This document shows positions 1 to 64,000 of a DNA stretch of 64,000 bases, in pieces. Position 1 is the stretch's first letter; the number at the start of each line of letters is the position of its first letter. The notes under the pieces were generated by a model. That model did not search any database. It had not been told where the DNA came from and saw only the letters and a program-made list of their open reading frames with translations. The stretch covers positions 62,001 through 126,000 of the forward strand of contig NW_024589874.1 of the NCBI RefSeq assembly GCF_018446385.1. Direction: 5' to 3'. A program made the translations under genes and the position numbers. This stretch comes from Zingiber officinale (taxonomy: Eukaryota > Streptophyta > Magnoliopsida > Zingiberales > Zingiberaceae).

Positions 1-972
1 TACAAGAAATACCACAATGTTTTCGTTACACTTCTTGTATACACAAGACTCATCTGGACACTAAATAAATCTATATGATTGGATTACTTCGTTAAACCGG
101 ATGTTCCAAGATCTTGAAGCTTGCTTTAGTCCATAAATGGACCAATTGAGCTTACACACTAGATGCTCTTTGCCCTTTTCAATGAACCCTTCTGGTTGCT
201 TCATATGGATGTTTTCTTCAAGACTTCTGTTAAGGAAAGCTGTCTTGACATCCATTTGTCAAATCTCATAATCCATATGAGCGGCAATGGATAAGAGTAT
301 CCGGATAGACTTAAGCATGGCCACCAGTGAAAAAGTCTCCTCATAATCGATTTCCTCTTTCTAAGTATACCCTTTCGCAACAATCCTTGCTTTGAAGGTT
401 TCTACCTTCCCATCTATCCCCCTTTTCCTTTTATAGATCCACTTGCATCCAATGACTTTTACACCATTAGGTGGTTCTACAAGCCCCCAGACCTTATTAG
501 AATACATAGATTCTATTTCGGAATTCATTGCCTTTTGCCAAGATACTGCATTTATATCTTGGAGTGCTTCATCATATGTTCGAGGATCAGGTTCATTTTT
601 ACCTGGGATCAAGTCCGAAGACTCACCCAAAAACATGAATCTCTCAGGTTGCCTCACAATCCTCCCACTACGACGAGGCACTATCTCTGGCTGTGTATCA
701 TGTGTGACACGTGTTGCAGTTTCTTGTGGTACTTCATCTTGTACTATTGGTACTAAAGTAGACGTGTCCTCTCTAATTTCTTCTAGAACTATTTCACTCA
801 TGGGCTTATGGTTCATTACATAATCTTCTTCTAAAAATCGAGCATTGATGCTAACAATGATCTTCTGATTTTTAGGATTATAAAACAAACCACCTTTCGT
901 TCCCTTAGGATATCCCACAAACAGACAAACTTTTGTACGTGATTCCAACTTGTCAGTATCTCCCTTTAGCAC
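1..972 (-). pseudogene. copia integrase C-terminus and reverse transcriptase, partial
   Basis: Positions 972-361 carry the end of integrase (CLFVGYPKGTKGG) and the linker to RT, ending at CKWIYKRKRG and a stop (TAG at 363-361). Positions 255-61 carry the next RT block (DVKTAFLNRSLEENIHMKQPEGF, the first catalytic Asp region, then the IYGLKQASRSW segment). The YVDD box and RNase H lie beyond the window edge. At least two in-frame disruptions make this a dead copy. Confidence 0.88.
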
Positions 973-987
973 ATGTGTTGGACTACC

Positions 988-1683
988 TCATATCCGGATA
1001 TGATTCAGACTAGGCTTTCGCTCATTCCATAATTCCATGGGTGTAGAAGGAATTGTTTTAGAAGGTACCATATTCAAAATGTACACTACCATTTCCAGAG
1101 CATATCCCCAAAATGAATTTGGTAATTCTGAATAACTCATCATCGATCTAACCATTTCCATAAGAGTCCTATTCTTTCGTTCTGCCACATCATTCTGTTG
1201 GGGTGTACCAGGTGTAGACAATTGGGATTGAATCTTTACTTCTGATAAGTAATTCCTAAACTCTTCAAAGAGGTATTCGCCACCACGGTCAGACCGTAGT
1301 GTCTTGATACTTTTACCAAGACGTTTCTCCACATCAGCCCTATATTCTTTGAACTTGTCAAAGCATTTAGACTTACGGCGCGTCAGGTAAATATATCCGT
1401 ATCTTGAATAATCGTCTATAAAGGAAATGAAATATTCATAACCACCTCTTGCCTGGATAGACATAGGACCACACAAATCAGAATGAACCAGTTCTAACGC
1501 ATCTTTAGCTCTATACCCCTTGACCTTTAAAGGTCTCTTGGTCATTTTACCTTCCAAGCAGGATTCACATGTTAGAAAGTTTTCCAACTCTAATGAACAC
1601 AAGAGTCCATCGGCTACAAGACATTGAATCCTACTTAAGTTAATATGTCCAAGCCTTAGATGCCAATGATATGTTTGGTTCAT
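988..1683 (-). pseudogene. copia GAG-pre-integrase and integrase core
   Basis: It begins with the GAG-pre-integrase motif HWHLRLGHINLSR and a CESCLEGK segment that completes the HHCC zinc-binding region. The rve integrase core follows: the first catalytic Asp in LVHSDLCGPM, the FIDDYSRY segment, the second Asp in LRSDRGGEY and the Glu in NDVAERKNRTL. The three catalytic acidic residues are therefore present. The frame is closed by a TGA where NHIRI is normally followed by Trp; the same frame continues into the RT part below. Integrase would insert the cDNA into the genome. Confidence 0.9.
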
Positions 1684-1875
1684 TTCCGAAGTTCTTTTCT
1701 CTTATTAGAGTTAGAAGATGTGTTATTAATTTTCATATTTTGCTTTGTGGGAGAAATTGGATTTAGTGTATAAATTGCCAACCAATGCACCAGAACAGAT
1801 AATCACCTTATTTCTCTTTATAACAACATTGTTACTAAAGGAAACTGAATATCCATCCAAATACAGTTTAGAAAC

Positions 1876-2115
1876 TTAAATTAAATTCTTTCTAAAACTG
1901 GGTACATAAAGACAATTTCTTAAAATCAAATTTCTATTCGTATCAAATGATAAGTAGACGTCTCCCACTGCAACAGCCGCCACCTTAGTAGCATTGCCCA
2001 TGTAGACAGTTATCTCTCCATCAAATAGTCGCCGGGTTTCCTGGAACCCCTGCAAAGAATTGCAAACATGATCAGTGGCTCCCGTATCTACACACCAGGT
2101 GCTGGTAGATAACAC
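1876..2115 (-). pseudogene. copia protease domain
   Basis: This stretch contains WCVDTGATDHVC, the aspartic protease active site (D-T-G) of copia polyproteins, followed by the usual region ending LYVPSFRKNLI. It lies between the gag zinc knuckle and the GAG-pre-integrase region, in the expected order. The catalytic triplet is intact, but the frame stops at 1876 where pol should continue. Confidence 0.88.
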
Positions 2116-2960
2116 CGCTAAACATGTTTCAACTACTAGAGCATGAGATATACCTTTATTGTTTTGGTTCCTACGAGGACAGTCTGCTTTCCAATGTCCA
2201 GACTGCTTGTAGATGAAGCATTGCCCTTCGGCTTCTTCATTCCAGCTTTCTATCCTATACCTTGAGGTGTATTCACCTTCTTTGCTGAAAAGACCATATT
2301 CTTCTTCTTTTTGCCTTTCGACTTAGAAGTAGAACCATTTTCAGCATAGTGGATCTAAGAACTGTGACGAAATATTCCTTCTGCTGCCTATAGTTCTGTC
2401 AGAAGTTCCGCCAACGTATACTCTCTTTTGTTCATGTTATAGTTCAGGCGGAACTACTCAAAACTTCTGGGTAGCGTTTGGAGAATTATATCGACCTGGG
2501 TTTCCCCATCAATTTCTCCTCCAAGGACTTGTATTTCGTTCAGATAGGCCATCATTTTGAGGATATGATCCCTTACGGGTGTCCCCTCAGACATGGTGGT
2601 TGTCATTAGCTTTCTCATTGCCTCTTGCCTAGCAGTCCAACTCTGGTGCCCAAAGAGTTCTTTGAGATTGTTCATTATATCATAAGCTGTTGGTAAATCT
2701 TGATTCTGATGTTGCAATACATTTGACATAGATGCCAAAATATAACACCGCGTCATCTCATCAGCTTTTACCCATTTCTTATGATACTCAATCTCCTCTG
2801 GGGTAGAGTCACCGTCAGGTGCATCAGGGCAAGCCTCAGTCAGTACAAACTTATAGCTTTATGCAGTAAGGACAATGTCTAGGTTTCTTTTCCAATCAAT
2901 ATTGTTGGGACCAGTAAGTTTGTTCTCTTTCAGTATAATGGCCAGTGGGTTGAAAGTCAT
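2116..2960 (-). pseudogene. copia gag, interrupted
   Basis: The start ATG is at 2960-2958. The N-terminus begins MTFNPLAIILKENKLTGPN, a typical copia gag opening. An in-frame TAA at 2861-2859 interrupts it after about 33 codons, and further stops follow near 2455 and 2385-2345. The middle part (2756-2454) contains the UBN2-type gag sequence with the core MRKLMTTTMSEGTPVRDHI. A CCHC zinc knuckle is present near 2178-2220 as QCFIYKQSGHWKADCP, but its second cysteine is a tyrosine, so zinc binding is probably lost. Gag normally packages the element RNA; this copy cannot make a full protein. Confidence 0.85.
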
Positions 2961-4056
2961 CCTAAGAATCACAAAAATAAACTTTGGTCAAGACTCTAAA
3001 TTTAGAATAATATTGATTCCTCAAACAATACTATTTTAAATTAGCCAACACCTCAAATCACCGTGAATATTGCATGCCACATTAGTGTGGATGTATACAA
3101 ATTCAACATTTGTAAGAGGAGGGTGTGACCCATTAATTTTATTATCTTGTCATCCTAACTTTATGACAAATAAAATTAATAGTTGGTTTCACTTTGGTCA
3201 CACAAGACAATAGCAGTGACTCCGTTGGGGAGGATACTATTGAATGCGTCTAAGTGTATACCATTACTTGATACTAAGTCCATTAAATAGGATTGTGCCC
3301 CTTCAGTTTGAGAAGATCACACGTTCCTTAATAATTTCCTATAACTATCCATAAAAGAAAGTTTGATCTAGTGATCTGCAACAAACTCATCCGTTGTGGA
3401 GGGAGACACTCAGAGCCAATACGCAAGCTTGTTACATCACTTAGAAACCAGTAATGGAGACCATGAGATTTATTAAAATCCCTTTCCCACTTAGTTATTT
3501 AAAAATGAGGATTTTTAACCTATCCTAGCATACATCACATGCATATAAACATCACAGTAATAAAAGCAATAAATTTGGAAATTAATTTTCCAACTATTAT
3601 GGCCTTTTCCACACTGTCTTCAGTATGCTCCAACCCTAGCTGCTGTCATCTTTAGCTACCGCCATCGGGTCGAGTTGTTGCATCCATCTTGCTTTTTATT
3701 CCGCTGCGCCTCTGGTGCTCCAAAAGTACCATGCCTCGCAAGAATCCGATCTGCAACAAAAATGGAATTTTACATATATCGATCCTATATTCCACGAGGG
3801 AATGTACATGTATTCTAGATCGAACAAAAATAAAATTCTAAAAATAATACTGCTCCTGCTGTATTTTATACATACAATCATGCATACAAATAATGTCATT
3901 GACATGTCCAAGGGTCCAATCATACACAATATCAATAAGCCATAATAGTTGGAGCCTACAACCAAAGAGTTAGCACATCCTACTATTTTCCTGCCTAAAT
4001 TATGTATGGCATGTGCATAACCTATTTGAATTCTAAACACACAGAGGCAAACCCTA
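2961..4056 (-). other. Untranslated leader of the copia element
   Basis: About 1.1 kb between the primer-binding site and the gag start. No convincing reading frame was seen on either strand; the short open frames near 3700-4040 show no recognisable domain. It is read as the 5' leader of the element. Confidence 0.6.
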
Positions 4057-4069
4057 GCTCTGATACCAA
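4057..4069 (-). promoter_or_regulatory. Primer-binding site (initiator tRNA-Met type)
   Basis: The minus strand reads TTGGTATCAGAGC, the standard copia primer-binding site complementary to the 3' end of initiator tRNA-Met. It lies one base inside the LTR end, as expected, and fixes the minus-strand orientation of the element. Confidence 0.9.
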
Positions 4070-4070
4070 T

Positions 4071-6516
4071 TGTTGGTTAGTCCAAGGAAAACGTACCGAT
4101 TCCACTATACAAAAATTTTTGTACAAGTGTCGAACATTTCCTAAAATAACCTATTGTGTTCTTTAAAAGTTAAATTATGAATCATAGACGGAACTTAACA
4201 TCATTGATTCCCAATTTAACTTATATGTTCTTAATGGTTAAGATTTGAATCGCAAGCAGAACTTAACACTATTGATTCAAATCTACCTAGGTTATTAATT
4301 CCATAAATATTAATTTCCAAAATTGGCTTCCAGGACTGCATAGCGAGGCACATGACCTTCTTGGATATGGGAGCAACCACCACCGCCTAGGCAAAGCCTT
4401 TTAAGGAAAGCTAATATTTATTTCCTTAAATAACTCTAGGTTAACCAAAAGGAACAATCGAATCACAAATTCGAAAAAGAAGAAAACACAAACTCGAAAA
4501 AACTTATTCGAAAAACTAGATCTAATTGCCGCTTGTATTTAGAATTCTTACAAAGAAAATAACTAGCATAATGCGGAAGAAAATTACTAGTTATACCTTC
4601 TCTTTGTAAGCTAATGACCTCGAGATCTTCTGTCGTATTCCTCGCCTCGCCTTGGACGTCGTGTGGGCGACGATCCTCCAAGATGAACACCACCCAAAAG
4701 AGCTTCTCCTCTTCTTCTAAAATCCGGCCACCAACACCACCAAGGAGAAGAGAGCAAAGGGAAAGGGAGAAGGGAGAGGGCCGACCACTAAGAGATCTCC
4801 AAGCAAGAGAATAAGAGTTGTGTCTCATGAAGCTCCCTCACCCCTTCTTTTATATTACTTGCCCAAGGCAAATAAGGAAAAACTTTTTACAAAAAATAAA
4901 ATCATCCAAGAGTTTTTCCTTTTCCCTTTTCCCTTTTATTTTTTCCTTTTCTTTCCTCTTGATTGAATCAATCACCAAATTTGATTTAGTGATGATTTTA
5001 ATTTATTTTATTATGGTCGGCCCCTTGCTTGGGCACCAATCAAGGTGGTCGGCCACCTCATCAAGAGAATAAAATAAATATAATTTTTTTAAATTTTACA
5101 AGAAGAAATCCTCTTATAAAATTTACAAGCTCTCTTTCCTAAAGTAGGAGTTAAAAAAAGAAAGTTCTAAAAATTAAAACCATGTTTTAAAATTTAAAAC
5201 ATCTCTAACAAAATTTCCTTTTTTAACATGATGATAGAAAATTTTAATTTTAAAACTTATCTCCTTTTTTTTTCTTAAACCATGAGGATGGTTAAAAAAG
5301 GAAAGTTTTAAAACTTTTAAAACTCTCTATTAAAACATGTGGCCTAATTCAAATAAGGAAAGTTTTAAAAATTAAAATCTCTCTTTTAAAACTTATAGTT
5401 TTCTATAAAGAGAATATTTCAAAAATTTAAAACACCCCTCCTATTTAAAATAATTGTGGTCGGCCCCTACATGCTTGGTCACCAAGCAATAGGGCCGGCC
5501 CTATTAAAAGGAGATGTGGCCGGCCATTGCTTGGTCACCAAGCAATGGGCCAGCCCCCTTTTTGGACACCAAGACGAGCCTTTCTTTGGATGGACTTGAG
5601 GCTTTAATGAGACTACGACAGGGACCTAGAGGAGAAATTGGTTTTGGCCTTCCGATGAGCTTAAGTATCCTGTGTTCGCCCCGAACATACAACTCAAGTT
5701 AATCGATAATAACTCATTCCACTAGAGAGTTATTACCGCACTACCGCACCAATCCCAAATTACATTATGGGCTCCTTCTTATTATGAGTGTATTAGTCTC
5801 CCTATGTTTAAGATTACGAATGCCCACTAATTAAGTAAGTTACTGATAATTCACTTAATTAATATCTAGCTCCAAGAGTACTACCACTCAAATTCATTGT
5901 CATGTCGGACTAGGTCCACCTGCAGGGTTTAACATGGCAATCCTTATGAGCTCCTCTTGGGCACATTCTCAACATAGATAACTAGAACACAGATTCCTTC
6001 TATAATCAACAACACACACTATAAGTAATATCATTTCCCATCTTATCGGGCATATTGAATTATCGAGATAAACCTCACCCTTTGATAAGTCAAAGAAATA
6101 AATATTAAATATATATGCTTATTATTATATTAGGATTAAGAGCACACACTTCCATAATAACTAAGGTCTAGTTCTTTTACTAAGTCAGTACAAAAAGAAC
6201 TTACCTAAATGGTCCTACTCAATACACTTAAAGTCTAGCAGTGTAATTTATTAGTCAAGATAAACTAATACTTAATTATACTACGACTATTCTGATAGTT
6301 TGTTCCTTTCTATCTTAGTCGTGAGCAACTGCTTATAATTTATAAAGAACCGACAACATGATCTTCTGAGTGTGACACCACACTCCATGATGTCTACAAT
6401 ATAAATTAATTGAACAATTAAATTTAACAAATAAATGCAGATATTGACCAATGTGATTCTTTTAGTTCAACAAATAAATGTTTACAAAAGCTAGACTTTT
6501 AGTATACACTCTAACA
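4071..6516 (-). repeat. 5' LTR of the Angela-like copia element
   Basis: On the minus strand it starts with TGTTAG at 6516 and ends with CCAACA at 4071, directly before the primer-binding site. These are the TG...CA ends expected of an LTR. It is AT-rich and contains GGCCGGCC-type motifs and a strong palindrome near 5524-5548. The assignment rests on the TG/CA ends and the adjacent primer-binding site. The second LTR is outside the window, so the boundary at 6516 is inferred from sequence form. Confidence 0.8.
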
Positions 6517-6570
6517 ATACTAAGCTGTATTGTAATAGTGAGAAATGAGTTGTCCTTTAAGTTCATACGA
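6517..6570. other. Short unique spacer left of block A
   Basis: 54 bp between the copia LTR end and the first base shared with block B. No feature seen. It marks the left limit of the duplicated segment, because the sequence left of 42854 is unrelated. Confidence 0.6.
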
Positions 6571-6913
6571 TGTTGCGCCCAACTAGTAGTATTCTTATAG
6601 TGCTTTTGCTGGGAAGTTGGGAGCTCAACCATAGGTCCGTCGGATACTTTAGACCGAGAAGCTATATATAATAAGACTTACCCCTACACAGCTATGCTGG
6701 GATCTGGAAGTTTAGACCGGATCTTATATTGGTCGGCACTAAACCCTATTTACCCTACCAACGTTAGGGTTGTTTAGGTTTATTTTGTATATCTTAGCAT
6801 CAAGTGGATTGATAAATCCTCCCAATTTGCCCTGTTCTTAGGGCCGGTCATTTTTATACTAAATGTTATATTATAACACTGATAAGATTATGCATGTAAG
6901 CCAAAAGTAATAT
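6571..6913. repeat. Unrecognised 340-bp segment shared with 42854-43194
   Basis: It begins GTTGCGCCCAAC and lies directly left of the SIRE-like LTR in both blocks. It contains no reading frame of note. It is probably the flank into which the SIRE-like element inserted before the duplication, since both copies end with AATAT, a candidate target duplication. Confidence 0.7.
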
Positions 6914-7609
6914 TGTTGGAACCCCAAGGTTGTTTTGATGTGATCAACAAGTTAAGTTAGGTCATGTGGTATTTTAACCTTGTGTCTAAGTGTGCTGGAG
7001 TTTAGGAGCACAGGGAGTCGAGCAAAAGAAGCAGCTAGCGAGAAGGACGACACGAAAGAGAGCTGACGGGCTCGGTGCGTCTGAGGTACGAGGTGCTGCG
7101 GAAGAGTACACGGGCGGACGAGAAGGAGGCATGTAGCATTTCCGAGGGACGAGAAGCCGGAGTAGAAGGTTGCTCGAGAAGGCCAAAATTGGGTTCGGGG
7201 TGAGCCTTATTTCGGTTGGCTTAAATCACCCAAGCGAGCGGAATCGGAGCAGAAGATCGGGACCGAGGCGAGCAGCACCGGAGCAGAGGGACCGGACCAA
7301 AAGTCAACTTTGTTGACTATTGTGGTCCGGGCACCCGAAACTATTCCGGGCACCCGAACCAATCCGGGCTGCTCGGAACCCATTCCGGGTGCCCGGACCT
7401 GAAATTTTATCCTGATCACGGTCAAACACGATCTATGCGAGAAGGGATAAAGTTTTATTCCCTCCTAGGTGCCTGGAACCCTTCCAGACGCCCTGAACAA
7501 GGCTATAAATATAGCCTTAGTCCAAGAAGCTCAATCAACACAAGCAATTAGCATTTCGAACACTTGTACGCTTTCTTTAGAGTTTTGCTTCTATTTTTCT
7601 GTGCACCAG

Positions 7610-9564
7610 TGTTACGATTCGGCAAGTGCACGGATTCATCGTCAGTAATATATAAGATTGTCGAACCATAGGGATTGTTGATTAAGCACTAGAGATGTCG
7701 CAAAGTAAGTTATCTAGACGGTTGAAAGTTTGCTTTGGCGCTTGCAAACTAACGAGATTGATTGAAGAGGGAAAGAGAAGGATGAGATAATCGATCTTGG
7801 AGGGAATTGAGCTTTGGGAAATGGATTCAAGGATTTCAGTTTCGTTATGGTGGAACCTGATGCATCATGTTCTAACTTTTACTCATTGTCAATTAACATA
7901 CCTTCGCCGGAAGTTAAAGCTACTATCCATAAGTACTAATCAGAGAAGATCCCTGTGAAATCCTGTTACGGTTAACCCTATCACTAGGGCGCCTCGGTAG
8001 ATCACAAGAATACAAATCTAATCGGTATCATTAGGGATAGAGATAGGGGTTTGGTTTGGTCTCTTACTTCCTTGTGGAGAAGTTGCCTCTTCTTTCAAGG
8101 GAATATCCTAGACGTCCGTGAACGGGTTACCCCTGTCACTAGGGCCCCTCAGGTGTACAATCTAAGATTCTCTTTTTACGAAATTAGCAATTCCTACACA
8201 ATCAATTAACATGACAAGGCAACAAGTCTCATTCACATCAAATAGAAACGAAGCAAGAGAAATCATCCAACAAGGAAAGGCACGAACATGAGTCTTACAT
8301 CAAACCCTATCCAAAACTACTCCCTACATCCATAGAAAAGGAGATATACTCCATTGCGAGAGAGGAACAACCCCAAAACATAAAGTAATGCACACTTACA
8401 ACCCTTGATGTGAGAAGAAGGGGAAGAAGAGATGCTTGCCGAGGTTTCCAATGTCTTGGTGATGCCACCTTGCTCTGGAGATGGATGGAACGTCAAGAGA
8501 TGGAGGCGGATGAAGCTCTTGGGTTTCCCCCAAAGGGGAGAACCCTTTCCCAAGGAGAGGGGGGCGAAATCCCAAACCAAAGATCCTCCAAGAATAGGGT
8601 TCTTGACCCTTTTATACCTCCTCCAAGCTGTCCAAGAAAACCAGGATTATAGGGGTCCAGTAAACTGAGTTTTTCACCTATTAAACAAGGTTTTCTCATG
8701 ATTTAACCTGAACCAAAGTTGTAGCTCTTAAACTTATCTTCACTCTGATACTTTGATCAAGCCCTGGCTCCAAACAGGCTGAAAGTTATGGCGTTTCGAA
8801 GTTTGGTCTGCGGCCTGGGTGGAGGTCCAGTTGAACCTGCGGTTGGGAGGCACGACCGTGCCATTTAGCATGAGCAGGCAATTCTTTCTCTTTGTTGGAT
8901 CTGAAGCAAAGTTGTAGATCTTGAAGTTAGCTACGTTTGGTATAAAGAACATCCTAAAACTCCAACGAAGCGCAATGTTATGGACAAATTACTAACGGTC
9001 TGCAATCTGCCCAGAATTCAGCACAACCCTGTTTTGGCGTGGCACGACCCGTGTTCTTCGTCACATGGCCGTGTGGAATCCACATGGCCTCACATGGCTT
9101 CTTCTCGGGTTGAGTCACACGGCTATGTGAAACTCACATGGTCGTGGCCTTTTTCTTCTCTGCCAAGGTCACACGGCCGTGTGGATTCATACGGCCGTGA
9201 CCTTTCTCTCCTCTGGATCGTTGGCACGGTCGTGCCATTTGGCACGATCGTGTGTTGCTTGGCAATGGGGATAATGGCACGGCCGTGTGGGGGCACACGG
9301 CTGTGGCTTTCTTCGCATCAGGTGCTGGCACAGCCAAGACATGATAATGGCACGACTCAAGCTCCTGTGTGCGTTTTTGCTCCATTTTCGCTCCAAATAG
9401 CATCATATTAATCAAAACAAGCAAAGAGTAGATCTCCGAACAAAATATAATGGAAGTATGACATTTTAATGAAATAGGGTGCAATAAACATAGATTATGC
9501 TAATTAAATGCAAGTAGATGTGTGTCAAAGCATGCATAAATGATTATATAATCTACGCACATCA
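7610..9564 (-). repeat. 3' LTR of element D
   Basis: On the minus strand it starts TGATGTGCGTAGA at 9564 and ends AATCGTAACA at 7610, giving TG...CA ends. It matches 21527-23430 and the block B copy. A GC-rich stretch at about 9020-9350 holds many copies of the palindromic CACGGCCGTG type. Confidence 0.85.
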
Positions 9565-9600
9565 TACCCCTAGACTTAAACCTTTGCTTGTCCTCAAGAA
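9565..9600 (-). promoter_or_regulatory. Polypurine tract of element D
   Basis: The minus strand reads GGACAAGCAAAGGTTTAAGT then CTAGGGGTA, directly before the LTR start TGATG at 9564. This is the expected plus-strand priming site. A near copy of the module lies at 10537-10503. Confidence 0.75.
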
Positions 9601-10801
9601 AAACCCGCAATCTAGATTCATGTGGTTAGATAGTGCATCATAATCTTGAGCAAATCAATCTAATCCTATCGGATGATTTCATTGGTGAGAAAGATACAAA
9701 AGTAGTTTGAGTATGACCTAAGTAGTAGTCCTCCGTGCTCAGTGCGAAAGAGACCTAAATTTATCAAGTTTCAATCCCTAAGTCTAGTCAAGTCGTCATA
9801 AAATTATGTTCCTTATACTTTCACGATAGGCACTTACCTACCACACGCAAGGTTTGTTCCCCACAAAAATGCTACGCATCGTCTACACAAGGTCTCAAAG
9901 AAATACTCAGTATCAAGAGAAACATAACATTCATTTCCCCAATAACCTAACTCGGTCTCAAAGGGGTGAATTGTTAGTTTCCACTCAAGATAACTATTTT
10001 TTTATCCCCTTTTTTTTAATGTTTGCAACGTATCAAACTTGAACAAACCTTCATTTTTTTCATTTTTTTTATTTTTTTAAATTTTTTTTGGGGATTGATT
10101 TTTCCAAATGAGCTTACATGATCTGAGTTTATCCAGTAACCAAAATGTAGTTGAGGTCACCATAGAAACATAAGTACTAGTCCAATTCTATGAATTATGA
10201 CTATTTTAGAGTTATCAACCATCAAAAATAGGCATAGTGCATAGAGATCCTTAAATAAGGTCAATACTTAAACTCTTGTAGTAAAAACATTGCTCACTTC
10301 ATGCTATCATAGATAGAAAAATATAGGTCACTAAATATAATAGCACCATAAGTAGCCAATAAACCACATGGAATCTAGAATAAACGTGCTAGTATTTTGT
10401 AATAAGGAACAAACAATCATGATGTGATGTAAGATGCAACTAGTAAAAATTTTATTAAGCAAAAAAGAAATAAGCAAAAACTAAATTAAACCAAATGCAT
10501 CTAATGCATCCCCCCAGACTTAAACTTTTCATTGTCCCAATGAAAACTAAAAACAATGTGGAGGAGATAAAAAGTAAGAGAAGTTACCAAATGATGTCAT
10601 TAACTTCTCCACCATATAATTGCCCTCCTCCTAATCTTTGAATCTTATAAAAGAATGTAGACAACAAAAATTAAGTAGAGGATACATGTTTATTATAAAG
10701 AAATGAAACTAGAAAGAACTAAAGGCATGAATGAAAATGAACTTGGGTTGCCTCCCAAGAAGGGCTTGTTTAAGGTCATTAGCTCGACCACCTCATTAAA
10801 T
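9601..10801 (-). other. Element D 3' untranslated region with a second polypurine-like module
   Basis: 1.2 kb without a supported gene. At 10537-10503 the minus strand reads GGGACAATGAAAAGTTTAAG followed by TCTGGGGGGATG, closely resembling the terminal polypurine module at 9600-9565. The remainder is AT-rich with runs of T near 10010-10090. Confidence 0.6.
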
Positions 10802-11782
10802 TCATCGAAATCTCGCTCTAGGAGGGGTAAGATATTTCAACACCCTCCTACCAAGGGCTCTTATTATGGAGAGAGCTTTCATCAAAGGAGCTACAGAGTA
10901 AAGTATAACTCTCTCCATCTTCGTCTTCTTTGAAGTTCTTTCAGGTGGTCGAAGATGGTTCAGTCTGAGCTTCCAAATATAGGCCTCATGAAAATTTGCA
11001 CACCCAAAAGAAAAACATACCTCTCCCAAGCATGCTATATTAGATAGAACTAGAACCTTATTAAGATGAATTGAGTATGTATCATAGATTGAATCACATC
11101 CAACAAAATCTACTATTGGTACATCTATGAAATTTTTCAAAAGATCACAAAGGATACTAACCTTGCTTTGCTGAGAGATACCTGAAAGTTCTAAACATGT
11201 GGATGTGACTTCTGAATCTTGCATTGGCTCTAGCTCTGGCTCAAGTGGTGCCTCTAAAAGTAGTGATTCTTGGGGCTTTGCTTCTATTGCACAAGTCCCT
11301 ACACAATTATCATCAACCAATTCCATTCTTGCAAATTCCATAGTATCGAGTTGTTGTGCGACCAAGAGAGGTGATCCTTGGGACATTTCCTCCATAGTAC
11401 ATACCCCTACACTTTTATCTACCACATCATCATCATAAGTGGGGAAGAGTCCACTAACACTAATATCATCAATAGAGGGATCAACAACATTATTAGAAAT
11501 TTGAAGTAATATTCGTAAAGCTGAGATCCCCCGTTGCACCATTAACTCTTCAAAAACTTGTGTTGTGTCTCCATCTGACTTGGAGCAGGGATATTTGTGT
11601 GTTGGGAGTCCTCCAAGTCAACCGGCACATCTGGTTGTAAATGATGTGATCTGTCCAATGAAAAATCATCCCAAAACTCTAAGAAACTCTGAGATGCTTG
11701 AAAAGAATGATCAACACCTTGCACACTTCTATAATCAAAATTTTGATAATTCCTCCAATCCTGATTATAGGGCTGAGGTGGG
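10802..11782 (-). pseudogene. Element D gag-like ORF, C-terminal part (frameshifted)
   Basis: This continues the frame that begins at 21283, after removal of element E and one copy of its GTGGG duplication. The first piece (11782 to about 11543) runs through GVDHSFQASQSFLEFWDDF and stops at a TAA; the overlapping frame 11542-10802 continues as MVQRGISALRILLQISNNVV. Sequence in the second frame is open just upstream of its Met (QVFEEL), so a one-base frameshift near 11560 best explains the break. The second part contains VGTCAIEAKPQESL, VSILCDLLKNFIDVPIVDF and LRLNHLRPPER, all with counterparts in the element E ORF. Function unknown; position suggests a gag-derived protein. Confidence 0.65.
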
Positions 11783-13518
11783 TGATAACCATGATTTTAC
11801 TGCATTATTTTGATTCATATATGCATGGTTTGATGTTGATTTCATAGTTTAAATCATGGTTATATCACATTTTGTGCATAGTGTGTATTTTTAGACTTAA
11901 TTGCAAATTATATTATTTTTGGTGTTATTTGATGCTAATATTTAATTCTTATTTTGCAGGCATCAAAGGATCTTAGATTTGGATCTATTTGGACCGAAAT
12001 TGGGCTCGAATCGGAGTCCAAACAAGAAGATCAAGCTTTGAAGCATTATGGACCGTTCATCAAGAATAGGACAGATCTGAACCATCCGTTGAAGATCTGA
12101 CCGATCCAACCTAATGGGGAGCAGATCTAATCCATTGATGAAGATCCAGAAGTTTTGATCCAGATCTGAGTTCATCCAGCCATTGATCCAGCCTGATTAA
12201 TCTGGACCGTTCAATGACGACTGTGCAGATCCGGGCCATCCAGTGATGATCTGATCGATCCAACCTACGGGAGAGTAGATCCAGACCCTAGATCAACATC
12301 AGTACCTTCAGATCGGATTTTGGGCAAACTTTCACCGTTGATTTAGCTCCAAATCAATCCCAGCCGTCCGTTCAGATCCAGATCTGATTCAAAACAGAAG
12401 CTACAGTACCCAGCTTCCTTCGTCGATCTCTCCACGCACAGCAGCTTCGTCCCGGCGGCATTTCTTCGGATTTCGACCCCTTTCCTTCTCCAATCCATTT
12501 CCCAAGCTTCAACCTCGGTGGATAATCTCTACAGCAGCTCATCCCGATCATTTGGAACCGTCGTTGGGTGTTCTCTCCGACGGAAATCTGCTCTCGGATC
12601 TTCTCTGTTCCAGCCCGATTTGGAGGTGGTCTTCCAATCGGCGACTCCGATTCCCATCAGTGGCGCTTGGAGGTGGTCCGCCGGCGTTATTGAGCTTCAT
12701 CCGATGCCCATCCACAGTCCGCAGCATCATCCCAGATCCAGAGAGCTCCGGGTAGCAGAAATCCCGATTTTCGGTCATTCATGGGGTTCCAGGTTGTTCT
12801 AGCTCGTCGGGGGTGGTCCGTCGGTGTAGCTGAGCCTTCCTTGAGCTGAGACGCAGATGAGATTCTCCACTGAGGTCCGAAATTGGGTGGTTTCGATTTT
12901 TGTCTCTTGTGTGACGGCAAGAGTATGAAGTTTGTGAGTTGATTGTGAGAGGATTGGTTTTTATTTCATTTTAGTTCTTTTTCTTACTGTTTTATAGCTT
13001 AGACAGATTTCTTTTAATGTTCGTTATATTTTTATGCAAGTAGTTAGCATTTCTTTCTTTATTGAAGCTTAGTTTAAGTTTTATTTGTGCTTGGTTAATT
13101 GTTTAGTGTTTAAGTGCTAAATTAGGTTTACATCTTGCTTTAGATCAGATTTATTTGAGTCTCGTAATTTCATATTTAGTTTAAGTGTGTTGATGGATTT
13201 ATCACAACGTAGTGTGACAATGCGTAATGATTTGTTCATTGGCACATAGTTATGTTCCACTCTTGCTTTAGATTAATTTCTTAATTGCTGTGTTTTTCCG
13301 TTGTTACATTTAGATTCATGCTTAAATTCCCCCAACTCATTTTTATATCGAAAACCCCAAAAATAGGAATAAAAAGACAATCCTAAATTACATTCTACCG
13401 TTGGTTCCTCGGATCGATCCTGGGCTCGTTACTACAACATTATTGTTTAATTAAGGGGTTCAGTGAATATATACATTTATACAATTTGATTAGCGGATGT
13501 GACAGATTCGCTACATCA
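11783..13518 (+). repeat. 5' LTR of element E
   Basis: TGATAACC...CTACATCA, 1736 bp, preceded by GTGGG and followed by the primer-binding site. It contains runs of GATC-rich sequence at 11990-12400 and a GC-rich core at 12420-12860 that resembles a transcribed leader. Short open frames in that core lack recognisable domains and are not called as genes. Confidence 0.92.
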
Positions 13519-13523
13519 AATTT

Positions 13524-13541
13524 TGGCGCCGTTGTCGGGGA
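13524..13541 (+). promoter_or_regulatory. Primer-binding site of element E (tRNA-Asp type)
   Basis: TGGCGCCGTTGTCGGGGA, five bases after the LTR. It resembles the 3' end complement of tRNA-Asp, the primer used by Athila and other plant gypsy elements. The same site, with one further change, serves element D on the other strand. Confidence 0.88.
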
Positions 13542-13685
13542 ACTTTATAAGCATTGTAGTAATTTTAGGATTGTTGTTTGATTGTTTTCATGTTTATATA
13601 TCCATGTGTTTGATTTTATTTGTTCCTGAGTCTTCTGATTTTATTTGCTAGTGTTTCAGTGTAAGAACAGGAAATTCATGTGACC

Positions 13686-14594
13686 ATGGATCCATATCAT
13701 CAGTATTTTGGAGATGGGATGGAGAATTATTATTTTCAGCCTCAGACTCAGTTTTATCAGCTTGGATATCAGTCCTACTTACCAATGGAACAACGGAATA
13801 GGTATGAGGATGCACAAGAACAAATTGAAGAATCAATGTGGAAATGCAATGATATTATGCAACAAATGAGAGAGCATCAAGAGCAACAATTTGCAAGGAT
13901 ACAGAATATACAGAGTCAGTTAGATCAAATAGCATCATCTATTAATCAGTTGCAAGCACAAAGAGCCAGTGAAGAGGTGGATTGTGGAGATCTTGTCAGG
14001 CCTGACACTACTTCTATTTCTTCACAAGAATTCTCTAATATTATTTGTGATGATGATGTAATTGTTCAAACTGTTGATTCTACTAATAGAGTTGCTATAG
14101 ATGATGTGAATGATGCAGGTTTTGTTACAGAAAATGATTTAAGTGTAGGGGAGTGCTTACTGGAAGCATTACCTCAAGAATCACCAAGGATAGAAGATGT
14201 AAGTGTAGGGACTTGTGCTATGGAGCCAAGCACCCAAGAATCACTACATGAAGTTGTACACTCACCAGAACTGGAGTCTGAGCAATTAGTTGATGAGATA
14301 GAGGTAACAAGCACCACTCTAGGTACCTCTCAAGATAACAAGGTGAGTATTTTGTATAATTTTTCAGAGAATTTTATAGAGGTACCATTTGTTGATTTTA
14401 TTAGTTGTGATTCATTTCTTGAAATATCTTTAAACCACACTGATATTCTCCTATTTTATTTTTACCCCACATGCGTGTGGGAGGTGTTTTCTTTTATTGA
14501 TGTTGTAGGAGAAATTAAGCTTCCGGAGTGGGTGCTTAAACTGAACCGCCTTCGACCTCCAGAAAGAATGGTGAAAGGAAAAAAGGATGAATAA
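13686..14594 (+). CDS. Element E ORF, 302 aa, gag-like accessory protein of unknown function
   Basis: Intact reading frame just inside the 5' LTR, where gag normally lies; start ATG at 13686 (a GTG lies two codons upstream). Residues 1-40 are rich in Gln, Tyr and Pro. About residues 44-92 are Gln/Glu-rich with heptad-like spacing and probably form a coiled coil. An acidic middle follows, then VSILYNFSENFIEVPFVDF, a hydrophobic stretch and the C-terminal LNRLRPPERMVKGKK basic tail. The last three blocks recur in the element D ORF at 11542-10802. No zinc knuckle or enzyme domain is present. The open frame in a non-autonomous element suggests a cis role such as RNA packaging (inference); no family is recognised. 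Confidence 0.7.
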   Translation: MDPYHQYFGDGMENYYFQPQTQFYQLGYQSYLPMEQRNRYEDAQEQIEESMWKCNDIMQQMREHQEQQFARIQNIQSQLDQIASSINQLQAQRASEEVDCGDLVRPDTTSISSQEFSNIICDDDVIVQTVDSTNRVAIDDVNDAGFVTENDLSVGECLLEALPQESPRIEDVSVGTCAMEPSTQESLHEVVHSPELESEQLVDEIEVTSTTLGTSQDNKVSILYNFSENFIEVPFVDFISCDSFLEISLNHTDILLFYFYPTCVWEVFSFIDVVGEIKLPEWVLKLNRLRPPERMVKGKKDE

Positions 14595-17500
14595 AAAGAA
14601 TTTGAGTGGGACTTTGATTACTCCACTTCCGGGGTGGCTACTACTTCTAAACCTTCTTCAACCACCGGGAATTAAAGGGGAGTGTTTCCAATTTTGCTTG
14701 TTTTTGCATTTTAATTCATGTTTTGTTAATAAATTCTTTTTGAGAGACTTTCTTTAGTTTCATACTTTGCATTTTGCATTTTATTTTCACACTTTGCATT
14801 TTGTTTAGCATACATAGCAATTTCAATTTGAATAAAAGTCTCCATGAATTGTTTAGTGATACTTTTAAGATGGTAAAAGTCTCTTAATTTTGACCATCAA
14901 TTTTAGGTCATTTAACATGATTGGATGCTTTTCTTGCATTATATTGGTTAATTTGGTGGTGGATTCCATTTTGATTAATTAAGCTTGATTGCATAAAAAT
15001 ACCTAGAGAGGACCACTTTAAGCCTATACACGATTATATTCTTTTGTGTGACATGCACTCATAGCAAATTAAACTCTAGAACTTGCTTAGTTTCTTTTCA
15101 AAGTCACAATAGCATATGTATGAATGAAAAGGAAGGATGTTTGTCATTCTTGTTTCCTCATTATTTCCAATTCATTTTTTCTCACAATTTTCTCAAAACA
15201 TTTTCCTCTAGCATTTTAACCTTTGATTACCTTTGCTTGGTCCATTTCATTGAGGGTTTTGGTTGACTATCTTGATGAGTTTCATTGTTGAAATTCTTTG
15301 GTTTAGATTTTTTTAATCAATTGAATAGTGTTTTTTTTTAGCCTTCGGATTGGTTCTGTGTTGAATAGAAATCCAAGATGAAGTTTTGATCTATGGAAGC
15401 AGTAACTTGTTTTCAAGGATTACTTTAGGAACTCTTCATTAAACGAATCTATTTTTTTTATGAAACAATCTGCAAATTAGTCCATGCTCAATATGGTGTA
15501 TTAATTTGGTATCAAATCTGGGGGCAGTCATCAAATCAGTTATGAATTCAAGTGGGTACAGATTCTTAATTTCAGAAGCTGATAAAAATGCAGATTGCAT
15601 TATAGTTGCTGAATTCTGTTCTCTACTGATACTAACTAAGGGAGTTATGAATTTAACTCAAAAGTTACAGTTGCATCGAAGTGTTGCAAGAGCAGTGATG
15701 ATAACACAATAATACAGGAATTGTAGGAGCTGGGAAATCTACAATTTTAAGAAGTTGAGTTGAATTTTTGAATGGATATTTTGAGCTGAACAAAATGCAA
15801 ATCAAATTGTTATTTTCTGAATGTTAATGGAGATATACAGGGATTAAACTTCGAAGTTAGGTGAAGTGAAAGTAGCTTAGAGTGAAGCAGATTGCAGAAT
15901 TCAGAAACTTCATGTTTCAGATTTGTGATGGAATCTGGAGTCTGATTTCTACGTCCAAGAATTGATTGAGAAAGTTCTATGCAGCTGCTGAATCTGCAAG
16001 AGTGGTGTTGGGCCCTTGTGAATCAGTGGAAGGCAGTTCCCAGCTTTTGAGGAATGAGGATTATGCCAAGTGTGCCAAGTTTCTTTGCAAATTGTTGATT
16101 CAATGGAAGATTCAAGCAAGGTTGGGGAGAAGTGCTGAAGAGATGCTGGATTTTCAGATATGGAAACTTAACTGAAATGCAAATAGGAAATGCTGGGAAA
16201 TTCAGAAATGCTGAACTTTGTATCAAAGGTGTATCAAAAGATTAGGAGCAACATCTAAACAAGGAAGAAATCAGAGTTAAGTCTTGGATGATGCAGAACA
16301 AATGGTATTTCAGCCTTCTGTGACCTCTACAAATTCTGAAACTGTGAAACTGAAATTCAGTAACTCAATTTACTGAATCCAGAAACAATAATCTGCAGAA
16401 AACAGTGAGAAGGCTGCAGATGCAGAAATTAAACCAAAAAGAATAGGTAGCTAACATGGTGACAGTCATTGATTGGAATGCAGCCATTGCAAAACCTGGA
16501 AACTGCTTAAATCTTGGAGTTCAACTATTTTGAAAATGAATGAATGAGGAGTCATTGATCAGAAATCAGATTCAGTTGTTTTGGAAACTGAAATTGTTTT
16601 ATGAGTTGCATGCTAAGTTCCAGTTTGAAGTTCCATTGAATTAAGTTTCCAAGGCTGAAACTTAAGGACATGAATCAGGAAACCAGTATTAATTCTGAAA
16701 TCTGGAATTGAAACTAAATCAAGTTGCTGGAGTGCATGTATTTCAAGTGTCAATTGCTAATTCTGTTGCTGATTAGTACAAGAAATGAAAGTGCTGAAGC
16801 TGGAAATTACTGAAGCTGGAAATTTAGTTCACAGTTTCTGAATTTTTCAGAAACTGAACATCAATTTTGTACTAAACTCTTTGACAGCAGCTCTCAAATC
16901 ATTGAGAAACTCAAGGCTACTGAACTTGGGAACATTGAAACCATATGATGCGTGCAAAGGACACTACACTACAAGAAGTAGAGAATCAAAAATTTGCAGC
17001 CTTGGAGTCAAATTTCTGAGATCTATCTGGAAAGTTTAAATCTATTTTTTTTTTCTTTATGCTGCTGTTGATTTTGAGCTGAATTTCTGCTGCTAACAGA
17101 ACAGCAGGTTCTACTTTACTTGTTGCAAGTGTGTGGAGTTTGATTCGGTACATTCACAAATTAGAAAGGTTTGAGTTCCTTTGAATATGAATTTCTGGAG
17201 TCAGTTATACATGGATTTCTCAAGCTTGAATTTGAATCTGAATTCAGAATTTGTGTGATTTGTTTGAAACAAGGGTTATTGATTCATATTGTCAGATAAA
17301 ATAGCCAATAGAATGATATGGGAATGGAAGTACAACAGTGAAGTTGGTTGGAGAAGAGCTAAGTGATGGAATTGGTTTACTGCCGGAAATGGAATGGTAA
17401 GAAAAAAAAAATAGAACAAGAGCAGAAATTGAAGAGGATGAAATCTTTTGATCAGAATTCAGAAAATGGGTATCTATGAGTGGGCCTAACTTTCTATTAC

Positions 17501-18317
17501 TTAAGCTAGAAATTGCTAGGATTCTAATTTCAGAAATCTGCTGGAGGAAGCTGTCTTTAGATCTTTAATTGGCAATTCTTCATCTCAAGTCTTTATGTGC
17601 TGCAATTCCAGAAGGGGTTTCTGAAACTCTGTTCTGAAATTTGCTGCTGATTTCAGAATTCAGAATTGATGAAGCAACTGTGTGCCAAATTTTATTACAG
17701 TTTATGATCAACAAATTTTTCCATCTGAAGTTTCTATCCATTGCAGTACTAGAAGCTAATCAGGACTTAAGCTGAAAATTCAGTGAATGCATTGTTTCTG
17801 GAATTGAAGTCTGAAGTTGAATTTGAGAATCCAGAATTCAGTCTTTGTTGAATCTAATAGGTTTTACTGGATCCAATGCTTTGTGTTGAAACTGGTGTGG
17901 TTGTTGGGATACATTGTTGTGGCTAGGGAATGTTCCTTTATGCTGCCTAACCACTAAAATCTTGAACTCTTCTGCTGCAATTGTTGGAACCCTGTTTATT
18001 GCTGAATTTTATTGCTGCTTAATTCACCTAAGGTCTTCTTAATTGCTGCTGGCAGTATATCCATTAAAGATGTAAATGGTTGTGTAAATTAAGCATGATT
18101 CATGCACATTCTTGTTGCAACGTTCGGATCAAAGGATTTGAAGTGAAGCTTTAATCCAATCATTATCAAGTGTTGGGTAGATGGTTGCTGTTGGACAAGA
18201 AACAAAAGTCTGAATCTCCCAAAAACAAAAAAAAAAATGAAGAAAATGATGACAAGAGGTGTATCAATTCATTGGAGGAGCATGATGTTTTTTATTGTCC
18301 GAGACGACCAATGTTTT
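14595..18317 (+). other. Element E internal noncoding region
   Basis: 3.7 kb without a supported gene. About 15500-18000 is strikingly rich in short overlapping motifs of the GAATTCAGAA, CTGAAATTCAG and TTTCTGAA type, many palindromic, with no fixed period. A poly-A run lies at about 18410-18440, just past this interval. It is typical filler of large non-autonomous retrotransposons, though the motif density is unusual. Confidence 0.6.
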
Positions 18318-18333
18318 AAGTGTGGGGGAGGGA
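18318..18333 (+). promoter_or_regulatory. Internal polypurine-tract-like site in element E
   Basis: AAGTGTGGGGGAGGGA, preceded by GACGACCAATGTTTT. It nearly matches the terminal tract at 19049-19062 and lies about 730 bp upstream of it. Element D shows the same doubled arrangement. Confidence 0.5.
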
Positions 18334-19048
18334 GTTATTCTTCATGATTTGAGATTATTTTTGAAGTTTCAAAATGCTGAAATTGAAGTGGAAAAACAGT
18401 GAAAACAGAAAAAAAAAAAAAAAAAGAAAAAAAAAAAGGGCACATCAAGAATGTATCAAAGGTGAAGATAGAGTATCAAGATTCTTTGTTGGTCATCAAA
18501 TTGAAGGGGAGATTAGCTTGATATGTTGAATTGTTTAAAAAAAAATAGTATTCATCTCTTTTCACATCAAATGGTCAACTCATCAAGTATACTCCTCCAA
18601 TACTCTCATCTTCTCATTTTCTTCATTTAAGCCTTTTCTTTTGCCTATTTCATCCATTTCAATTGTTCTTTTTGCTTCCATTTCAATTCTTCATGATAAA
18701 TTCCTTTTGATTCATGTATGCTATGTTTTATAGTGGTGGAGAATTAGAAAATAAGCAAGCTTATGGTAGTGAAATGTTGTGAGTTGCATTGAGTGAGCTC
18801 CACTTATACACAAGTTTGAGTGTGAGAGCTAGAATAGGTAAATTCCTTGTGAGATTGCAACTTGCTTTATTTTTCATTTGGATTGAAACTACCATACCTA
18901 CTGATTATTGTTTGGATTATATTCATGATTGTTGGTGATCTTTAGATGGTCTTAGTTAAATTCTTTTTACTATCTTATAGATATTGCTAGGGAATTTTCT
19001 ATGGAGATGATTTTTAGTTTTCTTTACTTGCACGGGACGTTCAAGGCT

Positions 19049-19062
19049 AAGTGTGGGGGATT
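19049..19062 (+). promoter_or_regulatory. Polypurine tract of element E
   Basis: AAGTGTGGGGGATT directly before the 3' LTR start at 19063, as expected for plus-strand priming. Confidence 0.8.
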
Positions 19063-20850
19063 TGATAACCATGATTTCATTGTATTATTTTGATTCATAT
19101 ATGCATGGTTTTGATGTTGGTTTCATAGTTTAAATCATGGTTACATTACATTTTTGTGCATTGCATAGATTTTGGACTTAATTGCAAATTATATTATTTT
19201 TGGTGTTATTTGATGCTAATATTTGATTCTTATTTTGTAGGCATCAAAGAATCTTAGATTTGGATCTATTTGGACCGGAATTGGGCTCGAATCGGAGTTC
19301 AAAAGACAAGATCAAGCTTTGGGTCGATTTGGGCCGTTTATCAAGAATAGTACAGATCTGGACCATCCGTTGAAGATCTGGTCAATCCAACCTAATGGGG
19401 AGCAGATCTAAGCCATTTATGAAGATCCAGAAGTTTTGATCCAGATCTGAGTTCATCCAGCCATTGATCCAGCCGGATTAATCTGGGCCGTTCATTGAAG
19501 ATCGGCCGATCTGGGCCATCCAGTGATGATCTGATCGATCCGACCTACGGGAGAGTAGATCCAGACCTTAGATCCACATCAGTACCTTCGGATCAGATTT
19601 TTGATGACTTTTTACAGTTGATTTAGCTCAGAATCAATCTCAGCCGTCGGTTCAAATCTGAGATCTGTTTAAATGAGAAGCTACTGTATTCTTTCTGCTT
19701 CGTCGATCTCCACAACGCCGTTCTTCGCGTCCCGCGGCGTTCTCCGAGATTCCGACCACCATCTCCTCTTCCAGATCCATGTTTCCAGCGATTTCATCGG
19801 CGACGATGCCCTCAGTTGCTTGCGACCAGCTTCCGGCCATCTGAGCTCGTTCAAAGGTGGTCCTACGGCGAGAATTCTGCTCTGCAAACCTCTACTTCTG
19901 CCGCACCCGATTTGGAGGTGTTCTTCCGATTCGAGGTTCCGCTTCCATCAGTAAGCTTTGACGGTGTTCCTCCACTACTTCTGGACCATTCCCGACGACA
20001 ATCCATCCACCATCAGCTCCATTTCAGATCTGAGGTTGCAGTTGCAGATTTGCAGATTTCCAGAGTTGGGCGGCTCCGATCTTCATCAGCTTCGTTTGGA
20101 GTGGTCTCCGATGGTGCTGGTAAAGGTTGGGCTGAGTGTAGCTACTGAGATTGTCTTCTCCGATTACAGTTGGAGTGTTCTCCGTTGTTTCCTTGTGTGA
20201 CGGCAAGGAGAAGTTGCCGTGAGACTTGGTTTGGTGTTGAGATGGTTTAGGGTTTACTTTTTGCATTCTTTTTATTGTTGATTGATTTAGATTTCAGTTT
20301 TCGTTGTTGAATTCAGTAATCATAGTTCATTTTATGCTTAATTGTTTTAATTCATGTGTTTTGAGTAATTTAGTTTCAATTGATTTTGAAGTTGTTGTTA
20401 ATTTAGCTTAAGCTTAAATTTCAGCACTGTTGAGTAGCTTAGTTTTAGTAGTTAAGATTTAAATTTTGCTTTAGAACGTATTCAGTCATGTCTTGTTGTT
20501 TATTCTTAGTTTAAGAGTGTGTCAATGATTTAATCTCAATGTAGGAGTGACAATGCGTTAAGGTTTGATTGTTGGCACATAGGTAGGTTTTAGTTATGCT
20601 TTAGATTAATTTCTTTACTGCTGTGTTTTCCTTTGTAGATTTATATTCAAAGCTTTAAAACCCCCAACTCCATTTTTATATCGAAACCCCTAAAAATAGG
20701 AATAAAAAGACAATCCTAAATTACATTCTACCGTTGGTTCCTCGGATCGATCCTGGGCTCGTTACTACAACATTATTGCAAAATTAAGGGGTTCAGTGAA
20801 TATATACAATTGTTAATTTGATTAGCGGATGTGACAGATTCGCCTCATCA
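19063..20850 (+). repeat. 3' LTR of element E
   Basis: TGATAACC...GCCTCATCA, 1788 bp, followed by the target duplication GTGGG. It aligns with 11783-13518 throughout, with scattered substitutions and indels. Confidence 0.92.
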
Positions 20851-21283
20851 GTGGGTCAGAGTTCTGTTGCTGGGAAAATGACTGCTCACTCTGCTCTAGA
20901 ATTAACTGAGGTTGAAAGTTCTGAATTTGATAATCCCCCCAGTTATAGCCATAAGTATCAGGAACCTGCTCATACGCATCTTTGTGTTGAGGTTGGAATA
21001 AGTGCTGAAGTTCCATGGAAGAGATAGTTATATTTTGGAAGAAGTAACATAATGCTGTTGGATGGAATGGACTACCACAAGCCATGCAGATATCATTAGT
21101 TGGTTCTATGGGAGGGTCATCTTCCTTTTGAAAGAGGTGGCATATGGCAGACGGATGAGACGTGCTACCACATCCTCCACAAAGGAACTCAAGTTGTTCA
21201 TCTGGATCATAGCCTTCATCAATGGGAGATATGGGTCTTACACTCATGGGTGTGAAAAATTCTCTTAAGACCCTGCTTGACAT
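20851..21283 (-). pseudogene. Element D gag-like ORF, N-terminal part with two zinc knuckles
   Basis: Starts at ATG 21283. It carries two CX2CX4HX4C zinc knuckles, CGGCGSTSHPSAIC (residues 35-48) and CMACGSPFHPTALC (66-79), separated by an acidic linker, followed by a Gln/Tyr-rich segment. CX2CX4HX4C is the classic gag nucleocapsid signature, so an RNA-binding role is likely. Element E inserted at codon DPP and split the frame; the remainder lies at 11782-10802. Without the insertion the frame reads through the junction cleanly. Element E's own ORF lacks these knuckles. Confidence 0.72.
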
Positions 21284-21501
21284 GTTAGTGCTCACGGATA
21301 TCTAAAAAAAATTATGAGAAAAAACAAAAATGATGAATTAAGAGCAAGAAATAAAATGCTATATGAAAAATAAGAAGGACAAAGCAAAATTTAAATTGCA
21401 AGAAAGAAAGTGCATAAAGAAAACAAGGAAGAAAAAGCAAAAGAAAAAAGAAAAACGTCTAGAGTAACTCATATACTAATCAACTAATGTTAATGCGAAC
21501 A

Positions 21502-21519
21502 GTCCCCGACAACGGCGTC
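21502..21519 (-). promoter_or_regulatory. Primer-binding site of element D (tRNA-Asp type)
   Basis: The minus strand reads TGACGCCGTTGTCGGGGA, one base different from the element E site, beside the inner end of the right LTR. It shows that D reads on the minus strand. Confidence 0.82.
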
Positions 21520-21526
21520 AAAAATT

Positions 21527-23430
21527 TATTATGATTCCGCAAGTGTACGGATTCATCATCAGTAATATATAAGATTGTCGAACCACAGAGACTGATGATT
21601 AAGCACTAGAGATGTCGCAAAATAAGTTATCTAGACGGTCGAAAGTTGTCTTTGGCGCTTGCAAACTAACGAGAGTGATTGAAGAGAGAAAGAGAAGGAT
21701 GAGAGAATCAATTTTGGAGGGAATTGAGCTTTGGGAAATGGATTCTAGGATTTCGGTTTCGTTATGGTGGAACTTGATGCATCATGTTCTATCTTTTACT
21801 CATTGTCAATCAACATACCTTCGCTGGAAGTTAAAGCTACTATCCTTATGTACTAATCAAAGAAGATCCCTGTGAAATCCTGTTACGATTAACCCCTGTC
21901 ACTAGGGCACCTCGGTAGATCACAAGAATACAAATCTAATCGGTTTGGTCTCTTACTTCCTTGTGGAGAAGTTGCCTCTCCTTTCAAGGGAATATCCTAG
22001 ACATCCATGAACGGGTTACCCCTGTCACTAGGGCCCCTCGGATGTACGATCTAAGATCCTCTCTTTACGAAATTAACAATTCCTACACAATCACTTAACA
22101 TGACAAGGCAACAAGTCTCATGCACATCAAATAGAAACGAAGCAAGAGAAATCATCCAACAAGTAAAGGCATGAACATGAGTCTTATATCAAACCCTATC
22201 CAAAACTACTCCCTACATCCATAAAAAAGGAGATCTACTCCATTGCGAGAGAAGAACAACCCCAAAACATAAAGTAAAGAATACTTACAACCCTTGATGT
22301 GAGAAGAAGGGGAAGAAGAGATGCTTACCGAGGTTTCCGATGTCTTGGTGATGCCTACTTTCTCTGGAGATGGACGGAATGTCAAGAGATGGCGGCGGAT
22401 GAAGCTCTCGGGTTTCCCCGAAGGGGAGAACCCTTTCCCAAGGAGATGGGGTGAAATACCAAACCAAAGATCCTCCAAGAATTGGGTTCTTGACCCTTTT
22501 ATACCTCCTTCAAGCTGTCCAGTAAAACCAGGATTACAGGGGTCCGGTAAACCGAGATTTTCACCCATTAAACCAGGTTTTCTTGTGGTTTACCCTGAAC
22601 CAAAGTTGTAGGTCTTGAAATTATCTTCAATCTGATACTTGGATTGAGCCCTGGCTCCAACCGAGACGAAGGTTATGGCGGTTAGAAGTTTGGTCTGCGG
22701 TCTGGGCGGAGGTCCAGTTGAAGCCGCAGTTGGGAGTCACGGTCGTGCCATTTAGCATTGGCAGACAATGCTTTCTATCAGTTAGATCTAATGCAAAGTT
22801 GTAGATCTTGAAGTCAGATATGTTTCGGTATAAAGAACATTCCGAAATTCCAACAGAGCGCAACGTTATGGAGAAATTACCAACGGTCTGTAATCTGCCC
22901 AGAATTCAGAACAACCTTGTTTTGGCGTGGCACGACCCGTGTTCTTTGTCACATGGCCGTGTGGAATCCACACGACTTCACATGGCTTCTTCTCGGGTTG
23001 AGTCACACGGCTGTGTGGAACTCACACGGCCGTGGCCTTTTTCTTCTCTGCCAAGGTCACACGGCCATGTGGATTCACACGGCCATGACCTTTCTCTCCT
23101 CTGGATCGTTGGCACGGCCGTGTGTTGCTTGGCCACGGGGATAATGCCACGGTCGTGTGTGGGGGCACACGGCCGTGGCTTTCTTCGTATCGGGTGTTGG
23201 CACGACCAAGGCATGATAATGGCACGACCCAAGCTCCTGTGTGCGTTTTTGCTCCATTTTCGCTCCAAATAGCGTCCTATCAATCAAAACAAGTAAAGAG
23301 TAGATCTCCGAACAAAATATAATAGAAGTATGACATTATAATGAAATATGGTGCAATAAACATAGATTATGCTAACGAAATGCAATAGATGTGCGTCAAA
23401 GCATACATAAATGATTATATACGCACATCA
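21527..23430 (-). repeat. 5' LTR of element D
   Basis: Starts TGATGTGCGTATA on the minus strand at 23430. The inner end (AATCATAATA) has lost the canonical CA. About 1.9 kb. It differs from the left LTR at many positions (by eye about one in eleven over the first 200 bp). It holds the same array of CACGGCCGTG-type palindromes at 22925-23220. Confidence 0.85.
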
Positions 23431-23660
23431 GTCATTGCTGTAAGAGGCTTCTCCACCTGAAAGAGATACTAGTGTGACACATTCCTTGGATTAACAACCT
23501 CCCCGGTTGTAACCAAGTCAAATCCAGTGCCTCTACTTTTAGTTTGTTGCTTTTATTTATTTTATGCAAGTACTATTCTGATAGTTCGAGAATGGTAGTT
23601 TTCTTTTACTTTTGCAGGGCTATTCAACCCCCTTCTAGCCGGCCAACGTGGTCCAACAAG

Positions 23661-23672
23661 TGGTATCAGAGC
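23661..23672 (+). promoter_or_regulatory. Primer-binding site of the SIRE-like element, block A
   Basis: TGGTATCAGAGC two bases after the LTR end; initiator tRNA-Met type. The block B equivalent is 51071-51082. Confidence 0.88.
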
Positions 23673-23717
23673 TAGGACGCTTCAGGAGGACTAATCGCCA
23701 AATGAAGCACTGAATCA

Positions 23718-24169
23718 ATGGTCGGACCAAGCATCTACCCGCCGAAATTCGAAGGGGAGTTCACTAGAGGGAAAAAGCGAATGCAGGTATTTTTTAAAAT
23801 TGATTTCAATTTATTATTAATAATGGAGTTTGGTTTTATAGCACCAGAAGGTAAAGAAAAATACCAATGGACAAAAAAGGAGTAGGCCGACTACATGGCA
23901 AATGGCAAGGCAGAATTCCATCTGCTAAGCTTTCTTCCGCCACAAGAAGTCAACCGGATTGGCAACTACGGCTCAGAAAATAAACTGTGGGAAAAGTTCC
24001 TTGAGCTGCACAAAGGAACGTCCAAAGCCAAGCTCGCAAGACGGGATTACTTCGCAACCAGCTCATCAACCTACGACTTGAAGAAAACAGAACAGTCGCA
24101 CATCTGCACTCGAATATTAAAGAAATCATCACCAAACTTTCGAATCTTGGAGAAAAGGTAAGTAACTGA
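23718..24169 (+). pseudogene. Short gag of the SIRE-like element, block A
   Basis: Starts MVGPSIYPPKFEGEFT and continues through KKRMQVFFKIDFN. This is the N-terminal part of a copia SIRE-type gag (PPKFEG, KKRM and LHEGTS-like blocks). An in-frame TAG near 23883 (where block B has Gln) and a one-base loss near 24047 disrupt it. The protein would be only about 150 residues, ending at a TGA at 24167-24169 that overlaps a splice-donor-like AAG-GTAAGT. No protease, integrase or RT follows, so the element is non-autonomous or truncated. Confidence 0.7.
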
Positions 24170-25200
24170 GATTCGCTAAGGTACACACAATTCATTTCCT
24201 AAAAATTCTGTATATGAGGAATATCTTTTGTTGTGCTACTCTCGGCCAGTATACTATACTCGATCAATTATTTATACCCGACCAAGACTTTACTGTTATA
24301 AATACGCCAGAAACCTTGCCAGGTTGAAGACCTTTATGCTCGATCTACTTTCCATGCTCGACCGGTCTATTGAGCTCGGTCGGTCCTACCTTATCGATCG
24401 AGATTAATCAGTCGAGCGTATATAAACACTATTGCCCGGTAGACCTTCCCTCGGTCGGCCGTAGGCTAAGGATCGTGCGAGATTAAATGCCTCAGCCAGT
24501 ATATTGAGCTCGGTCGGTCCTACCTTATCGACCGAGATTAACCAGTCGGGTGTATACAAATACTATAGCCCAGTAGACCTTCCCTTGATCGATCGTATGC
24601 TAAGGATCGTGCGAGACTAAATGCCTCTGTGCTCGGCCGGTCCTACCTTATCGACCGAGATTAACCAGTCAGGCGTATATAAGCCTTCTGGACAGCTTAA
24701 GGCTAACTATTTCTACGTTCGATCGGTCTCTTCCACTTGGCCGTTCTTGGCCTACCGAACTCATATGCTCGGCCGGTCCATTATGTTCAACCGGTCTCTG
24801 CCTACCCAACGTGTAGCAACACTCTTACCAAGTCAAACCTTTTTCTCGTCTTCCTTATTGCCCCCTTTTTCTCTCCTACAAAGGGTCCACTTATCATAAC
24901 CCATATCAGTCGATATAATTTTAATTATTTTATTTAAATTATTGTACTTGCAATTCTCTAATTTATTAGTGAATTTCCAAAAGTAAATACTCAATGAGTG
25001 TGGGCATTGGAGTAGGAGTCGTCACAGGCTCCGAACCAAGTAAAACCAACTAACCAACTTGTGTCGTTGTTTTCTCTACTTGTTCTTATTTCATTGTGTT
25101 TATCTCTGATTGTGTTTACAAAAAGTGAAAAAGTCACGAGTGCTATTCACCTCCCCGGCCACTCTAGCACGTCACTGACTGCCGATTTCACTCGAGTTTA
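24170..25200 (+). other. LTR-like sequence after the short gag
   Basis: No gene is supported. The segment holds a 134-bp-period tandem repeat (separate entry). It ends in sequence typical of LTR 3' regions (GAGTCGTCACAGGCTCCGAA, then CTATTCACCTCC and CTCTAGCACG). It is shared with 51582-52630, so it predates the duplication. The family is not identified. Confidence 0.45.
24360..24690 (+). repeat. Tandem repeat, about 134-bp period, three copies (block A)
   Basis: Copies begin at GAGCTCGGTCGGTCC 24372 and 24506, with a shortened third copy at about 24631. The unit contains CTTATCGACCGAGATTAA, then GTATATAAACACTATTGCCC and a GGATCGTGCGAG segment. Block B holds the same array with a 140-141-bp period; the block A copies carry internal deletions. 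Confidence 0.8.
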
Positions 25201-26850
25201 GATTTATGTTCAAGTTATTTTGTTTTTTTTGTTCTACAGCCGCTGTTTATTATTTTCTTTCCTTCATTGAATCAATGAGGTTTTGTAATAATAGTATAAC
25301 TATTATCTGTGTATATTAGTATGTTCATATGTTCATGCATACATATATGTTATTTTGTAATAATAGTATAACTGTTAGAGCTCTAACCTAGGAGGAGCTA
25401 ATTTTTGAGCAATTAGACTAGGAGTTGTTCCAATCATATTTTCATGTTTATTAGTTTCAAAATATGATTTCAAAAATTATAGTATTTTAATCTCATAAAG
25501 AATTTTGTTTTACTTCTTATCAAGTTGAAATGGACTTAGCTTAAGATCTACCATAGACAACATGTTCCTATTGATCTAGGTAGCTAGTATCTCATAAAAT
25601 ATCAATGGTATAACTTTCTTATGTTTGTAAAACATAGAATGGTGTGAGATGTTTATGATTACTACCTCTAAATTCTACGATGACTGAGGACTGATCATAA
25701 ATTTGAAGATGGCAGTGATGATCATCAAAGTTGTGAAGATGTGAAGTTAGGGTTCCGGTGAGTTAGAAAATCCCAAGGAATTGTCGGATCTGGATCACTA
25801 TTCTTCCTCTTCATTCTCTATCACGCGCCTCAACGATGGTGAAGATGATAGCCAAACCTTCAATGGATGCAAAAATGAAGATGGACGATGTAGGAAAAGC
25901 CCTAGACCTCAATGAATGGGAAGCATCAAGCTCCGGTGGCTAGTGATTGTGGTGGAATTGTAATCTCCTCGCCCCTGTAGAAATTTAATGATCCTTTTCT
26001 CGTTACTGTAGCTTCTCATTTGAATCCCATCATATCTGAATGGATGGTCCAAAATGTTTCAGATCTTGATCAACGAATAGATTAATTTAGATCTAGATCA
26101 AAGGCTCCAAATCTAGGTCAATGGTCATGATCTACTCTCTCTTTGATTTGGATGGACTAGATCATGATGGATGGCTTAGATTCCTTCAGATCTTAGATGA
26201 ACAATTTAGATCAATAAAAATTAGTCCTCCCTAATTTCCAATAAAATCAATTCCATAAATTAACACATAATTCCACAAAATAATTTAAATCATATCAAAA
26301 CTCTAAATGATTCAAAACTCATGAAATATAATATAAATGCGAATTTAAACACAAAATCAACTCAAAAAATATGATTATATAATCCTAAAAAATATGATAA
26401 AATGATGGTTATTAGGCAACCACCACAAATTATATCCCAACAATTATTTTTATTATCTAGTATCGGACTTCTACTACTTCTGCTTATATTTTGAATCTTA
26501 ATCCATCTGTGCTTTTTTATTGTAGCAAAAGGTGGAACCTGCCACCCCAGCAGCCCCACACGATCGGTCCCTCCACTATCTATGAAGAGGTAAATTGGGA
26601 AGCTGTAGTTGGCTAATGCGAGGGAGAACTTTTTCCTCGGCTTTGTCGAACCATTTGTGCTTTATTATGCTTTGACTTGAAGTTGACATATTACTTGATA
26701 TGTCCTCGACTTAATTACATTTATTTATTCTTGACTTTCATTTCGATATATGATTTGAGTTTGCTTGTTTAACTATCCAATTATGGTCTAACTTAAGCTT
26801 ATTTTAACCTCCTTATTTCTTTACTATATATCATATTGCTTTTTTCTTGT
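25201..26850. other. Gene-free repeat-derived sequence
   Basis: 1.65 kb, AT-rich, with no credible reading frame and no RNA gene seen. It is collinear with 52631-54290. Fragments such as GATTTGGATGGACTAGATCA repeat the style of TE leader sequence. No family recognised. Confidence 0.5.
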
Positions 26851-27064
26851 CTTGCCCTTGGGGCTATAGTACAGTGTAAGGGCATCACGTTGTCACCCAA
26901 GGACCAGCGATTCAATCCCCAGTAAAGACGCATTTGTATGAATTTTTCCATCAAATGAGCACGTAACCATGGGATGCTGGGCTTTTGGCTGCCCATCGCG
27001 AGTACTTCTTGATTTACCTTAGCGACTGGTGGAAAACTTTCATGGGACATGGCTGGTTCCTCCA
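26851..27064 (+). mobile_element. tRNA-derived SINE, block A copy
   Basis: The head contains a box A-like TATAGTACAGTGTAAGGGC and a box B-like GCGATTCAATCCCC, the internal Pol III promoter of tRNA-derived SINEs. The body ACCATGGGATGCTGGGCTTT through CTGCCCATCGCGAG matches the minus-strand SINE near 39708-40335. The block B copy (54291-54507) is the duplicate, not a second insertion. Confidence 0.72.
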
Positions 27065-27470
27065 AGTTTGATGTTACCTAATTCATTTTTCAATGTCATA
27101 TTTCTTTTTACCCATTTTTTATATATAAAAAATGGGGAGAAAAAAGTGAAATAAAAGAATTATTCCCCAAACTTAATATTCCTTATCTGATTAAGGAGGA
27201 GAAAAATTTAAGGGGAATCTTATTTTTAAAATTTTTTGATACATGAAAAAGGAGGAGAGAAATAAGAAAAGTGAGATAAAAGAATTATTTTCCCAAAGTA
27301 ATATTACTTATATGATTAAGGGGAGTAAAAATTAGGGAGAGACATATTTTCAATTATTATATTCATGTATGGCTGCACTAACTCTATCTTCTTTCATGCA
27401 TTGAATATTAATCTAAATTTCAAACTTATTTTTGATTATTGATTACTAATTTGAACTTAGTTTTTATATC
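27065..27470. other. AT-rich internal sequence before a copia 3' end
   Basis: No gene seen. It contains a palindrome-like CCCATTTTTTATATATAAAA followed by AATGGG near 27112-27136, and a repeated GTGA(A/G)(A/G)TAAAAGAATTATT module (about 27146 and 27278), each copy followed by a GATTAAGG(A/G)G(A/G)AG segment. Collinear with 54508-54930. Confidence 0.45.
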
Positions 27471-28880
27471 ATCAAAAAGTGGGAGATTCCTTGTGCTGAG
27501 TGCACAATATTTAATCTAGAGTTTTGATATACGACTAAGGTTAAAATTAGATTAGTTATGATCTAACTAGTTGTGTCAAGTTTGTAGGTGCAGGTTACTT
27601 GACAGATATTAAAAGTCCTGGTTGTGAACCAGGAAGTGACTAAGTCATAGTAAATATAAGCATCCAAACTCCTAATTTGGATCAAGCATGAGTTAAGTCT
27701 TGGTTGGAGACCAAACAACAAATTCCTTGCTAGATACTAGGTGAATCAAGTCCAAGTGATTAAGGATTAGTAGTTAAATTTGTAACTTGGGGCTAGGTGA
27801 ATCATGTCCAAGTGATTAAGGCTTGGTAGTAAAATTTCTAGCTAAATGCTAAGTGAATTAAGTCCAGGTAGAGTCAACTGAGAGCTGAACGCTTGGCAAA
27901 CAAATATAGGTGGAAGCAGCTGGGAGCTATGGCTTGGCAACTCAATCTAGATGAGTCAGCTGGAGGCTAAACTTCTTGTTCCAACATAATTGTAACTTTA
28001 CATTCTATATCATACTCATTACGTGTAACCACTATAGTGAAGCATTTTCGTCAGTTCTAGTCAACCAGATGGAGTCCGGAGGTGACTGGCTGGTATTAAC
28101 TCTCAACGAAAGGATTTAACAAGGTCAAGGCGATCGTACAAGTCCAGGCAACCAGAGTGTACAGGTGACCAGAGTAGCTTCCAGGTGACTGGGGGATGGT
28201 GTTATCCACAATCAGAATAAAATGATCACGATGAAGATTGGCCTTTACCTAGGTGACCGACGGGGTGTACAAGCAACCTGAGAGCTTTGTTAACGGTATA
28301 TTATTGATAGAAGTTGTGGCCATGTCAGTATTTGTATAGGCAATCGAAAAAGTTCCAAGTGACTGATGGAGTATATATAAGGAGTTTCAAAGCAGACCTT
28401 CAACACAACTCATCTAGTATCAATTCGCTCTTGTTTTGATACTCTAAGTTCTTCTTCTCCATTTGTACTATGACACATTGTAACTTGTGCTTTATTTCTT
28501 TTTAGCAATATCTAGAGTAACAATTTCATTTATTTTAGTGTTGCCTTATGTGTTATTATTGTGATTTAATTTTTATATTTTTTTCTGAAAGGTTTCCCCA
28601 CCTAAGAGAAATTAGAAATAAGAATCACATTTTTTATATTATTGTGTATGCTTACTTGTGATTTGATTGATAAACTTGCATGCTGAAATTGTTAGCTTAA
28701 TTTACTATATATTTACTATTTTGTCTTACTTGATTGAATCAGTCTAAAGTTAAATTTATTTTTGTCGTGCTAACTCTAATTGATTCAACTATTTATTTTT
28801 ACTATTTGCTCATTTTTAATTTGTAACATTATTCACTCCCCTCTAGCATTAATTTTGATCCTATATGATAGATATTTTAT
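27471..28880 (+). repeat. Copia 3' polypurine tract and LTR-like sequence
   Basis: ATCATCAAAAAGTGGGAGAT at about 27467-27486 is the typical copia polypurine tract that precedes a 3' LTR. The sequence after it has LTR traits: a TATA-like GTATATATAAGG at about 28371 followed by CAACACAACTCATC, and a CACTCCCCTCTAGC segment near the end. Imperfect repeats of AAGTCCAAGTGATTAAGG occur at 27750-27850. The outer end is not defined and no matching 5' LTR was found, so the element is incomplete or rearranged. Confidence 0.5.
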
Positions 28881-30197
28881 TACTTGTTGAAAGTCGTGCA
28901 CTTGCATATTTCGCCTATAACCAGCAAAGCCAACTCCCTTCAATACTTAAGTGAGGATAATCTTGGAAATAAAATTTACCTTCTCTAAGGGGAAGGGCTT
29001 ATGCTTGAAAAGAAAGTGTCTTCCGCTAGGGAAGAGCTATAGCAAGCTGTGAAAGCAAGTTCCTTCTGTTGAGGAAGGGATATTTGGTGGAGCAAGGATG
29101 AAAAATTAGAATAGTGGTGGAGCCGATCAATTGCTGCATTGAATGGAAAATACTCATAGAGTTTGTATTCATTAGAGAGCATGCATGGAAGAGAGAACCT
29201 TCTTCTTTGCGAACTTCCTTTTTCTTATATTGGCATGAAGCTTCCTTCCACATGGACTCCTCCATGCCTTGTCCATAATCTCATATGTGTGTTGCAGTCA
29301 ACTCCCTACATGGAAAGAAGTATGGTTGTTATTTTCTCTTCTATTAGACAACCTCTTACTTACACGTCTAATAAATACTAGTGAGGGTACAAATCCTCCT
29401 GCTTACCCAATTCGCCGACACTGTTGCCATAACCTCCCTTTGTTAACCTTCACTATAGCCATGTTTAGTTCATTGCTCACTATTTAATTAGCTCCTGGTC
29501 TAAGAATGACTAACAGCGATAATGAAGTAAAGTAGTCTGTGAAACTAGAGTCCACGAGGGATATCTACAGGTGGGGATAATCTCATAGCTTGAGGGACAA
29601 CACCACCTAAGAGGATATTAGCTTGAGAAGTGTTTATAAAATTGATAAAATAAGATCATCGAAGGAGTTACAATCTAGAGGAGACTTTAGCAAGCTAGAA
29701 GGGTTTTACGGCCTTGGATAGTTAAGGTCCAGGGGAGAGATCTCCAAAGATAGGGAGACTTTCACAACCTGTGATAGTCAAGGTACAGGGGAGATATGTA
29801 AAGGCAGGGAGGCTTTCGCAGCCTGAGATAGTTGAAGTTCAGGAAAGATCTCTGATCCTGTCTGAGTGCTAAGTTGATGGACGGTGGGGGCGTGACGCTC
29901 CTGTTGACTGGTCGAAGACTCCAAAGACGGATCCCTTGCCACCGTGGACCTGCAAACACAGTGCCGAGCCAGGGAGGGGTTCCCCGGCGATTGCCCTCCG
30001 ACGCTCAAGTCAAACCTCCGGCAGAAAGAAAGAATGAAGTAGAGCAGAAGCAAGAACTGTAGCTACAGTAGAGATGTGGGCATCCCTCCATCGGCGTCTG
30101 GGGGTCCTTATATAGGGATCCCCAGAGGAGCGTGCACGCTCCCCGTACACGCACCTGAATCTGAGTCAAGAAGATGTAAGAAGTTGGACGGCAACAC
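28881..30197. other. Leader-like region upstream of the gypsy gag
   Basis: No supported gene. At 29690-29850 a motif of about 45 bp of the form GGGAGACTTTC(A/G)CA(A/G)CCTG repeats three times; degenerate relatives appear at 37945-38040 beyond the antisense gene, hinting that both belong to the ends of the gypsy element. A primer-binding site could not be identified. A TATA-like TTATATAGGGATCC lies at about 30110. Confidence 0.45.
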
Positions 30198-31397
30198 ATG
30201 GTGACGCTCTCTCAGGAGGAACTTGACGCGCTTGTGCAGGTGCGAGCGTCCAAGATGATAGAGCAGCAACAGAAGGTGCTAGCCGAGCTGCTGGCACAAC
30301 AAGTAACTTCAGCATCTAGAGGTCGAGCCGTGCACGAGGACCGTCCAGAACATCTCTCCAAATGGGGTCAAAACAAAGGTCCAACCGGTACGCAAGTACA
30401 GGCGCCACCCGTGCCGATCTCATTCCACCGGGCCTTGTTCCAGACACCCTCTGAGATCGCATAAGCAAATTGAGACCGGTTTTCCTCAGACGAAGCCCCC
30501 ACTCGGGATGCAAGAAAGGGCAAAGCGCCCCGAGCTGACTCATCACCCGAGCTAATCAACCGTCAATTCTCCGAAGCAATTTTGCAGGACCCTCTTCCAA
30601 GGCACTACACACCCTTGGCGATCGGCGAGTACAACGGATCGATAGACCCAGACGACCACCTCGGTAAGTTCGACAACGCGGCAAACCTTCATCAGTACAC
30701 GGATGGAGTTAAGTGTCGAGTCTTCCTCACTACTTTGTCCGGCTCCACACAACGCTGGTTTCGAAGGTTGCTGGATGGGTCGATTCAAAGCTTCAAGGAC
30801 TTCAGGATGGCCTTCCTCCACCACTTCGCGAGCAGCAGGCGCTATCAGAAGACTAGCGTTAGTTTGTTTTCTATGAAGCAAGGGCCGAGAGAGACTCTTC
30901 TGACATACATTCAATGCTTTAACTAGGTAGCCTTGGACATCCCCACGGTCTCGTCCGAAATAATGATGCACGCCTTCACCCAAGGGCTCATTGACGGGGA
31001 CTTCTTCTGTTCGCTCATCAGGAAGTCGCCCCGTGATTACGACCATATGCTAAAGAAGGCCATCGAGTATATCAACGTGGAGGAAGCTCAGGCGTCCCAA
31101 AGGAAAGAAGCGCCATCAGAATCGGCTGCACATGCCGATCGGAGACCACTAGTCAACCATCAACCTCCAAGAGGGCCCCGAGCCGATATGGCACGCCCAC
31201 AGCAGGAAGAAAGACCACACGCCGTCCAGCACGTGGCGGCCGAACGACCAAGGCCCAAAAGAAAGGTATGGACTCCTATGTTCTGTACCGTCCATCAATC
31301 CACCAACCACAACACACGAGACTGCCGCGGAGTCCCCGCAGTCACTCAGTCGATTCCCAAGAGTTATCGTCGCAGATCGCCTTCCCCCGAACTATGA
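30198..31397 (+). pseudogene. gypsy gag, block A
   Basis: Starts MVTLSQEELDALVQVRASKM. The retrotransposon gag domain is clear at about 30570-30920 (DDHLGKFDNAAN, QRWFRRLLDGSIQSF, FASSRRYQKTSVSLFSMKQG). The C-terminus has the degenerate zinc region CTVHQSTNHNTRDC and ends PSPEL. In-frame stops at 30462 (TAA) and 30924 (TAG, where block B has Gln) interrupt it. Gag forms the particle that carries the element RNA. Confidence 0.88.
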
Positions 31398-31699
31398 TAT
31401 AGGCGGCCGAGCACCGAACGGCGAGGGGAGATCAAGCGGTCACCCAAGCGGTGGCATCAACATGAAGACGACCGCGCCCCAACTTCGTGTGTACAAGTCG
31501 GGAACTCCACTTAGGAGGAGGAGAACAGAAACAATGTCGCTCAGGGAGAGATCAACATCATCGCTGGTGGGCCGACCAGCTGTGACTCCAACCGAGCTCG
31601 CAAGACATACGCGCGACGTCTGGAAATCCACGCGGTCGGCTGCAGCCAAGAAAGGGCGAGCGGACCAGAGATCTGCTTCGGTTCCAGAGATTTAGAGGG

Positions 31700-32300
31700 A
31701 ATCTAAGTACCGCATGACGACGCCCTCATCATCCGAGCGGTAATTGCTAACTACACAATCCACTGCATATTTATTGATACATGGAGTTCAGTCAGCATCA
31801 TCTTCGGGAAGGCATTCGACCAACTCTAGATAGACCGGACCGAGATGCTGCCGATGACGACTCCATTGTATGGGTTTACCGGTAATGAGGTCCAGCCGAT
31901 CGACCAGATAAAGCTGGTCATATCCCTCAGAGAAGAGCTGCTCCGAAGAACAAGGACGACTACCTTCATCGTTGTATACGCCCCGTCCGCTTACAACGAC
32001 ATATTGGGTTGACCAGCCCTTAATGAGTTTCGAGCAGTTGTCTTAACATTTTGCCAGAAAATTAAATTCCCGGTTGAAGATCGTGTCGGAGAAGTCAAAA
32101 GGAATCAACTGGCTGCTCGGCGCTGCTACGTCGAGACGATAAAGGCGGAGGCTAAGTCCGCCCGAAAGGCCCCTTGGATCGAGGTAAACACTATAACCGA
32201 GAAACCCCCTACCTTAGTTTATGAAGAAAAGGAGGAAGTGCAGATACATCCTGGCCGACCAGAGGCGACGACTTTCATAGCATCTGATCTGGGAGCCGAC
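31700..32300 (+). pseudogene. gypsy protease region, block A
   Basis: The active site should read IDTGSS but is IDTWSS at 31774-31791; block B reads IDTRSS, so the catalytic glycine is lost in both. Stops follow at about 31827 and at 32010-32012 (TGA after DILG). That TGA is shared with block B (59450-59452). The following segment FCQKIKFPVEDRVGEVKRNQ leads toward RT. Confidence 0.8.
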
Positions 32301-33711
32301 TAAAAAGCCGAGCTAATCAGTTGCCTCCAGCATAACCATGATGTCTTCACGTGGTCAACACACGAGCTGCCCGGCATCTCCCCTAGCGTCGTACAGCATG
32401 AGCTTCATGTCCAATCAGATGCCCAGCCAGTAAAGCAAAGAAAGAGAGATTTCAGCACCGAGTAGAATCAGATTATCCGGGCGAAGGCCGAGAAGCTGTT
32501 GGAAGCTGGCCACATACGGGTGGTCCGGTTCCCGAGCTGGCTAGCGAATGTAGTACTCATCTCCAAGTCGAACAACAAGTGGAGGGTCTGCATCGACTTT
32601 CGGGACCTGAACAAAGCGTGCCTGAAGAACTTCTATCCCCTACTCAGAATCGATCAGATGGTGGACTCGACCGCTGGGTGCGAACTGATATGCATGCTGG
32701 ATGCATACCAAGGATACCATCAGGTGCCGCTCGCCCGGGAAGATCAGGAGAAGGTGAGCTTCATCACGGAGGATGGCACCTATTGCTACAATGTAATGTC
32801 GTTCGACTTAAAGAACGTCGGGGCCACGTACCAACGGCTCATGAACAAAGTCTTCCGGAAGCAGATTGAACGGAATATGGAGGTATACGTCGATGACATA
32901 CTTATTAAATCCCTCCGAGCTACTGACCTCTACGCAGACATCAAAGAAATCTGCCGAACACTCCGTGTGTACGAGATCAAGCTGAACTTGGGCAAGTGTC
33001 TGTTCGGCACGAAGAGCGGGAAATTTTTGGGCTATATAGTTACCGAGCAGGGTATCGAGATGAACCCTAGCAAAGTAAAAGCGCTGCAAGATATGCCACC
33101 TCCAAGGAATTTGAAGGAAGTTCAGCGCCTCACCAGTCGGATAACGGCCTTATCCCGATTCATCTCCAAGACGATCGACCGGAGTCTACCTTTCTTCAAG
33201 ATCTTGCGCCGAGCCATCAAGTTCCAGTGGGATGAGGAGTGCGATCGAGCATTCGAAGAGCTAAAAGCCTATCTCAATTCACTACCGGTACTAGCCAAGA
33301 CAGTCATCGGAGAGTCTCTCAGGATCTATCTGTCATTGACCGAGCATGCAGTCGGCTCGTCCCTTGTAAGGCCGAACGGCGAGGAGCAGCCGGTGTATTT
33401 CTTGAGCCATATTTTAAAATATGCCAAATTTTGCTATACTGGTCTCGAGAAACTTGCTTTCACACTAGTAGTCGCCGCTAGGAGGCTTCGCCCGTACTTC
33501 CTCGCGCACACAATCATTGTAATGACCACCACCCCCCCTGGGGAGAGTCCTCCTCAATCCAGAAGCGTCAGGGCGGCTAATCAAGTGGACGACTGAGCTC
33601 AGCGAATTCGACATCCAGTATCAGCTCCGAACGGCCATTAAGGCGCAGACCTTGGCAGACTTCGTTACTGAGGTGTAGACTCCCAAACCAGAGGTTGCTT
33701 GGAAGATATAC
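32285..33711 (+). pseudogene. gypsy reverse transcriptase and first RNase H, block A
   Basis: RT motifs in order: HELPGISPSVVQHEL, WRVCIDFRDLNKAC, MLDAYQGYHQV (catalytic Asp), MSFDLKNVGATYQR, the YVDD box at about 32885-32896, and FLGYIVTEQGIEMNP. The RNase H region follows with QPVYFLSHILKYAK and EKLAFTLVVAARRLRPYF. It is largely open from 32499 to 33596. A frameshift in the C-run near 33533 and stops near 32302, 32464 and 33676 break the polyprotein. RT copies the element RNA into DNA. Confidence 0.9.
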
Positions 33712-34284
33712 GTGGGTGGATCATCCACTCGGCAGGGAAGTGGAGTTGGGGTGCTGCTAATCTCCCCCCAAGAAGAACGAAGACATTTGTCCGTTCGGTT
33801 GGAGTACCGGGCAACAAACAACAAAGCCGAGTACGCGACACTCATAGCCGGCCTGCAGGCCGCTCGGCACGTTGGAGCTATCAAGGTTTTGATTCACTCA
33901 GATTCCCAGTTGGGCGCACAACAACTCACTAGAGCATTCGAGAGCAACAACTTGAGGCTCAGACTTTACGCCGAGGCCTTTGAGAAATTGAAGGCTAACT
34001 TCCGGGAGGTGGTTATACAGAAGATACCCCGGGCAGAAAACCAAGCGGCGGATGAGCTGGAAAAACTGGCCAGCTCCATATCGTCGGTCGTCGTCCAGCA
34101 GTCGATCGAGCAGGTCTCCCTGGTGGCACACATCGACCGAATGGAGGGGCTCATCTTCCCGAGTGACTGGAGGACTTCACTGATAGAGTTTCTGCAATCC
34201 GGAGCGACGCCTCCCGACCGGGAAGAGGCCCATCGACTGAGAAGAAGGGCGAGTCGGTTCACGTTGATCAGAGATCAGCTATAA
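33712..34284 (+). pseudogene. Second RNase H (Tat-type additional RNase H) and linker, block A
   Basis: Reads VGGSSTRQGSGVGVLL, then NNKAEYATLIAGLQAA and VLIHSDSQLGAQQ. This matches the archaeal-like additional RNase H found only in the Tat lineage: catalytic D (here GG in place of the usual DG), E in NKAEY and D in SDSQL. It continues into the linker before integrase (KIPRAENQAADELEKLAS). The first catalytic Asp seems replaced by Gly, so activity is doubtful. Confidence 0.82.
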
Positions 34285-35391
34285 AGAAAGCTTTCTCCCG
34301 ACCGCTGCTCAAGTACGTCGGGCCGGAGGACAGCGACTACATACTGCAAGAAGTGCACCAAGGGTCATGTGGAGGGCATCCGAGCGGCTACTCACTAGCA
34401 CGGAAGATTATGTTGGCAGGATACTTTTGGCCGACTCTCTAGGAAGATGTCGCTCGGACAGTGGCAACCTGTCTATCCTGCTAAAGGTACCATAACTCTT
34501 CTCACTGGCCTACGGAAGAGATGAAGTCGTCCATGGTGTCTTGCCCGTTCGACCAGTGGAGAATGGACAACGTAGGACCGTTCCCAATGGCGATCGGACA
34601 ATGGAAATTCCTGCTTGTGGCAGTCGACTACTTCTCCAAGTGGGTCAAGGTCGAGCCGTTGGCAAGGATAATGAGCAGATAGTCAAAAAGTTCATTTGGC
34701 AGCACATCATCTGTCAGTTCGGCATCCCGCGTCGGCTCGTCTCAAACAACGAAAGACAGTTCATTGGCCAGCAACTTAGAGAATCATGCAAAGGGTACTA
34801 CATCCATCTGGCTTTCACCTTCGTAGCATACCCCCAAAGGAACGGACAAGTGGAAGTCGCCAATCGGGAGATCTTACGGATCCTTCGAGTTTGGCTAGAC
34901 CATATAGGAGGCAGCTGGATGGACGAGCTCCCGGGAGTCCTATGGGCGATTCGCACAACTCCAAATGAGGGAACAAGAGTAACCCCGTTCCACTTGGTGT
35001 ATGGAGGAGAAGAGTTGTCCCGGTTGAGGTGGGGGTGGAGCCCGATCGGGTGCAGCAATATGATGAGGACAATGCCGAGCGGAGACAGCTGGAGTTGGAC
35101 TTGATGGACGAAGCATGCGCCAGGGTTGCTGTACGGCTGACATCCTACCGACAAAGGATGCATCAGAACTATAATCGATGAGTGATATCTCGATCCTTTC
35201 TAGTAGGCGATCTCGTATGGAAGAAGGTGAAGCCGGTCGGTGACGTCACCAAACAGGAGGCTCCTTGGGCCGGACCTTTCAAAGTCGTAGAGAAGCTCCG
35301 CTTGGCCCCTTATTACCTGGAGGACGAGGACGGGCGGCGACTCAAATGCCTTTGGAGCGCGAACCATCTCCAGACGTGCCGAGCTGGCTGA
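34285..35391 (+). pseudogene. gypsy integrase, block A
   Basis: The HHCC zinc region is HQGSCGGHPSGYS...CLSC near 34345-34484. The catalytic core has MDNVGPFP (first Asp), then LVSNN where the second Asp is replaced by Asn (34745-34747), then GQVEVANREILR (Glu). The C-terminal domain GDLVWKKVKPVGDV...WAGPFKVVEKL ends at 35391. Stops at about 34441 and 34483, and frameshifts, interrupt it. Block B shares the Asp-to-Asn change. Confidence 0.88.
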
Positions 35392-35510
35392 AAGGTGCGC
35401 TGATGTAATCAATGTCGTGTCTCCTATGTTCTTGTCCCTTTCAAATTGCAGTATTGAATCAAAGGCAAAGGTTGTCAAAATTACTGCCTAACAGCAAGCT
35501 TAAAGCCGAA

Positions 35511-35795
35511 GACCGTCGATCGACGACGTTAAACCCCAGGGTCGGAGCGGCGACCATAAATACCCCGCGCTGAAAACTGTCGAGCGGTGACGTTAAACCC
35601 TAGGGTCGGAGCGGCGACCATAAATACCCCGCGTTGAATATTGTCGAGGGGCAACGTTAAACCCCAGGGTCGGAGTGGCGACCATAAATGCCTCGCGCTG
35701 AAGATCGTCGAGCGGCGATGTTAAACCCCAGGGTTGGAGCGGCGACCATAAATACCCCGCGCTGAAAACCGTCGAGCGGCGACGTTAAACCCCAG
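35511..35795 (+). repeat. 64-bp tandem repeat, about 4.5 copies, block A
   Basis: The unit begins ACCGTCGAGCGGCGACGTTA and contains CCCAGGGTCGGAGCGGCGAC then ATAAATACCCCGCGCTGAA. It lies between the end of integrase and the 3' end of the antisense gene, a region where Tat elements often hold tandem repeats. Confidence 0.92.
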
Positions 35796-36028
35796 AAACA
35801 AAAGGAGAGCGTGTGTAAAATCGAAGCTTGAATGGTTGTCCAAAGGACAGGAGATAACAAATATGACAGGGAACGAGATTCGAGTAGGCGATCCGCCCAG
35901 GCTTATAGAGTCAACTAAGGGCAAGGGACATACAAAAAATAAAAAGTAACTCCATTAACTAGTATAAATCCCTGTCGAGCGGCAGGCATACATACGAGAC
36001 ATCAAAACTTTTTTTACAATACCACTCC

Positions 36029-37974
36029 TCACTCCAAGTAATCGAAGATCTCATCAAGAATGGTGGTGAGGAGCTCGACACGGTCCAAAACCGGAATGGC
36101 TGTGGCTTCGGGAAGGTGACCCTTTGCTTTCAAGTAGGTAACCGTGGCATCGATGGCCAGCTCGAATGCACTGACAAGCCGTTCGCACGTCTTCTTGACA
36201 AATTGTTCCAAACGGATGTAGTTTTGCCTAATTACAGTAAAACGGCTCAGCTCAGCGTCCTGGTATTCCTTAAAGGCGAGACGGGAGGCCTCGAGCATGT
36301 CCTGGAAGGTCTTCAAGTCCTCTCGAAGAAAAACCGCCTCCGCTGAGCGACCCTTTTGCTCGGCGTCCAACAGACTCATCAGCTCCTTAACCTTTTGATC
36401 CAAAGCTCGGGCCTCCATGTTCTTCGCCTCTAGGTCGGCGAAAACCCTGTTCTTCCTGGTGGTGGCCAGATCGATCTTCTGGTCATACGACTTGACCTGG
36501 GTCTCGAGCCGACCCACCATGGTCTGCAGGCCGGAGGAGTTCCTCCGCTCCTCCTTTAATAACTTCTGGGTCTTAGCCAGGTTCGCCTACAGCTCGGCAT
36601 ATGTAGGGCCCTGGGAGGGACCCACCCCAAAAATTTTAAGCCCCTTGAGCTCCTCCTCCAATAGCGTCAGGCGGTTGCATACTACCACGCTTTCCACCTA
36701 GTACTAGAGTCGATTGACGGAAGGTTAATACCAAGTTGAAAATAAATCATAAAATAGACAACTTACCCCGGTTGCCATCTGCATATGGCTATTGCCGAGC
36801 AGCCCCGGCAGCATGGTCGCAAACCGAGCTCGAGCCTCCTCCCAAACCTTGGCCAGCTGCCCCTGGTTAACTATTTGATGTTCGGGGGAGGTTGGTTGAT
36901 CAGCCGCCAACATAAGCTCCTCAGTCGGGAGATGCAAGGTCGCCTTTATCGAGCGACGACCACTCTGGGTGGACGGAGCAGATACCGCCGGGCTGAAGGA
37001 GGGGACAATCAGAGTGGAATGGATTCCTGATCGAAGAATCCTCTTGCGAGTGGGGGGCAAGACGTTGAGCGGCTGAGCGACGACCAGATCAAACGGGAGG
37101 TCGCACTGCGAAGGTGTCCTATCGGAGGAGATAGTTTCCACGGTCTCCGTGGCCAAGGGGGGTCACCCGTCTCCTCGTATGCTCTCACCGCCGAGGAAGC
37201 AGAACGGGTTGGCGTGCCCATTCGGCGTCGTTTGCGTCTGTTCAGTGGCTCTTCATCGCCAGCAGACTCGGTTTCTTTAGGTCGAGCAGCCGGCTGCACG
37301 CCGGAGGGGGCAGCCTCCCCAGCAACCTCACTATGTGACATTCGGGCGACGGACCCACCACCAGTAGTCGGACTTCCTCGCTCTCACCCTCATGGGAGCC
37401 GGCCAGCGTCAGCCCGAGCCTCTCCATCTCCTTCGTAGCAGCTGCCTCAGCCTCGGCAGCTTTAATTTTCAGCAGATCGAGCGCCACCGACTTCATCATG
37501 GTGTTAGCTGCAAGAAAAAGAGAGGAAATCAGTTAGATCCAAAGAAAAAAGTCAAGGAAATTTCTCACCTAAGCCGCTCGGGAGATACGTTTGGATCGGA
37601 CTCAGCCTGAACATGTATAGCACGCCCTCCGGTAATAACTTGTTGATATCCAGCTTCAGGTCGGCTAGCATGTTGGCTGCATGGAGGTACGCTGACTGGG
37701 TCTTGTATCTATTCAGCTCGAGGGGAGGGGGGAGTCTAACTTGCCACTTGGTTCAGAAAGGAGGCAGCTCGGGGAGCCTTATATAAAAGAAGTAGTTCTT
37801 CCAATGTTTATTGAAAGTGGACATTTTATTTAAAAAGACTAAGTCGATCCGAGACAGGAAGAGATAAGTGCCCACCTCGGACTGCTTAGGATAATAGAAG
37901 TAGTGGAATATTTGAGGCTTAAGGGTAATGTTGTGGAATCTAGGGGAGACTTCCATGGGCAAGGTGGTTCTCAC
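36029..37974 (-). pseudogene. Antisense spliced gene of the Tat gypsy element, block A
   Basis: Three exons are inferred on the minus strand. Exon 1 (37974-37569) carries IFHYFYYPKQSEVGTYLFLS, NKHWKNYFFYIRLPE and ends LPSGL; it resembles the C-terminal part of the 'putative gypsy-type transposon' domain (Transposase_28, PF04195). Intron 1 is 37568-37508 (GT...AG). Exon 2 (37507-36767) is Ala/Glu-rich at first, then holds a basic NRRKRRR signal. Intron 2 is 36766-36698. Exon 3 (36697-36029) is a coiled-coil-like segment (TLLEEELKGL, KDLKTFQDMLEASR-type) ending EIFDYLE. A stop in exon 1 (after ELPPF), a frameshift at a C-run near 37160 and a TAG in exon 3 near 36590 break it. Antisense ORFs in Tat elements are known; their function is not. 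Confidence 0.7.
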
Positions 37975-38217
37975 AACCTAGGATAATAGGAGTTCAGGGA
38001 GACTTCCATAAACAGAGAAATTTTCATAGCTTGGGATATCATTTGTTAGAGAGACATCAGCTGCAGGAATGATGATGTAGCACGGTTAACATTCAAAGAT
38101 AAATAATGATTCTTTATTTTTCGCTTAGCTTCTTTTATTGATTTGGAATCCAAAAATAGTAAAGCAACAGAATTGCAACGTAGAGTAGTAACAACAACGA
38201 ATACATCATGCAGATGA
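37975..38217. other. Gap between the gypsy antisense gene and the GLP gene
   Basis: No gene. 37945-38040 holds degraded copies of the GGGAGACTTC repeat seen at 29690-29850. The transition from repeat to GLP 3' flank is at about 38050. Confidence 0.5.
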
Positions 38218-38223
38218 TTTATT
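38218..38223 (-). terminator. Poly(A) signal of the GLP gene
   Basis: AATAAA on the minus strand, 51 nt after the stop codon. A TTAA-repeat microsatellite (38228-38247) lies between stop and signal. Confidence 0.6.
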
Positions 38224-38273
38224 GGCAATTAATTAATTAATTAATTAAGCGAGTGAGTTCGGGTTGGTTGAGA

Positions 38274-39047
38274 CTAATTGTTGTTGTCCGTCCATTGTTG
38301 AGCTTGGAGCCGGTCAACGAGGCGTTTGTCCACCTGAAAAGCCTTGGCGAGCACATCATCGGAAATGGGCGGCGTCGATCCGAACACAGCCTTGGCAATG
38401 GTAATGACGCCCGGGTTTTGACTGCTGAGACCGGCGAGCGCAACGGCATTGTATTTGCCCGTGTTGAGTTGGAAGTGGATGAGGCCTTGGGGGAACACAA
38501 AGACGTCACCCTTCTTCAAATTCTTAGTGAAGAGGCGGTTGGTTTGGCCGATGTTGGACGTCACAAAGCCGACGTAGAGCTCTCCTTCTAGCACGACGAG
38601 GATCTCAGTGGCGCGAGGGTGGGTGTGAGGAGGGTTGAGCCCATTAGGCGCGAAGTCTATGCGAGCCAAGGAGATGCCGAGGGTGTTCAGCCCGGGGATC
38701 TTATTCACGTTGACGGCGGTGACGTTGGAGCGGACATTGTTGACGGTGTTGCCGGGCTTGTCGAGGCCAGAAGTGTAGAAGTCGTCGGCTGTGACGTCGT
38801 TCATGTTCTTGCATACGGCGCCGTTGACGAACACTGCGAAAAGGTAAGGTCCGATTGGTAAACATATGCATGCATGCGTACTGGAAAATGGAAATGAAAG
38901 CGCTTAGCTTAATTAATTGTAAAGCTATGCACCTTTGGAGCTATCATCTGCGACGCAGAAGTCCTGAAGGGGACTAGGATCTGAAGCCAATACAGCAAGA
39001 GCGAAAGCCAAGGCGAGGAGTGCGACGAGGAGCAGTTTCATAGCCAT
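38274..39047 (-). CDS. Germin-like protein (cupin), intact two-exon gene
   Basis: Exon 1 is 39047-38933 and exon 2 is 38833-38274, joined by a 99-nt GT...AG intron at 38932-38834; the product is 224 aa, the usual germin length. Residues 1-21 form a signal peptide ([17 protein letters not shown]). Mature sequence starts [10 protein letters not shown]. Cys31 and Cys46 are the conserved disulfide pair. Cupin box 1 (HTHPRATE, His108, His110, Glu115) and box 2 ([12 protein letters not shown], His158) supply the Mn-binding residues. NVT at 75 is a potential glycosylation site. Germins are secreted, oligomeric cell-wall proteins; some have oxalate oxidase or superoxide dismutase activity and defence roles, but this gene's activity cannot be read from sequence. 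It resembles cereal GER4/OsGLP8-type proteins (recollection). It is the only intact host gene here. Confidence 0.96.
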
Positions 39048-39114
39048 GTCTTTTATTAATTGTATCACTGAGCTGAGCAATGGTATATTGGTATTGCTAT
39101 GCATGCATTAATAG

Positions 39115-39125
39115 GTTTATATAGA
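39115..39125 (-). promoter_or_regulatory. TATA box of the GLP gene
   Basis: The minus strand reads TCTATATAAAC about 70 bp upstream of the GLP start codon, a good spacing for a TATA box and short leader. GCATGCATTA just downstream contains RY-like CATGCA repeats. Confidence 0.7.
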
Positions 39126-39129
39126 GAAG

Positions 39130-39707
39130 AAGTAGGCTTGAAAGTTGAAACATTCTTCCCTGCCCTGCTCTGCTTTCATTTGGTAGCGTGTGTGAGAAGA
39201 GAGATCATGAAATGGTAAACTAAAAGCGCATGACATGCTCAGTCTTCACCTGCTCCTTAATCATCAGAGTAATTAACTACTTGGTCTTATCTTATTACTT
39301 GACCAATTAAAAGTTTAATTTTCGCCTGAGAATTTGACCATATCATATGGTGCTAGCTACCAAATACAAGACATGCACAATTAATTAAAGCTAATTGACT
39401 TAGTGATCCTCTACGTCCTTTATATTAATTTAATTACTTGGCCAAAATAGAAGCAAATTAGAATGGGCAACACAATATAATGCGTTTATCAAGAAGAGAT
39501 TGTCTGTGCATACTTTTGAGGTATGTGCAATGGGTGGAAGGGAAAAGTCTAAAGTTAAAAATTTTATTCTCCTATGGTGGAAATTGGAAAATTCCTAGCT
39601 AGCTCCATGGGTAGCCTAGGAGTAGGGAGAGATTGTTTTATGTCCCATTTCATTTTTTTTTATTTCTTTAGCTTATATAATGAATTGACAAACATAAAAA
39701 AAAAAAA
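39130..39707. other. GLP upstream region
   Basis: No gene seen. AT-rich sequence with several TTAATTAA-type motifs, presumably including the distal promoter. A poly-A run at about 39698 marks the tail side of the adjacent minus-strand SINE. Confidence 0.5.
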
Positions 39708-40335
39708 GATAATACCAGGTCACACGAAAATTTTTCATCGGTTGTCGGAGTAAATCGGGAAGCGCTTGCGGTGGGCGGCCTAGAAGCCTAGCATCCCTTA
39801 GTAGTGAGTCCCATTTGAAGAAAAAAAAACCACTACAACAAAAAAGCTAATAGACAACTCTTTTAAAGCGTTGTCTTTGTGCCTGAAAAAGCGTTGTTAA
39901 AGGCACTGTTGTTAAAAGTCTGCTCAACGACAACGCTTTTAAAGCGTTGTCGTTTGTACCAAAGACAACGCTTTTGCAACGCTTTAAAAGCGTTGTCGTT
40001 TTATGCAAAGGCAACGTTTTGCAACGCTTTTAAAGCGTTGTTTTTGGTAGAAAAGACAACGCTTTTGCAACGCTTTAAAAGCGTAGTCATATTTTGCAAA
40101 GACAACACTATTACAACCCTTTAAAAGCGCTGTTGTTTTTTTACAAGGACAACACTTTTTGCAACGCTTTAAAAGCGCCTGCGGTGGGCGGCCTAGAAGC
40201 CTAGCATCCCTTAGTAGTGAGTCCCATTTGAAGAAAAAAAAACCCTGCAAATGTCGTGTATCTGAGAATCAAACCGTGGGTGCCAAGGTGACAACTGGAC
40301 GTCCTTCCACTAGATCGTCGCTGCAGGGGGCTATT
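39708..40335 (-). mobile_element. tRNA-derived SINE interrupted by a CACTA end, partly duplicated
   Basis: The minus strand from about 40335 has a SINE head with a box B-like GGTTTGATTCTC, then a body (GGGATGCTAGGCTTCTAGGC, CGCCCACCGCA) matching the SINE at 26851-27064, and a tail near 39708. A 343-bp CACTA-like fragment (39831-40173) interrupts it. The 70 bp of SINE on either side of the fragment are direct duplicates (39761-39830 and 40174-40243). Confidence 0.7.
39831..40173 (+). mobile_element. CACTA transposon terminal fragment
   Basis: Starts CACTACAACAAAAAAGC, the CACTA terminus also seen at 44695. It is followed by dense subterminal repeats of GCAACGCTTTAAAAGCGTTG in both orientations. 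The opposite terminus is missing; the fragment runs directly into SINE sequence. Confidence 0.7.
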
Positions 40336-40343
40336 TATGACGT

Positions 40344-40982
40344 ACAAAGTATGATGTTAAGGAGGTGTTTGTGTTAAGATTATTGATGTCGTCTATTGTG
40401 CGCTACAGTTATATTTATTCGTGGACTATAAATGTTCTATTAACGCTATTATAAACCAAAATTGAAATAAAAATAAAATTCAAACAATTATCATACCATG
40501 ATCAACCCTTAGCAACACACTTGAGCAAAGCTATCAGCACCACACTCCTCAAACAATTATCATACCTTGTTCAACCGTTGTACCATTTATATGGCTTTTA
40601 AATCAATATAATCTATAGCAATATAATCACAAGAAACTATAATTTTAGATAACTAAGAGACGGTACTTCCTATTGCATCCTCAAGAAAATCATTTCATCA
40701 TCTTAGCCATTGACACTACATCTCTCATGTTCAAAAGAGATGGAAGACCAACCAACATTACATCATAATCCCTAAACCAGACAATGACTGTGTCATGAGC
40801 ACACTAGCAAAAAAGCGGATATAAAGGTCATAATACCTTGTTCTACGTTAATATTTTTTTTTATCAAACACAGAGATGTGTGCTACATGTTCAAAGGTAC
40901 ATTTAGCTCCTTCTTCCCAAGCAATGGCTTTCATGAGCATCTTCGAAACATTCATAAACAATTGTTCATTCTCAATTTCTAA
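40344..40982. other. Gene-free interval
   Basis: No reading frame, RNA gene or recognised repeat. A short near-repeat of CAAACAATTATCATACC occurs at about 40482 and 40552. Confidence 0.5.
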
Positions 40983-41390
40983 CACTACAAAAAAAAATTG
41001 AGATTACCAACGGAATATTCCGTTGTAATTCCGTCGGTGAAGTGGTTTAGGGACAAAATTATGACATAAAATTATTTGTTGGAAGGCGATTCATCATAAA
41101 CGATTTTAAAGACGGAATTTTGGTCCATTGGTAAATTTTACTATGAAAATTTATTTTCCGTAGCAAATTTTCCTGATGAAAACAATCATTCTGTCAGTAA
41201 TATCAAAATGGAGTTTCTGTCAGAAAGTTCATTTTGATTTTACCAATAGAAATGTTGTTTTCGTTGAAAAACAATCGATATTTACCGATGGAATACTGAT
41301 TCCATCAATAATTAAAAAAATCAAGAATAATTTATATTCAAGATCTACCTTGTTTATAATTTACATATAAACAACACTACAACAAATGTA
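40983..41390 (+). mobile_element. CACTA-like terminal sequences, fragmentary
   Basis: CACTACAAAAAAAAATTGAG at 40983 is followed by subterminal palindromic repeats of the ACGGAATATTCCGT type. A second same-orientation start, CACTACAACAAATG, lies at 41375, again followed by CCAATGGAATAC. No inverted GTAGTG end was found, so boundaries are unknown. Confidence 0.45.
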
Positions 41391-41895
41391 TAATCAGGAT
41401 CTACCCAATGGAATACTCTACTCCTCTGTTAGAATATGATATCTATCACATGTATGTAGGTATAGTTTAGTTAACATATATACACTTGCGTAGGTATACA
41501 GGAGTTTACTTATAGGTACAAACCTAAGTATGTAACTGAAATGTGATGTAAATGCACGAGTATCAATCGGTAACTATACTATGGTATAGTAAAGTCATAC
41601 AAGGAATATTCGGTGCTAGAAGCTGTTGGGTGATCGAAGGCGTATAGTCTTCGTCCGAGAAATTTTCCGTTATACGTGTATGAATAGTCTTTTTTAACCT
41701 CCGTAATAATGATAGAAGCTGAGTAGCCTATCTCATAATAAAGTTCTATTGCTTATATATGTCAGATATTAGAATATTCCTTAATGAATAGCTGTTATTC
41801 TCTGACTGGTTGTTATGATTTCCTAACAATGTTGTATCTTGGAGGTGATCCAACCGGACCCTTATCTGATCGGTTATATGTAATAGGAGACTTAC
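41391..41895. other. Gene-free interval left of the solo LTR
   Basis: No gene seen; AT-rich, possibly degraded LTR sequence. CTTAC at 41891-41895 is the candidate target duplication of the adjacent solo LTR. Confidence 0.45.
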
Positions 41896-42791
41896 TGCTA
41901 GTATCCCGGAGTAATTTTGATGTGTCAACTAAGTTTAGTTAGGTCTTGTTGTATTTAATCTTTGTGTCTAAGTGTGCAAGAGCTTAGGAACACAAGAAGT
42001 CCAGCGAAAGATGCAGCTAGCGAGAAGTATGACACGGGAAGAGAGTTGACGGGATCGGTGCATCGAAGGACGAGATGCTATGGAAGAGTACACCAGCGAA
42101 CGAGAAGGATGCGTGCGGCGGACCGAGGGACAAGATGTCGGGGAGAAAGGCTACTCGAAGAGAAGGTCGGAGTTGGGTTCGAGTGACCTCAACTCCGATT
42201 AGCCGTAGAATCACCTATGTGAAGAACTACGTGAAGAGATCAACTTTTCAGCTGAGTTGCCTTGTGAAAGACGCCATCCATGGTTGAAAGGCGCCTAAGA
42301 TGAATAGTACGAAGGCATCTTCCAACCTATTGAAGGCTTCGTCCCTAGCTATTAGCCGAAGATAAAATTTTGTCTTCGGCGATAAGATTTGCCATGCTGG
42401 AGGCTCCTACCACCCAATTGAAGGCACCATCCAACTTCGGATGAAATTTTCTAGGTGCTATAAAAAGACCTTTGAAGTTAGGAATAATTCAACAACTTGA
42501 ACAACAAGCATTGTGCACTTTCCTAGTCTTTCTTTTGAGTAACCAACTTCTGTAAGAGGCTTCTCCGCCTGCAACAAAGGAGAATTCTAGTGGAGTTTTC
42601 TTCAACGCATTGGATTAACAACAACCTAGGTTGTAACAAAGTAAATAGAATTATTCACTTATTTTTTTTATTTAGCTATTCAATTAATTCATTATTAATA
42701 TTGTGCTAATCTAATTTAATCAAAGGATTGAGAAAGGGGTTGTTTTTTTAAGGCAATTCACTCGCCTCTTGCTGGCTCTGCTGCACCAACA
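41896..42791 (+). mobile_element. Solo LTR of the SIRE-like copia family
   Basis: TGCTAGTATCCCGG...CTGCACCAACA, 896 bp. It shares the landmarks of the 6914 and 43195 LTRs (GTTAGGTC near the start, GCAGCTAGCGAGAAG, CTGTAAGAGGCTTCTCC, GGATTAACAAC). The flanks CTTAC and CTAAC match at four of five bases, as expected for a solo LTR after LTR-LTR recombination. No primer-binding site follows. Confidence 0.78.
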
Positions 42792-44890
42792 CTAACAAGG
42801 ATGGGGAACTGAGTCCATTCATTTTGACCGACAATTAGGATGACCAGACTAGAGTTGCGCCCAACCATTAGTATTCTTAGAGTGCTTTTGCTGGGAAGTT
42901 GGGAGCTCAACCATAGGTCCGTCGAATACTTTAGACCGAGCAGCTATATATAATAAGACTTACCCCAACACTGCTATGCTGGGATCTGGAAGTTTAGACC
43001 GGATCTTATATTGGTCGGCACTAAACCCAATTTACCCTACCAACATTAGGGTTGTTTAGGTTTATTTTGTAAATCTTAGCATCAAGTGGATTGATAAATC
43101 CTCCCAATTTGCCCTGTTCTTAGGGTCGGTCATTTTTATACTAAAAGTTATATTATAACACTGATAAGATTGTGCCTGTAAGCCAAAATAATATTGTTGG
43201 AATCTCAAGGTTATTTTAATGTGATCAACAAGTTAAGTTAGGTCCTGTGGTATTTTAACCTTGTATCTAAGTGTGCAGGAGCTTCGGAGCACAGGGAGTC
43301 GAGCAATAGACGCAGCTAGTGAGAAGGATGACACGAAAGAGACCTGATGGGCTCGGTGCATCTGAGATACGAGGTGCTGCGGAAGATTACACGGGCGGAC
43401 GAGAAGGAGGCATGTAGCATTTAAGAGGGACGAGAAGCCGGAGTAGAAGGTTGCTCGAGAATGCCAAAATTGGGTTCGGGGTGAGCCTTATTTCGGTTGG
43501 TTGAAATCACCCAAGCGAGCGGAATCGGAGCGGAAGATCGGGACCGAGGCGAGCAGCACCGGAGCAGAGGGACCAGACCAAAAGTCAACTTTGTTGACTA
43601 TTGTGGTCCGGGCACCCGGAACTATTCCGGGTGCCCGAACCAATCCGGGCACCCGGAACTATTCCCGGTGCCCGAACCAATCCGGGCTGCTCGGAACCCC
43701 TTCCGGGTGCCCAGACCTGAAATTTTATCCTGATCACAGTCAAACACGATCTATGCGAGAAGGGATAAAGTTTTATTCCCTCACAGGCGCCTGAAACCCT
43801 TCCAGGCGCCCTGACCAAGGCTATATATATAGCCTTAGTCCAAGAAGCTCAATCAACACAAGCAATTAGTATTTCGAACACTTGTACGCTTTCTTTAAAG
43901 TTTTGCTTCTATTTTTCTGTGCGTCATTGTTACGATTCTGCAAGTGCACGGATTCGTCGTCAGTAATATATAAGATTGTCGAACCACAAGGTCTGTTGAT
44001 TAAGCACTAGAGATGTCGCAAAGTAAGTTATCTAGACGGTCGAAAGTTGGCTTTGGCACTTGCAAACTAACGAGAGTGATTGAAGAGAGAAAGAGAAGGA
44101 TGAGAGAATCGATCTTGGAGGGAATTGAGCTTTGGGAAATGGATTCAAGGATTTCGGTTTCGTTATGGTGGAACCTGATGCATCATGTTCTATCTTTTAC
44201 TCATTGTCAATCAACATACCTTCGCTGGAAGTTAAAGCTATTATCCTTAAGTACTAATCCCTGTCACTAGGGTGCCTCGGTAGATCACAAGAATACAAAT
44301 CTAATCGGTATCATTAGGGATAGAGATAGGGGTTTGGTTTGGTCTCTTACTTCCTTGTAGAGAAGTTGCCTCTCCTTTCAAGGGAATGTCCTAGACGTCC
44401 GTGAATGGGTTACCCCTGTCACTAGGGCCCCTCGGGTGTACAATCTAAGATCCTCTTTTTACGAAATTAGCAATTCCTACACAATCAATTAACATGACAA
44501 GGCAACAAGTCTCATGCACATCAAATAGAAACGAAGCAAGAGAAATCATCCAACAAGTAAAGGCACGAACATGAGTCTTACATCAAACTCTATCCAAAAC
44601 TACTCCGTACACCCATAGAAAAGGAGATCTACTCCATTGCGAGAGAGGAACAACCCAAAAACATAAAGTAAAGCACACTTACAAACCTTGATGTCACTAC
44701 AACAAAAAGCCTCATAGGCATCAGTGGAACAACAACAGTTTTAAGCAAAAACCGATGTCTTTGTGTATTTTATACCGATTTTTTCAAAAATCGGTGTCTA
44801 TGAGCGCAGATTTTCGCTCATAGATATCGATTTTTTAGGCGATGTCTATAAGCACCCTTTTTTCGTTAATAGACATCGATTTTAACAGCA

Positions 44891-45513
44891 GTTTTTAAAA
44901 CCCGGTGTTAATGAACCAAAATAAAATATTTTAATTTTCCCACCAGCCAAAATTTGCAACACTGTGAAGTTCTCTCCAAACCTAAATCTATATCGCGCCC
45001 CTTCCTCCGACCATCTCTCTCGCCTAAACCTAAACCTAAACCTCCGACCATCTCTCTCAACCTCATCTCCCTCTTCCCCCTTCCTAGATCGACGCCCCTT
45101 CCTCTCCCGATCAGGATCAACACACAACGCCCTTGCTTCTCCGTCCAACCACACAGCATCAACACACGGGCTGCTAAGATCACGCTGCTCTCGTTCGCCA
45201 CTCATCCAGTCCACCATTGGATTGGCTTCGTCAACCCTTTATTATCCAACTTTCCCCTCTCCTCCAGTCCTCCCATTCATCCTCCAAACCCTAGCCTCCT
45301 CGGATCTCTCCCATTTAGGATATTTTCTCAAAACCCTCGTCGTCTCCTGATTTGTTTCTCTTGCAGACTCTATCTAGCTCCACTTTCCCGTTTTCGTCCG
45401 CCAAGGTGATTCTTATCATTTTCTTTTTAGTTTTTTGGTGTGATTGATGCGTTTTCGTTGTATATTTTGATATTATCTTGTCTTGATCTTTTTTTCTCTT
45501 GATTCGAGATAGT
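44891..45513 (+). other. Pyrimidine-rich leader upstream of the captured helicase exon
   Basis: This interval is C- and T-rich (CTCTCTCGCC, CTCTTCCCCC) and looks like a captured promoter and 5' untranslated region of the helicase gene. It includes a short CCTAAA repeat at 45023-45040. Open frames here lack domains. A TTGCAG-AC junction near 45362-45367 and AGGTGATT at 45403 could be leader intron borders. Confidence 0.4.
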
Positions 45514-45629
45514 ATGGGGGAAGCCAAGGATAATGATGTTTACGAGAAGGAGCTCCTGGAGTACGAAGAGGAGGAAGAGAAAGCTCCGGATTCGGTCGCT
45601 GCCAAGGTTTCTGGTGAAGCAGTGAAAAA
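45514..45629 (+). pseudogene. Captured UAP56-type RNA helicase, exon 1
   Basis: Starts MGEAKDNDVYEKELLEYEEE and continues KAPDSVAAKVSGEAVKK, the highly conserved plant UAP56 N-terminus. It ends at a GTAAGA donor exactly where the protein would continue GYVGIH. UAP56 is the DEAD-box helicase of mRNA splicing and export. The next fragments of the same gene are at 47387-47692, with an MGDG synthase fragment placed between them. Confidence 0.88.
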
Positions 45630-45733
45630 GTAAGAATGGATTTTTATCAGTTCGTGCGAAGAAAGACGAGAAAAAGTCAGAAAAGCAGGCCAAGGATCCC
45701 CTTCAATTAAACCCTAATTGAAATCCCGCCACC

Positions 45734-46482
45734 ATGACTCCCTCTTCCGTCGCCAAAGAAGACCTTCTCTTCCTCCTCCCCTTCGACTCCCTCGTCGCTC
45801 GGATCCCCTTCTTCACCTCTCCTTCTCCTTCCTCCCTCTCTGCTTTTCCTCGACGTTGTTCCTTTCCCTCGCATACTAGAAGCTGCAGCCGGCCTGCCGC
45901 CTTTGCCTCACTTTCCCCCGGTTCCTCCGAGCTCCATCGCCTCTGGAGCCACTTCAACCGGTTCGTGCATTTCCACAGCGAGCCTCGTGCCCCCATCGGG
46001 GTTGCCTCCGCCGGCCTCTCGAACGACGAGATCCGTCTGGAGGATGAGAGCCCTCTCATTGCCGAGGACAACGACGCCCCCATTAACGGCGTGGCAGAGT
46101 ATGAGAGGCCGAAGAAGGTTTTGATTTTGATGAGTGATACTGGTGGTGGGCATCGCGCGTCGATGGAGGCCATCAGGGATGCCTTCAACCAGGAATTCGG
46201 CGATGAGTACCAGGTGAATTAGAAATTTAATTAGTGGTCTTGTCTCCAAGTGGTCCAGAAAGTAGCTTTTTCCCCTTGCTCTATGGATCAAAATCTTGTG
46301 CTAGTGTAGGTCTTTGTGACTGACTTGTGGACGGAGCATACGCCCTGGCCATTTAATCAATTACCGAGAAGCTACAATTTTTTGGTAAAGCATGGTGCTT
46401 TGTGGAAAATGACGTACTATGGTACCGCACCTCGCTTGGTGCACCAACCACATTTTGCGGCAACTTCAACGTTTATTGCTGG
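45734..46482 (+). pseudogene. Captured monogalactosyldiacylglycerol synthase, exons 1-2
   Basis: Exon 1 (45734-46213) begins MTPSSVAKEDLL, has a Ser/Arg/Pro-rich chloroplast-transit-like N-terminus and ends with KKVLILMSDTGGGHRASMEA and FGDEYQ, the signature start of the MGDG synthase glycosyltransferase domain. The intron 46214-46309 has GT...AG borders. Exon 2 (46310-46482) reads [20 protein letters not shown] and [13 protein letters not shown], ending FIA. The rest of the roughly 500-residue enzyme, including the UDP-galactose site, is absent. MGDG synthase makes the main galactolipid of plastid membranes. No stop interrupts the two exons. Confidence 0.93.
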
Positions 46483-47386
46483 GTTAGAATGTTTCCTTGT
46501 TTTTATCTTTCCGACACCTTGTTTTTATTCTTTTTCAACATTAAAATAGTGTTGGATAACTTCTAGATGTGTGTGTTGGGAAAATTTGTTGTTGTTATGA
46601 ATTAGTATCAATGTTCCTTAAATAGTTTAGCTGTAAATTTATCTTTCACTTTGGCTTAAAACGATGAATTCCAATATTATCTTATCCTCAATCTCTTTCT
46701 TTGTGTTGGCTAACATGAGTTCTTATCCATATTACAGAGAGAAGTGAAAATATTCTACTTGTTGACCTTCTCTCTGATTGTTTCACACAAACCTGAGAAT
46801 AAATAGTTTGATGCGGTTTTTGACTACTGAAAATGGATATACCCTTTAATTCAGTGAGAAATGTTGGATCAGAGTGAATCATCAACTTATATTTGTAGTT
46901 AAGATCTTCTCAGAGACATTTTTTAGTCTGTTTATCTCTATTATTTGGCACAATCAAAAGCCACAGTCACTAAACACTAGGAAGAACTATGTGCCTTGGT
47001 CAGTGATGGTGCAAAAAAGAGGATCATTATCATTATCATGCCTAGTAATTTCAATTAAAGTCCATGCTTCTTTTATCTTAGGTGTATGAGGTAATCAGTG
47101 AAATTATATGGAAGTGGTTTTTTTCAATTAAAGTACTAGAACTATAGACTTGTCCTCTGCTCATTTTACTTTCTTAATTTGAGAGCAAATCAGGAGAACC
47201 CTATTTAAATTTAAATAGATATCTCGTTTCATCATCGAGTGGATAGATACATAAATCTTTATGGTATTTTGTAGGTAAAGATCACTTGCATGTTTCTCAG
47301 TTTGGTGGAGAATAAGGTAAACCTTTCCATTAAAGGATCCAGAAGATTATTTTTTACTTACTGGGGTACTCCTCAATTTTCAGCAG
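46483..47386 (+). other. Intron-like sequence between captured fragments
   Basis: AT-rich, no coding segment recognised. It includes the junction from the MGDG synthase intron back to UAP56 gene sequence; its exact position is not visible. The 47270-47340 part may be a degraded exon. Confidence 0.5.
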
Positions 47387-47692
47387 TACAACATGAATGT
47401 ATTCCACAAGCTATTCTGGGAATGGATGTTATTTGTCAAGAAAAGTCTGGAATGGATAAAACGGCGGTTTTTGTACTTTCTACTCTTCAGTAAATTGAGC
47501 CAACAGCAGGCCAAGTTGCTGCACTTGTGATGTGTCATACAAGAGAATTGGCCTTCTAGGTTTGACTTTATTTTTAAAGAATGGTTTATGTTGATTTTGG
47601 TGGTTCTAGAATTTTGATTCATATTTATATTTGTGCAGATTTGCCATGAGTTTGAGCGATTCAACACGTACTTACCAGACATCAAGATTGCT
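47387..47692 (+). pseudogene. Captured UAP56-type RNA helicase, two inner exons
   Basis: The exon 47387-47559 reads [20 protein letters not shown] then [15 protein letters not shown], the Q-motif/motif I region of UAP56. The Walker A Gly is changed (GMGKT to GMDKT), and two stops (a TAA after TLQ, a TAG at the exon end) break it. The next exon, from 47639, reads ICHEFERFNTYLPDIKIA, then loses similarity at 47693 where the myosin-derived part begins. Splice borders (CAG at 47386 and 47638, GT at 47560) are kept. Confidence 0.92.
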
Positions 47693-47758
47693 TATTGTAT
47701 ACTGTACTTGTTGTCCAGTAACTTATCTTTGAACTATTAATATTATATCGTGATATAG

Positions 47759-48019
47759 GTTTTACATCAGAAACCAAAGAAGACACTGAAGGAGATAACC
47801 AAAGATTTATGCCCAGTTGAGACCACTTATAAATATTCAAAGTTTCAGTCATTTAGATTGTCAGTAACGAACTGTTTTTTTGGTTTGATTTTGTTTTCAG
47901 GTTCTTAGCATACAACAGTTATACAGAATCAGTACTATGTACTGGGATGACAAGTATGGCACGCAGAGTGTTACATCAGAGGTCTAATTTCACTTAGATA
48001 TGTTCTTAAGTTGCATTCT

Positions 48020-48056
<37 letters not shown>

Positions 48057-48657
48057 ATGCATAATTTTCATATTCACAATGGAATAGCTAAGTGTGGTAC
48101 CAACTCAGTTTGTGTGGGGACAAAATAGAGAGCAATTAAGGCACCAAGACGGGGCCAGTCTAGTGACGCAATAATGGTGTGTTTCTAGCATCTAGTAATA
48201 TTCTTGTTGACATAACCAACTGATGGAAGACAATTGGGAATATATTGGCCTATACCAAGTCTTCCATCTCATAGCTTGCCTTTGGGACAAATGGTATCAA
48301 CCTTATTTTGCAATGACTTCAAACTGTTGTGTTGCTCTTTTAGGTCTTTCCAAGTAATGACGTAGAGTTTTTTTTTTCCTTTTCAATTTTATAGATCATT
48401 TCAAGTATGAGACTTGTGATGGTCGAGGGCTCAAATAATTCTTTCTTGTTAGATGATGATTCCAGGTAGGCCTTAAACTTTTTCTTCCTCTGTTCTACAT
48501 ATTAGTTACTATAAATTAGATTTACATTCTCCTTTGATGCAGCATTCCATTTTTGGTCGATGATATCTCAAAGTCAATGACAGAAATAGATATAGCAGAT
48601 ATAGATCCATCGCCTTTCCTTTGTCAGAGTTCGGGCTTTGCATTTTTGGCATATTGA
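47759..48657 (+). pseudogene. Captured class XI myosin, last four exons (globular tail end)
   Basis: Exons at 47759-47815 (VLHQKPKKTLKEITKDLCP), 47901-47981 ([27 protein letters not shown]), 48395-48465 (IISSMRLVMVEGSNN, SFLLDDDS) and 48543-48657 (IPFLVDDISKSMTEIDIADI to a TGA). The frame is continuous across all three GT...AG introns. This is the C-terminal end of the plant myosin XI cargo-binding tail (DIL region). Motor, neck and most of the tail are absent. Myosin XI moves organelles along actin. Confidence 0.92.
48022..48053. repeat. TA dinucleotide microsatellite
   Basis: About 16 TA units in the second myosin-derived intron inside the CACTA element. Confidence 0.95.
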
Positions 48658-49659
48658 AAGTAGCAAATGTTACCCTCCTGTTTATCCACTGCTAATCCCC
48701 CTGTGCCTGTGCATAAATTTCCGCCTTCCATCCTGTCCATATCATCAAGTAAACAGGGTAGTATTATAGTAGATATAATATCATTCTTTTATGATATGAT
48801 CTACACATGCACATTATAAACAATATACAATAAGCAATGATGATATATGGTGAATTTACTTCTTTACTTATTTCTTGTTTTACTTGATGTATTATTGAGC
48901 ATCCTCATCCATATATTATAGGCCTTGGAAATTATATACAGTTATATATTGACCATAATATTAGTAATTTGATTATCAAGTTGATCTCATAGTTCGGTTG
49001 GTTCTAAAGGAAATTTATTCTTTGTCACTTTTTATACATACAAGAGTTTTGGATTGTTTAGGGGAGAGAATTACAAGTCAGAAAAGCTCAAGTTCATTAG
49101 TGGATATATACAGTTGTTTGTTTCACCTTTCTTGATCTCAATGCACACCAATCCCTTAGTTTAGGGAGGTAGTACATTTTGTTGAGTTGTTGTTACAAAT
49201 TAATCCCTTATATTTATGTGATAATTGATGAATATTTCTTTTTTTAAGCATTTCAGTTAGTCATCTTGTTACCTGATGCCCTTACTGCTTTTTCAACTAT
49301 GATTTTTTGTCTTGGTTTACTAATATATTATTTATGTGTTTTTACAGTTTACAAATCTCAAGTACTCCAGAGTTGAAATTGATGAAGTACGGATCGAGTG
49401 AGTTGAATGCATGTTAGATTACATTTGAAGTGCGGTTATACCTTGATGTGTTGTTAAAAGAATGTTCTACCTTGATTTTGATATCTATTAGCTAGCTTTT
49501 GATGTAAAAAGAATGTTTGGGTATTTTATGGATATTGTTGTAAGAAGATTATTTATATAATTTGTGAATATTTATGTATTTTATGGATATTGTTGAATGA
49601 AGAATATTTGTATAATTTGTGAATATTTGTGTTTTTTTTTATTATTGTCGGTTTTTCAT
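48658..49659 (+). other. Unassigned interior of the CACTA element
   Basis: Mostly AT-rich sequence, probably myosin 3' flank followed by other material. 49348-49401 looks like a small exon (acceptor TTTTTACAG, then FTNLKYSRVEIDEVRIE and a TGA); its source gene is not recognised. 49560-49630 has a direct repeat of TTTATGGATATTGTTG and ATAATTTGTGAATATTT. Confidence 0.5.
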
Positions 49660-51070
49660 TGTTTCGGAAATCAAATTGTTAAAAAATATCCATATTACAT
49701 CGGTTTTCCACCGCTGCCAAAACTGGTGTTATTAACATACAATATTACATCGGTTTTACACCGTTGATGAAACGGTGTCGTTAAATGATACTACACCGGT
49801 TAATAACCGATTCGAAGACCGGTGTCGTTAAGTGATACTACACCGGTTTTAAACCGATGTCTAAAATGGCAGACCTTTTACATCGGCTTCATAGACATCG
49901 GTCGAAAATGAAATAGACACCGGTGGAAAACCGATGTCTATGAGGGTTTTTGTTGTAGTGTGTGAGAAGAAGGGGAAGAAGAGATGCTTGCCGAGGTTTC
50001 CGATGTCTTGGTGATGCCTCCTTGCTCTAGAGATAGACGGAACGTCAAGAGATGGCGGCGGATGAAGCTATCAAGTTTTCCCCGAAGGGGAGAACCCTTT
50101 CCCAAGGAGAGGGGGCCAAATCCCAAACCAAAGATCCTCGAAGAATAGGGTTCTTGACCCTTTTATACCTCCTCCAAGCTGTCCAAGAAAACCAGGATTA
50201 CAGGGGTCCAGTAAACTAAGTTTTTCACCCATTAAACAAGGTTTTCTCATGATTTAACCTCAACCAAAGTTGTATCTCTTGAACTTATCTTCAATCTGAT
50301 ACTTGGATCAAGCCCTGGCTCCAACCGAGCCGAAAGTTATGGCGGTTCGAAGTTTGGTCTGCGGTCTGGGCGGAGGCCCAGTTGAACCCGCGGTTGGGAG
50401 GCACGGCCGTGCCATTTAGCATGGCCAGACAATGCTTTCTCTCTGTTGGATCTGAAGTAAAGTTGTAGATCTTGAGGTTATCTACGTTTTGGTATAAAGA
50501 ACATCCTGAAACTCCAACGGAGCGCAAAGTTATGGACAAATTACTAACGGTCTGCAATCTGCCCAGAATTCAGCACAGCCCTGTTTTGGCGTGGCACGAC
50601 CCGTGTTCTTCGTCACACGGCCATGTGGAATCCACACGGCCTCACACGACTTCTTCTCGGGTTGAGTCACATGGCTATGTGAAACTCACATGGGCGTGGC
50701 CTTTTTCTTCTCTGCCAAGGTCACACGACCGTGTGGATTCATACGACCATGACCTTTCTCTCCTCTGAATCGTTGGCACGGCTGTGTCATTTGGCACGGC
50801 CGTGTGTTGCTTGGCTATGGGGATAATGGCACGGCCGTGTGGGGGTACACGGCTGTGGCTTTCTTCGCATCGGGTGATGGCACGTCCAAGACTTGATAAT
50901 GGCACGACCCAAGCTCCTTTGTGCGTTTTTGCTACAGTGCCTCTACTTTTAGTTTATTGCTTTTATTTATTTTATGCAAGTGCTATTCTGATAGTTCGAG
51001 AACGGTAGTTTTCTTTTACTTTTGCAGGGTTATTCAACCCCTTTCTAGCCAGCCAACGTGGTCCAACAAG

Positions 51071-51082
51071 TGGTATCAGAGC
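51071..51082 (+). promoter_or_regulatory. Primer-binding site of the SIRE-like element, block B
   Basis: TGGTATCAGAGC, two bases after the LTR end, identical to 23661-23672. Confidence 0.88.
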
Positions 51083-51127
51083 CAGGACGCTTCAGGAGGA
51101 CTAATCGCTGAATGAAGCACCGAATCA

Positions 51128-51581
51128 ATGGCCGGACCAAGCATCTACCCGCCGAAATTCGAAGGGAAATTCACTAGCTGGAAAAAGCGAATGCAGGTAT
51201 TTTTTTAAAACTGAATTCGATTTATTATTAATAATGGAGTTTGGTTTTATAGCACCAGAAGGTATAGAAAAATACCAATGGACGAAAAAGGAGCAGGCCG
51301 ACTACGTGGCAAATGGCAAGGCAGAATTCCATCTGCTGAGCGTTCGTCCACCACAAGAAGTCAACCGGATCGACAACTACGGCTCAGCAAATGAACTGTG
51401 GGAAAAGTTCCTTGAGCTGCATGAAGGAACGTCCGAAGCCAAGCTAGCAAGACGGAATTTACTTCGTAACCAGCTCACCAACCTGCGACTTGAAGAAAAC
51501 AGAACAGTCGCACATCTACACTCGAATATTAAGGAAATCATCACCAGACTTTCGAATCTCGGAGAAAAGGTAAGTAACTGA
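51128..51581 (+). pseudogene. Short gag of the SIRE-like element, block B
   Basis: Starts MAGPSIYPPKFEGKFTSWKK. One extra T in the run at about 51200-51207 shifts the frame; the rest is open from 51234 (MEFGFIAPEGIEKYQW, LWEKFLELHEGTSEAKLARR, HSNIKEIITRLSNLGEK) to a TGA at 51579. Block A keeps the T-run in frame but has a stop and a later frameshift, so together the copies show a roughly 150-residue ancestral gag fragment. As in block A, no pol follows. Confidence 0.75.
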
Positions 51582-54290
51582 GATTCGCTAAGGTATTCAC
51601 AATTCATTTCCTAGAAATTGTATATAAATGAAGAATATCTTTTGTTGTGCTACTCTTGGCCGGTATTCTATACTCGATCGGTTATTTATACCCGACCAAG
51701 ACTTTACTATTATAAATATGCCAGAAACCTTGCCAGGTTGAAGACCTTTATGCTCGATCTACTTTCCATACTCGGCCGATCTATTGAGCTCGGCCGATCA
51801 TACCTTATCGACCGAGATTAATCAGTCGAGCGTATATAAACACTATTGCCCGGTAGACCTTCCCTCGGTCGGTCGTAGGCTAAGGATCGTGCGAGATTAA
51901 ATGCCTCTGTGCTCGGCCGGTCTATTGAGCTCGGTCGGTCCTACCTTATCGACCGAGATTAACCATTCGGGTGTATACAAATACTATTGCCCAGTAGACC
52001 TTCCCTTGGTCGGTCGTATGCTAAGAATCGTGTGAGACTAAATGCCTCTGGGCTCATCCGGTCTATTGAGCTCGGCCGGTCCTACCTTATCAACCGAGAT
52101 TAACCAGTCGGGCGTATGTAAGCCTTCTGGACAACTTAAGGCTAACTATTTCTACGTTCGGTCGGTCTCTTCCACTTGGCCGTTCTTTGCCTGCCAATCT
52201 CATATGCTCGGCCGGTCCATTATGTTCGATCGGTCTCTGCCTACCCAACGTGTAGCAACACTCTTACCAAGTCAAACCTTTTTCCCGTCTTCCTAATTGT
52301 TCCCTTTTTCTCTCCTACAAAGGGTCCACTTATCATAACCCATATCAGTCGATATAATTTTAATTATTTTATTTAAATTATTGTACTTGCAATTCTCTAA
52401 TTTATTAGTGAATTTTCCAAAGTAAATACTCAATGAGTGTGGGCCTTGGAGTAGGAGTCGTCACAGGCTCCGAACCAAGTAAAGCCAACTAACCAACTTG
52501 TGTCGTTGTTTTCTCTACTTGTTTTTATTTCGTTGTGTTTATCTCTGATTTTGTTTACAAAAAGTGAAAAAGCCACGAGTGCTATTCACCTCCCCCTCTA
52601 GCACGTCTCGATCCTACACTGACTGCCGATTTCACTCGAGTTTAGATTTATGTTCGAGTTATTTTATTTTTTTTGTTCTACTGCCGCTGTTTATTATTTT
52701 CTTTCCTTCATTGAATCAATGAGGTTTTGTAATAATAGTATAACTATTATCTTGTGTATATTAGTATGTTCATATGTTCATGCATACATATATGTTATTT
52801 TGTGATAATAGTATAACTGTTAGAGCTCTAACCTAGGAGGAGCTAATTTTTGAACAATTAGACTAGGAGTTGTTCCAATCATATTTTCATGTTTATTAGT
52901 TTCAAAATATGATTTCAAAAATTATAGTATTTTAATCTCATAAAGAATTTTGTTTTACTTCTTATCAAGTTGAAAAGGACTTAGCTTAAGATCTACCATA
53001 GATAACATGTTCCTATAGATCTAGGTAGCTAATATCTCATAAAATATCAATGGTATAACTTTCTTGTGTTTGTAAAACATAGAATGGTGTGAGATGTTTA
53101 GGATTACTACCTCTAAATTCTACGATGACTAAGGACTGATCATAAATGTGAAGATGGTAGTGATGGTCATCAAAGTTGTGAAGATGTGAAGTTAGGGTTC
53201 CGGTGAGTTAGAAAATCTCAAGGAATTGTCGGATCTAGATCACTATTCTTCCTCTTCATTCTCTATCACGCACCTCACTGATGGTGAAGATAATAGCCAA
53301 ACCTTCAATGGATGCAAAAATGAAGATGGACAATGTAGGAAAAGCCCTAGACCTCAATGAATGGGAAGCATCAAGCTCCGGTGGCTAGTGATTCTGGTGG
53401 AATAGTAATCTCCTCGCCCCTGTAGAAAATTAATGATCCTTTTCTCGTTACTGTAGCTTCTCATTTGAATCCCATCATATCTGAATCGATGGTCCAGAAT
53501 GTTTCAGATCTTGATCAACGAATAGATTAATTTAGATCTAGATCAAAGGCTCCAAATCTAGGCAATGGTCATGATCTACTCTCTCTTTGATTTGGATGGA
53601 CTAGATCATGATGGATGGCTTAGATTCCTTCAGATCTTAGATGAACAATTTAGATCAATAAAAATTAGTCCTCCCTAATTTCCTAAAAAATCAATTCCAT
53701 AAATTAGCACATAATTCCATAAAATAATTTAAATCATATCAAAACTCTAAAATGAATCCAAACTCATGAAATATAATATAAATGCGAATTTAAACACAAA
53801 ATCAACTAAAAAAAAATGATTATATGATCCTAAAAAATATGATAAAATGATAGTTATTAGGCAACCACCACAAATTCTATCCCAACAATTATTTTTATTA
53901 TCTAGTATCGGACTTCTACTACTTCTGCTTATATTTTGAATTTTAATCCATCTATGCTTTATTATTGTAGCAAAAAGTGGAACCTGCCACCCCAGTGGCT
54001 CCACATGGTCGGTTCCACCACTATCTATGAAGAGGTAAATTGGGAAGCTGTAGTTGGCTAATGCGAGGGAGAACTTTTCCTCGGCTTTGTCGAACTATCT
54101 GTGCTTTATTATGCTTTGACTTGAAGTTGACATATTACTTGATATGTCCTAGACTTAATTACATTTATTTATTCTTGACTTTCATTTCGATATATGATTT
54201 GAGTTTGCTTGTTTAACTATCCAATTATGGTCTAATTTAAGCTTATTATTAACCTCCTTATTTCTTTACTATATATCATATTGCTTTTTT
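51582..54290. other. Gene-free sequence collinear with 24170-26850
   Basis: Contains the tandem repeat described separately, then LTR-like and AT-rich sequence. No supported gene or RNA. It matches block A with scattered small indels. Confidence 0.5.
51770..52130 (+). repeat. Tandem repeat, 140-141-bp period, three copies (block B)
   Basis: Copies are marked by GAGCTCGG at 51786, 51927 and 52067. The unit is as in block A but with fewer internal deletions, so the 140-bp form is probably ancestral. Confidence 0.82.
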
Positions 54291-54507
54291 CTTGTCTTGC
54301 CCTTGGGGATATAGTACAGTGTAAGGGCATCACGTTGTCACCCAAGGACCAGCGATTAAATCCCCAGTAAAGACGCATTTGTATGTATTTTTCCATCAAA
54401 TGAGCGCGTAACCATGGGATGCTGGGCTTCTGGCTGCCCATCGCGAGTACTCTCGATTTACCTTAGCGACTGGTAGAAAACTTTCATGGGGCATGGCTGG
54501 TTCCTCC
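54291..54507 (+). mobile_element. tRNA-derived SINE, block B copy
   Basis: Same head and body as 26851-27064 (TATAGTACAGTGTAAGGGC, GATGCTGGGCTTCTGGCTGC), in the same flanking sequence, so it is the duplicate of that insertion. Confidence 0.72.
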
Positions 54508-57500
54508 AAATTCGATGTTACCTAATTCATTTTTTAATGTCATATTTCTTTGTACCCATTTTTTATATATAAAAAATGGGGAGAAAAAAGTGAGGTAAAA
54601 GAATTATTTCCCCAAACTTAATATTCCTTATCTGATTAAGGAGGAGCAAAATTTAAGGGGAATCATATTTTTAAATTTTTTTTTGATACATGAAAAAGGA
54701 GGAGAGAAATAAAAAAAAGTGAGATAAAAGAATTATTTTCCCAAATTAATATTCCTTATATGATTAAGGGGAGCAAAAATTAGGGGGAGACATATTTTCA
54801 ATTATTATATTCATGTATGACTGCACTAACTCTATCTTCTTTCATGCATTGAATATTAATCTAAATTTCAAACTTATTTTTGATTATTGATTACTAATTT
54901 GAATTTAGTTTTTATATCATCAAAAAGTGGGAGATTGCTTGTACTGAGTGCACAATATTTAATCTAGAGTTTTGATATACGACTAAGGTTAAAATTAGAT
55001 TAGTTATGATCTAACTAGTTGTGTCAAGTTTGTAGGTGCAGGTTACTTGATAGATATTAAAAGTCCTGGTTGTGAACCAGGAAGCGACTAAGTCATAGTG
55101 AATATAAGCATCCAAAGTCCTAATTTGGATCAAGTATGAGTTAAGTCTTGGTTGGAGACCAAACAACAAATTCCTTGCTAGATACTAGGTGAATCAAGTC
55201 CAAATGATTAAGGATTGGTAGTTAAATTTGTAACTTGGGGCTAGGTGAATCATGTCCAAGTGATTAAGGCTTGGTAGTAAAATTTCTAGCTAGGTGCTAA
55301 GTGAATTAAGTCCAGGTAGAGTCAACTAAGAGCTGAAGGCTTGGCAAACAAATATAGGTGGAAGCAATTGGGAGCTGTGGCTTGGCAACTCAATCTAAAT
55401 GAGTCGGCTGGAGGCTAAACATCTAGTTCCAACATAATTGTAACTTTACATTCTATATCATACTCATTACGTGTAACCACTATAGTGAAGCATTTTCGTC
55501 AGTTCTAGTCAACCAGATGGAGTCCGGAGGTGACTGGCTGGTATTAACTCTCAACGAAAGGATTTAACAAGGTCTAGGCGATCACACAAGTCTAGGCAAC
55601 CAGAGTGTACAGGTGACCGGAGTAGCTTCCAGGCGACCGGGGGATGGTGTTATCCACAATTAGAATAAAATGATCATGATGAAGATTGGCCTTTACCTAG
55701 GTGACCGACGGGGTGTACAAGCAACCTGAGAGCTTTGTTAACGGTATATTATTGATAGAAGTTGTGGCCATGTCAGTATTTGTATAGGCAATCAAAAAGG
55801 TTCTGAGTGACTGATGGAGTATATATAAGGAGTTTCAAAGCAGAGCTTCAACACAACTCATCTAGTATCAACACTCTTGTTTTGATACTCTAAGTTCTTC
55901 TTCTCCTTTTGTACTATGACACATTGTAACTTGTGCTTTATTTCTGATTAGCAATATCTAGAGTAACAATTTCATTAATTTTAGTGTTGCCTTATGTGTT
56001 ATTATTGTGATTTAATTTTTATATATTTTTTCTGAAAGGTTTCCCCACCTAAGAGAAATTAGAAATAAGAATCACATTTTTTATATTATTGTGTATGCTT
56101 ACTTGTGATTTGATTGATAAACTTGCATGCTAAAATTGTTAGCTTAATTTACTGCATATTTACTATTTTGTCTTACTTGATTGAATCAGTCTAAAGTTAA
56201 ATTTATTTTTGTCGTGCTAACTCTGATTGATTCAACTATTTATTTTTACTATTAGTTCATTTTTAATTTGTAACATTATTCACTCCCCTCTAGCATTGAT
56301 TTTGATCCTATATGATAGATATTTTATTACTTGTTGAAAGTCGTGCACTTGTAGATTTCGCCTATGACCAGCAAAGCCGACTCCCTTCAATACTTAAGTG
56401 AGGATAATCTTCGAAATAAAATTTACCTTCTCTAAGGGGAAGGGCTTATGCTTGAAAAGAAAGTGTCTTCCGCAAGGGAAGAGCTCTAGCAAGCTGTGAA
56501 AGCATGTGCCTTCTGTTGAGGAAGGGATATTTGGTGGAGCAAGGATGAAAAATTAGAATAGTGGTGGAGCCGATCAATTGCTACGTTGAATGGAAAATAC
56601 TCATAGAATTTGTATTCAGTAGAGAGCATGCATGGAAGAGAGAACCTTCTTCTTTGCTAACTTCCTTTATCTTATATTGGCATGAAGCTTCCTTCCACAT
56701 GGACTCCTCCATGCCTTGTCCATCATCTCATATGTGTGTTGCATTCAACTCCCTACATGGAAAGAAGTATGGTTGTTATTTTCTCTTATATTAGACAACC
56801 TCTTACACGTCTAATAAATACTAGTGAGGGTACAAATTCTCTTGCTTGCCCAGTTCGCCGACACTGTTGCCATCACCTCCCTTGGTTAACCTTCACTATA
56901 GCCATGTTTAGTTCACTGCTCACTATTTAATTAGCTCCTGGTCTAAGAATGACTAACAGCGATAATGAAGTAAAGTAGTCTGTGAAACTATAGTCCACGA
57001 GGGATATCTACAGGTGGGGATAATCTCGTAGCTTGAGGGACAACACCACCTAAGAGGATATTAGCTTGAGCAGTGTTTATAGAATTGATAAAATAAGATC
57101 ATCGAAGGAGTTACAATCTAGAGGAGACTTCAGCAAGCTAGAAGGCTTTTGCGGCCTGGGATAGTTGAGGTCCAGGGGAGAGATCTCCAAAGATAGGGAG
57201 ACTTTCACAGCCTGTGATAGTCGAGGTACAGGGGAGATATGTAAAGGCAGGGAGGCTTATGCAGCCTGGGATAGTTGAGTTCAGGAAAGATCTCTAATCC
57301 TGTCTGAGTGCAAAGTTGATGGATGCTGGGGACGTGGCGCTCCTGTTGACTGGTCGAAGACTCCAAAGACGGATCCCTTGCCGCCGTGGACCTGCAAACA
57401 CAGTGCCGAGCCAGGGAAGGATTCCCCGGTGATGGCCCTCCGACGCTGAAGTCAAACCTCTGGCAGAAAGAAAGAAAGAAGTAGAGTAGAAGCGAGAACT

Positions 57501-57642
57501 GTAGCTACAGTAGAGATGTGTGCATCCCTCCATCGGCGTCTAGGGGTCCTTATAAAGGGCTCCCCAGAGGCGCGTGCACGCTCCCCGTACACACACCTGA
57601 ATCCGAGTCAAGAAGATGTAAGAAGTTGGATGACAACACACA
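54508..57642. other. Copia 3' end, LTR-like sequence and gypsy leader, block B
   Basis: Collinear with 27065-30197. The copia polypurine tract ATCAAAAAGTGGGAGATTGC is near 54918, followed by the LTR-like stretch with TATA-like GTATATATAAGG near 55818. The GGGAGACTTTCACAGCCTG repeats lie at 57140-57290. No gene is supported. Confidence 0.5.
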
Positions 57643-58837
57643 GTGACGCTCTCTCAAGAGGAACTTGACGCGCTTGTGCAGGCGCGAGCGACCAAGATGA
57701 TAAAGCAGCAACAGAAGGCGCTAGCCGAGCGGCTGGCAGAACAAGCAACTTCAGCATCTGGAGGCCGAGCAGCGCACGAGGACCGTCCGGAACAGCTCTC
57801 CAAATGGGGTCAAAACAAAGGTCCAATCGGTACGCAAGTAGAGGGCCGCCCACGCCGATCTCATTCCACCGGGCATTGTTCCAGACACCCTCTGAGATCG
57901 CGCAAGCAAATCGAGACTGGTCTTCCTCAGACGAAGCCCCCGCTCGGGATGCAAGAAAGGGCAAAGCGCCCCGAGCTGACTCATCACACAAGCGAATCAA
58001 CCGTCAATTCTACGAAGCAATTCTGCAGGACCCTCTGCCAAGGCACTACGCACCCTTGGCGATCGGCGAGTACAACGGATCGACAGACCCAGACGACCAC
58101 CTCGGCAAGTTCGACAATGCGGCAACCCTTTATCAGTACACGGATGGAGTTAAGTACCGAGTCTTCCTCACTACTTTATCCGGCTCCGCACAACGCTGGT
58201 TTCGAAGGTTGCTGGATGGGTCGATTCAAAGCTTCAAGAACTTTAGGACGACCTTCCTCCACCACTTCGCGAGCAGCAGGCGCTATCAAAAGACCAGCGT
58301 CAGTTTGTTTTCTATGAAGCAAGGGCCGAGAGAGACTCTTCGGACATACATTCAACACTTTAACCAGGCAGCCATGGACATCCTCATGGTCTCGTCCAAA
58401 ACAATGATGCACGCCTTCACCCAAGGGCTCATCGACGGGGACTTCTTCCATTCTCTCATCAGGAAGCCGCCCCGCGATTACGACCATATGCTAAAGAAGG
58501 TCAGCGAGTATATCAACATGGAGGAAGCTCAGGCGGCCCGAAGGAAAAAAGCGCCATCAGAATCGGCTGCCATGCCGATCGGAGACCAACAATCAGCCAT
58601 CAGCCTCCAAGAGGGCCCCGAGCCGATATGGCACGCCCAAAGCAGGAAGCAAGGCCACACGTCGTCCAGCACGTGGCGGCCGAAAGACCAAGGCCCAAGG
58701 GAAAGGTATGGACTCCTATGTTCTGTACCATCCATCAATCCGCCAACCACAACACACGAGACTGCCACGGAGTCCCCGCAGTCGCTCAGCTGACTCCCAA
58801 GAGTTATCGCCGCCAATTGCCTTCCCCCGAACTGTGA
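57643..58837 (+). pseudogene. gypsy gag, block B
   Basis: Starts near 57643 with TLSQEELDALVQARATKM (the block A ATG is ACA-GTG here). A frameshift near 57840 moves to the frame with IGEYNGSTDPDDHLGKFDNA and QRWFRRLLDGSIQSFKNF, which is open through EYINMEEAQAARRK. A second frameshift near 58570 (one base lost relative to block A) leads into the C-terminal CTIHQSANHNTRDC region ending PSPEL. The core gag domain is better kept than in block A. Confidence 0.87.
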
Positions 58838-59147
58838 TATAGGTGGCCGAGCACCGAACGGCGAGTGGAGATCAGGCGGTCAACCGAGCGGCGGCATCAA
58901 CATGAAGACGACCGCGCCCCAGCTTCGCGTGGACAAGTCGGGCACTCCGCTCAGGAGGAGGAGAACAGAAACATTGTCGCTCGGGGAGAGATCAACATCA
59001 TCGCTGGTGGGCCGACCAGCGGTGACTCCAACCGAGCGTGCAAGACATACGCGCGGCGTCTGGAAATCCACGCGGTAGGCTGCAGCCAAGAAAGGGCGAG
59101 CGGACCAGAGATCCGCTTCGGTCCCAGAGATTTAGAGGGAATCTAAG

Positions 59148-59677
59148 TACCGCATGACGACGCCCTCATCATCCGAGCAGTAATTGCTAACTACACAATC
59201 CACCACATATTTATCGATACAAGGAGTTCAGTCAGCATCATCTTTAGGAAGGCATTCGACCAACTCCAGATAGACCAGACCAAGCTGCTGCCGATGACGA
59301 ATCCATTGTACGGGTTTACAGGTAATGAGGTCCAGCCGATCAGCCAGATAAAGCTGGCCATATCCCTCGGAGAAGAGCCGCTCCGAAGAACAAAGACGAC
59401 TACCTTAATCGTTGTAGACACCCCGTCCGCTTACAACGACATATTGGGTTGACTAGCCATTAATTAGTTCCGAGCAGTTGTCTCAACATTTTGCCAGAAA
59501 ATTAAATTCCCGGTTGAAGATCGAGTCGGAGAAGTCAAAGGGAATCAACTGGCTGCTCGGCGCTACTACGTCGAGACGGTAAAGGCGGAGTCTAAGTCCG
59601 CCCGAAAGGCCCCTTAGATCGAGGTAAACACTATAACCGAGAAACCCCCTACCTTAGTTTATGAAGAAAAGGAGGAA
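59148..59677 (+). pseudogene. gypsy protease region, block B
   Basis: The active site reads IDTRSS, having lost the catalytic Gly. A TGA shared with block A follows DILG at 59450, with a further stop near 59464. The linker FCQKIKFPVEDRVGEVKGNQ is kept. Confidence 0.78.
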
Positions 59678-61140
59678 GTGCAGATACATCCTGGCCGACC
59701 AGATGCGACGACTTTCATAGCATCTGATCTGGGAGCCGACCAAAAAGTCGAGCTAATCAGCTGCCTCCAACAGAACCATGATGTCTTCGCGTGGTCAACA
59801 CACGAGCTGCCCGGCATCTCCCCTAGCGTTGCGCAGCATGAGCTTCATGTTCGATCAGATGCTTGGCCAGTAAAGCAAAGAAAGAGAGATTTCAACGCCG
59901 AGCAGAATCAGATTATCCGGGTGGAGGTCGAGAAGCTGTTGGAAGCCGGCCACATACGGGAGGTCCATTTCCTGAGCTGGCTAGCGAACATAGTACTCGT
60001 CTCCAAGCCGAACAACAAGTGGAGTGTCTGCATCGACTTTTGGGACCTGAACAGATCATGCCCGAAGGACTTCTATCACCTACTCAGAATCGATCAGATG
60101 GTAGACTCGACCGCTGGGTGCTAACTGATATGCATGCTGGATGCATACCAAGGATACCATCAGGTGCCACTCGCCCGGGAATATCAGGAGAAGGTGAGCT
60201 TCATCACGGCGGATGGCACCTATTACTACAATGTAATGTCGTTCGACTTAAAGAATGTCGGGGCCACGTACCAACGGCTCATGAACAAAGTCTTTCGGAA
60301 GCAGATTGGACTGAATATGGAGGTATACATCGATGATATACTTATTAAATCCCTCCGAGCTACTGACCTCTACACAGACATCAAAGAAACCTGCCGAACA
60401 CTCTGAGTGTACAGGATCAAGCTGAACTTGGGCAAGTTTTTGTTTGGCACGAAGAGCAGGAAATTTTTGTGCTATATAGTTACCGAGCAGGGTATCGAGG
60501 CGAACCCTAGCAAAGTAAAAGCACTGCAAGATATGCCACCTCCAAGGAATTTGAAGGAAGTTCAGTGCCTCACCATCGGATAACGGCCTTATCCCGATTC
60601 ATCTCCAAGACGGTTGACCGGAGTCTACCTTTCTTCAAGATCTTGCGCCGAGCCATCAAGTTCTAGTGGGACGAGGAGTGCGATCGAGCGTTCGAAGAGC
60701 TCAAAGCCTATCTCAATTCACTACCGGTACTAGCCAAGACAGTCGTCAGAGAGTCTCTCAAGATCTATCTGTCTTCGATTGAGCATGCAGTCAGCTTGGC
60801 CCTTGTAAGGTCGAATGGCGAGGAGCAACCGGTGTATTTCTTGAGCCATATTTTAAAAGATGCCAAATCTCACTATATATACTGGTCTCGAGAAAGTTTC
60901 TTTCACACTGGTACTCGCCGCTAGGAGGCTTCGCCTGTACTTCCTCATGCACACGATCATTGTAATGACCAACAATCCCCTGGGGAGAGTCCTCCTCAAT
61001 CCAGAAGCATCAGGGCGGCTAATCAAGTGGACGACGGAGCTCAGCGAATTCGACATCCAGTATCAGCTCCGAACGACCATTAAGGCACAGTCCTTGGCAG
61101 ACTATGTTACTGAGGTGCAGACTCCCGAACTAGAGGTAAC
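59678..61140 (+). pseudogene. gypsy reverse transcriptase and first RNase H, block B
   Basis: RT motifs: WSTHELPGISPSVAQHEL, NNKWSVCIDFWDLN, LDAYQGYHQV and a YIDD box near 60325. Stops at about 60121 (block A has Glu) and 60404 (block A has Arg), a base lost near 60573, and further breaks near 60664 and 60875 interrupt it. The RNase H end has ARRLRLYFLMHTIIVMT and SGRLIKWTTELSEFDIQ, the latter in frame here but frameshifted in block A. Confidence 0.88.
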
Positions 61141-61726
61141 TTGGAAGATATACGTGGGCGGATCATCCACTCGGCAGGGAAGTGGAGTTGGGTGCTACTA
61201 ATCTCCCCCCCCAAGAAGAACGAATGCATTTGTCCGTTCGGTTGGACTACCAGGCAACCAACAACGAAGCTGAGTACGCGGCACTCATAGCCAGCCTGCA
61301 GGTCACCTGGCACGTCGGTGCTATCAAGGTTTTGATTCACTCAAATTCCCAGCTGGCCGCACAACAACTTACTAGGCATTCGAGATCAACAACTTGAGGC
61401 TCAGACTTTACGCCGAGGCCTTTGAGAAATTGAAGGCTGACTTCTGGGAGGTAGTTATACAGAAGATACCCCGGGCGAAAAGCCAAACGGCGGATGAGCT
61501 GGCAAAACTTGCCAGCTCCATATCGTCGGTCGTCGTCCAGCAGCCGATCGAGCAGGTCTCCCTGGTGGCACACATCGACCGAATGGAGGGGCTCACCTTC
61601 CTGAGTGACTGGAGGACTTCGCTGAAAGAGTTTCTGCAATTCGGAGCGACGCCTCCCGACCGGGAAGAGGCCCATCGACTGAGAAGAAGGGCGAGTCGAT
61701 TCACGTTGATCGGAGATCAGCTATAA
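61141..61726 (+). pseudogene. Second RNase H (Tat-type) and linker, block B
   Basis: Reads IYVGGSSTRQGSGVG, then, after a frameshift near 61192, NNEAEYAALIASLQV and VLIHSNSQLAAQQ; the third catalytic Asp (SDSQL) is Asn here. A deletion near 61374 shifts the frame again before RLRLYAEAFEKLKADF. As in block A the first Asp is Gly. Confidence 0.8.
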
Positions 61727-61734
61727 AAGAAAGC

Positions 61735-62818
61735 TTTCTCCCGACCGCTGCTCAAGTGCATCGAACTGAAGAACAACGACTACACACTCCAAGAAGTGCA
61801 CAAAGGGTCATGTGGAGGGCATCCGGGTGGCCGTTCACTAACACGGAAGATTATGTTGGCAGGATACTTTTGGTTGACTCTCCAGGAAGATGCCGCTCGA
61901 AAAGTGGCAACTTGTCTATCCTGCCAAAGGTACCATAACTCTTCTCACCGGCCTACGGAAGAGATGAAGTCGTCCATGGTGTCCTGCCCGTTCGACCAGT
62001 GGGGAATGGACAACGTAGGACCGTTCCCAATGGTGATCGGACAATGAAAATTCTTGCTTGTGGCAGTCTACTACTTCTCCAAGTGGGTCGAGGCCGAGCC
62101 GTTGGCAAGGATAACAGAGTAGATGGTCAAAAACTTCATTTGGCAGCACATCATCTGTCGGTTCAGCATCCCGCATCGGCTCGTCTCGAACAACGGAAGG
62201 CAGTTCATTGGTCAACAATTTAGAGAATGGTGCAAAGGGTACGACATCCATTTGGCCTTCACCTTCGTAGCATACCCCCAGAGCAACGGACAAGCGAAAG
62301 TCGCCAATCAGGAGATCTTAAGGATCCTTCGAGTTCGGCTCGACCATATAGGAGGCAGCTAGGTGGACGAGCTCCCGGGAGTCCTATGGACGATTCGCAC
62401 GACTCCAAAGGAGGGAACAGGAGTAACCCCGTTCCACTTGGTGTATGGAGGAGAAGCAGTCGTCCCGGTCGAGGCGGGGGTGGAGTCCGATCGGGTGCAG
62501 CGATACGATGAGGACAATGCCGAGCGGAGACAGCTGGCGTTGGACTTGGTGGACGAAGCATGCGCCAGGGCTGCCGTACGGCTGACATCCTACCGACAAA
62601 GGATGCATCAGAACTATAATCGATGAGTGATACCTCGATCCTTTCTAGTAGGCGATCTAGTATGGAAGAAGGTGAAGTCGGTCGGTGACGTCACCAAGCT
62701 GGAGGCTCCCTGGGCCGGACCTTTCAAAGTCGTGGAGAAGCTCCGCTTGGGCACTTATTACCTGGAGGACGAGGACGGGCAGCGGCTCGAACGCCTTTGG
62801 AGCGCGAACCATCTCTAG
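61735..62818 (+). pseudogene. gypsy integrase, block B
   Basis: HHCC region HKGSCGGHPGG...CLSCQRYHN is nearly intact near 61796-61935. The core MDNVGPFP, LVSNNGRQF (Asp replaced by Asn) and GQAKVANQEILR (Glu replaced by Lys) shows loss of two catalytic residues. Stops near 62045 and 62120 break it. The C-terminal domain GDLVWKKVKSVGDV...WAGPFKVVEKL ends at 62818. Confidence 0.86.
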
Positions 62819-62954
62819 CCGTACCGAGCTGGCTGAAAGGTGTGCTGATGTAATCGATGTCGTGTCTCCTATGTTCTTGTCCCTTTCAAATTGCAGTATT
62901 GAATCAAAGGCAAAGGTTATCAAAATTATTGCCGAACGGCAAGCTTAAAGCCGA

Positions 62955-63240
62955 ACACCGTCGAGCGGCAACGTTAAACCCCAGGGTCGGAGCGGCGACC
63001 ATAAATACCCCGCGCTGAAGACCATCGAGCGGTGACGTTAAACCCCAGGGTCGGAGCGGCGACCATAAATACCCCACGCTGAAGACTATCGAGGGGCGAC
63101 GCTAAACCCCAAGGTCGGAGCGGCGACCATAAATGCCTCGCGCTGAAGACCGTCGAGCGGCGATATTAAACCCCAGGGTCAGAGCGGTGACCATAAATAC
63201 CCCGCGCTGAAGACCGTCGAGCGGCGACATTAAACCCCAT
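62955..63240 (+). repeat. 64-bp tandem repeat, about 4.5 copies, block B
   Basis: Same unit as 35511-35795. Block B keeps about 50 bp after the array (CATAACCATAAACCTGAG...) that block A has lost. Confidence 0.92.
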
Positions 63241-63522
63241 GGTCGTCCATAACCATAAACCTGAGTAAAATGGCAACTCTGTGCTCATGAACAAAAGGAG
63301 AGCGTGTGTAAAATCGAAGCTTGAACGGTTGTCCAAAGGACAGGAGATAACGAATATGACAGGGAACGAGATTCGAGTAGGCGATCCGCCCAGGCTTATA
63401 GAGTCAACTAAGGGCAAGGGACATATGAAAAAACAAAAAGTAACTCCATTAACTAGTATAAATCCCTGTCGAGCGGCAGGCATACATACGAGACATCAAA
63501 ATTTTTTTTACAATACCACTCC

Positions 63523-64000
63523 TCACTCCAAGTAATCGAAGATCTCGTCAGGAATGGTGGAGAGGAGCTCGACACGGTCCAAAATCGGAATGGCTGTGGC
63601 TTCGGGAAGGTGACCCTTTGCTTTCAAGTAGGTAACCGTGGCATCGATGGCCAGCTCAAAGGCACTGACAAGTCGTTCGCACGTCTTCTTGACAAATTGT
63701 TCCGAACGGATGTAGTTTTGCCTAATTACAGCAAAACGGCTCGGCTCAGCGTCCTGGAATTCCTTAAAGGCGAGACGGGAGGCCTCGAGCATGTCTTGGA
63801 AGGTCTTCAAGTCCTCTCGAAGAACAACGGCCTCCGCCGAGCGCCCTTTTGCTTGGCGTCCAACAGACTCATCAGCTCCTTAACCTTTTGATCCAAAGCT
63901 CGGGCCTCCATCTTCTTCGCCTCTAGGTCGGCGACGACCCTGTTCTTGCTAGTGGTGGCCAGATCGATCTTATGGTCATACGACTTGACCTGGGTCTCGA
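63523..64000 (-). pseudogene. Antisense gene of the Tat gypsy element, last exon, partial (block B)
   Basis: The frame 63810-63523 encodes KTFQDMLEASRLAFKEFQDA through VKKTCERLVSAFELAIDA and ends EIFDYLE, as in block A. A one-base change near 63840 (CGAGCGCCC) shifts the upstream frame, and the gene continues beyond the window. Conservation of the C-terminal 95 residues in both copies is good. Confidence 0.68.

Follow-up and report, generated by a model that had tools for sequence, protein, structure and literature searches.

The 64,000-nucleotide stretch of ginger DNA analysed here (the window) contains at 44695-49960 a complete non-autonomous CACTA element of 5,266 bp, for which the best overall explanation, and a highly probable one, is a Pack-CACTA that has been serially re-loaded with pieces of host genes. 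Its termini read CACTACAACAAAAA at 44695 and TTTTTGTTGTAGTG at 49960 and form 31-nt terminal inverted repeats (TIRs; 90% complementary), flanked on both sides by the target-site duplication (TSD) TGT. At up to two mismatches, CACTACAACAAAAA occurs six times in the window versus 0.72 occurrences expected, a count reached by none of 100 shuffles. Subterminal repeats (D1, D7, D10, I6, I7) are found near both ends, with five copies of D1 at 49697-49940 and further copies of D7 and D10 near the element ends. The window also holds two empty paralogous target sites, in each of which the flanks of the element are contiguous around a single TGT (Table 1); insertion of the element is thus demonstrated within the same window. 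CACTA-starting TIRs, a 3-bp TSD and subterminal repeats at both ends place the element in the CACTA superfamily. It has no transposase and carries host gene fragments with introns, the parents of which lie elsewhere in the genome; it therefore is a Pack-CACTA, an already-known class, with an unusually full record of capture. The mobility of the family that is read from TSDs and empty sites is past mobility only, and a related transposase presumably mobilised the window element in trans. A sequence-only reading of this DNA had reported the CACTA ends, the perfect TGT duplication and the subterminal repeat arrays, all of which were recovered here.

Table 1. Features of the window element, 5' to 3', and its empty target sites (window positions; percentages are identities).
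Feature	Position	Strand	Remark
TSD TGT, left copy	44692..44694	.	single TGT in empty paralogous sites
CACTA 5' end: TIR 44695-44725 and subterminal repeats	44695..45160	+	94-96% to L017
UAP56 left part: 5'UTR, exon 1 (45514-45629), beginning of intron 1	45168..45651	+	91.6% to parent L034
MADS-box remnant, 19 bp, overwritten cargo	45658..45676	+	junction alignments; one mismatch in window
Filler, with patches of 11 bp that match UAP56 exon 3 and MGDG exon 1	45677..45704	+	
MGDG synthase: end of 5'UTR, exon 1 (45734-46213), intron 1, exon 2 (46310-46482), part of intron 2	45705..47024	+	97.8% to parent L030 over 1,309 bp from 45716
Filler, patch matching nearby UAP56; in sister copies, MADS bases adjoining the remnant	47025..47075	+	
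UAP56 right part: intron 2, exon 3 with two stops (47387-47559), beginning of exon 4 (47639 onward)	47071..47700	+	95.3% to L034
Myosin XI: last four exons (47759-47815, 47901-47981, 48395-48465, 48543-48657), introns, stop codon, 3' flank	47694..48762	+	95.2% to parent L031
Filler, 20 bp; 12 bp match the myosin fragment itself in sister copies	48763..48782	+	
CACTA 3' end: subterminal repeats 49697-49940, TIR 49930-49960	48783..49960	+	
TSD TGT, right copy	49961..49963	.	
Empty paralogous target site, repeat copy without the element	7973..9381	+	window flanks 44255-44694 and 49961-50933 contiguous
Second empty paralogous target site	21942..23253	+	window flanks 44336-44694 and 49961-50933 contiguous

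Between these ends, fragments of UAP56, MGDG synthase and myosin XI all read in the plus (sense) direction; the MGDG piece interrupts the UAP56 fragment, leaving a part of it on either side. MGDG exon 2 matched Pfam PF06925 (E 3.7e-12) and the MGD1 structure 4wyi (E 7.9e-33). UAP56 exon 3, translated up to its stop, had DDX39/UAP56 as its best match (E 6.8e-15), its match to Pfam DEAD (E 9.4e-4) lying below the cut-off. At a resident locus with 95% identity to the myosin piece, the joined exons matched DIL PF01843 (E 7.2e-11) and plant myosin-17 (E 1.6e-43). Pfam gave no match above the cut-off for UAP56 exon 1 alone, MGDG exon 1 alone or a 22-residue piece of UAP56 exon 4, and a phmmer search of PDB with UAP56 exon 1 returned nothing useful. 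Three other pieces, which we provisionally call CDC48-like, uracil-glycosylase-like and C48-protease-like, likewise had no Pfam match above the cut-off.

The parental loci were located in the same genome: L034 for UAP56, L031 for myosin XI, L030 for MGDG synthase (one of a C11/C12 pair among the high-identity matches) and L035 for a MADS-box gene that had supplied a since-replaced cargo. The left border of the MGDG fragment was taken from the partner allele L037. L029 was rejected as MGDG parent (about 70% identity over the query; exon 2 identical at 55 of 57 residues but at about 53% of third positions), as was L033 as UAP56 parent (78-85% only). The main captures comprise three gene starts (UAP56, MADS, MGDG) and one gene end (myosin), all four in sense. 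That the element holds pieces of three unrelated host genes in one orientation, as the sequence-only reading had proposed, is borne out by these profile and structure matches and by the three separate parental loci, found in the search for parental genes that it had suggested; the exons do not form one ordinary locus. Its description of intact GT/AG borders holds for most splice borders of the cargo and fails for UAP56 exon 4, which is truncated and has lost its native donor. That reading did not include the MADS remnant, the nesting of MGDG in UAP56, the sister copies or the stage series.

A search with 301 bases of the element 5' end gave 40 scored matches including the window, over 299-301 of the 301 bases and at 93-100% identity, and 20 other copies of the family were fetched, 10 kb per stretch. 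Both ends with identical 3-bp TSDs were present in nine of them (L009 TGT, L010 AAG, L011 AGC, L013 ATA, L016 ACT, L019 CCT, L026 AAT, L027 TAA, L028 TAT); the flanking triplets of L018 differ (CAA/CGA), and for ten of the 20 no intact 3' end was matched within the fetched 10 kb. L009, on C18, is the same insertion as the window element (98.0% over 7,250 bp and 98.3% over 2,621 bp, both flanks). The MGDG-bearing types number 27 copies.

Sorted by cargo, the copies represent stages within which breakpoints agree to a few bases, barring later indels or stretch ends. L017, L022 and L025 have the 5' end of the family (in L017, that of 44695-45160) and, in common with one another, a transposase region, no 3' end being matched in the fetched 10 kb; Transposase_21 was detected (E 4.9e-76) in L025, the one copy of the three that was profile-tested. 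L020, L024, L026 and L027 contain UAP56 without MADS, MGDG or myosin, a 2.15-kb UAP56 fragment taking the place of the transposase region. In other copies the UAP56 interior is partly overwritten by MADS-box exon-1, myosin XI 3' and MGDG synthase 5' fragments. UAP56 with MADS and without myosin is seen in L021 only (3' end not seen), which could be a recombinant; UAP56, MADS and myosin occur in L013, L015 and L019, and in L014 as far as read; UAP56, MGDG and myosin in the window, L009, L010, L011, L012, L018, L023 and L028. The MGDG-bearing types retain 19 bp of MADS adjoining MGDG, indicating that MGDG overwrote an earlier MADS cargo. Halves have also been exchanged between elements, as in the 13-kb composite L036/L032, the left (5') half of which derives from another element.

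A tree of the UAP56 parts supports the myosin-bearing clade at 99 and the MGDG clade at 76, with L021 as sister at 61. Noncoding divergence from the parents is 0.045-0.057 for UAP56, 0.019-0.025 for MADS, 0.011-0.023 for myosin (counted with the first myosin exon included as noncoding) and 0.013-0.023 for MGDG. Because the latter three ranges overlap, divergence identifies only UAP56 as oldest, and the rest of the order follows from the nesting and from tree nodes of 61-76. Together, these comparisons argue strongly for capture in the order UAP56, MADS, myosin, MGDG. The same copies bear on the idea that, by chance or misassembly, ordinary gene pieces came to lie between ends belonging to two different elements. 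It is true that the window contig (C93) is no chromosome-scale sequence and that repeats abound in the window. However, the same insertion with both flanks is present on C18, the same structure and end pair recur at other sites with other TSDs, and the empty sites are exact. Sister copies, recovered through the terminal-sequence search that the sequence-only reading had advised and listed here by their cargo, and empty sites thus rule this explanation out for practical purposes.

We then considered how the gene pieces entered the element. Resident sequence was deleted in four of four captures, and filler with short patches matching recipient or donor is found at three junctions. In a test picked after the matches had been seen, the longest filler-patch match, compared with 2,000 random window stretches, gave p values of 0.09, 0.011 and 0.0115, and the sum of the two longest matches, compared with 500 random stretches, gave 0.016 and 0.020. 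Filler at the UAP56-myosin junction yielded nothing above chance. Each capture probably took place during break repair with template switching. A break inside the element would have let a broken end copy a stretch of an unrelated gene, switching templates at short homologies, and rejoining would have entailed loss of resident sequence; the repaired element would then have transposed and multiplied.

In the competing model of Catoni et al. (2019), as outlined in the available text of PMC8903248 and PMC13317346, neighbouring insertions fuse: two related elements flank a gene piece and, once the ends that face each other are lost, move as one together with it. Such fusion would account for host DNA lying between 5' and 3' parts of one family, but requires copies of the then-current element to have flanked each of the four parents. 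In the fetched parental stretches, reaching 0.6-1.7 kb beyond the captured part, no CACTA match was found beside it (both strands were compared for L030 and L031, the plus strand alone for L034 and L035). Excised CACTA copies at parental loci would leave little trace. Fusion series of this kind are reported for maize and rice in the available text of PMC8903248, and in L036/L032 same-direction element ends lie close together and the left half comes from another element; breakpoints would nevertheless have to leave a gap in four of four captures and an overlap in none, and patchy filler is not predicted. We consider fusion rather unlikely and favour break repair with template switching as roughly twice as probable. 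There is about an even chance that the full picture is that of a CACTA lineage which repeatedly overwrote its own interior while keeping its outer ends, copying host stretches in sense during break repair with gene starts to the left and a gene end to the right, such that each round would produce a gene-like chimera and the surviving stages would be a stepwise record of template switching, not of fusion.

With regard to coding potential, UAP56 exon 3 contains two in-frame stops (TAA at 47491-47493, TAG at 47557-47559), and all 11 copies examined share the position of a UAP56 stop. The cargo is therefore very probably passenger DNA and not a maintained chimeric gene. One transcript joining the three pieces is possible given the mostly intact borders, but no three-gene reading frame was found in the window element, as four of the five splicings tried stop early (UAP56 exon 1 spliced to either UAP56 exon 3 or myosin, and MGDG exons 1-2 spliced to either UAP56 exon 3 or myosin). 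The sole open splicing leaves out UAP56 and places the four myosin exons directly after MGDG exon 1, with GT/AG borders; its frame runs for 267 codons and ends at the native stop position. In the divergence counts, stops were scored one base at a time, and an apparent myosin stop of the window at 2436 is a double change to Tyr.

A working gene of this structure, predicted to encode a 267-residue protein with an MGDG N-terminus and the end of a myosin tail, is very improbable. The open frame is consistent with it, as is the layout of the four main captures, all in sense with three gene starts and a myosin gene end. Yet splicing would have to pass over three exons, MGDG exon 2 and UAP56 exons 3 and 4, and the frame persists through the third myosin exon in only three of seven checked copies (the window and L009, which share one insertion, and L010), with earlier stops in L011, L012, L018 and L028. 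Coding and noncoding divergence of MGDG from its parent are moreover alike (0.018-0.029 versus 0.013-0.023 in nine copies), and five of the nine copies carry stops or coding indels in MGDG. Coding divergence of UAP56 (0.014-0.040) is below its noncoding divergence, and the distinct changes in MGDG comprise 43 nonsynonymous (four of them stops) versus 27 synonymous ones, against a neutral ratio of 2.5:1; constraint on the parental lineages would yield both results.

How cut-and-paste transposons pick up genes is unsettled, fusion and template switching both having been proposed (available text of PMC8903248 and PMC8277862). Here, a single genome offers, within one family, consecutive capture stages, the locations of four parents and junctions resolved to the base, so that the capture models give different, checkable predictions. 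With sister copies of earlier steps preserved, the sequence allows the order of capture and its likely mechanism to be worked out. The family also shows that cargo is replaceable as well as addable, and present cargo may hence conceal earlier ones. Gene-like fragments can reach tens of copies and misguide gene annotation.

The combination of UAP56, MGDG synthase and myosin XI in a CACTA element was not found among the open-licence PMC papers listed, which were 20 of 161 matches in one search (none of the 20 with UAP56) and all five in another (none with myosin). Pack-CACTA and other Pack-TYPE elements of Arabidopsis, rice and maize are, in the available text of PMC8903248, non-autonomous, flanked by TSDs and loaded with coding DNA that frequently derives from two or more loci; in maize, one Pack-PIF cluster gained 163 bp and then 58 bp in two steps, and most CACTA Pack-TYPE elements in rice and maize are called low copy. 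The window element resembles these in being non-autonomous, with transposon ends and a TSD around host coding DNA. Unlike those described there, the ginger pieces measure 0.8-2.2 kb and include introns, later ones overwrite earlier ones, four parents are located and MGDG-type copies number 27. Tgm-Express1 of soybean, a 5.7-kb CACTA with fragments of five unrelated host genes (PMC1947982, available text), similarly retains exons and introns of several unrelated genes. That element lies within a gene, and chimeric spliced transcripts of it have been shown, whereas the window element is known from DNA alone; in the ginger family, unlike in that account of Tgm-Express1, earlier capture stages survive as sister copies. 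Animal Pack-TIRs, for which gap-filling and FoSTeST models are discussed in the available text of PMC8277862, share with the ginger family capture from other chromosomes by a TIR element, short homologies at breakpoints and later amplification, and differ in that the ginger family went through several capture rounds within one plant CACTA lineage. CACTA elements of Chenopodium likewise carry host gene pieces, one of 80 bp, in their 5' region upstream of a retained transposase domain; the available text of PMC8978399 describes no replacement series for them such as that found in the ginger CACTA family.

The sequence-only reading had reported CACTA ends and a TGT target duplication in the window, and this sighting proved right: in addition to the element itself, on contig C93, two empty paralogous sites within the same window each hold a single TGT. 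As that reading had proposed, sister copies were sought by the element's terminal sequence in the assembly (3.09 Gb, 211 contigs), and parental genes were located for the UAP56, myosin XI and MGDG synthase pieces and also for a MADS-box piece. With the first 301 bp of the element, the best 40 of 3,079 candidates matched over 299-301 bases at 93-100% (window included). Twenty other copies were fetched, each stretch running downstream from the 5' end for up to 9 kb. Both ends and identical triplets were present in nine of them (L009, L010, L011, L013, L016, L019, L026, L027 and L028); L018 is flanked by CAA/CGA, and no intact 3' end was matched within the fetched stretch for L012, L014, L015, L017 and L020-L025. 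L009 (C18:42.95 Mb) is the same insertion as the window element, with both flanks present. The target of L010 is a repeat, other copies of which are empty at that point, since its joined flanks matched across the junction in all 40 best of 2,583 candidates (36 over the full 304 bases).

The window holds a further CACTACAACAAAAA motif (+ strand, 39831-39844, AAC just before it); the only 3' end in the window matching it is that of the element. A 12.3-kb direct duplication (23525-35794 and 50935-63239; 93.7% identity) probably represents two copies of one LTR retrotransposon; its long reading frames resemble retroelement pol (32499-33596) and gag (57804-58793).

Parental genes are paired on C1/C2, C11/C12 and C13/C14, and the assembly therefore seems to hold two haplotypes. 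The joined exons of the myosin parent match DIL and plant myosin-17, and later MGDG synthase exons are present downstream at the MGDG parent. A UAP56 paralogue (L033) reached 78-85%, versus 94.5-95.0% for L034, and was rejected. The L034 intron after exon 2 seemingly opens with GC, not GT (GAAG/GCAAG).

Elements and parental loci
Feature	Position	Partner locus	Characteristics
CACTA element	window 44695-49960		CACTA ends, 31-nt inverted repeats, TGT duplication
Composite element (L036+L032)	C5:68340300-68354300		13,017 bp, TSD TCG
UAP56 parent (L034)	C11:137.39 Mb		94.5-95.0% to L026 and L027, unbroken over 1290-3434
MADS parent (L035)	C13:2.855 Mb	C14:2.975 Mb	95.8-96.2% in L013 and L019; locus read for 2.4 kb around exon 1
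Myosin XI parent (L031)	C1:104.91 Mb	C2:117.71 Mb	95.2% to window; 96.9-97.7% to L010, L013, L019, L028
MGDG synthase parent (L030)	C11:24.55 Mb	C12:29.76 Mb	97.3-98.2% in six copies

The copies fit a nested series of cargo stages. The transposase region is present in L017, L022 and L025 (Pfam Transposase_21, tested in L025). It is replaced by UAP56, with the element's 3' interior partly kept, in L024, L026, L027 and L020, the last with a 0.9-kb interruption. In a single copy, L021, MADS exon 1 (SRF-TF, Pfam E 1.2e-24) replaces UAP56 intron 1-exon 2 and the 3' interior is retained; myosin replaces this interior in L013, L015, L019 and, as far as read, L014. MGDG replaces MADS in the window element, L009, L010, L011, L012, L018, L023 and L028. 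Since 19 bp of the MADS piece survive beside MGDG in these types, MADS capture is placed before MGDG capture. In a tree of the UAP56 parts common to 17 copies and the parent (L014 omitted for missing data; L032, from the composite, lacking 503 of 1,132 positions), support was 99 for the myosin-bearing clade, 76 for the MGDG clade including L032, 61 for L021 as sister to the myosin-bearing clade and 49 for grouping the UAP56-only copies. A different cargo, a kinesin piece (E 4.7e-19), is found in L016 (8,651 bp, TSD ACT). The 3' interior of L026, L027 and L017 encodes a piece resembling C48/Ulp1-like peptidases of plant transposons, for which Pfam gave nothing above a cut-off.

Noncoding divergence from the parents overlaps for MADS (0.019-0.025), myosin (0.011-0.023) and MGDG (0.013-0.023), so that UAP56 alone (0.045-0.057) is set apart by divergence as the oldest capture. 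Its exon 3 carries an identical stop in 11/11 copies examined, from UAP56-only through MGDG types, and the frame was thus most likely dead before later pieces came in. MGDG coding divergence (0.018-0.029) is like noncoding, and 5/9 copies have stops or coding indels. Two figures count against neutral cargo: UAP56 coding divergence (0.014-0.040) is below noncoding, and MGDG changes stand at 43:27, where 2.5:1 would be neutral. Both would follow from constraint acting in the parental lineages. The sole in-phase fusion joins MGDG exon 1 to four myosin exons (267 codons). As far as the end of the third myosin exon, its frame stays open in the window element, L009 and L010 but is interrupted in L011, L012, L018 and L028.

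Captures could arise by fusion of neighbouring insertions, a model given in PMC8903248, or by repair of a break inside the element through template switching (gap filling or FoSTeST, PMC8277862). Resident sequence was lost in 4/4 captures, the MADS-UAP56 junction shares ATTTTA, and other junctions contain filler. The left MGDG filler has 11-bp matches to UAP56 exon 3 and MGDG exon 1; the right one matches nearby UAP56 over 12-13 bp, and its counterparts in sister copies also match 10-11 bp of MADS that continue straight on from the remnant (position 1004 of the parent, the remnant ending at 1003); the right myosin filler matches the myosin piece over 12 bp. Compared with stretches drawn at random from the window, the longest matches gave p 0.09, 0.011 and 0.0115, and the two longest summed at the MGDG junctions p 0.016 and 0.020, in a test designed after the matches had been seen; the UAP56-myosin filler gave no match above chance. 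On this evidence we judge template switching roughly twice as probable as fusion.

In the composite, the 5' half was exchanged: the left half derives from another element and holds a MYB-like piece (E 1.7e-8). C17:5357081-5357954 and C18:6317201-6318074 match the first 873 bases of L032:760-2300 at 98% and 97% and are probably the parental MYB-like gene. Match positions 904/931-1215 of that stretch recur in many other genomic places at 94-98% and thus probably belong to another repeat family. Nested inside the composite is a CACTA (TSD GTA) whose cargo includes a kinase piece (PF00069, E 2.2e-9) and presumably a uracil-glycosylase-like one.

All 32 MGDG candidates were scored. They comprise 14 full-length copies on elements, counting the window's own; 13 cut copies that share one inner starting base; the two on C11/C12, treated as the alleles of the parent; and three paralogue matches. 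Eight full-length copies and one cut copy of the 27 on elements were read, the others being classed by coordinates. Among the best 40 of 55 myosin candidates, each of the 27 has one on its own contig, about 2 kb or less away in 25 and about 12-13 kb in two (C159 and C2:93.9 Mb). A MYB-like/CDC48-like block precedes the 13 cut copies, full in 12 and partial in the last (best 40 of 494 candidates). MADS at 92% or more was found in 13 element copies and two parental alleles (best 40 of 130 candidates); for eight of those on elements a myosin match is among the best 40 of 55, and of the other five L021 was read. With coordinates read against gene pairs, 23/27 MGDG insertions seemed to lack a counterpart on the other chromosome of the pair, which suggests that they may postdate the haplotype split; C93/C18 form one pair, and the C19/C20 insertions were counted apart from both.

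The window element is a Pack-CACTA, an already known kind, and its worth lies in the step-by-step history of capture and replacement that it documents.
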